Part shown: piece after piece, positions 1 to 38,206 of the stretch
Layout: each line of letters begins with the position of its first letter
How positions within the stretch are numbered: position 1 is the first letter of the stretch
Origin: Desulfovirgula sp.
GTDB lineage: Bacteria; Bacillota; Desulfotomaculia; Desulfotomaculales; Desulfovirgulaceae
Direction of reading: 5' to 3'
Length of the DNA: 38,206 bases
Assembly (NCBI GenBank): GCA_020725525.1
Contig: DYEX01000130.1
Location: 1-38,206 of the forward strand
Program-made: the position numbers and the translations under genes
Notes under the pieces: model-generated
Database searches by the model: none
What the model was told of the DNA's origin: nothing
The model's input: only the letters and a program-made list of their open reading frames with translations

Positions 1-100
1 CACTCCCGCAATCACTTCCCGAAACCCCTGCCTGATTTTTTGCCGCTTTGCTGATGGTTAAGAGTTCCATAGTATATTGCAACTGCTTTGTTATGTTTTA
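1..100. other. Unassigned left edge
   Basis: No convincing gene is visible in these bases. The ABC ATPase to the right would normally be followed on the minus strand by its FtsX/MacB-type permease, but the minus-strand frame opening at the ATG at 70 reads a hydrophilic stretch (MELLTISKAAKNQ...) unlike a permease N-terminus. The permease may lie beyond the window edge or be lost. Confidence 0.4.
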
Positions 101-802
101 TCAATATTTGTCGGCCTGTTGGTAGCTGCTGCAAACCTCCTCCCTGACCACCGTTCCGTCCAGGAAGTGCAGGATGCGGCCGGCGTAACGGGCGATATCC
201 GGTTCGTGAGTGACGATAATAATGGTGCGGCCTTCCTTGTGCAGTTCCCGGAAAATGGCCATGATTTCGTGGCTGGTCCGGCTGTCCAGATTGCCTGTGG
301 GTTCGTCGGCAAGAATGAGGGGGGGATCGGTAACCAGCGCACGGGCAATAGCCACCCGCTGCTGCTCGCCGCCGGAAAGCTCCGGGGGCTTATGTTGCAG
401 GCGGTGGGCGAGTCCCACCCTGGTGAGCAGTGCTGCCGCCCGCTCCCGCCGTTCTTTGCGCGGCACGCCGGTGTAGGCCAGCGGCAGCTCCACATTGCGC
501 AGGATGTTAAAGCGAGGGAGTAGATTAAAGGTCTGAAAGATAAAGCCGATCCGCCTGTTGCGCAAAACTGCCAGCTCGTCTTCGCTCATGGAGCTTACCT
601 GCCGCCCGTCAAAGCAGTACTCGCCTCCATTGGGTCGTTCCAGGCAACCCAGTATACTTAAAAAAGTGGACTTGCCTGAGCCCGACGGGCCCATCACGGC
701 TACAAATTCATTCCGTTTGATTTCCAAAGTTACATCTTTTAACGCCTGGACCGCCGCCTGGCCTCTACCGTATACCTTGCTTATTCCCGTGAGCTTAATC
801 AC
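101..802 (-). CDS. MacB/LolD-type ABC transporter ATP-binding protein
   Basis: This is an ATPase subunit of the MacB/LolD/FtsE-like ABC class, which powers lipoprotein or peptide export or extracytoplasmic mechanotransmission through an FtsX-fold permease. The 233-residue product has Walker A GPSGSGKS (about 38-45), the Q-loop [10 protein letters not shown], the signature [15 protein letters not shown], Walker [10 protein letters not shown] followed by NLD, and the switch histidine in VTHEPD. I chose the GTG at 802, overlapping the upstream gene's stop in GTGATTAA, because a longer frame to 868 would lie wholly inside that gene and adds only basic filler; translational coupling is likely. It is the third gene of a leftward operon (Yip1, membrane fusion protein, ATPase). 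The permease partner is not in the window. The family is certain; the substrate is unknown. Confidence 0.93.
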
Positions 803-2042
803 TGGCCTTCGCCCCCGCCTGAATTTTACGAACCGGCTGGCCGTCTTTAATGTTTTTGGGGTTAACAACTACCACAGCCCCCGGTTTCAGCCCGGCCAGA
901 ATTTCGGTGTACAGTTCGTTGGAGCGGCCCACCGTCACCGTGCGTTTACGGGCGAGGTTGCCTTTCACTACGAAAACGGCTTTTGTTTTACCTTCGTCAA
1001 GCAGCGCTTCGTTAGGTACCAGGAGGGATTTTCTTGGCTTTACGCGGTGGATGACCACGTCAACAGTAGCTCCGGGCAGAATGTCGTTTCGCTCCATATC
1101 CAGGTATACTCGCACCACGTTTTCCGTTTCATGAATGTTACTTCTGGTTACGGCAGGAGAAACCCGGGAAACTTTTGCCGGCAGGGTTTTACCCGGACTC
1201 CCGGCCCAGTGGACCTCCGCTTCCTGCCCGGCAGCTATGCCGCGGACATCCAGCTCGCTTACTTCGGCCACCACCTTACAGGTATTTCTGTCAATAATGG
1301 TTAATATTATGGTGCCTGATTGCAGGAAGGTTCCCTCCCGGGCCGTCGTGAGAACCACACCGCCAATGGGAGCGATAAGCCGTCCTTTGGCCGCTTCCCG
1401 GCGGGCATTGTCCACGGCCACCCGGGCCTGTTCTACCCGGGCCTGAAGCACTCTAATCTTTTCGTCAATGCTTTTTTGCAGCGCAGTTAAACGCGCCCCG
1501 GCTGATTGCCGGTTTGCTTCGGCCTTGACGTATTCTGTTACGGCTGCCTCCAAATCGGCTTCTGGAACGGCGCCCTGCTCGAACAGGTAGCGGTAGCGTT
1601 CCAATTTTCGACGTGCTTCCTGGACCTGGGCTTCAGCTTCTTTTAGAGCAGCCTCAGCCTGGGCCACTTCAAGGGCAGCCGGGGCTTGTGCCTGGGCCAG
1701 TTCTGCCTCGGCAACGGCGAGGTCCGCCCGGGTTTCCCTGAGCCGTTTCTCCATCTCATCTGTATCCAGTACGCCCAGCAACTGGCCGGCAGCAACATGG
1801 TCGCCATCTTTTACCTTTAAGCTTAATAGCCTGGCAGGAAAAGGAGCCACCACCTCCGCCCGGCGGAAGGCTTCAATCCTGCCTGTGGTCAGGACCTTAT
1901 CCTCAAATATCCTCTCTTCGGCCCGGGCGGTTTTAACCTCTACCGCGGCAGTGCTGGAACCCCGAATAATACTGGCCACCACCACAGCAATCAACAGAGT
2001 GGCACCGGCTATGGCCAGCCAGAGTTTGATGCTGCGCAACAA
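795..2042 (-). CDS. HlyD/MacA-type periplasmic adaptor (membrane fusion) protein
   Basis: This 415-residue protein is an efflux adaptor of the RND/HlyD-MacA family. A single N-terminal membrane anchor (about residues 6-26, LWLAIAGATLLIAVVVASII) precedes a first half-lipoyl/barrel segment, a long alanine- and glutamate-rich coiled coil (about 88-215, with EAEAQVQEARRKLERYRYL-type heptads), the second lipoyl half (LIAPIGGVVLTTAREGTFL), a beta-barrel domain and a C-terminal membrane-proximal domain ending KASD. Firmicute versions of this adaptor link an FtsX-type permease to the cell envelope. It sits 15 bp after the Yip1 gene and overlaps the ATPase start by 8 bp, so all three are probably one transcript. 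The cargo cannot be read from sequence. Confidence 0.92.
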   Translation of the reverse strand: MLRSIKLWLAIAGATLLIAVVVASIIRGSSTAAVEVKTARAEERIFEDKVLTTGRIEAFRRAEVVAPFPARLLSLKVKDGDHVAAGQLLGVLDTDEMEKRLRETRADLAVAEAELAQAQAPAALEVAQAEAALKEAEAQVQEARRKLERYRYLFEQGAVPEADLEAAVTEYVKAEANRQSAGARLTALQKSIDEKIRVLQARVEQARVAVDNARREAAKGRLIAPIGGVVLTTAREGTFLQSGTIILTIIDRNTCKVVAEVSELDVRGIAAGQEAEVHWAGSPGKTLPAKVSRVSPAVTRSNIHETENVVRVYLDMERNDILPGATVDVVIHRVKPRKSLLVPNEALLDEGKTKAVFVVKGNLARKRTVTVGRSNELYTEILAGLKPGAVVVVNPKNIKDGQPVRKIQAGAKASD

Positions 2043-2057
2043 CCTTCTCTCCTTCCT

Positions 2058-2756
2058 CTAGCCGATGCCGGTCGGGGCTTTCCAGAAAGCCAGGGCAGAT
2101 GAGAGCAGGGCAAACAACAGCCAGCACCCGAAGAGGTAGGCGACCGTGCCACCCGGCCGGATCTGCATCGCTGCCGCACCGCCTGTTCCCCAGAGGATCA
2201 GGCTCCACCAGGTAAAGGGGCTGCACTGGGTGAGGAAAGAGTAAATAAAACTTTTTTGGTAGGGTAAGAAGGCGGCCAGGCTGAGGTTTACCTGCTCCAG
2301 GTTTTCCGCCGGTACGACAAGGGCGATGAGAGTTGCTATTATTGTACCGATCAGTATGGGGATGTAGCCGTAAACGGCTACGGCAAAAAGAATTCTGAAG
2401 GGGGTACTTTTAGCACTAAACGCAGAGAACAGTTTCAGCAAAGCGGCGACCACCAGCCAGACGCCCCAGGGAATCACCAGGGCAGAGACAAGACTTCCTG
2501 CAGCGATTACTTTCGGCACCACCGCTCGCATCATCTCTACTTGATCGGGTGGTATGGGGATTGTCCCCTGTTCGATCATCCACAAAACATTAGCCTGAAT
2601 TTTGGGTACCAGAACCAGTGCCAGGAGAAAATTTACTCCGCTGATAAGGAGGGATGATTTGAGGAAGGCTGGTTGCTCAACAATTGCTGCAAAAGCTTTC
2701 CCGGGACTTGTCAAGACTTTAAGCCTCCCGTAGTGTATTTGACCATTTTCACTCAT
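2058..2756 (-). CDS. Yip1-domain multi-pass membrane protein
   Basis: This 232-residue protein has a short cytoplasmic N-terminus containing the hallmark segment LTSPGKAFAAIVEQPAFLKSSLL followed by five likely membrane helices, the pattern of bacterial Yip1/YIF1-type proteins. Members often sit beside ABC efflux operons and may act as accessory membrane components, but no biochemical role is established. The start ATG at 2756 is preceded by GGGAGG and AAGGA. It is the first gene of the leftward operon with the adaptor and ATPase, and an inverted-repeat operator candidate lies just upstream. Family assignment is good; function unknown. Confidence 0.8.
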   Translation of the reverse strand: MSENGQIHYGRLKVLTSPGKAFAAIVEQPAFLKSSLLISGVNFLLALVLVPKIQANVLWMIEQGTIPIPPDQVEMMRAVVPKVIAAGSLVSALVIPWGVWLVVAALLKLFSAFSAKSTPFRILFAVAVYGYIPILIGTIIATLIALVVPAENLEQVNLSLAAFLPYQKSFIYSFLTQCSPFTWWSLILWGTGGAAAMQIRPGGTVAYLFGCWLLFALLSSALAFWKAPTGIG

Positions 2757-2777
2757 TCCTTCTAACCTCCCGGTAAA

Positions 2778-2798
2778 AATGTACTTAGCTAGTACATT
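2778..2798. promoter_or_regulatory. Inverted-repeat operator candidate upstream of the Yip1-adaptor-ABC operon
   Basis: Two perfect 8-bp arms, AATGTACT and AGTACATT, are separated by the 5-bp spacer TAGCT, about 22 bp upstream of the Yip1 start. On the minus strand a possible -10 (TATAAA, about 2808-2813) lies just upstream of it, so a bound repressor would sit in the early transcribed region. The symmetry and size fit a dimeric GntR/YtrA- or MarR-like regulator; no such regulator gene is in the window. Confidence 0.5.
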
Positions 2799-2881
2799 CG
2801 CCAGACTTTTTTATATTCCTCCAAAATTTTCTTATTGTAAGAGACCTTCGTGAAACCAGGGAATATACCCTATCTCGCTGT

Positions 2882-3289
2882 TCAAGATACACCCTCCCCG
2901 TGCGAAATCACATTTGAGGACACTCCCGCCGCTACCGGAGTGCATACTTCTTTCTTTTCCGGCAAACCGGGTTCCCGCCGGCACAGTTCAGTGTAAATGG
3001 CCGCATATATCCCTTTTTTACCAAGTAATTCGGCATGTGTTCCTTGTTCGGCAACCACGCCGTTATCCAACACGATTATGTGACCGGCTATCCTGACGGT
3101 GGATGGCCGGTGCGCAATCACAATAACGGTGGCGGTCTCCTTAAGATCCATGATCGCCTGATGTATGGCGCTCTCCGTTTCCGGGTCCAGGAAGGAGGTG
3201 GGTTCATCCAGAACAACTATTCTGATCAAAAGCGGCAAAAGCAAATCCCCGCGGCTGGCATGAAATATAAATAGAGAACAATAAGTCAC
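2882..3289 (-). pseudogene. C-terminal remnant of an ABC exporter (ATPase end only)
   Basis: The 135-codon frame keeps only the tail of an ABC-exporter nucleotide-binding domain: Walker B and D-loop (VVLDEPTSFLDPETE), the switch histidine in VIAHRPST, and the usual ending IIVLDNGVVAEQGTHAELL. Membrane domain, Walker A and signature motif are absent. Just before Walker B the frame reads an unrelated RGDLLLPLLIR, while another frame there reads PRGFAFAAF, reminiscent of the eroded QRIAIARA segment, which suggests a frameshift in addition to truncation. The apparent GTG start at 3289 overlaps the upstream stop and is probably fortuitous. A functional ABC protein is not possible. Confidence 0.8.
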
Positions 3290-3858
3290 AGTTTTGCTGG
3301 TTGTGCGCCCCTGGCTATAAGTTCCCGGTAGAGATCTTCTACGCCGGGATGCATAAGCACATAGTAACGACCGTCGAACTCCAGCACTACCTCATGGGAC
3401 GATCCGAGATGCCGGAAATACAGCGCTTTTTTGCCATTTTCAAATCTGAACCGGCCGGCAGAAAAACCTGGAAGGCCAATCCCTCCCGTGCGCAGAGTTG
3501 CCTGCCACGATCCTGTGCTTTCTACCAGGGCAATGCGGGTTTTATCCAGCTCTACGATCTCCGGAGATCCAGGATTACCTTTAATCTGCAACTTTCCGTC
3601 TTCCAGTCGCCAGCCCGAACCGGTGTAAAGCAGGGCCATGACCAGGAACGCCGCCAGCCCGGTGGTTAAAATAAACACTTCTACCATCAGTACAGGACGG
3701 AGGTTGGGTGAGATCCCTTTTTTTCGTAATTTCCACACCCGCCACAGCATAAAAAGCAAAGGAAAGCCGAAGACCGCAAGATATAAAAAATAGAAAAAAG
3801 GGTCCACCGGCACGAAAAAGGCCTTAAGTACTTCCCAAAAGCTAAGCTGGTAGGCCAA
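3286..3858 (-). CDS. Membrane protein with a C-terminal PH-like domain
   Basis: The 190-residue product has two membrane helices (about residues 18-40 and 56-80), separated by a short basic loop (WRVWKLRKKG), then a cytosolic beta-rich domain (about 85-175) with the strand pattern and terminal helix (GVEDLYRELIARG) of bacterial PH-like domains. It starts inside the end of the radical SAM remnant (17-bp overlap). It shares the two-helix plus PH layout with the protein at 4151-4762, so the two may be distant relatives that flanked a functional enzyme before its decay. Function is not known. Confidence 0.6.
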   Translation of the reverse strand: MAYQLSFWEVLKAFFVPVDPFFYFLYLAVFGFPLLFMLWRVWKLRKKGISPNLRPVLMVEVFILTTGLAAFLVMALLYTGSGWRLEDGKLQIKGNPGSPEIVELDKTRIALVESTGSWQATLRTGGIGLPGFSAGRFRFENGKKALYFRHLGSSHEVVLEFDGRYYVLMHPGVEDLYRELIARGAQPAKL

Positions 3859-4154
3859 TTTTTCTCACCTCCCACCGCGCGAAAATTTCCTCTTTCCTCG
3901 CCGCCAGAGCGAGCAACTTTTCCCGGCAGGCCGTACCCAGGTAAAAGCAGGCTTCACACCTCCGGTAAAATTTCTTTTCCACCCCCAGTTCGGCCAGTAC
4001 CGCTTCCGGTCCTTCAAGATGCAGCCACCATAACCCGCTGCATAACACCTGCCGCCAGCACTTCCCGGCGCTCCGGTCCGGCAGAGACGGAGCAATGATC
4101 ACAGGAAAAATTGCACCTGTACGTGGTAATAAAAGCCAGAACCTGCGGAATCAT
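3842..4154 (-). pseudogene. Radical SAM protein with internal deletion and frame change
   Basis: A gene starts at the ATG at 4154, overlapping the previous stop as ATGA and preceded by a strong AAGGAGGAG. It reads MIPQVLAFITTYRCNFSC then DHCSVSAGPERR, with the CxxxCxxC cluster motif that binds the SAM-cleaving [4Fe-4S] centre, but hits a stop after about 46 codons. In the next frame (continuous to 3842) the text LWWLHLEGPEAVLAELG ... YRRCEACFYLG resembles the conserved C-terminal end of radical SAM/SPASM-type enzymes. The whole is 313 bp, whereas such genes are about 900-1200 bp. I infer an out-of-frame internal deletion that joined the N-terminal tip to the C-terminal tail. The 86-codon frame from 4102 is only the tail. 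Confidence 0.75.
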
Positions 4155-4762
4155 AATTTTTCTCCTCCTTGATGATTTTGATTTAATTGACGCTTCACTG
4201 CATCGACAAAATGCTCCGGCTCAGCGGGGGAAAGGTAGTATGTCTTGCCATTGGTGGTTTGAATACGTACCATCTGTTTGAGACAAGTAGCGTATACTCC
4301 AACCGTTTTATTATCATCCTCACTAAAAAACAACCCAAAATATCCAAAAAGTCCTGCGTTTGCAAAGACTTTAAATCCTGCATTCAACTTCTCTATTGTT
4401 TTGATAGAGATAATCTGGCTGTAAGGGATGGAAATTGCACCTACTGGCTTTCTAATAATTACCTGTTCTGCACCGATACCATATGCACTAACCGAAGAAA
4501 ACAAATAAGCGATAACATAAATAGCCAATAATACACCACCAATACCCACCATGGTGGAAACCCAATCTCCATTTTTCGCTCCAGCAATAAAGGTTGGTAT
4601 CAGTACGATAACAGGCCCAACTATATATGTAGAAATTCTTATAAAAACATCACGCGGAGCTGTAGTAAACCATTTGATATTGACCAAATACGCCACCTCT
4701 CCCTTGGTGTTTAACAATCCCACATTAAGTACTTCTTCCAAAGCCTTCTCCCCCCTGACCAT
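4151..4762 (-). CDS. PH-domain membrane protein
   Basis: This 203-residue protein has an N-terminal cytosolic segment, two membrane helices (about 43-62 and 71-92), then a bacterial PH-type domain (about 98-190) with the typical core GAISIPYSQIISIKTIEK and IRIQTTNGKTYYLSPAEPE-like strands, and a closing helix (HFVDAVKRQL). Such proteins are thought to be envelope-associated scaffolds; no activity is known. Its last codons overlap the start of the radical SAM remnant (ATGA). The start at 4762 lacks a clear ribosome site; the GTG about 13 codons later (before GLLNTKG) is an alternative. AT content is visibly higher than in the surrounding core genes, suggesting transfer. Confidence 0.7.
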   Translation of the reverse strand: MVRGEKALEEVLNVGLLNTKGEVAYLVNIKWFTTAPRDVFIRISTYIVGPVIVLIPTFIAGAKNGDWVSTMVGIGGVLLAIYVIAYLFSSVSAYGIGAEQVIIRKPVGAISIPYSQIISIKTIEKLNAGFKVFANAGLFGYFGLFFSEDDNKTVGVYATCLKQMVRIQTTNGKTYYLSPAEPEHFVDAVKRQLNQNHQGGEKL

Positions 4763-4926
4763 TACCCGGCCTACCTCAGACTAATCGTTCAGTCTTCACC
4801 CCTTTCATCCCATTGTCTGGATTTGCCTCAATTATAAAAAATTTTCCTCCTGTTGTCGTTTCAAATCGGTAACAATTTGGTTAAGAAAACGTTAACGTAC
4901 GCTCTGAAGAAGGAATTTTCTGCATT

Positions 4927-5346
4927 GTGTCGGAGGGGCTGGAGCTGGGTGCCGATGATTATATTGTCAAGCCCTTTAATTCACTGGAACTGGCGGCCAG
5001 GGTAAAGGCGGTATTTCGCCGCCTTTCGCGTGCCACCGGGGATGTACCTGTCTCTTACGGTGATTTAAAAATCATCCCCTCGACCAGGCAAGTTTACTGG
5101 AAGGGAGCACCTGTTGCGCTGACGCCCAGGGAATACGACCTGCTGCTTTTTTTGGCCCGGAACCCCAACCGGATAATCAGCAGGGAAGAGCTTTTAAACC
5201 ATGTATGGGGTGATAATTATCGGGGAGAGCTCAAAACAGTGGATATATGCGTCAGCAGGCTGAGGGCCAAACTGGAGGACCGGCCGGATAAACCCAGGTT
5301 GATTAAGACCATCCGGGGTGCCGGTTATCTTTTTAAGCCTGACTAA
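4927..5346 (+). pseudogene. OmpR-family response regulator missing most of its receiver domain
   Basis: The 139-codon frame begins abruptly in the last part of a receiver domain (LELGADDYIVKPF, with the conserved lysine of the KPF motif) and continues through a complete OmpR/PhoB winged-helix DNA-binding domain (LTPREYDLLLFLARNPNRI, then GDNYRGELKTVDICVSRLRAKL, ending IRGAGYLF). The phosphorylatable aspartate and the acidic pocket are missing; upstream codons (GIFCIVS) do not continue the family. No histidine kinase follows: the next bases are a hydrogenase fragment. I read this as a 5'-truncated gene. Expression as a free DNA-binding domain cannot be excluded, but no ribosome site precedes the GTG at 4927. 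Confidence 0.8.
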
Positions 5347-5600
5347 AAGGACGGACATTATATTTTGACCACCCGGGAACTGGCCCGGATGATCCGCCAG
5401 GCCGGCATCCGTTTTGATCAGCTGCCCGACGAGGAATTCGCCCAGCCCCCGGGCCTGTCCACGGGAGCCGGGGCCATCTTTGCCGCCATCGGGAGGTCAT
5501 GGAGGCGGCCATCCGCACGGCCTACGCCCTGCTCCAGGAAGTGTCGGCTCGCCTTGGTTACGGGAATTCCGGCACCTGGGGGAATCAAGCATGCCTTACT
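5347..5600 (+). pseudogene. C-terminal remnant of an [FeFe]-hydrogenase large subunit, frameshifted
   Basis: Directly after the response-regulator stop, and in the same frame, the sequence reads ILTTRELARMIRQAGI, then LPDEEFAQPPGLSTGAGAIF, which is the recognisable end of the H-cluster domain of monomeric or NADH-linked [FeFe] hydrogenases. The expected continuation (GVMEAAIRTAYALL) appears only in the next frame from 5493 (EVMEAAIRTAYALLQ), so a one- or two-base indel lies near 5488-5494; homology then fades. The upstream hydrogenase (H-cluster cysteines, Fd domains) is absent. This is a gene fragment left by deletion or rearrangement. Confidence 0.8.
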
Positions 5601-5721
5601 ATAACTCGCAAATAATCGCAAATAATAATCAAAGTGCGATGAAAGGTGAATATTATCCGCTTATGTGCCAATACCGGTCGGAAAGGAAGAAACAGGTCAG
5701 GCCGGGTTTTAGAAAAACGCA

Positions 5722-5750
5722 GGAGGTGCGATCTTTCCGCACCTCCTTTT
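5722..5750 (+). terminator. Rho-independent terminator
   Basis: A perfect 9-bp stem, GGAGGTGCG and CGCACCTCC, with a 7-base loop is followed by TTTT. It closes the remnant zone just before the first toxin-antitoxin promoter. The same hairpin-then-repeat layout recurs at 6383-6434. Confidence 0.75.
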
Positions 5751-5752
5751 AC

Positions 5753-5773
5753 CATTCTCACAAGTGCCTCAGC
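5753..5773 (+). repeat. 21-bp repeat, copy 1 (upstream of RelE-type module)
   Basis: The sequence starting CATTCTCACAAGTGCCT recurs with one difference (20 of 21 identical) at 6414-6434. Here it begins 6 bases after a GC-rich hairpin and covers the -35 region of the toxin-antitoxin promoter. Confidence 0.8.
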
Positions 5774-5786
5774 TTTATGATATAAT
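5758..5786 (+). promoter_or_regulatory. SigA-type promoter of the RelE-type toxin-antitoxin operon
   Basis: A perfect -10 TATAAT (5781-5786) lies 17 bp downstream of a poor -35 (TCACAA, 5758-5763) within the 21-bp repeat. The predicted transcription start is only about 12 bases before the antitoxin ATG, so the mRNA leader is very short. A weak -35 inside a repeated sequence is a plausible autoregulation site. Confidence 0.55.
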
Positions 5787-5804
5787 GGTTTTGAGGTGAT
5801 TCAA

Positions 5805-6035
5805 ATGGAAAACAATTTGGAGAAAGCAACCGGTATTCTGCAAAAGCTTTCTGTGGAAAGCCTGAAAACGGCAATTTCCTTGTTGGAGCTCCTGGCCCTG
5901 AAGGAGGAATTGGAGGCCATGGAGGAAATAAGAAACGATGATGAAATAAATAGGCAAATTAATGAAGCCCGGCAGGCACGCCTCCAGGGGAAAGAAGACG
6001 AGTATATTCCCTGGGAGATGCGTCATAGTGTATGA
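5805..6035 (+). CDS. Antitoxin of a RelE/ParE-type module
   Basis: This is a small 76-residue helical, acidic protein (MENNLEKATGILQKLSVESL, then repeated leucine/glutamate-rich helix LLELLALKEELEAMEEIR) directly upstream of, and overlapping by 8 bp, a RelE-fold toxin. Position and composition mark it as the labile antitoxin; the C-terminal third (INEARQARLQGKEDEYIPW) probably wraps the toxin. It belongs to no antitoxin family that I can name with confidence. The ATG at 5805 is chosen over the GTG at 5796 because GAGGTG (5793-5798) is correctly spaced for the ATG and would be overlapped by the GTG. Confidence 0.75.
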   Translation: MENNLEKATGILQKLSVESLKTAISLLELLALKEELEAMEEIRNDDEINRQINEARQARLQGKEDEYIPWEMRHSV

Positions 6036-6291
6036 TGTCCGGATACATCGGGAGGCTTTGAAATCCTACCGCAGGCTGGATAAGGAATTGCAAATAAAGA
6101 TAGATGAAGCCGTAGAAAAACTAAGGTTAGATCCCTGGCGCAGGGATCTGGATGTGAAAAAACTGCACGGTGAATACAAGGGATATTACCGGTTACGCAT
6201 TGGTGAAGTTCGCTTAATCTATACTATTGACCGGGAAAATGGCCTGGTTTACATCGATGCCCTGGCTCACCGGGGCGGCGCTTACAAATAG
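6028..6291 (+). CDS. RelE/ParE-superfamily toxin
   Basis: This 87-residue basic protein has the compact RelE/ParE fold pattern: N-terminal helices (REALKSYRRLDKELQIKIDEAVEKLR), the RDLDVKKLHGEYKGYYRLRIGEVRLIYTI strand core typical of the family, and a final strand VYIDALAHRGGAYK. RelE members are ribosome-dependent mRNA endonucleases and ParE members poison gyrase; the R/K-rich core with terminal H-R-Y looks RelE-like, but this is not proof. The GTG at 6028 lies inside the antitoxin's last codons, so translation is coupled. An in-frame extension to 5962 would lie wholly in the antitoxin and is unlikely. Confidence 0.85.
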   Translation: MYDVRIHREALKSYRRLDKELQIKIDEAVEKLRLDPWRRDLDVKKLHGEYKGYYRLRIGEVRLIYTIDRENGLVYIDALAHRGGAYK

Positions 6292-6313
6292 TTTTTGTGT
6301 CAGCACCTGCAAG

Positions 6314-6343
6314 AACCGGGCTTTTGCCTGGGTTTTTCTTTTT
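6314..6343 (+). terminator. Probable terminator of the RelE-type module
   Basis: An imperfect stem, AACCGGGC and GCCTGGGTT, with a TTTT loop and one bulge, is followed by the T-rich TTTCTTTTT. It lies 23 bp after the toxin stop. Confidence 0.55.
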
Positions 6344-6382
6344 ATAGCTTTTCCCGGCCTGTCACGGCCCGGTGGTGTGAGA

Positions 6383-6434
6383 GGAGGGGGCTAGCCGCTC
6401 CCTCCTGCTCGATCATTCTCACAAGTGCCTTAGC
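6383..6434 (+). repeat. Hairpin plus 21-bp repeat, copy 2 (upstream of VapBC)
   Basis: A 9-bp hairpin (GGAGGGGGC and GCTCCCTCC, one G-T pair, TAGCC loop, 6383-6405) is followed 8 bases later by the second copy of the repeat starting CATTCTCACAAGTGCCT (6414-6434). The arrangement matches 5722-5773. This copy has no -10 box close behind; the likely VapB promoter is about 50 bp further on. The remaining bases up to 6481 contain another GC-rich inverted repeat (GAAGC...GCTTC). Confidence 0.7.
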
Positions 6435-6481
6435 GCTTCCGCCGGGCTTAGTGAAGCAGCCCGGCTGGCCGGGTGCGCTTC

Positions 6482-6510
6482 TTGACCAGGTTAGCTGGTT
6501 AAGTTATACT
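6482..6510 (+). promoter_or_regulatory. SigA-type promoter of vapBC
   Basis: TTGACC (6482-6487) and TATACT (6505-6510) are separated by 17 bp, a good vegetative promoter. It lies 35 bp before the antitoxin ATG. Confidence 0.7.
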
Positions 6511-6544
6511 TGTTTTAGAATGGTATTACGCATGGAGGATTTGT

Positions 6545-6823
6545 ATGTCTTATATCGCCACTATATCCTCGAAAGGTTGGGTGGTTATACCCAGGGAGCT
6601 TCGCGAACGGTACGGAATCCGTCCCGGGGGAAAGGTGCTTTTTACAGAAAGCGAAAGCGGTCTAACCATCGTGCCGTTACCCGAAGACCCAATCAAATCA
6701 TTCAAGGGTATTTTTAAAGAATATCCCCTGGTGGATGAATTACTGGAAGCCCGAAAGGAAGAGGTCGCTCGTGAAGAATTACGTACTGGACAGTTACGCG
6801 ATACTGGCGTACTTCCAGAATGA
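6545..6823 (+). CDS. VapB-type antitoxin, AbrB/SpoVT swapped-hairpin DNA-binding family
   Basis: The 92-residue protein opens with the AbrB/MazE-like domain (SYIATISSKGWVVIPRELRERYGIRPGGKVLF, residues 2-34), which forms a dimeric swapped-hairpin barrel that binds DNA. The rest (about 45-80) is an acidic tail that would bind the toxin (KEYPLVDELLEARKEEVARE). GGAGG at 6534-6538 sits 6 bases before the ATG. The gene overlaps the PIN-domain toxin by 53 bp, so the two are translationally coupled and the antitoxin should autorepress the promoter at 6482-6510. Confidence 0.9.
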   Translation: MSYIATISSKGWVVIPRELRERYGIRPGGKVLFTESESGLTIVPLPEDPIKSFKGIFKEYPLVDELLEARKEEVAREELRTGQLRDTGVLPE

Positions 6824-7190
6824 AGCCGGGGCTGACGACGTGGAAAAACTGCTGGTGGAAGCGGCGGCCGGGAAGGCTGCCCTGTTCATGTCTGTGATCA
6901 ATTATGGTGAAGTGGCCTGCATAATCCAGCGGAAAGCCGGCAAGGAGAAAAAATACCTGTTCCTCTCGATAATGAACGCACTTCCCATTGAGATAACCGG
7001 AGTTGACAGGGAATTCGCCCTTGGCGCGGCGGACATTAAAGCCGAACGTGCCATTTCATTCGGAGATTGTTTCGCCCTGGCTCTGGCACGCCACGTCCGG
7101 GGAACCGTGGTAACCGGTGATCCTGAGTTTGAGAAGGTCGGAGATCTGGTTCCGATCCACTGGTTACCCCGGAAAAGTAGGGGCCGTTAA
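6771..7190 (+). CDS. VapC-type PIN-domain ribonuclease toxin
   Basis: This is a 139-residue PIN-domain protein. The acidic residues expected for a metal-dependent RNase are present: D in YVLDSYAILAYF near the start, E in INYGEVACI (about 46), and two D in ISFGDCFALALARH and TGDPEF near the C-terminus. VapC toxins cleave tRNA or rRNA loops; the target cannot be predicted. I chose the GTG at 6771, which begins the family's usual N-terminus; an earlier in-frame ATG at 6735 would add antitoxin-overlapping residues. It lies head to tail after its AbrB-type antitoxin. Confidence 0.9.
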   Translation: MKNYVLDSYAILAYFQNEAGADDVEKLLVEAAAGKAALFMSVINYGEVACIIQRKAGKEKKYLFLSIMNALPIEITGVDREFALGAADIKAERAISFGDCFALALARHVRGTVVTGDPEFEKVGDLVPIHWLPRKSRGR

Positions 7191-7444
7191 GCTACTGGTT
7201 TTCCGGTGGGCGGACAAACCCGCCTTCATAGTTTTATTACCGGTTTCAACCAGCCGCCAATAGGGTCTTCCGGACCCTAAGGACGGATTGCGGTGATTAA
7301 ATCCTGTTCTGGCATCGTTTATAACTTGTGGAAATAAAGTGAGAAATGTTATACTAGAAATGTTATCCTGTAAAAACATAAGCAGTAGTGACAAAATTAC
7401 ATTTTAAGGAAGAAATCCTGATTTGTTGGCAAGGAAGAGTGACC
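7191..7444. other. Gap between VapC and RadA with hairpin and promoter candidate
   Basis: The gap holds a 7-bp perfect inverted repeat (TAGGGTC, TTCCG loop, GACCCTA, 7261-7279) without a T-tract, a possible promoter TTGTGG-N18-TATACT (7326-7355), and a direct repeat GAAATGTTAT at 7343-7352 and 7357-7366 spanning the -10. No coding frame stands out. Confidence 0.45.
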
Positions 7445-8806
7445 ATGGCCGGTAAAACCCGCTTTTACTGCCAGGAATGCGGACACCGTACCCCCCGCTG
7501 GCTGGGTCGCTGTCCTGAATGCGGGTCCTGGAACACCCTGGTGGAGGAGATGATTGTCGGGACAAAGCAGCGCGCCAGGGCAGCTGCTCCACCTCCGCTT
7601 CCCATTACCCAGATTTCGCTGGATAAAGAAGAACGCTTTTCCACCGGTATCGGGGAACTGGACCGGGTTCTGGGTGGCGGTGTGGTGCCTGCCTCCCTAA
7701 TTTTGTTGGGGGGAGATCCGGGAATCGGTAAATCCACTCTCCTTTTACAGGTAGCCACCAGTGTAGCCGGTGCTGGCCGGGTGGTGCTTTATGTTACCGG
7801 CGAAGAGTCGGCCCAGCAGGTGCGTTTAAGAGCCTTCCGCCTGGGTGTAGAGTCCAGCCGGCTGTACCTTCTGGCGGAAACGGATATAGATGCGGTAGAA
7901 AACAGCATCAGATCCTTGAATCCCGCCCTGGTAATCGTGGATTCCATCCAGACCATGCATAAGGTCGATTTTGGTTCGGCTCCGGGCAGTGTCGGACAGG
8001 TGCGGGAATGTGCCACCCAGTTAATGCGCCTGGCCAAGGAAACGGGAGTAGCCATTTTTCTGGTCGGGCACGTAACAAAGGAAGGGCTTCTGGCCGGCCC
8101 CCGCGTTCTGGAGCATATGGTGGATGCGGTGCTTTACTTTGAGGGGGAAAGACACCAATCCTTCCGTATTTTGCGGGGTGTGAAAAATAGATTTGGTTCC
8201 ACCAACGAGATTGGCGTTTTTGAAATGAAAGATGACGGTCTGGTGGAGGTTGCCAATCCTTCTTCCTTGTTTATCATCCAGCATCCCGCCGGGCCGGTGG
8301 CCGGGGCAGTGGTGGTTCCCACCCTGGAAGGAACAAGGCCGCTTTTGGTGGAAATACAGGCCCTGGTGTCGCCCACCGGCTTTGGCAATCCCCGGCGCAT
8401 GACGGCAGGAGTGGACTACAACCGGGTGATCCTGATCATGGCCGTGCTGGAAAAGCGGGTCGGCCTGCACCTGGGCAGTTATGATGCCTATGTCAACGCG
8501 GTGGGCGGGGTGCGCCTGGTGGAGCCGGCGGTAGACCTGGGCATAGCAGTGGCCCTGGCTTCCAGCTTTCGGGATTGCCCCGTTAACTGCCGTCTGGCGG
8601 TGGTGGGGGAAATAGGCCTCACCGGGGAACTCCGCCCCGTTACCGGGATAGAAAAACGGGTTCAGGAGGCGGCGCAGCTGGGGTTTACCCACTGCCTGCT
8701 GCCCCGGGCAAATTTGGGTCAGGTAGACCTGTCCCGGGTTGGACCCATGACCGTTTGGGGTGCCGAAACGCTGATCGAAGCCCTTGAACTAGCCCTGGAA
8801 CAATGA
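7445..8806 (+). CDS. radA: DNA repair protein RadA (Sms)
   Basis: RadA is a RecA-like hexameric ATPase and helicase that promotes branch migration during recombination. The 453-residue protein has all four parts: N-terminal C4 zinc finger ([21 protein letters not shown]), RecA-like core with Walker [10 protein letters not shown], the RadA-specific KNRFG motif ([16 protein letters not shown]), and the C-terminal Lon-like fold (PSSLFIIQ... [21 protein letters not shown]...[12 protein letters not shown]). The ATG at 7445 preceded by AAGGAAGAG is taken; the earlier in-frame start at 7388 adds an unrelated N-terminus. Its stop overlaps the first possible disA start, and the pair is a known Firmicute operon. 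Confidence 0.97.
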
Positions 8807-8817
8807 GGGGTGAAACC

Positions 8818-9891
8818 TTGAAGGAGGAACGTGTGGAAGACAGGCTGTTACAGTTACTGCGTACCGTGGCTCCCGGTACTCCCCTGCGGGAAGGTCTGGA
8901 GAATATCCTGCGGGCGAAAACGGGGGCGTTGATTGTTATTGGCGACTCGCCGGAAGTAATGGAGATTGCCGAAGGGGGGTTTGCCGTCAACGCGGAATTT
9001 ACACCGGCCAATCTTTATGAACTGGCCAAGATGGACGGGGCCATTATTTTAAGTTCCGATTTAAAGCGCATTCTGGCGGCGAACACCCAGCTTATTCCCA
9101 ACCTGAGCATTCCCTCCAGCGAAACCGGAATCAGGCACCGTACCGCCGAACGGGTGGCCAAACAAACCGGTGCTCTGGTCATTTCCATTTCCCAGCGCCG
9201 TGGTGTGATCACCATTTATAAGGGGAACTTGAAGTATGTGCTGCGGGATGTAGGGGTAATCCTGGCCAAGGCAAACCAGGCCATTCAGACCCTGGAAAAA
9301 TACCGGTCGGTGCTCGACCGGGTGGTGACGGAATTAAGCATTCTGGAGTTTGAAGAGGCAGTGACTCTCTTTGATGTGAGCCGGGCCATCCAGCGCGTGG
9401 AGATGGTGCTGCGGGTGGTCAAGGAAATTGAAAAATATATCAGTGAACTGGGTGTAGAGGGCAGGCTGATCACCATGCAGCTGGAGGAGTTGGTGACCGG
9501 CGTGGAACATGAGGGTCTTCTGATCATTCGCGATTATGCTACAGCCGCGGATAAGCCGCCGGGTACCATTCTGGGCATGATCAACAGCTGGCCCGCAGAG
9601 GATCTTTTAGACCTTTCCCTCATTGCCCGCGCCCTGGGCTATCCCGGGAGCGCCAGCATCCTCGACCAGAGCGTTTCGCCCAGGGGGTACCGCATTCTGG
9701 ATAAGATCCCCCGTTTGCCTCTCCCGGTAATTGAGAATATGGTCAAAGAGTTTGGTTCATTGAAAAAAATTCTTGATGCCAGTATTGAAGAACTCGATGC
9801 GGTGGAAGGCATCGGGGAGGCGCGGGCCCGCTCCATTAAGGAAGGGTTGGCCCGTTACCGGGAGCAGCTCGTCCAGGAGCGCCATAGCTAA
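8818..9891 (+). CDS. disA: Diadenylate cyclase DisA, DNA integrity scanning protein
   Basis: DisA makes c-di-AMP from two ATP and scans DNA for branched lesions. Here it is 357 residues: the DAC domain carries the catalytic DGA motif ([14 protein letters not shown]) and the RHR motif ([17 protein letters not shown]), followed by the helical linker and a C-terminal RuvA-like helix-hairpin-helix domain ([19 protein letters not shown]). I picked TTG at 8818 (AGGGG seven bases before it); GTG at 8833, which has a better AAGGAGG, and ATG at 8803, overlapping the radA stop, are both possible. RadA is known to restrain DisA activity in B. subtilis, so the coupling is functional. Confidence 0.96.
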
Positions 9892-9917
9892 AAAGGCGTT
9901 GCCAAACGCCTTTTTTA
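9890..9917. terminator. Bidirectional terminator between disA and the convergent gene
   Basis: A perfect 11-bp stem (AAAAAGGCGTT and AACGCCTTTTT) with a four-base loop has A-rich and T-rich flanks, so it ends transcription from both directions. Confidence 0.9.
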
Positions 9918-10313
9918 GGCCAGGTTGTATATGCCCAGAATGCGCAGCTGTTTTTGTTCCCTGGTCACAATATCGCCCAGATTTAAATCAAGCAGGTGGC
10001 AAAGGGCCGCCAGGTAGAACAGACAGCGCCCGATGGCGTTTTCTACCGCTTCCCGGCATTCCTCGCACATTTCCCCCACCAGGTGTGATTCCAGCAGATG
10101 GCGCAGGTCGGCCAGCGTGGCTTCCGGGGGGATTTCTTTTTTGTGGGCGTTTATTCTCAGGCATCCACAGCTGGTAACCGTTTTAATCACCGCCCGGTTC
10201 AGGCGGGCATTGGCTTCCTGGGTTTTGGCCAGGACATCCAGAACACTGCGGTTGCAGACCAGCACTTCCGAAACCGTGCGCTGAAAGTCATCATAGACCA
10301 CATTTTTGATCAA
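9915..10313 (-). CDS. Conserved small cysteine-containing helical protein of unknown function
   Basis: This is a 132-residue, mostly helical protein: an N-terminal helix (VYDDFQRTVSEVLVCNRSVLDVLAKTQEANARLNRAVIKTVT), then SCGCLRI, a short linker (KEIPPEATLADLRHLLESHL), then GEMCEECREAVENAIGRCLFYLAALCHLLDLNLGDIV. The CGC and CEEC cysteines could bind a metal, and the C-terminal helices recall MazG-like helical bundles, but I assign no function. The TTG at 10313 is chosen because AAGGAGTGG lies at suitable distance; the longer frame to 10415 runs into carD promoter sequence. It is convergent with disA and divergent from carD. I believe it is conserved beside disA in related anaerobes. Confidence 0.75.
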   Translation of the reverse strand: MIKNVVYDDFQRTVSEVLVCNRSVLDVLAKTQEANARLNRAVIKTVTSCGCLRINAHKKEIPPEATLADLRHLLESHLVGEMCEECREAVENAIGRCLFYLAALCHLLDLNLGDIVTREQKQLRILGIYNLA

Positions 10314-10408
10314 AACGGTACCACTCCTTTGTAAAAATGGCCCTTTTTGATAATTATACCTACCCGGGACTTGTCCTGTCAAACCAGGCCGGGTTGCCAA
10401 AATTGCTG

Positions 10409-10437
10409 TTGACACCGTATGGCAGCTATGCTAAAAT
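10409..10437 (+). promoter_or_regulatory. Upstream SigA promoter of carD
   Basis: TTGACA (10409-10414) is 17 bp from TAAAAT (10432-10437). It is the first of two tandem promoters in front of carD. Confidence 0.65.
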
Positions 10438-10443
10438 TATAAT

Positions 10444-10475
10444 TTCTTGACAAGAACCAGACCCCGTGTTATAAT
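10444..10475 (+). promoter_or_regulatory. Downstream consensus SigA promoter of carD with overlapping palindrome
   Basis: A fully consensus TTGACA (10447-10452), 17-bp spacer and TATAAT (10470-10475). The palindrome TTCTTGACAAGAA (10444-10456, 6-bp arms around a central A) covers the -35, so a dimeric repressor or autoregulation is possible. The start site would be about 30 bp before the carD TTG codon. Confidence 0.8.
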
Positions 10476-10513
10476 AATACCCGGGCAAAGTTTTAGTTTA
10501 AGGGGGTCCGGCG

Positions 10514-10990
10514 TTGTTTAAAGTTGGTGATAAAGTCGTGTACCCCATGCACGGGGCAGGGGTCATCGAAGCCATAGAGGAAAAAGAAGTCCTGGGAGAG
10601 AAGAAGCAGTATTATATTTTGCGGTTGCCCGTGGGCGATATGAAAGTAATGATTCCCATTGCAAACTGCCGGGAGGTGGGCCTGCGGGAGGTCATCGACC
10701 GGGCGAGCGTTCCCAAGGTAATCAATATTCTCCGGGGAAAAAGCACCGCCATGTCCTCCAACTGGAACCGGCGCTACCGGGCGAATCTGGAAAAAATGCG
10801 CAGTGGCGATATATATGAGGTAGCGGAAGTTGTGCGTAATCTGGCCAAACGGGAGAAGGAAAAAGGGCTTTCCTCCGGGGAAAGAAAAATGCTCGAAAAT
10901 GCACGTCAAATACTAATCAGTGAGCTGGCTCTGGCAACCGAACTGGAGGAAGAAAAAGCCCAGTCCCTGGTGGACAGTGCTTTCGCCTGA
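10514..10990 (+). CDS. carD: CarD/CdnL-family transcription regulator
   Basis: CarD-type proteins bind the RNA polymerase beta subunit and stabilise open complexes, mainly at rRNA promoters. The 158-residue protein has the N-terminal Tudor-like RNAP-interaction domain (MFKVGDKVVYPMHGAGVIEAIEEKEVLG, through about 60) and a helical C-terminal DNA-binding domain (NWNRRYRANLEKMRSGDIYEVAEVVRNLAKREKEKGLSSGERKML), including the conserved tryptophan region that contacts the upstream edge of the bubble. The TTG at 10514 has AAGGGGG nearby and starts at the family's usual N-terminus. Two tandem promoters upstream and a terminator downstream make it monocistronic. Confidence 0.93.
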   Translation: MFKVGDKVVYPMHGAGVIEAIEEKEVLGEKKQYYILRLPVGDMKVMIPIANCREVGLREVIDRASVPKVINILRGKSTAMSSNWNRRYRANLEKMRSGDIYEVAEVVRNLAKREKEKGLSSGERKMLENARQILISELALATELEEEKAQSLVDSAFA

Positions 10991-10991
10991 T

Positions 10992-11023
10992 ACACGTCAG
11001 TTTTTCTGACGTGTTTTCTTTTT
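10992..11023 (+). terminator. Terminator of carD
   Basis: A perfect 9-bp stem, ACACGTCAG and CTGACGTGT, with a TTTTT loop is followed by TTTCTTTTT, starting two bases after the stop. Confidence 0.92.
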
Positions 11024-11049
11024 GGCAGGTAAGATTCTCCATTTTTTAG

Positions 11050-11078
11050 TTGAAGTGGCTGTCCTGTGGGACTATAAT
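11050..11078 (+). promoter_or_regulatory. SigA promoter of the yacL-ispD operon
   Basis: TTGAAG (11050-11055) is 17 bp from a perfect TATAAT (11073-11078), 55 bp before the PIN/TRAM gene. Confidence 0.82.
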
Positions 11079-11132
11079 ATAAGTGTCGGCAGTGCAAATA
11101 ATAACGGCTAAAGAGAGAAGGAGGTGGAGAAA

Positions 11133-12272
11133 TTGCTCAGGCGCGTTATTTTTTTTCTGCTGATAGCCCTCTTTTCGGTATCCGGATTTTATGCGGGTTT
11201 GCTCATCCTGGACAGGGGTCTTTTTTCCCTTCCGGCCGGTTTACCCCAGCTGAAGTTTGGTATCCTGGCCCTGAGCACCCTGGTGGGGCTGGTTTTGGGA
11301 TTACTGCTGACTTCTCCGATTATCCGCGGGGCGCTGCGCTTGACCTCTTTTCTGGAACAGCGTCTTTCCAGGACACCGACCCAGGACCTGGTCATGGGTT
11401 CTGTGGGCTTGATTATTGGACTCATAATTGCTAATTTATTAGGTTCAATTCTTTTCGTTCTGGGGCCTCTGGGCAGGTTAATCTGGATCCTGGGTACGCT
11501 GCTTTTAGGCTACCTCGGCATGAGTGTGGCCGTGAAAAAGCGGGAGGAATTGCTGGGTTTCTTCAGCAATTTTCCCCGCTTCGGCAAGGAAAAGGTTTCC
11601 CGGGCGGAAAACCGCCAGTCCAATTACAAGCTGCTGGACACCAGCGTGATCATAGACGGGCGCATTGCGGACCTGGTTGAAAGCGGCTTCATCGAAGGCA
11701 CCCTTCTGGTCCCCGCCTTTGTGCTGGAGGAACTGCGGCACATTGCCGATTCCCCGGATGTGTTGAAGCGCAACCGCGGCCGCCGGGGGTTGGATATCTT
11801 AAACCAGATGCGCAAGAATTCCCCGGTGAAGGTGCAGATTATCGACAATGTGCGGGGCCTGGATGATGTGGCCGAGGTAGACTCCAAGCTGGTTAAGCTG
11901 GCCCAGCGGCTGGGCGCGAAAATAATGACCAACGATTTTAATCTGAACAAGGTGGCCGAGCTTCACGGCGTGAAAGTGCTCAACATCAATGAACTGGCCA
12001 ACGCCATTAAGCCCGTGGTCCTGCCGGGTGAAGAGATGACCGTGCAGGTGGTGCGGGACGGCAAGGAGGCCGGCCAGGGCGTGGGTTACCTGGACGACGG
12101 CACCATGATCGTGGTGGACGGGGGCAAGAAATACATGGGGCAAACCATCAACGTGCTGGTGACCAGCGTTCTGCAAACCGCAGCCGGACGGATGATCTTT
12201 GCCCGCCCCCGGCAGGAGCAGCGGCAGGAGGCCGGAAATGTCCGGTATAACGGAGTGAACGCCCTTGGATAA
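11133..12272 (+). CDS. yacL: PIN/TRAM-domain membrane protein (YacL type)
   Basis: This 379-residue protein has four N-terminal membrane helices (about 5-25, 38-57, 85-107 and 110-130), a cytosolic PIN nuclease-fold domain (about 170-295; LLDTSVIIDGRIADLVESGF, LVPAFVLEELRHIADS, and further acidic residues in VDSKLVKLAQRLGAKIMTNDFNLNK), and a C-terminal TRAM domain (about 305-355, PVVLPGEEMTVQVVRDGKEAGQGVGYLDDG), which binds RNA. It is a predicted membrane-tethered RNase of unknown target, conserved in this operon position in Firmicutes. TTG at 11133 is chosen because AAGGAGG lies 8 bases before; the GTG at 11124 overlaps the ribosome site. It overlaps ispD by 8 bp. Confidence 0.92.
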   Translation: MLRRVIFFLLIALFSVSGFYAGLLILDRGLFSLPAGLPQLKFGILALSTLVGLVLGLLLTSPIIRGALRLTSFLEQRLSRTPTQDLVMGSVGLIIGLIIANLLGSILFVLGPLGRLIWILGTLLLGYLGMSVAVKKREELLGFFSNFPRFGKEKVSRAENRQSNYKLLDTSVIIDGRIADLVESGFIEGTLLVPAFVLEELRHIADSPDVLKRNRGRRGLDILNQMRKNSPVKVQIIDNVRGLDDVAEVDSKLVKLAQRLGAKIMTNDFNLNKVAELHGVKVLNINELANAIKPVVLPGEEMTVQVVRDGKEAGQGVGYLDDGTMIVVDGGKKYMGQTINVLVTSVLQTAAGRMIFARPRQEQRQEAGNVRYNGVNALG

Positions 12273-12978
12273 TGTTTTTGCCGTTGTGGTGGCCGCCGGA
12301 CGTTCCGAACGGATGGGGCGGGGAGTGAACAAACAGTTCCTGCCCCTTTCGGGTATGCCGGTGTTGGCCCGTAGTTTAAAGGTTTTTGAGGAGGCCGTGC
12401 CGGTTAAAGGTTATGTTCTGGTAATGGCAAAGGGTGAGGTGGACCGCGCGTCCCGGCTGGCCCGTCAGGAATGGGGCTGCCGCAAGCTGCTGGCGGTGGT
12501 GCCCGGCGGCGAGCGGCGGCAGGATTCCGTGCGCAAGGGGCTGGAGGCCCTGCCAGCAGAAGCGGAAATAGTGCTCGTCCACGACGGTGCCCGGCCGCTG
12601 GTGGGGGTGGAAGAACTGGTGGCGGTGGCCTCCGAGGCCGTCCGCTGGGGGGCGGCCACCCTGGCCGTGCCGGTGAAGGACACGGTAAAGGAGGCGGCCA
12701 CCGACGGCTTTGTGGTCCGCACCCTCCCCCGGGAAGTCCTGTGGCTGACCCAAACCCCCCAGGCCTTCAGGTATTCCCTGCTCCGGGAAGCGCACCAAAG
12801 GGCGGAGGCGGAAAAAATTACGGCCACCGACGATGCTTCCCTGGTGGAGGCCCTGGGCCACCGGGTGAAGCTGGTGCCCGGCTCCTACCGGAACATCAAG
12901 ATTACCACCCCCGAGGACTTAGCCGTGGCAGAGGCGCTGCTCGGAATTGAACCTGCGACGACAGGCCAGAATAGGTGA
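12265..12978 (+). CDS. ispD: 2-C-methyl-D-erythritol 4-phosphate cytidylyltransferase
   Basis: IspD transfers CMP from CTP to MEP in the non-mevalonate isoprenoid pathway. The 237-residue protein shows the CTP-binding glycine-rich start VVAAGRSERMGRGVNKQFLPL, HDGARPLV (about 111-118), and the late motifs LTQTPQAFRYSLL and TDDASLVEALGH. The TTG at 12265, preceded by GGAGTGAAC, overlaps the previous gene. ispF follows, so the two consecutive pathway enzymes (separated only by IspE) are paired as usual. Confidence 0.96.
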   Translation: MDNVFAVVVAAGRSERMGRGVNKQFLPLSGMPVLARSLKVFEEAVPVKGYVLVMAKGEVDRASRLARQEWGCRKLLAVVPGGERRQDSVRKGLEALPAEAEIVLVHDGARPLVGVEELVAVASEAVRWGAATLAVPVKDTVKEAATDGFVVRTLPREVLWLTQTPQAFRYSLLREAHQRAEAEKITATDDASLVEALGHRVKLVPGSYRNIKITTPEDLAVAEALLGIEPATTGQNR

Positions 12979-13007
12979 AGCCGGGCGCACAATAAACGCG
13001 CCCGGCT
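12979..13007 (+). other. GC-rich hairpin between ispD and ispF
   Basis: A perfect 10-bp stem (AGCCGGGCGC and GCGCCCGGCT, 9-base loop) starts right at the ispD stop. There is no T-tract, so it is more likely an mRNA-processing or stability element than a terminator. Confidence 0.55.
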
Positions 13008-13067
13008 CCGCGGTGTTACCGGCATTGTCTCTAAAGCCTGTCATATGGAGGTGCGTAGCAGGTAACA

Positions 13068-13199
13068 GTGAACATGACGCTGATTGCCCAAATTGTAAAT
13101 TTCATAATTTTAGTGGCCGTTGCCTTCGCTGCAGTTTACTTTATCGTCAGGGTATTATTTAGAGGATTTCATAAGCAATCGAAAGCTGCGGGGATTTCC
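13068..13199 (+). other. In-frame hydrophobic extension upstream of ispF
   Basis: Forty-four sense codons run without a stop into ispF and encode one strong membrane helix: MTLIAQIVNFIILVAVAF then AAVYFIVRVLFRGF and a basic KQSK. The reading frame is preserved and the composition is that of a real membrane segment. A GTG at 13068 or ATG at 13074 could start it, but the GGAGGTG near 13046-13052 is too far away for a normal ribosome site. It may give a membrane-anchored IspF of about 206 residues, or be a small membrane-protein gene that has lost its stop. Confidence 0.45.
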
Positions 13200-13688
13200 A
13201 TGCCTCTTGCTCCTTTGCGGGTGGGTTTGGGTTATGATGTGCACCGGCTGGTTGCCGGTCGCCCCCTGATCCTGGGGGGGGTAAACGTGCCCTTTGACCG
13301 GGGGCTGGAGGGTCATTCCGATGCCGACGTGCTGGTCCATGCCGTTATGGATGCTCTCCTGGGTGCATCCGGTCAGGGGGATATCGGCCGCCATTTCCCC
13401 GATCATGATCCCCGGTATGCCGGCATTTCCAGTCTTGTGCTGCTGGAACAGGTGGGCCGGCTGCTGGCGGAACGGGGCTACAGGGTGAACAACGTCGACG
13501 CCGTCGTTGTGGCTCAGGCACCCAGGCTGGCCGGTTACATTCCGGACATGGTGCAGCATATCGCCCATGCCCTTAATATTGATGCGAAGTGCGTGAACGT
13601 GAAAGCTACGACCACCGAAGGGCTGGGATTTACCGGCGCCGGTGAGGGAATAGCAGCTTACGCCGTGGCTGCCGTTGTCTCTTCTTGA
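13200..13688 (+). CDS. ispF: 2-C-methyl-D-erythritol 2,4-cyclodiphosphate synthase
   Basis: IspF cyclises CDP-ME 2-phosphate and releases CMP. The core protein of 162 residues has the usual length and the zinc and substrate motifs: GYDVHRL (Asp and His ligands), GHSDADVLVHAVMDALLGA (His ligand), DIGRHFPDHDP, and the trimer-interface end VKATTTEGLGFTGAGEGIAAYAVA. The ATG at 13200 gives the standard N-terminus but has only a weak GGGG ribosome site; an open in-frame membrane helix precedes it (see 13068-13199), so the true start is uncertain. It follows ispD in the same operon. Confidence 0.95.
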   Translation: MPLAPLRVGLGYDVHRLVAGRPLILGGVNVPFDRGLEGHSDADVLVHAVMDALLGASGQGDIGRHFPDHDPRYAGISSLVLLEQVGRLLAERGYRVNNVDAVVVAQAPRLAGYIPDMVQHIAHALNIDAKCVNVKATTTEGLGFTGAGEGIAAYAVAAVVSS

Positions 13689-13799
13689 GGTCGTGCGGAA
13701 GAATCCATTCCCCACGGGAACCCTGGATTAACCGCGCAGGGACGGAATTCTTCCGGGGGCAACCGGCATGGCTTTATACCCGGCAAAGGGGTGGATTCT

Positions 13800-14441
13800 A
13801 TGTTGAATACTAAAGACCTCGTGATAACCCTGTTAAAAGAGCGGAAGTATGATGAAATCGCCGAAATGGTGGCCGGGGACAGGACCAAGATCAGGTACTT
13901 GAGGAGGCTCCTGTACGAACCGGGTACGCTCCTCTGCTGGCGGGCCATTGAGGCCATGGGGGTGGTGGCCGGGCGCCTGGCTGAAGAAGACCCCCAGGCA
14001 GTAAGGCTCATTTTGCGCAACCTGCTCTGGGCCATTAACGAGGAGTCTGGGGGTATCGGTTGGGCCTCCGTGGAATGCATGGGCGAAATAGTTGCCCGCC
14101 GGCCGGAGCTGTATGGGGATTATGCTTCCATCATCCTTTTTCACGTGGATGAGGAGATGCTGCGCCGCGGGGTTATGTGGGCGGCAGGACAAATTGCCCG
14201 GGTCAGCCCGGACCTGGTGAGGAGATACATACCCATGCTGGTCCCCTACGTGGACGATCCCGATCCGGTGGTGAGGGGATATACGCTACGTTTTCTCAGA
14301 ATGATGGGCGAGAAACTGGATAGAGAGCAATACGGGCATCTGCTGCAGGATACCAGTACCGTACCCATTTATGAAAGCGGGGAGATACGTCAACTGACTG
14401 TTGCCGAACTGGCCGCCGGGGTAGTTGAAAAAATTGCCTAA
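13800..14441 (+). CDS. HEAT-repeat-like helical protein of unknown function
   Basis: This 213-residue protein is built from paired helices of the HEAT type: units begin around WRAIEAMGVVAGRLAEEDPQ, WASVECMGEIVARRPELYGD, RGVMWAAGQIARVSPDLV and VVRGYTLRFLRMMGEKL. Such solenoids mediate protein contacts; no catalytic residues are visible. I prefer the ATG at 13800, with GGGGTG seven bases before it, over the GTG at 13791. It sits alone between ispF and the convergent coaE. It is not part of the Bacillus version of this block. The role is unknown. Confidence 0.75.
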   Translation: MLNTKDLVITLLKERKYDEIAEMVAGDRTKIRYLRRLLYEPGTLLCWRAIEAMGVVAGRLAEEDPQAVRLILRNLLWAINEESGGIGWASVECMGEIVARRPELYGDYASIILFHVDEEMLRRGVMWAAGQIARVSPDLVRRYIPMLVPYVDDPDPVVRGYTLRFLRMMGEKLDREQYGHLLQDTSTVPIYESGEIRQLTVAELAAGVVEKIA

Positions 14442-14481
14442 CCAGGCTGTTTATGCCCCGGCGTAAAATAGACAGGTGTAA

Positions 14482-15093
14482 TTATTGACTCTCGACGGGC
14501 GCGCAACTTACCAGTTGCTGATAAACTTCTTCCACCTGCCTTCTGGTTTCTTCCAGGTTACCGTCGTTGTAAATCACAAAATCGGCCCATTTCATTTTTT
14601 CGCTCAGGGGAGCCTGGGCGTTAATTCTTTTGAGGGCCTCATCCCGGTCGAGACCCCGGGCTAGAAGCCTTTGAAGCTGCACCTCGGGGGAAGCGTAGAC
14701 CACAATGATCTTCTCCACCAGGTGCCCGGCCCCCGCTTCAATCAACAGGGGGATTTCTTTAATAATCACTGCCCGGGGATCCCAGGCTAAAATCTGCGCC
14801 GTAATTTTCTGGTCCTCTTCAAAAACTGCCGGGTGAACGATCTGGTTCAACCGCGCCAGCTTTTCCGGGTCATCAAAAACCAGGCGGCCCAGCTTTTTAC
14901 GGTTGATGGTTTGATCGGGGTTTAAAATTTCCACCCCGAAAAACTTGACGATTTCCTCCCAGGCCTTCAACCCCGGGCGCGTTACCTCGTGGGCCAGGAC
15001 GTCAAAATCGATGACGTGGGCCCCCAGTTCTTGAAACAACCTGGCTACCGTGCTTTTGCCCGTGGCAATGCCGCCGGTAAGACCTGCGATCAT
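14482..15093 (-). CDS. coaE: Dephospho-CoA kinase
   Basis: CoaE phosphorylates the 3' hydroxyl of dephospho-CoA, the last step of CoA synthesis. The 203-residue protein has the P-loop GLTGGIATGKST (4-15), the DFDVLAHEVTRPG substrate segment, VFDDPEKLARLNQIVHPAVF, IPLLIEAG and the lid helix (VQLQRLLARGLDRDEALKRINAQAPLSEK). It is on the opposite strand to its neighbours and away from its frequent partner polA, so it is an insertion relative to the Bacillus order. GC-rich inverted repeats precede it in the divergent region. Confidence 0.95.
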   Translation of the reverse strand: MIAGLTGGIATGKSTVARLFQELGAHVIDFDVLAHEVTRPGLKAWEEIVKFFGVEILNPDQTINRKKLGRLVFDDPEKLARLNQIVHPAVFEEDQKITAQILAWDPRAVIIKEIPLLIEAGAGHLVEKIIVVYASPEVQLQRLLARGLDRDEALKRINAQAPLSEKMKWADFVIYNDGNLEETRRQVEEVYQQLVSCAPVESQ

Positions 15094-15353
15094 TTCCCAT
15101 TACCGTCCTTTTTCCCTGTCACGGCCATGAAAGCGGCCGTGCCGGGCATGAATCTTGCCCCCGGGTGTTCGAACACCTGGGAAAGGCGCTTTTTCTACGT
15201 CATTTATTCTAAATTATTCTACCCCCACGCGAACGGCCAGGCAAGGCCCTGACTCCATTCAAAAGTTGCCTCTCTACCGGGCCGGTGATATAATATGGGT
15301 CGAATAATGTGCTTTAAAGTCTTGTAACTTTAAATTGCAGAGGAGGACCTTTT
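15094..15353. other. Divergent intergenic region between coaE and gltX with inverted repeats
   Basis: Two stems are visible: CACGGCC and GGCCGTG (15120-15141), and a 14-bp perfect palindrome GGTGTTCGAACACC (15164-15177) extendable to 20 bp with one G-T pair. The palindrome could be an operator for either gene. No T-box leader (no AGGGTGGNACCGCGG-like stretch) precedes gltX, whose leader is only about 50 bases. Confidence 0.55.
15266..15294 (+). promoter_or_regulatory. SigA promoter of gltX
   Basis: TTGCCT (15266-15271) and a perfect TATAAT (15289-15294) are 17 bp apart. AGGAGG (15341-15346) then precedes the TTG start at 15354. Confidence 0.78.
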
Positions 15354-16802
15354 TTGTCCGGCGTCAGAGTAAGATTTGCCCCCAGCCCCACCGGCCCGCT
15401 GCATATCGGCGGGGCTCGTTCGGCTTTGTTTAACTGGCTGTTTGCCCGCAATCAGGGTGGCACTTTTATTGTGCGCATCGAGGATACGGATCTGGAGCGC
15501 TCTTCCCGGGAATCCGAGGAAAACATCCTGGCCGCTTTGCGCTGGCTGGGCCTCGATTGGGACGAGGGGATCGAAGTGGGCGGTCCCCACGGCCCTTACC
15601 GGCAGACGGAGCGGCTTCCCATTTATCAACGTTATGCCCGGCAGCTTTTAGAAACCGGGTGGGCCTACCACTGCTACTGCACCGAAGAGGAGCTGGCTGC
15701 CGAGCGGGAAGCCCTTTTGGCCCGGGGCGAGATGCCCCGCTATACCGGCCGATGTCGTCACCTGTGCGAGGAGGACAGGCGCCGTTTGGAAGCCGGGGGG
15801 CGCCGGCCGGTACTGCGTTTCGCGGTCCCCTCCGGGGAAACCATTACCGTGCAGGACCTGGTCCGCGGGGAAGTATCCTTTGATGCTGACGGCATCGGCG
15901 ACTTTATTATCGTTAAGTCCGACGGCATACCCACCTACAACTTTGCCGTGGTGGTTGATGATCACACCATGGGCATTACCCATGTCATCCGGGCGGAGGA
16001 GCACCTGTCCAATACGCCGCGGCAGATTCTCCTTTACCGGGCCTTCGGCTGGCCGGTGCCGCAGTTTGCCCACGTTTCGCTGATCCTGGGCCAGGACCGC
16101 ACCAAGATGAGCAAGCGGCACGGAGCCACCTCCATCGAGCAGTACCGGGAGATGGGCTACCTTCCCGAGGCCCTGGTCAACTTCCTGGCCCTTTTAGGCT
16201 GGTCTCCCGGCGGGGAAGAGGAAATCTTTACTCTGGAAGAGTTAAAACGGCAGTTTTCCCTCGAGCGGGTGGCCAAAAATCCGGCCGTTTTTGACCTGGA
16301 CAAGCTTAACTGGTTGAACGGCCACTACATTCGTCAAAGTCCCCTGGAGCGGGTTACCGATCTGGTCATACCCTTTTTGCAAAAGGCCGGATATATTTCC
16401 GGAGAAGTAACTCCGGAGCAATATCAATGGTTGAAACAACTGGTGGCGGCCGTACGGGATTACCTGACCAACCTGTCCGAGGTTACCCGGCATGTGGACA
16501 TTTTCTTTGCGCCGGAAGTGGAGCCGGAAGATGAAGAGGCCCGTTCGGTGCTGGCCGGGGAGCAGGTTCCCCGCATCCTGGCCGCCCTGGCGGAGAAAAT
16601 CGAGGCTACAGATGGATTGAATGAAGAAACTGCCCGGAGCATGTTGAAAAAGCTGCCCAGGGAACTGGGTTTGGGCGCCCGGAAAGTTTACCTGCCCATC
16701 CGGGTGGCCCTTACCGGCCGGACCCACGGCCCGGAACTTTTCCAGGTCATCCCCCTCCTGGGCAAGGAAAAGGTGCTGGCCCGCCTGGCCCGGGCAGGTT
16801 AA
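15354..16802 (+). CDS. gltX: Glutamate--tRNA ligase
   Basis: This class I synthetase charges tRNA-Glu (and, in organisms lacking GlnRS, probably tRNA-Gln, which is then amidated). The 482-residue protein has the HIGH box in [22 protein letters not shown], a CYC/C...C zinc-like segment ([10 protein letters not shown] ... CRHLC), the KMSKS-type loop [12 protein letters not shown] and the alpha-helical anticodon-binding C-terminus. The start is TTG at 15354. cysE and cysS follow as in Bacillus. Confidence 0.97.
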
Positions 16803-16842
16803 TTGTATCCATGCTCCGGTCTGCCACCTGGAGGTTGGGGTT

Positions 16843-17580
16843 ATGTTCAAGCAGCTGAAGCGAGACATACAGGCGGTATTTGAACGGGATCCGGCGGCCA
16901 AAAGCCTTCTGGAAGTACTGCTCTGCTATCCCGGCCTGCATGCCATTATCATGCACCGGATAGCCCATTTCTTTTACCGGAAGCGGCTCTTCACCATTGC
17001 CCGGTTGATTTCCCATATCTCCCGCTTCCTCACCCAGATTGAAATTCACCCCGGAGCCAGGATCGGCCAGGGGCTGTTCATTGACCACGGGGCCGGGGTG
17101 GTCATCGGGGAAACGGCGGAAATTGGCGATAACGTGACCATCTACCAGGGAGTAACCCTGGGAGGAACGGGGAAGGAAAAGGGCAAGCGCCACCCCACCA
17201 TAGGCAACAATGTGGTCATCAGCGCCGGCGCCAAAATTCTCGGCTCCTTTACCGTCGGGGACAACTCCAAGATCGGCGCCGGGTCGGTGGTGCTCAAGCC
17301 CGTACCTCCAAACAGCACCGTGGTGGGGGTGCCCGGCAAGGTGGTCATCCAGGACGGCAAGCGGGTGGGTTCGGCCAGCGCGCCGGATATTGACCTGCGC
17401 CACGACCTGCTGCCCGACCCGGTGGCGGAAGTAATTAACTGCCTGATGCACAACATTGAGCGCCTGGAAAAACGGGTCCTGGAACTGGAGAAAAAGCTGG
17501 CGGACAGCAAGCCGGCCGAACCCTTAAAGTCTTGTGACGCCGTGGTGCAGGGCGCCTTTTCCCGGCCAAACGAGTCGTGA
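16843..17580 (+). CDS. cysE: Serine O-acetyltransferase
   Basis: CysE makes O-acetylserine from serine and acetyl-CoA, the first step of cysteine synthesis. The 245-residue protein has an N-terminal helical part ([38 protein letters not shown]) and a left-handed beta-helix of hexapeptide repeats ([41 protein letters not shown]) with the catalytic His in IDHGAG and the second His in KRHPTIG. The C-terminal tail ends in a coiled coil ([16 protein letters not shown]), longer than the minimal Bacillus enzyme. It lies 40 bp after gltX with GGAGGTTGGGG before the ATG. Confidence 0.95.
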
Positions 17581-17587
17581 GGGGGCG

Positions 17588-17634
17588 GTACGCCGGTCCT
17601 GAAACGAAGCCCTGTGAGCTCAGGACCGGCGTAC
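17588..17634 (+). repeat. 15-bp perfect inverted repeat between cysE and cysS
   Basis: The arms GTACGCCGGTCCTGA (17588-17602) and TCAGGACCGGCGTAC (17620-17634) are fully complementary around a 17-base loop. No T-tract follows, so it is not a canonical terminator. A second near-palindrome of 20 bp centred on CTTAAG lies at 17684-17703, before the cysS ribosome site. Between them nothing else stands out. Confidence 0.7.
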
Positions 17635-17740
17635 AGGTTACTTCATAGGTACTGTCGCAAAACCAGAAACAAAACGGGCGGCGGTCGTCCCTTAAGGAGC
17701 GACTTATCTCACAACGTGAATTTAGAGGAGCGATTGTTCC

Positions 17741-19192
17741 ATGGAAATATACAATACTTTAACCAGGCGTAAGGAAAAATTTATTCCCCGGGAGCCGGGG
17801 CGGGTGGATATGTATGTCTGCGGGCCCACCACCTATAACTTCATCCACCTGGGCAACGCCCGCCCCCTGGTCTTTTTTGACACCGTGCGGCGGTATTTCC
17901 AGTACCGGGGCTACCGGGTAAAGTATGTTCAGAATTTTACAGACATCGACGACAAGATCATCAACCGGGCCCGGGAAGAAGGTGTCGATGCCCTGGCCCT
18001 GGCACGCAAATATATTGACGAATACTACCGGGACGCCGGGGCCTTAAATGTGCGGCCGGCCGATGTACACCCCAGGGTTTCCGAGCACCTCCCGGAAATC
18101 ATCGATCTCATCAGTACCCTTATTGAAAAGAAGGCCGCCTATGTGGTGGATGGGGATGTCTACTTTGACATCAGCGCCTTTCCCGAGTACGGCAAACTGT
18201 CCGGGCGCACCCTGGAGGAAATGCAGGCGGGAGCCCGGGTGGAGGTGGATCCCCGCAAAAAACACCCCATGGATTTCGCCCTGTGGAAGGCGGCCAAACC
18301 CGGCGAACCGGCCTGGGACAGCCCCTGGGGCAAAGGGCGTCCCGGCTGGCACATTGAATGCTCGGCCATGGCTTTAAAATACCTGGGGAATAACTTCGAC
18401 ATTCACGGAGGAGGCTTTGACCTGGTCTTCCCCCACCATGAGAATGAAATTGCCCAGGCCGAGGCGGCCAGCGGGCAGCCATTTGCCCGCTACTGGATGC
18501 ATAATGGTTTTATCACGGTTAACCAGGAAAAAATGTCCAAATCCCTGGGTAACTTCTTTCTGGTGCGGGAAATTCTGGACAAGTTTCCCCCGGAGGTAGT
18601 ACGTTTCTTCCTCCTTTCCACCCATTACCGCAGCCCGCTGGATTTCGACGACGAAAAGATGGCCGCCGCCGGGCGGGGACTGGAACGCTTTAAAAACAGC
18701 ATCCGCCTGTTAACCGAGGCCCTGGACCGGCCGTCCCGGGAACAATCAAAACCCGAAGATGAAGAATTTATGGCCGCCCTGGAAAAATACCACCGGGATT
18801 TTGTGACCGCCATGGATGACGATTTTAACACCGCCCTGGCGGTGGGCATTTGCTTTGAACTGGCCCGGGAAGTCAATGCTTACCTGCATAGCGCCGCCGG
18901 GTCTCCCTGCCGGGCTGCCCTGGAAAAGGCCATGGATCTTTTCCGCTCCTTTAACGAAGTGCTGGGCCTTTTCCGGGTTGATGAAAGGGCCGGGCGTATG
19001 CTCATCGAGGGGCGGCATGCAAAAAGCGATGGCCTTGAGGAAGCCCTGATCAATTTGTTGCTGGAAGTGCGGCAGCAGGCCAGGGCGAAAAAGGACTGGG
19101 CCACTGCCGACCACATCCGGGACCGTTTAAAGGAACTGGGCATTATTCTGGAAGATACACCCTCTGGGGTGCGCTGGAAAAGACAGGGATAA
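17741..19192 (+). CDS. cysS: Cysteine--tRNA ligase
   Basis: The 483-residue class I synthetase charges tRNA-Cys. The zinc Cys in [10 protein letters not shown], the HIGH-equivalent FIHLGNARP, the zinc site in WHIECSAMA with [17 protein letters not shown], and the KMSKS loop [11 protein letters not shown] are all present. The C-terminal anticodon domain follows ([21 protein letters not shown]). ATG at 17741 has AGAGGAGCG upstream. The next gene is 14 bp away, making cysS-mrnC-rlmB-yacP one transcription unit. Confidence 0.97.
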
Positions 19193-19206
19193 GGAGACCG
19201 GTTGCC

Positions 19207-19617
19207 TTGGCTATGTCCTTACCCGGGGAGATCCTTCCGAATCCGGAACATTTGCCGGCCCTGGTGCTGGCTTATATTGGCGATGCTGTGTATGAACTGG
19301 CCATTCGTCAACATCTGGTGGCCCGGGGGATCACCTCGGTGAATCGACTGCATCAGGAAACCATAAAATATGTACGGGCCGATACGCAGGCCCGGGTGAT
19401 GCATGCCCTGAAAGGTGAGCTTACCGAAGCGGAAGCTGCCGTTGCCCGGCGGGGCCGCAATGCCCGGAGCGGCCACCCACCCCGGGGCTCCGATGTGATC
19501 AGCTACCGCTACAGCACGGGGCTGGAAAGTCTGGTAGGTTATCTGTACCTGTCCGGGCAAAGCGGTCGTCTGGAAAAAATCATTGCCCTGGCCCGTCAGG
19601 TGGTGGAGGAAGGATGA
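19207..19617 (+). CDS. mrnC: Mini-ribonuclease 3
   Basis: MrnC matures 23S rRNA ends and lacks the dsRNA-binding domain of RNase III. The 136-residue product has the catalytic helix VLAYIGDAVYELAIRQHL with the conserved D, and the second motif region SYRYSTGLESLVGYLYL with the E. It starts at TTG 19207 with AAGGAG upstream; ATG at 19213 is an alternative. It overlaps rlmB by four bases (ATGA). Confidence 0.95.
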   Translation: MAMSLPGEILPNPEHLPALVLAYIGDAVYELAIRQHLVARGITSVNRLHQETIKYVRADTQARVMHALKGELTEAEAAVARRGRNARSGHPPRGSDVISYRYSTGLESLVGYLYLSGQSGRLEKIIALARQVVEEG

Positions 19618-20387
19618 GTGTCCAAAAGGCGGCTGGTGAAAATATCATTGCCGGCCGCCACCCGGTAAAAGAGGCCCTTGCGGCCAACCGGTCCATTAAC
19701 AAGCTCCTGGTGGCTAAAGGAACCGGCAGCGGCGCCCTGCAGGAAATCTTCAACCTGGCCCGGGAACGGGGGATACCCGTCCAGTACGTGGACCGGTCCC
19801 ATCTGAACGGGCTGGTTAAGGATGCCCCGCACCAGGGAGTGGTAGCCGTGGCGGCGGCCAGAGAATACGTTTCCGTGGACGACATCCTGGCTGCCGCGTA
19901 CCCTCAAGATCCCTTTTTAATCCTGCTGAACGAAATCACAGATCCCCACAACCTGGGGGCCATTTTGCGCACGGCCGATGCCGCCGGGGCACACGGTGTG
20001 GTTGTTACCCGGCGCCGTTCGGCACCCCTTACCCCGGCGGTGGTCAAGGCTTCCTGCGGGGCGGTGGAATATGTCCGGGTGGCCCGGGTGCCCAATCTGG
20101 CCCGGACCATTACTTACCTCCAGGAGCGGGGGCTCTGGGTGGTCGGGGCCTGCGGGACGGCCCGGGACATATACTGGGATGTGCGTTTGGACGGCCCCAT
20201 TGCCCTGGTCATTGGCGGGGAAGACAAAGGCCTGGGGAGATTGGTGCGGGAAAAATGCGATCAGCTGGTCAGACTGCCCATGGCCGGGCGGGTTGGCTCC
20301 CTGAATGCCTCGGTGGCGGCGGCCCTGCTGGCCTACGAGGTGGTCAGGCAGAGGAGACAGGCCCATGGACGAGTACCTGATCGTTGA
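19614..20387 (+). CDS. rlmB: 23S rRNA (guanosine-2'-O-)-methyltransferase RlmB
   Basis: This is a SpoU-family (SPOUT) 2'-O-methyltransferase that modifies G2251 of 23S rRNA. The 257-residue protein has an N-terminal substrate-binding domain (IIAGRHPVKEALAANRSINKLLV) and the trefoil-knot catalytic domain with NEITDPHNLGAILRTADAAGAHGVV, IALVIGGEDKGLG and LPMAGRVGSLNASVAAALLAYEV. The chain overlaps mrnC and yacP, consistent with coupled translation. Confidence 0.95.
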   Translation: MSVQKAAGENIIAGRHPVKEALAANRSINKLLVAKGTGSGALQEIFNLARERGIPVQYVDRSHLNGLVKDAPHQGVVAVAAAREYVSVDDILAAAYPQDPFLILLNEITDPHNLGAILRTADAAGAHGVVVTRRRSAPLTPAVVKASCGAVEYVRVARVPNLARTITYLQERGLWVVGACGTARDIYWDVRLDGPIALVIGGEDKGLGRLVREKCDQLVRLPMAGRVGSLNASVAAALLAYEVVRQRRQAHGRVPDR

Positions 20388-20889
20388 CGGTTATAACATC
20401 ATTCATGCCTGGCCGGAACTGGAACAGCTTTCCGGGTCGAGTCTGGAGCATGCACGCACCCGGCTGGTGGATATTTTAGTCAATTATGCCGCTTTAACCG
20501 GGGAGCACGTGGTGGTGGTCTTTGATGCCCACCAGGTGAAACACGGCGGGGACCGGTCGGAAAATGTCGACGGGGTGCAGGTGATTTATACCCCCGAGGG
20601 AGAAACTGCCGACGCGGTCATCGAGAAACTGGTTGGGGAGCTGTCCCGGCGGGGAACGGTTTATGTGGCCACCTACGACTGGGCCGAACAGAGGATGATT
20701 CTGGGGCGGGGTGCCTACCGGATCACGCCCCGGGAGCTGTGGAAAAAGGTCCAGCGCACGCAGGAGGAAGGAAAAAAGCATTACGACAGCGGCCGGCCGG
20801 CCGATGCCTACTTAGAAAACCGCCTGGTGGACGAGATTCGCCTGATTTTTGAACGCTGGCGAAGAAAAAAGGACTGGCCAAAAGGCTAA
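20365..20889 (+). CDS. yacP: NYN-domain ribonuclease (YacP/Rae1 type)
   Basis: This 174-residue PIN-like NYN-fold nuclease is of the YacP/Rae1 type; in B. subtilis Rae1 cleaves mRNA in the ribosomal A site. Motifs: YLIVDGYNIIHAWPEL at the start, VVVVFDAHQVKHGG (about 50-63), TADAVIEKL, and VATYDWAEQRMIL with acidic residues near the metal site. The ATG at 20365 overlaps rlmB by 23 bp and starts the family N-terminus; earlier in-frame codons to 20305 are within rlmB. Confidence 0.92.
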   Translation: MDEYLIVDGYNIIHAWPELEQLSGSSLEHARTRLVDILVNYAALTGEHVVVVFDAHQVKHGGDRSENVDGVQVIYTPEGETADAVIEKLVGELSRRGTVYVATYDWAEQRMILGRGAYRITPRELWKKVQRTQEEGKKHYDSGRPADAYLENRLVDEIRLIFERWRRKKDWPKG

Positions 20890-20915
20890 CGAGATAAAAG
20901 CCAGTCCTAATTTTT
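20870..20915 (+). terminator. Terminator overlapping the end of yacP
   Basis: A 9-bp stem (AGGACTGGC and GCCAGTCCT) spans the stop codon with a 21-base loop and is followed by AATTTTT. Confidence 0.75.
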
Positions 20916-20916
20916 C

Positions 20917-20945
20917 TTGACGGGTTGCCGGGGCTGAGATATAAT
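20917..20945 (+). promoter_or_regulatory. SigA promoter of sigH
   Basis: TTGACG (20917-20922) and TATAAT (20940-20945) are 17 bp apart. The leader to the sigH GTG is about 165 bases; I see no defined structure in it beyond a short A/T-rich GAAAAG...CTTTTC element. Confidence 0.82.
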
Positions 20946-21115
20946 TAGTTAGACAAAATTAAAGAAAGAGGTACGGGGAAAATGCCTTGATCCGTGTGGA
21001 GAAAAGAGTGTCGGGATCTATTCTTTACCCGGATTTCTGGTGAACGGCGGAAAAGGCTTTTCTTTTTCTTTTGTTTAAGCGGGGAAAGCCGGACACACAA
21101 AGCGGGGGGGATATT

Positions 21116-21760
21116 GTGAGTCTGAGCGTCCAGAGGGAATGTGCGAGCTGTTATCACATGATGGACGATGAGGAAGTGGTGGAATACGCCCGCGAAGGTG
21201 ATGACGCGGCCCTGGAGTACCTGATTAATAAATACAAAAACTTTGTCCGGGCGAAAGCGCGTTCATACTTCCTCATTGGGGCTGATCGGGAGGACATCAT
21301 TCAGGAAGGGATGATCGGCCTTTATAAGGCCATCCGTGATTTCCGGTTAGACAAGCTTTCATCTTTCCGGGCCTTTGCAGAACTTTGTATTACCAGGCAG
21401 ATCATTACGGCCATCAAAACGGCCACCCGGCAAAAACACATCCCCTTGAACTCTTATGTTTCCTTGAACAAGCCCATTTACGACGAAGATTCCGACCGCA
21501 CCCTTCTGGATGTCATCTCCGGCACTAAAATTGCCGACCCGGAAGAGTTAATCATCAGCCGGGAGGAGTTCTATGATATCGAAGAAAAAATGGGGGAAAT
21601 CTTGAGCTCCCTGGAATGGAAGGTGCTGATGTCCTACCTGGAGGGTAAGTCCTACCAGGAAATTGCCGAGGACTTAAAGCGCCACGTCAAGTCCATTGAC
21701 AACGCCTTACAGCGAGTCAAGCGCAAGCTGGAAAGGTATCTGGAAAAGCGAAACAATTAG
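21116..21760 (+). CDS. sigH: RNA polymerase sporulation sigma factor SigH
   Basis: SigH (Spo0H) directs early-sporulation and stationary-phase transcription. The 214-residue protein has region 2 (YLINKYKNFVRAKARSYFLIGADREDIIQEGMIGLYKAIRDFR, then SFRAFAELCITRQIITAIKTATRQKHIPLN) and region 4 (LEWKVLMSYLEGKSYQEIAEDLKRHVKSIDNALQRVKRKL). I place the start at GTG 21116, with a run of Gs seven bases before; the frame opens at 21071 but that prefix is not family-like. It implies that the host belongs to a spore-forming lineage. Confidence 0.96.
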   Translation: MSLSVQRECASCYHMMDDEEVVEYAREGDDAALEYLINKYKNFVRAKARSYFLIGADREDIIQEGMIGLYKAIRDFRLDKLSSFRAFAELCITRQIITAIKTATRQKHIPLNSYVSLNKPIYDEDSDRTLLDVISGTKIADPEELIISREEFYDIEEKMGEILSSLEWKVLMSYLEGKSYQEIAEDLKRHVKSIDNALQRVKRKLERYLEKRNN

Positions 21761-21767
21761 TCAGCTA

Positions 21768-21806
21768 AAAGGGTTACTTTCACCAGGAAGGTAACCCTTT
21801 GGTTTT
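21768..21806 (+). terminator. Terminator of sigH
   Basis: The stem AAAGGGTTAC and GTAACCCTTT (10 bp, 13-base loop) is followed by GGTTTT. Confidence 0.75.
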
Positions 21807-21903
21807 CGGTTGGGAGGTAGAAAACAGTGCCATGCCGTTCCTGCTTCCGGTTTCAGGCCGTAGATGGCCCCCTCGCTGTTAGATTAAAAATTATTCATAA
21901 TTG

Positions 21904-21932
21904 TTGACCGTTAACATATTTAGCGTTATGAT
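21904..21932 (+). promoter_or_regulatory. SigA-type promoter of the diaphorase operon
   Basis: TTGACC (21904-21909) and TATGAT (21927-21932) are 17 bp apart, in an AT-rich gap otherwise without visible features, 64 bp before the NuoE-like gene. Confidence 0.65.
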
Positions 21933-21995
21933 TATGTTTGCCCGGATTCTTTTTGAGCGGTTTTTCATTTAATCAAGCAATCAGGAGAGATGTCG

Positions 21996-22526
21996 ATGAA
22001 CTTAACCGAAGAGGAAAAAAGGATTGCGGTAGAGCAAACCAGAAATATCCTGCAGGGCTTCTCCGGTGGCCGGGGGAACCTGATTCCCATTTTGCAGCAG
22101 GTACAGGAAAAGCTGGGCTATGTGCCCCGGGAGGCTATGGAGGAAGTGGCGCAGTACCTGGGCATTCCGGCCGTGGACGTTTACAGCGTGGCTACCTTTT
22201 ACAACCAGTTTCGCCTCATTCCCCCGGGGAAACACCAGATCAAGGTATGCATGGGCACGGCCTGCCACATGAAGGGGGGCAATATCATCCTGGACTGCTG
22301 GAAGAGACGGCTGGGCATTGACGTTAACCAGGTTACGCCGGACCGGGAATTCAGCCTGGAAAGGGTGGCCTGCGTGGGATGCTGTACCATGGCACCGGTA
22401 ACGGTGATCGATGAAGAGGTGCACGGCAAGGTAACCCCCACCCGGGTGGACGGATTGCTCTTTTCCTTTGGCGTAAAAATCCCGAAAGGCCAGCAGAAAG
22501 AAGGGGAAGCAGTTGAACAGCAGTAG
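21996..22526 (+). CDS. NADH dehydrogenase/hydrogenase subunit E-like [2Fe-2S] protein (NuoE/HndA type)
   Basis: This 176-residue thioredoxin-like ferredoxin has an N-terminal helical bundle (LIPILQQVQEKLGYVPREAMEEVAQYLGIP, then VYSVATFYNQF) and the cluster-binding cysteines in CMGTACHMKGG and CVGCC. It passes electrons between the flavin subunit and the rest of NADH-linked hydrogenases, formate dehydrogenases or complex I-like enzymes. The ATG at 21996 is spaced for AGGAGAG; the ATG at 21990 is too close to it. It overlaps the next gene by 14 bp. Confidence 0.93.
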   Translation: MNLTEEEKRIAVEQTRNILQGFSGGRGNLIPILQQVQEKLGYVPREAMEEVAQYLGIPAVDVYSVATFYNQFRLIPPGKHQIKVCMGTACHMKGGNIILDCWKRRLGIDVNQVTPDREFSLERVACVGCCTMAPVTVIDEEVHGKVTPTRVDGLLFSFGVKIPKGQQKEGEAVEQQ

Positions 22527-24423
22527 TATAGTGGCAGAAACTTTTGTAAAATTACAACAAAAATCCAGGACTGCCTGGCAGAGCCTGCGGGACCGGTCCC
22601 TGATTCTGGTAGGTACCGCCACCTGCGGCCGGGCGGCCGGGGCCCTGGAGATTTTGAAGGTAATTAAAGGGGAGCTGGAGAGACGCGGGATTGACGCCCA
22701 TGTTTTGGAAGTAGGATGCATGGGCCATTGTTATGCCGAACCCATGGTTACCATTTACAAACCCGGTTTTCCGCCCATCTGTTACGGCTACGTTACAGAG
22801 GGCATTGCCGGCCGGCTGGTGCAGGACTTCCTGGCCGGTGACGACCCCTGCCTGGAATTTGCCCTGGCTGCGCTGGAAGCCAACGATATGGTTCCGGCCC
22901 TTACCGATTTTCCCCGGGGAATGATTGAAAAGTCCATTATTCTGGACAAGTGTGGTCTAATTGACCCTGAGCAAATCGAGCACTACATCGCCCTGGGCGG
23001 GTATGCCGCCCTGGCCGGAGCCCTGACCCGGGAGCCGGATCGGGTGGTGGAAGAAATAAAGGCTTCCGGCCTGCGGGGACGGGGCGGGGCCGGTTTCCCC
23101 ACCGGACGCAAGTGGGAAACCTGCCGTTTGGCGCCGGGGGAGGAGAAGTTTGTGATCTGCAACGCCGATGAGGGAGACCCGGGGGCCTTTATGGACCGGG
23201 CCATCCTGGAGTCAAACCCCCACCAGGTGCTGGAAGGGCTGGCCATTGCCGCCTACGCGGTGGGAGCCCGCCGGGGCTATTTCTATATCCGCGCCGAGTA
23301 TCCCCTGGCCGTGGAAAGGGTGAAAAAGGCCCTCGAACAGGCTCGCCAGTACGGCCTTTTGGGCGACAATGTCCTGGGCAGCGGTTTTAGCTTTGACGTG
23401 GATGTTTTCCAGGGTTCCGGGGCCTTTGTCTGCGGCGAGGAAACGGCCCTGATTGCCTCCATGGAAGGGGAGCCCGGCATTCCCCGCCACCGGCCGCCTT
23501 TTCCGGCCACGGCGGGATTGTGGGGTAAGCCTACGGTAATTGACAATGTGAAGACCCTGGCCTACGTGCCCCATATTGTTGAGCGGGGCGCCCAATGGTT
23601 CAGGGAGACCGGTACTGCCGGCAGCCCCGGCACAGCCGTCTTTGCCCTGGCCGGAAAAGTGGTCAATACCGGCCTGGCCGAGGTGCCCATGGGCACCACT
23701 CTAAGACAACTGGTTTATGACGTGGGCAGCGGTATTCCCAAAGGTAAGTCCTTTAAGGCCGTGCAGATTGGCGGTCCGTCGGGAGGGTGCCTGCCTGAAG
23801 CGGCCCTGGATATGCCCATAGATTTCGACTCTTTAAGCCAGGCCGGAGCCATGATGGGTTCCGGCGGAATGGTCATCCTGGATGAGGACGACTGCATGGT
23901 GGAGGTGGCCCGGTTTTTCCTGGATTTCACCCAGAAGGAGTCCTGCGGCAAGTGCACCATGTGCCGCCTGGGAACCAGGCAGATGTTAGAGATCCTGGAG
24001 GCCATTACTAAAGGGCAGGGCAGGCCCGAGGACATCGACTTGCTTTTAGAACTGGCTGAAGATGTGAAGGCGGGTTCTTTATGCGGCCTGGGCAAAACGG
24101 CACCCAATCCCGTACTGAGCACCATCCGCTATTTCCGGGACGAATACGAGGCCCACATCAAGGAACACCGCTGCCCGGCGCTGATGTGCCAGGAGCTGAT
24201 TGCCTACTACATCCTGCCGGAAAAATGCGAGCGCTCCTGTGATGCCTGCGTGGGCAGCTGCCCGGTGGAGGCCATTTATTCCAACGAGGATCGCATTAAG
24301 GTTATTGATCAGCAGAAATGTGTTAAGTGCGCCAGCTGCCTGGAGGCATGCCCGCCCCAGTACAAAGCGGTCATCAAGCTCTCGCCGCCGGAACTGGTGG
24401 CCGAAAGGGGGCGTAAGGTATGA
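22513..24423 (+). CDS. NADH-binding diaphorase subunit (NuoF/HndC/HydB type)
   Basis: This 636-residue protein is larger than NuoF itself. It joins an N-terminal thioredoxin-like [2Fe-2S] domain (TATCGRAAGALE, CMGHCYAEP; about 30-120), the NuoF core with NAD- and FMN-binding segments (GLRGRGGAGFPTGRKWE, NADEGDPGAFMDR), the SLBB domain, the [4Fe-4S] site (ESCGKCTMCRLGTRQML), and a C-terminal 2x[4Fe-4S] ferredoxin domain (CERSCDACVGSCPVEAI, CVKCASCLEACP). This domain order is that of HndC/HydB subunits of NAD(P)-linked, electron-bifurcating [FeFe] hydrogenases and related formate dehydrogenases. The start is TTG at 22513. Its end overlaps the third subunit by four bases. Confidence 0.95.
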   Translation: MNSSSIVAETFVKLQQKSRTAWQSLRDRSLILVGTATCGRAAGALEILKVIKGELERRGIDAHVLEVGCMGHCYAEPMVTIYKPGFPPICYGYVTEGIAGRLVQDFLAGDDPCLEFALAALEANDMVPALTDFPRGMIEKSIILDKCGLIDPEQIEHYIALGGYAALAGALTREPDRVVEEIKASGLRGRGGAGFPTGRKWETCRLAPGEEKFVICNADEGDPGAFMDRAILESNPHQVLEGLAIAAYAVGARRGYFYIRAEYPLAVERVKKALEQARQYGLLGDNVLGSGFSFDVDVFQGSGAFVCGEETALIASMEGEPGIPRHRPPFPATAGLWGKPTVIDNVKTLAYVPHIVERGAQWFRETGTAGSPGTAVFALAGKVVNTGLAEVPMGTTLRQLVYDVGSGIPKGKSFKAVQIGGPSGGCLPEAALDMPIDFDSLSQAGAMMGSGGMVILDEDDCMVEVARFFLDFTQKESCGKCTMCRLGTRQMLEILEAITKGQGRPEDIDLLLELAEDVKAGSLCGLGKTAPNPVLSTIRYFRDEYEAHIKEHRCPALMCQELIAYYILPEKCERSCDACVGSCPVEAIYSNEDRIKVIDQQKCVKCASCLEACPPQYKAVIKLSPPELVAERGRKV

Positions 24424-25061
24424 AAACAGTCACCTTAACCATAGATGGCCGGACCGTGCAGGCGCGGGAAGGGGAAAAACTGCTCTGGGCGGCCCTGGAA
24501 AACGGCATCTACATCCCCAACCTTTGCGCCATTCCCGGAGTAAAACACCCGGCTGCCGCCTGCCGGTTGTGCTTTGTGGAGATCGAAGGCTACCCGCGCC
24601 CGGTAACTGCCTGCACCGAGCCGGTAGTGGAAGGGATGGTGGTGTCCACCCGCAGCCCGCGGGTGGACCGCCTGGTGTACACGGCCTTTGAGCTCCTTTT
24701 GTCCAATCACCGCCTGGATTGCGCCAGCTGCCCCCGCAACCGCTCCTGCGAATTACAAAGGATTGCCCGGGAACGCCGCTTCTCCCTGCGGGTGAAACGG
24801 CTGAGAAAGCTGGAACGGAATCTGCAGGTGGACGACTCCAGCCCGGTAGTGCGCTACGACCCCGGCAAGTGTGTCCTCTGCGGGCGGTGTGTATGGGCCT
24901 GCCGGGAAAAAGGCACCGGAGTGCTGGGTTTTGCCCGGCGGGGGTTTGAGCGCAAAGTAACCACCTTTGGGGATGTTCCCCTTGGCCAATCGGGCTGTAA
25001 CGGTTGCGGCGAATGTACCAGAGTTTGCCCCGTGGGTGCCCTGACGGGGAAGGAAGCCTGA
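24420..25061 (+). CDS. FeS subunit equivalent to the N-terminal part of NuoG/HndD (HoxU-like)
   Basis: The 213-residue protein has a plant-type [2Fe-2S] domain (NLCAIPGVKHPAAACRLC, then TACTEP), the His-ligated [4Fe-4S] site (SNHRLDCASCPRNRSC), and two further [4Fe-4S] motifs (CVLCGRCVWACREKG, CNGCGECTRVCPVGAL). That is the electron-entry wire of NuoG, HoxU or the N-terminus of [FeFe] hydrogenase HndD/HydA, but the chain stops where the catalytic domain would begin. It is therefore a HoxU-like connector rather than a hydrogenase. The catalytic partner must be encoded elsewhere. Confidence 0.92.
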   Translation: MKTVTLTIDGRTVQAREGEKLLWAALENGIYIPNLCAIPGVKHPAAACRLCFVEIEGYPRPVTACTEPVVEGMVVSTRSPRVDRLVYTAFELLLSNHRLDCASCPRNRSCELQRIARERRFSLRVKRLRKLERNLQVDDSSPVVRYDPGKCVLCGRCVWACREKGTGVLGFARRGFERKVTTFGDVPLGQSGCNGCGECTRVCPVGALTGKEA

Positions 25062-25187
25062 TCTTCTCAATTTGAGATCAATGCCGGAAGTGCCAAATTT
25101 AGCGGCAATGCTGGCAAAGTTTACCCCGTCGTCGCATAATGAGATGGCTATCCGTTTCGGTTTGAGATAGATGGCTGAAAATTTTGC

Positions 25188-25220
25188 AGCAGGAAGTGCT
25201 TACTTCCTGCTTTATTTTTT
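25188..25220 (+). terminator. Terminator of the diaphorase operon
   Basis: The stem AGCAGGAAGT and ACTTCCTGCT (10 bp, GCTT loop) is followed by TTATTTTTT. Confidence 0.9.
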
Positions 25221-25286
25221 CCAGTAGCCGTGATAGCACAGATCTTGCCGCATATTCCGTGCGCCTGCCAGCATTTACATAAAGTC

Positions 25287-25301
25287 TGGCATAACTCTTG
25301 C
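25287..25301 (+). promoter_or_regulatory. Sigma-54 (RpoN) -24/-12 promoter for the kor operon
   Basis: The sequence TGGCATAACTCTTGC matches the RpoN consensus (TGGCAC...TTGC) with exactly 10 bases between the invariant GG and GC. Transcription would start near 25313, about 30 bases before korD. A TATAAT at 25305-25310 has no acceptable -35 and is probably incidental, though a SigA start cannot be excluded. Confidence 0.65.
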
Positions 25302-25343
25302 GAGTATAATCAAGTAGAAGTTGAACCGCGCGAGGTGATAGTA

Positions 25344-25565
25344 ATGGCTGAGGCTTTAGCTATTCCACGGGCTATAAAAATACAGGTGCGGCAAGGCTGG
25401 TGCAAGGGGTGCGGGATTTGCGTCGCCCTTTGCCCCAAGGAAGTGCTCTCCCTGGATGGTTCGGGCAAGGTTGCGGTGGTAAATCCCGATCGCTGCGTTG
25501 GCTGCGGCCGGTGTGAAATCCACTGCCCGGACTTTGCCATCGGCATAGAGGTGAAGGAACAATGA
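25344..25565 (+). CDS. korD: 2-oxoacid:ferredoxin oxidoreductase delta (ferredoxin) subunit
   Basis: This 73-residue 2x[4Fe-4S] ferredoxin (CKGCGICVALCPKEVL and CVGCGRCEIHCPDFAI) is the electron carrier subunit of the Kor complex. The ATG at 25344 has GAGGTG upstream; a longer frame to 25230 would cross the promoter. Its stop overlaps korA as ATGA. Confidence 0.94.
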   Translation: MAEALAIPRAIKIQVRQGWCKGCGICVALCPKEVLSLDGSGKVAVVNPDRCVGCGRCEIHCPDFAIGIEVKEQ

Positions 25566-26722
25566 GCGATGTGGTGGAAATGGCCCGCCTGATGCAGGGC
25601 AACGAGGCTGTGGTGGAAGGGGCCCTGGCGGCCGGGGTGCGTTTTTTTGCCGGCTACCCCATCACCCCCTCCACAGAGATTGCCGAGCTGATGGCTGAGC
25701 GCCTGCCCGGGTTAGGCGGTAAGTTCATCCAAATGGAAGATGAGATCGCCAGTATGGCCGCGGTAATCGGTGCTTCCCTGGCCGGGGTGAAGGCCCTTAC
25801 GGCCACCAGCGGGCCGGGCTTTTCGCTGAAGCAGGAAAACATCGGCTATGCGGCTATGGCTGAAATTCCCTGCGTGATTGTCAATGTACAGCGCTGGGGT
25901 CCCAGTACGGGTATTCCCACCGCCCCGGCCCAGGGGGATGTGATGCAGGCCAGGTGGGGAACCCACGGCGATCACCCGGTTATCGTCCTCTGCCCTGCCT
26001 CGGTGCGGGAAGCGTACATGCTGGCCATCCGGGCGGTGAATCTATCGGAAAAGTACCGGGTACCGGTGATCCTGCTCATGGACGAAGTGATCGGTCACAT
26101 GCGGGAACGGGTGATTCTGCCCCGGGCCGGGGAAGTGGAGGTAATTGAGCGTAAAAAGCCGGCGGTGGAGCCGAAAGATTATTACCCCTACCGCCCAGGC
26201 GATGACGGCGTGCCGCCCATGGCCAACTTCGGAGATGGTTACCGTTACCACGTAACGGGGCTGGTGCACGATGAAAAAGGCAATCCCACCACCGACCCTC
26301 AGGTTGCCGAAAATCTAATTCTGAGGCTGCACCGGAAAATTTACGATCATCTGGATGATGTGATTACCGTAGAGGGCTATCAGCTGGAGGATGCGGAGGT
26401 AGTTGTGGTTGCTTATGGTGCGGTGGCCAGATCGGCTAAACGGGCGGTCAAGGATGCCCGGGCGGCGGGTATCAAGGCGGGGCTGTTCCGGCCGGTAACC
26501 ATCTGGCCCTTCCCGGAAAAAGAGGTAGCGGAGCTTGCCCGGCAGGCCCGGGCCGTCATTGTCGCCGAAATGAACCTGGGCCAGCTCAAAGGAGAAGTGG
26601 AGCGGGCAGTGCAGGGCCGGGTGAGGGTGACGGGGGTTAACCGGCTGAACGGGGAACTGATCACCTTTGACGAAATCCTGTCCGCCATCAAGGAGGTGAC
26701 AACGGATGCTCAGTCAGGTTGA
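25562..26722 (+). CDS. korA: 2-oxoglutarate:ferredoxin oxidoreductase alpha subunit
   Basis: The 386-residue alpha subunit carries the domain I/II motif FFAGYPITPSTEIAELMAERLP and SGPGFSLKQENIGYAAMAEIPCV, typical of KorA/VorB, with the long insert ending in PYRPGDDGVPPMANFGDGYRYHVTGL. Kor oxidises 2-oxoglutarate plus CoA to succinyl-CoA, CO2 and reduced ferredoxin. The substrate 2-oxoglutarate is inferred from the D-A-B-C gene order and from the nearby isocitrate dehydrogenase and aconitase; a branched-chain 2-oxoacid enzyme (Vor) has similar sequence and remains possible. Confidence 0.9.
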   Translation: MSDVVEMARLMQGNEAVVEGALAAGVRFFAGYPITPSTEIAELMAERLPGLGGKFIQMEDEIASMAAVIGASLAGVKALTATSGPGFSLKQENIGYAAMAEIPCVIVNVQRWGPSTGIPTAPAQGDVMQARWGTHGDHPVIVLCPASVREAYMLAIRAVNLSEKYRVPVILLMDEVIGHMRERVILPRAGEVEVIERKKPAVEPKDYYPYRPGDDGVPPMANFGDGYRYHVTGLVHDEKGNPTTDPQVAENLILRLHRKIYDHLDDVITVEGYQLEDAEVVVVAYGAVARSAKRAVKDARAAGIKAGLFRPVTIWPFPEKEVAELARQARAVIVAEMNLGQLKGEVERAVQGRVRVTGVNRLNGELITFDEILSAIKEVTTDAQSG

Positions 26723-27527
26723 ATCCCACCTGCGGTCTGACCGGTTTCCCCATATCTGGTGTCCCGGTTGCGGCAACGGCATAGTTCTATCGGCGCTGGT
26801 CAGGGCCATTGAAGAGCTGGGGTACGACCCGGACAAAACCGTGGTGGTTTCCGGCATCGGCTGTTCTTCCCGGGCGGCGGGTTATCTGGATTTCAACACC
26901 CTGCATACCACCCACGGGCGGGCGCTGGCCTTTGCCACCGGTATCAAACTGGCCAGGCCTGAACTGGATGTCTTTGTCTTGATGGGAGACGGCGACGCCA
27001 CAGCCATCGGCGGCAATCACTTTATACACGCTGCCAGGCGCAATATAGACCTCACGGCCATCATTTTTAACAACAGCATCTATGGTATGACCGGGGGGCA
27101 ATATTCACCCCTCACTCCTCCCGGCAAAAGGGCAACTACCGCCCCCTACGGGAATATAGAGCGAAGCTTTGATATTGCCGAACTGGCTAAAGGTGCCGGC
27201 GCCACCTATGTGGCCCGGGCCACCACCTATCATGCCACCATGCTGGAAAAATTGATTGTGGCCGGAGCCAGAAACAAGGGCTTCAGCGTCATTGAGGCCA
27301 TCACCGCCTGTCCGGTGGGTTACGGGCGGCGCAACAAAATGGGCAACGGGTTGCAAATGCTTCTCTGGCAGAAGGAACAAGCGGTAACGGTGAAACAGGC
27401 GGAAAAAATGAGCCCGGAGGAGCTGCAGGATAAAATAATCATTGGTGAGTTGTACAGGGGGGAAGCTCCCGAATACACCGCCATGTACGAAGAAATCATT
27501 GCCAGGACAAAGGGCAAAAACCAGTGA
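26706..27527 (+). CDS. korB: 2-oxoglutarate:ferredoxin oxidoreductase beta (TPP-binding) subunit
   Basis: This 273-residue TPP-binding subunit has WCPGCGNGIVLSAL at the N-terminus and the metal/TPP motif GDGDATAIGGNHFIHAARRN, followed by NNSIYGMTGGQYSPLTP. It lacks the extra C-terminal ferredoxin-like parts of pyruvate enzymes, as is usual in four-subunit Kor. It overlaps korA by 17 bp. The catalytic centre of the complex is formed with KorA. Confidence 0.93.
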   Translation: MLSQVESHLRSDRFPHIWCPGCGNGIVLSALVRAIEELGYDPDKTVVVSGIGCSSRAAGYLDFNTLHTTHGRALAFATGIKLARPELDVFVLMGDGDATAIGGNHFIHAARRNIDLTAIIFNNSIYGMTGGQYSPLTPPGKRATTAPYGNIERSFDIAELAKGAGATYVARATTYHATMLEKLIVAGARNKGFSVIEAITACPVGYGRRNKMGNGLQMLLWQKEQAVTVKQAEKMSPEELQDKIIIGELYRGEAPEYTAMYEEIIARTKGKNQ

Positions 27528-27550
27528 GAGAAAAAAAGGAGATGATTAAA

Positions 27551-28108
27551 ATGCCCAGAACGATAGAATTCAGGTTGAGCGGTTCGGGTGGCCAGGGCCT
27601 GATCCTGGCGGGCGTTATCTTAGCCGATGCGGCCATCCGGGAGGGCAAAAACGCCGTGCAGGCCCAGTCCTACGGTCCGGAAGCCCGGGGTGGCGCCAGC
27701 AAGGCGGAAGTGATTATCAGTGACGGTGAAATTGATTACCCCAAAGTGGTCTTGCCCGATGTAGTCCTGGCCATGAGCCAGGATGCGGCCGATAAATATG
27801 CCGGGAAAGTCAAAAAGGGCGGCCTGCTGATTGTGGATAACACATACGTGAAAAATGTGCCGCCCACTCCCGCCCGGGTGTACGGCTTCCCCATTAGCCG
27901 CCTGGCCCGGGAAAAGGTGGGCAAGGAACTGGTGGCCAATATAGTGGCGCTGGGTATGCTGGCCGGGCTGACCGGTGCTGTCTCCCGCCAGACCCTGGAG
28001 CAGGCCCTTTTGTCGCGCATCCCCAGGGGTACAGAGTCTTTGAATCTGAAGGCGCTGGAGCTGGGATTTGAAATGGCTAAAACCTTTTCGGTAAAGGTTC
28101 CTGCTTAA
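27551..28108 (+). CDS. korC: 2-oxoglutarate:ferredoxin oxidoreductase gamma subunit
   Basis: The 185-residue gamma subunit binds CoA and completes the Kor complex. Diagnostic motifs are FRLSGSGGQGLILAGVILADAA and QSYGPEARGGASKAEVIIS. The ATG at 27551 has AAAGGAG about ten bases before it; the in-frame GTG at 27524 and ATG at 27542 are less well placed. It is the last gene of korDABC. Confidence 0.93.
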   Translation: MPRTIEFRLSGSGGQGLILAGVILADAAIREGKNAVQAQSYGPEARGGASKAEVIISDGEIDYPKVVLPDVVLAMSQDAADKYAGKVKKGGLLIVDNTYVKNVPPTPARVYGFPISRLAREKVGKELVANIVALGMLAGLTGAVSRQTLEQALLSRIPRGTESLNLKALELGFEMAKTFSVKVPA

Positions 28109-28318
28109 AATGAGGTTGTTTTGGATGGGAGCACATTTCCGGGAGATTAATTACCTGTTAGAAACTGCCAGAGGGAAAATGCTTCCGGTGCAGAAGGAAT
28201 GAATAGGACTGTAATTGATACTGTCGCCAATCCGGGGGAAGATTTCCTTCCGGCTGCTTTTGCGGCAGTTTCTTATTACGGCTGAATTGGGCCACGAGAG
28301 TCATCGGGGGAAAAAAGA
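28109..28318 (+). other. Structured intergenic region before the MFS gene
   Basis: A 10-bp perfectly complementary pair (AGAAACTGCC at 28160-28169 and GGCAGTTTCT at 28264-28273) encloses about 95 bases containing a CCGG..AAG/CTTCCGG hairpin (28231-28254). An alternative small hairpin (GCTGC, TTTT, GCGGC) overlaps the right arm and is followed by AGTTTCTTATT, a weak terminator. Competing folds are possible, but with one copy I cannot call it a riboswitch. Confidence 0.35.
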
Positions 28319-29533
28319 TTGCTATGGAAGAAAAACTTATACGTCCTGTGCCTGACCCAGTTTCTGGTCATGTCTTCAATGCAGCTGATCATGCCTTTTC
28401 TTCCCTTCTATATTGAGAAACTGGGCGTTACAGAACCAGGAGACGTAACCGTCTGGACGGGTATCATTGCCTCGGCCAATTTTCTGGCTTCGGCCATTAT
28501 GTCCCCGGTGTGGGGGAATATGACGGATCGCCTTGGGTGTAAAATTATGGTTCTGCGTTCACTGGTTGCCCTGGCGACATTTGCCGTCTTTTTAAGCCTG
28601 GCGCAGAATGTTTACCAGTTTACGGCTATTCGGGCTTTGATGGGGGCCTTCAGTGGCTTCAATGCGGCAGCCATTGCCTTGGTGGCAGTAAATACACCCG
28701 AAGAGCACCTGGGTTATGCCCTTGGACTTTTGCAGACGGCCCAGGTGGCGGGAACCATAACAGGCCCCCTGTTCGGTGGAATAATAGCCAGCCTTTACGG
28801 ATACCATCAGGTTTTCCATTTGATTACCCTGATTAACGCCCTGGCAGCGATAATGGTATATGGTTTGATCAGGGAAAATTTTTGCCCTGGCTGCACCGTA
28901 CGGCATATTCACAATCCGGCGGAGGAAAGTGGATCTTCCCCCGGACAAACCCCTCTCTGGGTTGTTTTTGTCGTTATTTTCGTTGCCCAGCTGTCCGTAC
29001 GCATTGTGGAACCAATGGTACCTATCTTTGTGAAATCCTTATACCAGGATGAGCGCTTTCTGTCCTTAATCGCCGGGATAATCATTGCTTCCACGGGTGT
29101 GGCCAATGTGCTGGGAGCCCCTGTGCTGGGGCGTCGCAGTGACAGATCCGGCTATAAGTTAACCCTGGTGCTGTCCCTTACCGGTGCGGGTTTTCTGTAT
29201 CTGGCCCAAACTCTGGCCAGTTCCCCCTGGCAACTGGGCATTTTAAGATTTCTCCTGGGCTTTTGCATGGCGGGCATTTTCCCGTCCGCCAATGCCATAG
29301 TGGGGCACCTTTTCCCGAGGGAAAAGCGGGGGAAGGCCTATGGCATAATTTCCAGTGCCACTTTTTTGGGCAATTTTGCCGGGCCGCTGACCGGAGGATT
29401 GATTGCCGCCCGGTTTAGTGTGCATGCTGTTTTCCCGGTTACCGGTGCACTGTTACTGATCAATGCGGTGTGGGTGGTTAAATCCCTGGTGGAACCCAGA
29501 AAAATTTTTAACCCCGGACAGCAGGAAAATTAA
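28319..29533 (+). CDS. MFS transporter, DHA1-type exporter
   Basis: This 404-residue protein has 12 predicted membrane helices and the MFS motif A in the first cytoplasmic loop (PVWGNMTDRLGCK) with an equivalent in the second half (VLGRRSDRSGYK). The motif-C-like GLLQTAQVAGTITGPLFGG in helix 5 is typical of drug/H+ antiporters of the 12-TM group (Bmr/MdtG-like). It is an inner-membrane exporter of unknown substrate. The TTG at 28319 follows GGGGG at suitable distance. It stands between the kor operon and the carboxylate genes and may not belong to either. Confidence 0.85.
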   Translation: MLWKKNLYVLCLTQFLVMSSMQLIMPFLPFYIEKLGVTEPGDVTVWTGIIASANFLASAIMSPVWGNMTDRLGCKIMVLRSLVALATFAVFLSLAQNVYQFTAIRALMGAFSGFNAAAIALVAVNTPEEHLGYALGLLQTAQVAGTITGPLFGGIIASLYGYHQVFHLITLINALAAIMVYGLIRENFCPGCTVRHIHNPAEESGSSPGQTPLWVVFVVIFVAQLSVRIVEPMVPIFVKSLYQDERFLSLIAGIIIASTGVANVLGAPVLGRRSDRSGYKLTLVLSLTGAGFLYLAQTLASSPWQLGILRFLLGFCMAGIFPSANAIVGHLFPREKRGKAYGIISSATFLGNFAGPLTGGLIAARFSVHAVFPVTGALLLINAVWVVKSLVEPRKIFNPGQQEN

Positions 29534-29625
29534 ATATTTATGTCGAATACTCAACCCACTTGGTTTTCAAAAAATTTGCAACAGTGACTTTTATGCTTGC
29601 AGCGGGATAGTATGGAGGCTTGAAG

Positions 29626-29958
29626 GTGAAAAAGACGGTGTTTGTGGCCGGCCATGCCAGTCTTCCCCAGGGCATGGCGGCCAAGGGTATATATGGTACC
29701 CTGGCCATTGTTGCGGAAATTGATCGCAAGTACGGCGTTATTGTGCAGGCATCCTGCACACTGGTTACTCCGCTGGCACAGGAGTATATCAGATCAATTC
29801 TGGTGGGACATAGCCTGCTGGAAGGGATAGAAGAACCAATCCAGCAAATTAAGGAGTGCTATCACGGGGCGGCGCAGAATGCCCTGATTGCCGCCCTTAA
29901 GGACTTGTACCGGACTTACCTGAGCGGTTCCGGGCAGGCAAGTCAAAAGGCCAGGTAG
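29626..29958 (+). CDS. DUF3870 protein
   Basis: A 110-residue cytosolic protein, with KTVFVAGHASLPQGMAAKGIYGTLAIVAEID at the N-terminus and ASCTLVTPLAQEYIRSILVGHSL in the middle, which is the pattern of the uncharacterised DUF3870 family. The GTG at 29626 has GGAGG seven bases upstream. From memory, members frequently neighbour carboxylate-metabolism or transporter genes; here it directly precedes the regulated leader of a TRAP transporter. No activity is known. Confidence 0.75.
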   Translation: MKKTVFVAGHASLPQGMAAKGIYGTLAIVAEIDRKYGVIVQASCTLVTPLAQEYIRSILVGHSLLEGIEEPIQQIKECYHGAAQNALIAALKDLYRTYLSGSGQASQKAR

Positions 29959-29970
29959 CGAAAAAAATAA

Positions 29971-30010
29971 AAAAAGCGTCTTTAAAACGAAAAAAGTGTC
30001 TTTAATAAAG
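29971..30010 (+). repeat. Two tandem 20-bp repeats upstream of the TRAP leader
   Basis: Two adjacent 20-bp units share AAAAAG(C/T)GTCTTTAA and match at 15 of 20 positions. The period is about two helical turns, and the repeats sit a few bases upstream of the leader RNA, so they are candidate activator or repressor sites. Both -10 and -35 of the TRAP promoter remain unclear in this AT-rich stretch. Confidence 0.5.
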
Positions 30011-30015
30011 TCCGT

Positions 30016-30112
30016 CAACTGTAATATCTACAATCGACCGAGCGATCGGGCGGTGCGAGTAGATAGGTAGCCAGTTGTACGCCGGGCGTCAACGGTTACC
30101 TATTTTTATTTT
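30016..30112 (+). promoter_or_regulatory. Candidate riboswitch/antiterminator leader, copy A (TRAP operon)
   Basis: Three nested stems are complementary: CAACTG (30016-30021) with CAGTTG (30072-30077); TATCTAC (30025-30031) with GTAGATA (30059-30065); ACCG (30037-30040) with CGGT (30051-30054). The outer right arms lie in the 5' half of a following terminator (ATAGGTAGCC 30063-30072, GGTTACCTAT 30094-30103, then TTTTATTTT), so the two folds exclude each other. The same architecture with compensatory changes occurs at 33253-33356. It resembles no riboswitch class that I can name. Confidence 0.7.
30063..30112 (+). terminator. Conditional terminator in the TRAP leader
   Basis: A long hairpin (ATAGGTAGCC with GGTTACCTAT, extended inward by GTTG/CAAC and ACG/CGT) is followed by TTTTATTTT. 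It ends 110 bp before dctP, so it is an attenuator, not the end of the previous gene alone. Confidence 0.8.
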
Positions 30113-30222
30113 CGGATTTTTGTTTTGGTTTTGACTTTTACTTATGTTCGCACAGGGGGGTGATGTTTGGGAAAAAGAGATACAAAGAAAAAACTTTAAT
30201 TATTTTGGAGGAGGTATCACAA

Positions 30223-31245
30223 ATGAGAAAGCGGAACTACTTGCTTTCCCTGTTAGCTTTGTTGACGTTGTTCACACTTTTACTGACAGGTTGTGGCGGC
30301 AAAAAAGAAGCGGCTCAAAACCAGTCTACTGAAAAAATAGTGGCTAAGTTCAGTCACGTTACTGCTCCGGGTACACCTAAGGGTCTTGCAGCGCAAAAGT
30401 TTGCGGACCTGGTAAAGGAGCGCACCAACGGGCGGGTAGAAATTCAGGTATTTCCGTCCTCCCAGTTGTATGGCGATAAAGACGAGTTTGAAGCCCTTCA
30501 AGCCAATAACGTCCAGTTTATCGCCCCATCCGCCGGTAAGTTAATCAGTTTCGACCAGCGTTTTCAGATCGGGGACATGCCTTTCCTGTTTAAAGATAAC
30601 CAGGGGGCGGCCAGATTTTGGGATAGTGAAGCAGGTAAGAAGTTGTTGCAAAGCCTGGAAAGCCAGGGCATGGTCGGTCTTACTGCCTGGCCCAACGGCA
30701 TGCGGCAGTTCATGAACAGCAAAAAGGAATTGAAAAAACCTGAGGATTTTAAAGGTCTGAAGTTCCGGATTCCCGCCGGTGGTGTATTGGTAGATATTTT
30801 CCAGGCACTGGGTGCGGGAACTGCCAATATTCCGTTTAGTGAAGTTTATACCGCCCTTCAACAAAAAGTTGTCGACGGAACTATTGCTACCTTTGATAAC
30901 ATAGAACACGAAAAATATGACGAAGTACTGAAATATCTTACTGTAGCCAATGTCAATAATCTTTCCTATATCGTGATTGCAAACAAACAATTTTGGGATG
31001 GCCTCCCACCGGATATTCGGGAAACTGTTGAACAGTGCCTGAAGGAAGCGACGGAATATGAGCGGCAACTGGCCGATCAGCTGGACCAGGAAAGCCTGGC
31101 TAAATTGAAGCAGAAAATCAAGGTGCACGAGTTAACTCCGGAGGAACGCCAGGCCTTCGTGGAGGCCATGCAGCCGGTATGGGCCAAGTACGAACCTGTC
31201 ATTGGTAAGGAGCTCTTTGAGGAAGCGAAAAAGTTGAATCAATAA
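30223..31245 (+). CDS. dctP: TRAP transporter solute-binding lipoprotein (DctP family)
   Basis: This 340-residue extracytoplasmic binding protein has a lipoprotein signal ending LLLTGC (Cys24), then the DctP fold: SHVTAPGTPKGLAAQKFADLVKERTNGRVEIQVFPSSQLYGDKDEFEAL, and the carboxylate-binding core around GLKFRIPAGGVLVDIFQALGA and PFSEVYTALQQKVVDGTIATFDN. The conserved Arg in FRIPAGG normally salt-bridges the substrate carboxylate. The ATG at 30223 has GGAGGAGG upstream; earlier in-frame starts lack it. With DctQ and DctM it imports an organic acid driven by Na+. Confidence 0.93.
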   Translation: MRKRNYLLSLLALLTLFTLLLTGCGGKKEAAQNQSTEKIVAKFSHVTAPGTPKGLAAQKFADLVKERTNGRVEIQVFPSSQLYGDKDEFEALQANNVQFIAPSAGKLISFDQRFQIGDMPFLFKDNQGAARFWDSEAGKKLLQSLESQGMVGLTAWPNGMRQFMNSKKELKKPEDFKGLKFRIPAGGVLVDIFQALGAGTANIPFSEVYTALQQKVVDGTIATFDNIEHEKYDEVLKYLTVANVNNLSYIVIANKQFWDGLPPDIRETVEQCLKEATEYERQLADQLDQESLAKLKQKIKVHELTPEERQAFVEAMQPVWAKYEPVIGKELFEEAKKLNQ

Positions 31246-31282
31246 GTTTTCAGCCCTGAGAAGGGTTTAGTGCGGGAGGTTT

Positions 31283-31308
31283 CGGGTGTACCATAAACGG
31301 TGCACCCG
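31283..31308 (+). other. Intercistronic hairpin between dctP and dctQ
   Basis: The stem CGGGTGTACC and GGTGCACCCG (10 bp, one T-G pair, six-base loop) has no T-tract. In TRAP and ABC operons such hairpins protect the upstream binding-protein mRNA, allowing more binding protein than membrane subunits. Confidence 0.6.
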
Positions 31309-31344
31309 GGTTCCCCCGGTTTTAACGGGTGAAGGGGGGAAAAT

Positions 31345-31902
31345 ATGAGCCGTCTCCAGCGTATTTATTCCGCCTTCGAGGAGGCCATTGCCGGTATCTT
31401 TTTCTTTGCGGGAGTAACCCTGATCTTTTACGGGGTAATCAGCCGCTATGTGTTTAAAAACCCCCTGTTTTGGGTGGACGAGATTTCTACTTATATACTC
31501 GTCTGGGGGTGTATTCTGGGTTGGAGCATCGCCCAGCGGGACGGGCGTCACATCCGGGTTAGTCTTTTGTACAATTATATGCCGTCAAAGGTACAACGCT
31601 ATGTGAGTATCTTTGCCAGCATTGCCAGCATTTTGTTCTGCCTGTTCCTGACTTACCTGGGATACATTTTGGAAACCAAATACCTGCATACAGGACAGCG
31701 GTCCTTAAATACGCAGTTTCCCTTGTGGGCGGTGTACTTTTTTGTTCCCATTGCTGCTTTTATGCTTTGCATCCGGTATATTGAAGAGTTGTACCACCTT
31801 TTAAAAAATGGGGGAAAGGACAGGCCGGTGGCAGGGTCCGGGGAAACCGAGGATGGACAGAAAGGAGTAATGTCGCATCATGGAGGCAGCCCTACTCTTT
31901 AG
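31345..31902 (+). CDS. dctQ: TRAP transporter small permease subunit (DctQ)
   Basis: The 185-residue membrane protein has four transmembrane helices (about 15-37, 47-65, 87-108 and 124-147) and the DctQ motif LFWVDEISTYILVWGCILGWSIAQRDGRHIRV. The C-terminal tail is hydrophilic. It starts at an ATG with AAGGGGGGAA before it and overlaps dctM by 23 bp. Confidence 0.92.
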   Translation: MSRLQRIYSAFEEAIAGIFFFAGVTLIFYGVISRYVFKNPLFWVDEISTYILVWGCILGWSIAQRDGRHIRVSLLYNYMPSKVQRYVSIFASIASILFCLFLTYLGYILETKYLHTGQRSLNTQFPLWAVYFFVPIAAFMLCIRYIEELYHLLKNGGKDRPVAGSGETEDGQKGVMSHHGGSPTL

Positions 31903-33157
31903 TATTTTCATCATTTTGTTCCTTTTACATGTACCCATTGCCCTGAGCCTGGCCATTTCCAGTGTCCTGGTATTAGCCTTAACTACGGACTTCAACCTGT
32001 ACATGGTGGCCCAGAAGATGTTTTCCGCCCTGGAGTCCCCTCCGCTTATGGCCATTCCCGGTTTTGTCCTGGCCGGTGCCATTATGGCCCACGGGGGGAT
32101 TTCCAGGTACCTGATTGCCGCCCTGCGGGCCTGGGTCGGCCACCTGCGGGGAGGGCTTTCGGTAGTAACCATCCTGGCCTGCATGATCTTTGCCGCCATT
32201 TCGGGTTCCAGTCCGGCCACCGCTGCCGCCGTCGGAGGTATTCTTATACCGGCCATGGTAGAGGCCGGGTATGAGAAGCGTTACGCCATGGGGCTGGTGG
32301 CTGCTTCCGGCACCCTGGGTATTTTGATCCCGCCCAGCATTACCTTTGTGCTCATCGGGGTAACGGCTAATGAGTCCATCGGTAAACTGTTTATGGCTGG
32401 TGTGTTACCGGGCATTTTCCTGGGCGGTGTGCTCCTGCTTACAGCCATCATTTATGCACGCCTGAAAAATTACGGCGGTGAGCCCAGGGCCGACTGGAAA
32501 ACCAGGTGGCAATACACCTGGAAAGCCATTCCCGGGCTTTTGCTCCCCGTGCTCATTCTGGGTAGCATTTACGGCGGGGTCTGCACGCCCACAGAAGCTT
32601 CAATTGTGTCCGTCTTTTACGCCCTTTTTGTGACCACCTTTATTTATCGTGAAATGACCTGGAACAAATTTCGCTCCATCCTCAGGGAAGCCATAGGCAT
32701 CACTTCAATGATCTTCTTGATTATTCCTGCAGCCATGACGTTTGCCATGTATTTAGCCAGTGAACAGATTCCCGCTAAAATCGCTCAATGGATCGCCAAT
32801 AGCAATTTGGGGGTGGGTATGTTCTGGGTGGCAGTAAACACCATGTTCTTTGTAATGGGCACTTTTCTGGAGGCTGTTTCCATCGTACTGATCACCCTTC
32901 CCATTTTGATACCAATAATCAAACACCTGGATATCAACATGATCCATTTTGCTGTCATTATGGTCATCAATATGGAACTGGCCATGATTACTCCTCCCGT
33001 GGGATTGAACCTTTTTGTTGTTAGCGGGATTGGTCGGGAGCGTCTGGAAGAAGTCGTCAAGGGTGTATTGCCATTTGTAGTGGTTATGATCCTTACCCTT
33101 ATATGCCTGGTTTTGTTCCCGAAAATTTCCCTTTACCTGCCCTCGCTAATGCGCTAA
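31880..33157 (+). CDS. dctM: TRAP transporter large permease subunit (DctM)
   Basis: The 425-residue membrane subunit has about 12 helices and the paired DctM signatures: PPLMAIPGFVLAGAIMAHGGISRYLI, ISGSSPATAAAVGGILIPAM, GTLGILIPPSITFVLIGV, and the second-half repeat TPTEASIVSVFYALFVT and ELAMITPPVGLNLFVVSGI. It carries the elevator transport domain. The C-terminus LFPKISLYLPSLM is typical. It is the last gene before the second leader RNA. Confidence 0.94.
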   Translation: MEAALLFSIFIILFLLHVPIALSLAISSVLVLALTTDFNLYMVAQKMFSALESPPLMAIPGFVLAGAIMAHGGISRYLIAALRAWVGHLRGGLSVVTILACMIFAAISGSSPATAAAVGGILIPAMVEAGYEKRYAMGLVAASGTLGILIPPSITFVLIGVTANESIGKLFMAGVLPGIFLGGVLLLTAIIYARLKNYGGEPRADWKTRWQYTWKAIPGLLLPVLILGSIYGGVCTPTEASIVSVFYALFVTTFIYREMTWNKFRSILREAIGITSMIFLIIPAAMTFAMYLASEQIPAKIAQWIANSNLGVGMFWVAVNTMFFVMGTFLEAVSIVLITLPILIPIIKHLDINMIHFAVIMVINMELAMITPPVGLNLFVVSGIGRERLEEVVKGVLPFVVVMILTLICLVLFPKISLYLPSLMR

Positions 33158-33207
33158 AATTAAAGATGAAATCCATGTATTTTGTGTACAATTCCAAAAG
33201 CGATCTT

Positions 33208-33250
33208 CCGAGGAGTTCCCTTTGATGAGCTTTATAGCCGGGAACTTCGG
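33208..33250 (+). other. Hairpin just upstream of leader B
   Basis: CCGA-GG-AGTTCCC (33208-33220) pairs with GGGAACTTCGG (33240-33250), 11 bp with a two-base bulge. It has no equivalent in leader A, so it is either an extra domain of B or the terminator stem of dctM without a clear T-tract. No convincing promoter is visible in 33158-33252 (only a TACAAT at 33187-33192). Confidence 0.4.
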
Positions 33251-33252
33251 TG

Positions 33253-33356
33253 CAACTGCAGTTATTCACCACCGTGCGGGCAGACCGGGCGGTAAGAGTG
33301 GATAAGGCAACCAGTTGTAACTTACGGTTACATGCTGGTTGCCTTTATGTTTTTTA
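33253..33356 (+). promoter_or_regulatory. Candidate riboswitch/antiterminator leader, copy B (prpF operon)
   Basis: The same three stems as in leader A: CAACTG (33253-33258) with CAGTTG (33312-33317); TATTCAC (33263-33269) with GTGGATA (33298-33304); ACCG (33271-33274) with CGGT (33290-33293). Versus A, one pair changes T-A to C-G and another C-G to T-G, both keeping pairing. Unpaired GGG before CGGT and GAGT after it are shared. The terminator stem AAGGCAACCAG/CTGGTTGCCTT (33304-33345) shares bases with the antiterminator right arms and is followed by TTTTTT. Confidence 0.7.
33304..33356 (+). terminator. Conditional terminator in the prpF leader
   Basis: The 11-bp stem AAGGCAACCAG and CTGGTTGCCTT, with an inner TGTAAC/GTTACA stem, is followed by TATGTTTTTT, about 40 bp before the prpF-like start. 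Confidence 0.85.
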
Positions 33357-33393
33357 ACCCATTTTATCCGACGGGATGAGAAAAGGAGGTTGA

Positions 33394-34566
33394 TTGGGCG
33401 TGCGGGAGTTTGAAAAAATACGCTGCGCGATTATCCGGGGAGGTACCAGCAAAGGGGTTTTCCTGCTGGAAAACGACCTGCCCCGGGATCCTGAAACACG
33501 GGACCGGGTGATCCTGGCCATCTTCGGCAGTCCCGACCCCCGGCAAATAAACGGCCTGGGCGGGGCGGACTCCCTGACCAGTAAGGTGGCCATTATCGGG
33601 CGCTCCAGCAGGCCCGACGCCGATGTGGATTATACCTTCGGGCAGGTCAGCATTACTGCCCCCCTGGTGGATTATAAGGGCAACTGCGGCAATATTTCTT
33701 CCGCCGTGGGTCCTTTTGCCATCGACGAGGGTCTGGTTAAAGCAGTGGAGCCGGTAACCACGGTACGCATCTTTAACACCAACACCGGGAAAATCATTGC
33801 AGCGGAAGTTCCCGTTAGGGATGGGAGGGCGGTCACCGAGGGTGATCTGGCCATCGATGGCGTGCCGGGTACCGGCGCCCGCATCACTTTAAACTTCCTG
33901 GATTCCGGTGGAGCGGTAACGGGAAAGTTGCTCCCGACCGGCAATTTAAAGGATGAAATAACCCTGTCCGACGGGACCAGGCTGACGGTGTCCCTGGTGG
34001 ATGCCGCCAACCCGGCGGTGTTTTTTAAGGCCGCGGACCTGGGGCTGACCGGCGTGGAACTGCCGGATGCGGTCAACAGCGACCCGCAGTTACTGGCACG
34101 CATTGAAGAGATCCGGAGCATTGCCGCCGAAATGATGGGGTTTGCGCACCGTCTGGAGGCTACGGCGAAAAGCCCGGCGGTACCCAAGATCGTCTTTGTC
34201 TCCCCGCCCTGTGCCTACAAAACCAGCGACGGCCGGGTTATCGAAGCCGGCCAGATTGACCTGGTGGCGCGGACCATGTCCATGCAGAAGATGCACAAGG
34301 CCTTCGCCGTAACGGGTGGGATCTGCACGTCGGCGGCAGCCAGGTTGGAGGGGACGGTGGTCAGCGAGGTCCTGGGCCCATCTGCCCGGCAGGGAAAAGT
34401 GGTCAGGTTGGGACATCCTTCGGGCACTTTGGAATTTGAAATTGAAATTACCCGCGATGCCGGCGGCAATCCGCGGCTGGAAAAAGCTGCGGTGGCCCGG
34501 ACGGCCCGCCGCATCATGGATGGTTTTGTTTATGTGCCGCGCCGGATTTTCTGGCCGGAAGTTTAA
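33394..34566 (+). CDS. PrpF-family (DUF453) carboxylic acid isomerase
   Basis: PrpF-type proteins have the diaminopimelate epimerase fold and isomerise aconitate-like acids (2-methyl-trans-aconitate to cis, or 4-oxalomesaconate tautomers). The 390-residue protein has RCAIIRGGTSKGVFLLENDLP at the N-terminus, the catalytic-region lysine in GADSLTSK (Lys64), GNCGN (Cys98), and the pseudo-repeat segment AVTGGICTSAAA in the second half. In this operon with aconitase and isocitrate dehydrogenase, trans-aconitate/cis-aconitate isomerisation is a reasonable inference, not a proven one. TTG at 33394 (AAAAGGAGG four bases upstream) or GTG at 33400 may start it. Confidence 0.88.
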   Translation: MGVREFEKIRCAIIRGGTSKGVFLLENDLPRDPETRDRVILAIFGSPDPRQINGLGGADSLTSKVAIIGRSSRPDADVDYTFGQVSITAPLVDYKGNCGNISSAVGPFAIDEGLVKAVEPVTTVRIFNTNTGKIIAAEVPVRDGRAVTEGDLAIDGVPGTGARITLNFLDSGGAVTGKLLPTGNLKDEITLSDGTRLTVSLVDAANPAVFFKAADLGLTGVELPDAVNSDPQLLARIEEIRSIAAEMMGFAHRLEATAKSPAVPKIVFVSPPCAYKTSDGRVIEAGQIDLVARTMSMQKMHKAFAVTGGICTSAAARLEGTVVSEVLGPSARQGKVVRLGHPSGTLEFEIEITRDAGGNPRLEKAAVARTARRIMDGFVYVPRRIFWPEV

Positions 34567-34597
34567 CTGGTAACAGCACACAAAAGGAGGGGCTGGC

Positions 34598-35599
34598 ATG
34601 TACCGCATTACCCTGATTCCCGGAGACGGCATTGGACCCGATATCACGGCGGCTACCAGGACGGTCCTGGCCGCTACCGGAGTGGATATTCAGTGGGAGG
34701 AAAAACTGGCCGGAGAAACCGCCCTGAGGGAGTACGGTGAGCTTTTGCCGGAGGACACCCTGGCCTCCATTAGAAAAAACAAGGTGGCCCTGAAGGGCCC
34801 CCTGACCACTCCCGTGGGCACCGGTTTCCGCAGTGTTAATGTGGCCCTGCGCAAGGAGTTTGATTTGTTCGCCAATCTCCGTCCTGCCCGTACATACCAG
34901 GGCGTTAAATCGCGCTACGATAATGTGGATCTGGTGGTCGTCCGGGAAAATACCGAGGACCTGTATGCCGGTATCGAACACATGGTGGGCGAAGATGCGG
35001 CCGAAAGCATCAAGGTTATCACCCGCCGGGGGGCGGAACGGATCGTCCGCTTTGCCTTTGAATATGCAGTGCGGGAAGGACGCAAAAAAGTGACTGTGGT
35101 CCATAAAGCCAACATCATGAAGTGCACCGACGGCCTGTTTCTGGCCGTGGCCCGGAAGGTAGCCGAGGATTACCCCCAAATTGAGTTTGAGGATCGCATT
35201 GTGGACAACATGTGCATGCAGCTGGTGCAAAAACCGGAGCTGTACGATGTGCTGGTGATGCCCAACCTCTACGGGGACATCATATCGGACCTCTGTGCCG
35301 GCCTGGTGGGCGGTCTGGGGATGGCCCCGGGGGCTAATATCGGCACCGATATAGCCATCTTTGAACCCGTTCACGGTAGTGCCCCCAAATACGCCGGGCA
35401 GAACAAGGTAAACCCCTCGGCCATGATTTTTTCCGCAGTCATGATGCTGAAATACCTGGGTGAAAAAGAAGCGGCGGCTAAGGTGGAAAGGGCGCTGGCT
35501 GAAGTCATCCGCGAAGGACGTGTGGTGACCTGCGACCTGGGAGGCAGCGCCAGCACCTCCGAAATGGCCGAGGCCATTGTAGACAAAATGCGCGGGTAA
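34598..35599 (+). CDS. Isocitrate dehydrogenase of the isopropylmalate/isocitrate dehydrogenase family
   Basis: This 333-residue beta-decarboxylating dehydrogenase resembles mitochondrial-type (IDH3) isocitrate dehydrogenases: [10 protein letters not shown], the isocitrate-binding loop [22 protein letters not shown] with the phosphate/carboxylate-binding serine, [58 protein letters not shown], and ending [14 protein letters not shown]. Homoisocitrate or isopropylmalate activity is less likely given the serine loop. The cofactor segment is [15 protein letters not shown]; the KY pair matches NADP-type enzymes rather than the DI of NAD-type ones, so NAD is not certain. It lies 31 bp after the isomerase. 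Confidence 0.88.
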
Positions 35600-35613
35600 G
35601 GAGGTGGTCCCCT

Positions 35614-36294
35614 GTGGGAGAGTCGTTAATTCCAATTTACATCATGGGGAAGCGCTACGAGGTACCCGAAGGACTTACTATTATGAAGGCCCTGGAATGG
35701 GCAGGTTACCAGCTTATCCGCGGCTGTGGTTGCCGGGGCGGTTTCTGCGGCGCCTGTGCCACGGTATACCGGGTGCCCGGCAACTTCCGGATACAGGTCG
35801 GTTTGGCCTGCCAGACGCCGGTTACACCCCATATGACCCTCATGCAATTGCCTTACTTCCCTGTAAATAAGGCCGTTTATGACCTTGACAAGGTGGGTTC
35901 GCCTTTAGAAACTCTATTGCAGCTTTATCCCGAAGCCACCCGCTGCCTGGGGTGCAATACCTGCACCAGCGTTTGTCCGCAGAAATTACAGCCCATGTAT
36001 TACGTGGCGGCGGCGCTGCGGGGGGATTTTGCCCGGGCGGCGGAACTGTCCTTTGATTGCATTATGTGCGGTCTCTGTGCCGCCCGCTGTCCGGCCCAGC
36101 TGGTGCCGTACAACATTGCTATCTTTGTCCGCCGTTACTACAGCAAACATATGAGGCCCAAACCCCGGCACCTGAAAGACCGGGTGGCCGAAATCCGGGC
36201 GGGCCTGCACGATCAGGCTCTGGCCGGGATTGCCGCTGCCAGTGAAGAAGAGTTGAAGAAGCTCTATTTAGAACGGGAATTTGAAAAGCTATAA
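35614..36294 (+). CDS. Fumarate reductase/succinate dehydrogenase-like iron-sulfur subunit
   Basis: The 226-residue protein has an N-terminal [2Fe-2S] domain (Cys40, 45, 48 and 66: GCRGGFCGAC ... GLAC) and a helical C-terminal domain with two 4-Cys motifs, CLGCNTCTSVCP and CIMCGLCAARCP. Such paired motifs occur in FrdB-like and HdrC/TfrB-like electron carriers; classic SdhB has mixed [4Fe-4S] and [3Fe-4S] sites. No membrane anchor gene (SdhC/D) is next to it, so the pair with the following flavoprotein is probably soluble or uses another partner. GTG at 35614 has AAGGAGGTGG before it. Confidence 0.85.
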   Translation: MGESLIPIYIMGKRYEVPEGLTIMKALEWAGYQLIRGCGCRGGFCGACATVYRVPGNFRIQVGLACQTPVTPHMTLMQLPYFPVNKAVYDLDKVGSPLETLLQLYPEATRCLGCNTCTSVCPQKLQPMYYVAAALRGDFARAAELSFDCIMCGLCAARCPAQLVPYNIAIFVRRYYSKHMRPKPRHLKDRVAEIRAGLHDQALAGIAAASEEELKKLYLEREFEKL

Positions 36295-36314
36295 TGCGGG
36301 GGAGGAGATTTCAG

Positions 36315-37940
36315 GTGGGCTATCCCATAGAAATGCAGGAATCAATTCGCAAGCTGGAAGCTACCCGTGCCTTTCGCCTCCAGCAGGAGATCCCGCGCCT
36401 GACGCCGGAAGAAAAAAACCGCCTGCTCGAGCAATGCCACCCCGACTTCCGTCCGGATGGGATGCGGCCGGTAAGGGTGGGTCCCAATAAAGGCCAGCGC
36501 ATGCAAAATGAACTGGTGGACCTCCTGGAGGCCTACAGCCGTATTGACCCAGATCGGGTGGATCTCAGCCGTATAGATTACGATGTGGATGTCCTGGTGG
36601 TGGGCGGGGGTGGTGGGGGAGCCACTGCCGCCCTCATTGCCCACGAAAATGAAGCGCGGGTGCTCCTGACCACCAAGCTGAGGTTGGGCGATGCCAATAC
36701 CATGATGGCGGAAGGAGGTATTGCCGCCGCCACCCAGCCCAATGACTCTCCCTATTTGCATTTTCTGGATACCATTGGCGGAGGAAGGTTCCAGAATAAG
36801 CGGGAGCTGGTCTGGGCGCTGGTGCACGATGCGCCTCTGATCGTGGAATGGCTGAAGGACCTGGGGGCCATGTTTGATACCCACCCGGACGGGGATCTGG
36901 TGGTATCCTTTGCCGGGGGGCACTGCCGCCGCCGGGTGCACTCCTGCAAGGACTTAAGCGGTATGGAATTTATGCGGGTCATTCGCGATGAGTTGTGGAA
37001 CAGAAGGGTGGAGGTGCTGGAATTCAGTCCCGCGGTGGAACTTTTGCTGGACGAAAGAGGCCGCTGTGCGGGGGCCATTTTGATGAACCTGGAGACCCGC
37101 GAGCACATCATTGTCCGGGCCAGAGCGGTTATCCTGGCTACCGGCGGCATTGGCCGCCTGCACCCCAATAAATTCCCCACCACGAACCATTACGGTGCCA
37201 CTGCCGACGGGCTGGTGATTGCCTACCGGGCCGGAGCCCGCCTTTTGCACATGGACGCCATTCAGTACCATCCTACCGGTGCCGCCTGGCCGGAGCAGAT
37301 GTTGGGCCAGCTAATCACCGAGGCCCTGCGGGGCAACGGTGCCCAGCTGGTGAACGTACACGGGGAAAGGTTTATCAACGAACTGGAAACCCGCGACGTA
37401 ACCTCTTCGGCGATCATCCGGGAAGTGCGGGATAGAAAAAATGGGGTACGCACACCCACGGGTATGGAAGGGGTGTGGCTGGATACACCTCTAATTGATA
37501 TCCGTGGTGGAGAGGGAAAACTGGACCGGATGTTTGCCGGCATAGTGCACCGGTTTCGCGAATATGGGATTGACGTTCACAAAGAGCCCATCCTTGTCTT
37601 TCCAACACAGCATTACCAGAATGGTGGTGTCGAGATCGATCCGGAAGGGAGAACGGGCATACCCGGCCTTTTTGCGGCCGGCGAGGTGGCGGGAGGAGTG
37701 CAGGGCAGAAACCGCCTGGGCGGAAACTCTCTGGTGGACATTTTTGTCTTTGGCCGGCGGGCCGGACAGGCAGCGGCGCTTTTTGCCAGGGAGGGGCCTT
37801 CACCTGGAAAGCTTACGCTGGAACACGTGCGCCGTTATCATCGGGAACTGGCAGCCGAAGGTATTGAAAAGGGGCGCGTCTCGCCGCTGTTGCTTCCCGA
37901 TTATACCCGTCCCGAAGTTAAAGAGCGTCGCTATAGTTAA
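36315..37940 (+). CDS. Fumarate reductase/succinate dehydrogenase-like flavoprotein
   Basis: This 541-residue FAD protein has the dinucleotide fold at about 97 (VDVLVVGGGGGGATAALIA), the substrate motifs IQYHPTG, ETRDVTSSAIIREV (catalytic Arg region), HYQNGGVEI and the FAD-capping end VQGRNRLGGNSLVDIFVFGRRAG. The family's covalent-FAD histidine (SHT...QGG) is replaced by ANTMMAEGG, so FAD should be non-covalent, as in cytosolic fumarate reductases or L-aspartate oxidase. An N-terminal 80-residue extension precedes the fold. The GTG at 36315 has GGAGGAG at proper spacing; ATG 36294 overlaps the upstream stop. The substrate could be fumarate/succinate or aconitate/tricarballylate. Confidence 0.85.
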   Translation: MGYPIEMQESIRKLEATRAFRLQQEIPRLTPEEKNRLLEQCHPDFRPDGMRPVRVGPNKGQRMQNELVDLLEAYSRIDPDRVDLSRIDYDVDVLVVGGGGGGATAALIAHENEARVLLTTKLRLGDANTMMAEGGIAAATQPNDSPYLHFLDTIGGGRFQNKRELVWALVHDAPLIVEWLKDLGAMFDTHPDGDLVVSFAGGHCRRRVHSCKDLSGMEFMRVIRDELWNRRVEVLEFSPAVELLLDERGRCAGAILMNLETREHIIVRARAVILATGGIGRLHPNKFPTTNHYGATADGLVIAYRAGARLLHMDAIQYHPTGAAWPEQMLGQLITEALRGNGAQLVNVHGERFINELETRDVTSSAIIREVRDRKNGVRTPTGMEGVWLDTPLIDIRGGEGKLDRMFAGIVHRFREYGIDVHKEPILVFPTQHYQNGGVEIDPEGRTGIPGLFAAGEVAGGVQGRNRLGGNSLVDIFVFGRRAGQAAALFAREGPSPGKLTLEHVRRYHRELAAEGIEKGRVSPLLLPDYTRPEVKERRYS

Positions 37941-37951
37941 ATTACTAATGA

Positions 37952-38014
37952 TATAATTTGGATGACAAGCATTTGCCTTCACAGGAGAGGACGTGCAAAC
38001 GGCAGGCAAGTGCT
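37952..38014 (+). promoter_or_regulatory. Possible promoter and leader hairpin before aconitase
   Basis: A TATAAT (37952-37957) without a good -35 precedes a stem AGCATTTGCCT (37968-37978) with AGGCAAGTGCT (38004-38014), 11 bp with one T-G pair and a 25-base loop. If transcription starts near 37964 the mRNA begins with this hairpin. It is followed only by ATTTTC, so termination is doubtful. Confidence 0.4.
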
Positions 38015-38041
38015 ATTTTCAGGACGGAAGAGGTGGTATTT

Positions 38042-38206
38042 ATGGGCTACAATCTCACCCAGAAGATCCTGCTCAATCACTTAGTTTCCGGTACCATGCA
38101 ACCGGGTCAGGAGATCGCCATCAGGATAGATCAAACTCTTACCCAGGATGCTACCGGTACCATGGCTTACCTGCAGTTTGAGGCTATGGGCATCCCCCGG
38201 GTGAAA
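38042..38206 (+). CDS. Aconitate hydratase, N-terminal part (runs off the window)
   Basis: The first 55 codons (MGYNLTQKILLNHLVSG, then IAIRIDQTLTQDATGTMAYLQFEAMG) are the start of the aconitase/3-isopropylmalate dehydratase large-subunit superfamily; the IRIDQTLTQDATGTMAYL segment fits aconitases of the mitochondrial/homoaconitase-like type. The enzyme interconverts citrate, cis-aconitate and isocitrate with a [4Fe-4S] cluster; cluster cysteines would lie beyond the edge. The ATG follows GAGGTGG. It completes the isocitrate-forming step next to the isocitrate dehydrogenase. Confidence 0.85.
   Translation, partial: MGYNLTQKILLNHLVSGTMQPGQEIAIRIDQTLTQDATGTMAYLQFEAMGIPRVK

Follow-up and report, generated by a model that had tools for sequence, protein, structure and literature searches.

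In BglG/LicT/SacY antitermination, the RAT hairpin contains internal loops and overlaps a terminator, and a small protein acting in trans stabilises it; several operons are controlled per regulator, and the regulator gene often lies beside a target. HutP, PyrR and the TRAP attenuation proteins are small metabolite-dependent RNA binders acting at leader terminators, and their RNA sites differ from the leaders described here. In the ANTAR (EutV) system, as set out in the accessible portion of PMC8934654, a dual-hexaloop RNA overlaps the terminator stem, and protein binding prevents the terminator. The window (the whole stretch of 38,206 nucleotides analysed) holds two leaders, A (30016-30112) and B (33253-33356), with the following features in and around them.

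29620..29958, forward strand: DUF3870 gene that immediately precedes leader A; product 112 aa (Pfam PF12986, 104.4 bits, clearing the curated cut-off of 22)
30016..30077, forward strand: leader A antiterminator; P1 30016-30021 (CAACTG) with 30072-30077 (CAGTTG), P2 30025-30031 (TATCTAC) with 30059-30065 (GTAGATA), P3 30035-30040 with 30047-30052
30061..30112, forward strand: leader A intrinsic terminator and U-rich tail; stem 30061-30105, z -5.56
30223..33157, forward strand: TRAP transporter downstream of leader A; DctP 30223-31245, DctQ 31345-31902, DctM 31880-33157 (Pfam for all three, NCBIfam additionally for DctP and DctM)
33253..33317, forward strand: leader B antiterminator; P1 33253-33258 (CAACTG) with 33312-33317 (CAGTTG), P2 33262-33269 (TTATTCAC) with 33298-33305 (GTGGATAA), P3 33272-33279 with 33285-33292
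33304..33355, forward strand: leader B intrinsic terminator and U-rich tail; stem 33304-33345, z -5.54
33394..37940, forward strand: operon downstream of leader B (Pfam and NCBIfam, the NCBIfam matches scoring below curated cut-offs)
33394-34566, forward strand: prpF-like isomerase (Pfam/NCBIfam)
34598-35599, forward strand: isocitrate/isopropylmalate dehydrogenase family (Pfam/NCBIfam)
35614-36294, forward strand: Fe-S subunit (Pfam/NCBIfam)
36294-37940, forward strand: fumarate reductase-like flavoprotein (Pfam/NCBIfam)

In leader A and leader B alike, the 3′ arm of P1 lies inside the 5′ arm of the terminator, and the two folds therefore exclude each other, as the first-pass annotation had proposed. 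Folding gave a z of about -5.5 for both terminators. The full-leader fold, terminator included, is predicted to be more stable than the antiterminator stretch alone in A and B, so termination is probably the default. A and B are homologous terminator/antiterminator switches, an observation confirmed by the pairing arms at these coordinates and by homologues in the corresponding positions of four relatives' genomes (G001, G005, G008 and G006). Of the stems first described, the outer CAACTG/CAGTTG and the 7-8 bp stem stand, and ACCG/CGGT is not the innermost helix of A. That helix is CGNCCG/CGGGCG, with 93.3% of cells paired and three pairs changed on both sides across just five distinct sequences; ACCG/CGGT in leader A has 75% of cells paired and no compensatory changes, and in leader B it forms the outer end of the 8-bp P3. 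The GGG described as conserved and unpaired belongs to that 8-bp stem. As read from the sequence, the hairpin loop is AGCGAU in leader A and GCAGA in leader B of the window, and that of G006 leader A can close to a GCAA tetraloop.

As in the BglG/LicT/SacY systems, a single hairpin with internal loops overlaps the terminator in leaders A and B, and the proposed control would likewise have a small protein acting in trans, more than one operon per regulator and a regulator gene often next to a target. Unlike those systems, the leader RNA is ~60 nt long with three helices and no Rfam match; the candidate partner, DUF3870, has an IscU-like predicted fold and is not a CAT-PRD protein, of which none was present among nine proteins scanned around the leaders. 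The overlap of RNA element and terminator stem is shared with the ANTAR (EutV) system, but the leaders form one composite hairpin, where an ANTAR element has two adjacent hairpins, each with a six-base loop bearing A at position 1 and G at position 4; the loops of the leaders are unconserved, with no conserved A1/G4 hexaloop. The single composite hairpin and the unconserved loops do not fit an ANTAR dual-hexaloop identity for A and B. By analogy, the proposed control would resemble LicT-RAT or EutV-ANTAR but would differ from both in its RNA and its protein.

The search of Rfam 15 found no family matching the window, leaders included, in agreement with the earlier statement that no known RNA class applies. 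The T-box model (RF00230) had no match at leader A or B. In two sets of related loci, of 18 and 12, no element was matched by an Rfam 15 family; one unrelated cobalamin riboswitch was seen in L137. The odc1 motif, found near pfam02515 CoA transferases, is described in the accessible part of PMC8632094 as a uORF element whose ribosome site is sequestered, and is a different thing from the DUF3870-associated leader. No description of the leader element was found in the accessible literature, supplements aside, where an unnamed candidate may be present.

The shared core CGGGCGGTnnGAGTnGATA has exactly two exact matches in the genome. With up to three mismatches, four matches (two exact) occur in the window against 0.37 by chance, and 36 in the genome; among the 30 of these 36 that were read, the structure is present in A and B only, which rules out a third copy among them. 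In a plasmid collection 27 records match, and the five matches listed all lie within prpF only. In the related genomes G001, G005 and G008, A and B were both found by pattern; in G006, A was found by pattern and B was recognised in the sequence. Relic copies of A remain in G002 and G004. The DUF3870 gene, overlooked in the first-pass annotation, occupies the equivalent position in G001, G004, G005, G008 and G006. In G002 the TRAP-prpF genes and DUF3870 are lost together from this place and the relic leader is kept. In G006, DUF3870 stands immediately before leader A, and the preceding 6.7 kb gave no match to kor or MFS. The protein encoded at 29620-29958 is proposed as the trans-acting partner of both leaders.

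In Bacillota, the same three-helix antiterminator and terminator stands after, before or otherwise alongside many DUF3870 genes; further homologues of the leaders clearly exist. The family layout consists of P1 around CUG/CAG, an 8-bp P2 and a P3 hairpin, and the terminator stem takes in the 3′ arm of P1. Leaders A and B show this layout, with a P2 of 7-8 bp. The stem and loop of P3 vary in sequence and length, and the constant parts are the short helices and small internal loops. The downstream operons vary widely and are chemically diverse, which does not bear out the earlier tie of the family to carboxylate TRAP/prpF operons. In L145, L146 and L155, copies precede DUF3870 or separate tandem genes for it, an autoregulation-like layout.

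The covariation first read from two copies is borne out in the wider family. Among 40 distinct elements, P1/P2 are paired in 90.2% of cells (33-43% in slid controls), and both-side changes occur in 91 cells, compared with 32.8 in shuffles. The 18 DUF3870-adjacent elements alone, a set used before any window-family sequence was added, gave 92.1% paired and 36 both-side changes against 12.4; in the 40- and 18-element sets, two of five measures (pairs changed and pair types) exceed shuffles weakly or not at all. The sequence enclosed by the P2 arms, where P3 forms, folds with a mean z of -2.7 (34 of 40 below -1) and of -2.1 (25 of 36).

A first descriptor built on the shared arms (score 18) matched 73 of 88 terminators near DUF3870 and 892 of 1461 others; it was non-discriminating and was replaced. 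At a score of at least 14, the replacement gave 28 matches at -20 to 330 nt after 82 DUF3870 ORFs and 33 in the remainder of 1.39 Mb, counting both strands; a number of those 33 are true second copies. This descriptor was shaped by eye on the very loci scored, and the enrichment is thus non-blind. On 80 new loci it gave eight matches after DUF3870 in eight loci, six of which were accepted, a weak yield because leaders stand upstream of a neighbouring operon or have another P2 start. Descriptor 2, shaped on six loci and then applied to 76 Bacilli loci, found 50 elements in 44 loci, 49 of them with an ORF of at least 140 aa within 600 nt downstream, a trans arrangement; the Bacilli counts exclude L226-L228 and L233, which are of the Desulfofundulus group. 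There were no matches on reversed strings and none in 341 kb of other loci.

Model R1, trained without the window's family, placed leader A second in the window in the correct register (12.5 bits, E 0.17) and did not list leader B there. R3 matches leader A at 30016-30077 (36.9 bits) and R2 matches leader B at 33253-33319, the window's copies of A and B being within the respective training sets. At E≤0.01, R1 marked 27 of the 60 loci L123-L182, 17 being training loci; R2 recovered only two Bacilli elements at E≤0.05, and 17 of 76 Bacilli DUF3870 loci had no R3 match at E≤0.01. By eye, no leader was seen in the DUF3870 loci L086, L093 and L094. What places A and B in the wide family is their layout, position and shared arms more than an independent score; they are probably two copies of a widespread and apparently undescribed family of transcription attenuators.

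This RNA co-occurs with DUF3870. Among 199 genomes of the order of G301 (Bacillales-like), a strict search scored R3 matches in only 25 of the 76 genomes with DUF3870, five of the 76 having weak DUF3870 matches (E 4e-4 to 8e-4), and in none of the 123 without it (Fisher 2e-12, a value that overstates independence since the genomes are related). Of the 36 R3 matches, eight are on a different contig from DUF3870 or >100 kb away from it. Thirty of the 36 were inspected, including four of the eight distal ones, and only one of these 30 loci contains an exact copy of a training sequence. All 27 genomes of this order with a CsiD/GlaH match (E<1e-90) carry DUF3870, and co-inheritance of the pathway is a remaining confounder of the association.

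In a phylum sample of 398 genomes, of which 55 have DUF3870, R1 at E≤1e-4 matched 21, and 20 of these carry DUF3870; R1 was trained on 17 of the 20, and the three others (G170, G406 and G451) have both DUF3870 and the terminator. The match without DUF3870 (L219 in G390) was rejected, the terminator being absent. At E≤0.01, 31 of the 398 genomes matched, eight without DUF3870, and the terminator was absent at the match in all seven of these eight inspected (G272 left out). In an order sample of 113 genomes, R3 matched seven, all with DUF3870 and all training sequences or near copies; R2 matched 14, and its three matches without DUF3870, together with a match in G054, look false. Matches judged false on inspection, in addition to L219, were L221, L222, L224, L385, L388, L390, L391, L202, L205, L206, L208, L209, L211 and L212. 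In the genomes searched, terminator-bearing matches were seen only where DUF3870 is present, adjacent or elsewhere in the genome.

DUF3870 proteins are ~105 aa long with a predicted IscU/NifU-like fold. The structural match to IscU has Z 8.6 (rmsd 5.3, 103 residues aligned) and a second IscU/NifU-type match has Z 8.4 (rmsd 3.3, 96 aligned), values near the level that can reflect a common arrangement. Foldseek gave IscU/NifU-type matches a probability of 0.98-0.99 and TM of 0.50-0.57 with E above 0.001; no match of any kind reached E≤0.001, and an enolase-superfamily enzyme ranked first by E-value. Unlike the IscU/NifU scaffolds, the nearest predicted fold, 12 aligned DUF3870 proteins have no invariant cysteine column, and an Fe-S scaffold role is therefore unlikely. 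The IscU-like fold is not known to be an RNA-binding one. The median pI is only 8.2. Unlike HutP, PyrR and the TRAP attenuation proteins, DUF3870 is without a sequence match to any solved chain: phmmer against the PDB gave no match to E 1, and hence no similar solved RNA-binding regulator. No role for DUF3870 was found in the literature as accessible; the one paper naming it concerns other domains in the part available, and it is not named in the accessible parts of PMC11109978 or PMC8632094.

Sequence and structure show that the nascent RNA can fold either as the intrinsic terminator or as the three-helix hairpin (P1, internal loop, P2, internal loop, P3). We propose that DUF3870, loaded with a carboxylate or its CoA ester, would bind this hairpin at the internal loops; candidate ligands would be glutarate-related in Bacillaceae and a di- or tricarboxylate in Desulfofundulus. 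Binding would stabilise the antiterminator, and RNA polymerase would then read into the operon. The earlier suggestion of a protein-bound RNA agrees with this preferred reading, with DUF3870 as candidate partner; as a whole, the first interpretation is partly supported.

The P1-P2-P3 hairpin could instead bind a metabolite itself, with DUF3870 a frequent member of the regulon as an enzyme or accessory protein. The terminator/antiterminator form and the metabolic operons fit such a riboswitch, DUF3870 often lies within or beside the operon, and its binding to RNA is what we infer. However, the P3 stem and loop are variable, with constancy confined to short helices and small internal loops, the downstream genes are chemically diverse, and terminator-bearing matches were seen in DUF3870 genomes only; the same RNA layout, with DUF3870 genes, precedes many kinds of operon, which makes it unlikely that the RNA itself senses one particular tricarboxylate, and we regard a riboswitch in general as unlikely too. 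Some other RNA-binding protein, with which DUF3870 is co-inherited, might work the switch, as genes that are always inherited together cannot be told apart by their presence and the DUF3870 fold hints at no RNA binding. Yet in many families and kinds of operon the gene next to the RNA is DUF3870, and in G006 it is right before leader A with the upstream stretch free of kor and MFS matches, which leaves this explanation improbable. It is very hard to sustain that these are ordinary terminators with chance upstream complementarity and no regulation: the P1 left arms necessarily resemble the terminator 3′ arm, and duplication could produce that, but compensatory changes occur in P2 and P3, outside the shared arm, and the place before ORFs is conserved while reversed controls gave nothing.

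We thus consider it probable that the leaders represent a new family of attenuator RNA with DUF3870 as its probable trans-acting partner, the RNA binding, ligand and sign of control being putative. We also lean toward the broader view that DUF3870 proteins may be a new family of antiterminators that bind RNA in a metabolite-dependent way, and the first such family to have an IscU/NifU-like fold. Together with the leader they may form a phylum-wide control of carboxylate and acyl-CoA metabolism in Bacillota that extends, in Bacillaceae, to the catabolism of glutarate. If true, this would give a function to DUF3870, a protein family for which no described role was found, and would add a widespread RNA family with no Rfam 15 match. 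It would constitute a new compact ligand-dependent antitermination device, and would explain the way in which numerous Bacillota may turn on the uptake of acids, their activation with CoA and the breakdown of glutarate.

Re-reading of the sequence found both leader RNAs, A (30016-30112) and B (33253-33356), where the first-pass annotation had placed them. Each can form either an antiterminator hairpin, with helices P1 (CAACUG/CAGUUG), P2 (7-8 bp) and P3 from outermost to innermost, or a strong intrinsic terminator. As had been claimed, the right arm overlaps the terminator in both leaders, the terminator 5' arm containing the P1 3' arm; the two folds are mutually exclusive, with compensatory changes. 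The terminators have folding z values of -5.56 and -5.54. The full-length leaders with the terminator formed reach -34.6 (A) and -48.6 (B) kcal/mol, and the antiterminator stretches by themselves -21.1 (A) and -26.6 (B) kcal/mol, the compared stretches differing in length. In A-type leaders the ACCG/CGGT helix proposed earlier did not hold up, with 75% of cells paired and no double-changed pair. P3 is CGNCCG/CGGGCG in the A-type leaders, with three pairs altered on both sides among five distinct sequences, and an 8-bp helix in the B-type leaders, with two such pairs among six, both sets being small. By pattern search, A and B are the only two copies in the genome. A direct repeat, GTCTTTAA, lies just 5' of leader A (29978-29985 and 29998-30005, the copies 20 bp apart) and may belong to a promoter or regulator site.

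The proposed trans-acting partner is encoded next to leader A:

29620-29958, DUF3870 gene, directly upstream of leader A

This gene is kept at the same place in G001, G004, G005, G006 and G008. Among 41 genomes searched by pattern, G001 and G005 have the exact core at both leader places and G008 has it with one or two mismatches; G006 has leader A by pattern and leader B by reading of the sequence, and a B-type leader precedes prpF in G053, which belongs to a different family of the order. No kor or MFS match was found in the 6.7 kb upstream of leader A/DUF3870 in G006. In G004, the operon is gone while DUF3870 and leader A remain. In G002, the TRAP-prpF-frd genes and DUF3870 are both gone from this place, a relic leader A remains, and a more distant DUF3870 is present elsewhere in the genome. 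These natural deletions (G002 locus L062, 6830-7122; G004 locus L063, 6829-7288) retain leader A and DctM and SdhA remnants. The window genes, comprising TRAP uptake, a PrpF-type isomerase, an isocitrate dehydrogenase family member, a fumarate reductase-like pair and an upstream 2-oxoacid oxidoreductase, suggest that a di- or tricarboxylate, for example aconitate, is imported and fed into the TCA cycle. The stretch 22513-37940 has the look of a TCA-type island for acid catabolism, TRAP and prpF being surrounded by genes for NADH/Fe-S oxidoreductase-like subunits (by ORF reading), a 2-oxoacid:acceptor oxidoreductase, an isocitrate dehydrogenase family member and fumarate reductase-like proteins.

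Of 113 genomes of the order, 16 carry DUF3870, as do 55 of 398 in a phylum sample, and reading by eye of the DNA 3' of these genes revealed a hairpin and terminator of the same layout in many. The G007 element precedes an acyl-CoA synthetase-like ORF and has the same P2 as the window (UUAUCUAC/GUAGAUAA). In 18 elements, none from the window's family, 92.1% of cells are paired, with 36 double-changed cells vs 12.4 in shuffles; in 40 elements including that family the values are 90.2% and 91 vs 32.8, counting sequences and not evolutionary events. Less telling are the pairs changed (8 vs 5.8 shuffled and 10 vs 8.5, for 18 and 40 elements) and the pair types (15 vs 17.6 and 23 vs 20.8). P3 gains support from the stretch between the P2 arms, which in both alignment sets folds more stably than its shuffles. 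Some elements sit 5' of DUF3870, others between DUF3870 genes arranged in tandem. Tandem genes were seen in L132, L155, L156 and L168, each copy in L155 being followed by a leader. One genus (g103; L147, L151, L154, L157, L158) has a GC-rich conserved intergenic stretch with a terminator 3' of DUF3870, which may be this leader in a diverged form. In L137, a cobalamin riboswitch (Rfam RF00174; 5222-5410) follows the DUF3870 leader at a distance of ~1.8 kb.

Copies distant from DUF3870 were also found. A search of the 398 genomes with R1, an RNA model trained without the window's family, gave more terminator-bearing elements, 6.7 to 19 kb from DUF3870 or on other contigs. The ORFs 3' of them, named from our reading of translated starts, resemble methylmalonyl-CoA mutase (G170), nitroreductase (G451), CoA transferase (G147), fumarate reductase flavoproteins (G294, G488, G270) and a transporter (G406). 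Of the 21 genomes matched at E<=1e-4, 20 have DUF3870, 17 of these being training genomes; the other three are G170, G406 and G451. At E<=0.01 the count is 23 of 31. A terminator is present at an untrained R1 match in the DUF3870 genome G230, and at none of the seven matches inspected from the eight genomes lacking DUF3870 (E<=0.01).

In a scan using the window-like DUF3870 group, 80 of 232 loci were retained, 76 of them outside the Desulfofundulus group and mostly from Bacillaceae and relatives. In these Bacilli loci the leader is usually 5' of a neighbouring operon and not 3' of DUF3870. A hand-built descriptor detected 50 elements in 44 of the 76 loci; reversed strings and 341 kb of other loci gave none. 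R3, a model with leader A in its training set, matched 59 of the 76 at E<=0.01, including 34 of the 51 outside training. The ORFs 3' of the leader, identified by our reading (CsiD also as a family match), include class III CoA transferase, CsiD/GlaH-like glutarate hydroxylase, GabT-like aminotransferase and amino-acid permease, and we read the operons as serving lysine/glutarate catabolism. In L229-L305, the leader lies 5' of class III CoA transferase-like ORFs, with DUF3870 in a separate, often oppositely oriented, unit.

Across 199 genomes of the order of G301, which is Bacillales-like by resemblance to the Bacilli loci, R3 matched 25 genomes, all with DUF3870, and none of the 123 lacking it (p 2e-12, uncorrected for relatedness of the genomes). 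Of the 36 matches, 30 were inspected; a hairpin followed by a U-run is present in all 30 (21 by descriptor, 9 by eye), and a training sequence recurs letter for letter in one. Eight of the 36, four of them inspected, are on another contig or >100 kb from any DUF3870. All 27 CsiD genes at E<1e-90 are in DUF3870 genomes, suggesting a tight functional link between CsiD/GlaH and DUF3870 in this order. An R3 match at E<=1 goes with 21 of these 27 genes, and for 20 of them it reaches E<=0.023.

The AlphaFold2 model of DUF3870 has a small alpha/beta fold (pLDDT 86.4). No Foldseek match reached E 0.001; IscU proteins had the highest probability and an enolase-superfamily enzyme came first by E-value. 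Structural realignment placed IscU proteins and lipoate-ligase domains on top (Z 8.0-8.6), and the likeness of the modeled fold to these is no more than suggestive. DUF3870 matches no PDB sequence, and its alignment has no invariant cysteine. We propose that DUF3870 is a metabolite- or CoA-ester-sensing RNA binder.

The leaders have a conserved placement 5' of ORFs, and the RNA family is associated with DUF3870. DUF3870 would bind the leader hairpin, and its binding would favour readthrough, with a carboxylate or CoA ester as the putative ligand. We regard as fairly probable the explanation as a whole, an attenuator family whose antiterminator is bound by DUF3870 in a carboxylate- or CoA-ester-dependent manner. 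Our confidence is slightly lower because the phylum-wide co-occurrence comes mostly from training genomes. Caution is due mainly because the pathway is a confounder, every strong CsiD match in the order of G301 being in a DUF3870 genome, because some DUF3870 loci have no visible leader, and because the independent model scores A and B weakly.

Terminator/antiterminator switches worked by a trans factor are of a known kind, as in LicT-RAT and HutP. The proposed switch, with DUF3870 as the presumed factor, would be of the same kind as these and EutV-ANTAR. EutV-ANTAR is such a switch (PMC8934654). In the accessible portions of the literature on DUF3870, glutarate/antitermination and riboswitch candidates, the RNA family is not described and DUF3870 is not tied to regulation. 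No Rfam 15 family matches leaders A and B or the wider RNA family, and the first-pass annotation had likewise named no riboswitch class for the two leaders; the RNA family appears to be new, working by a kind of mechanism already known.
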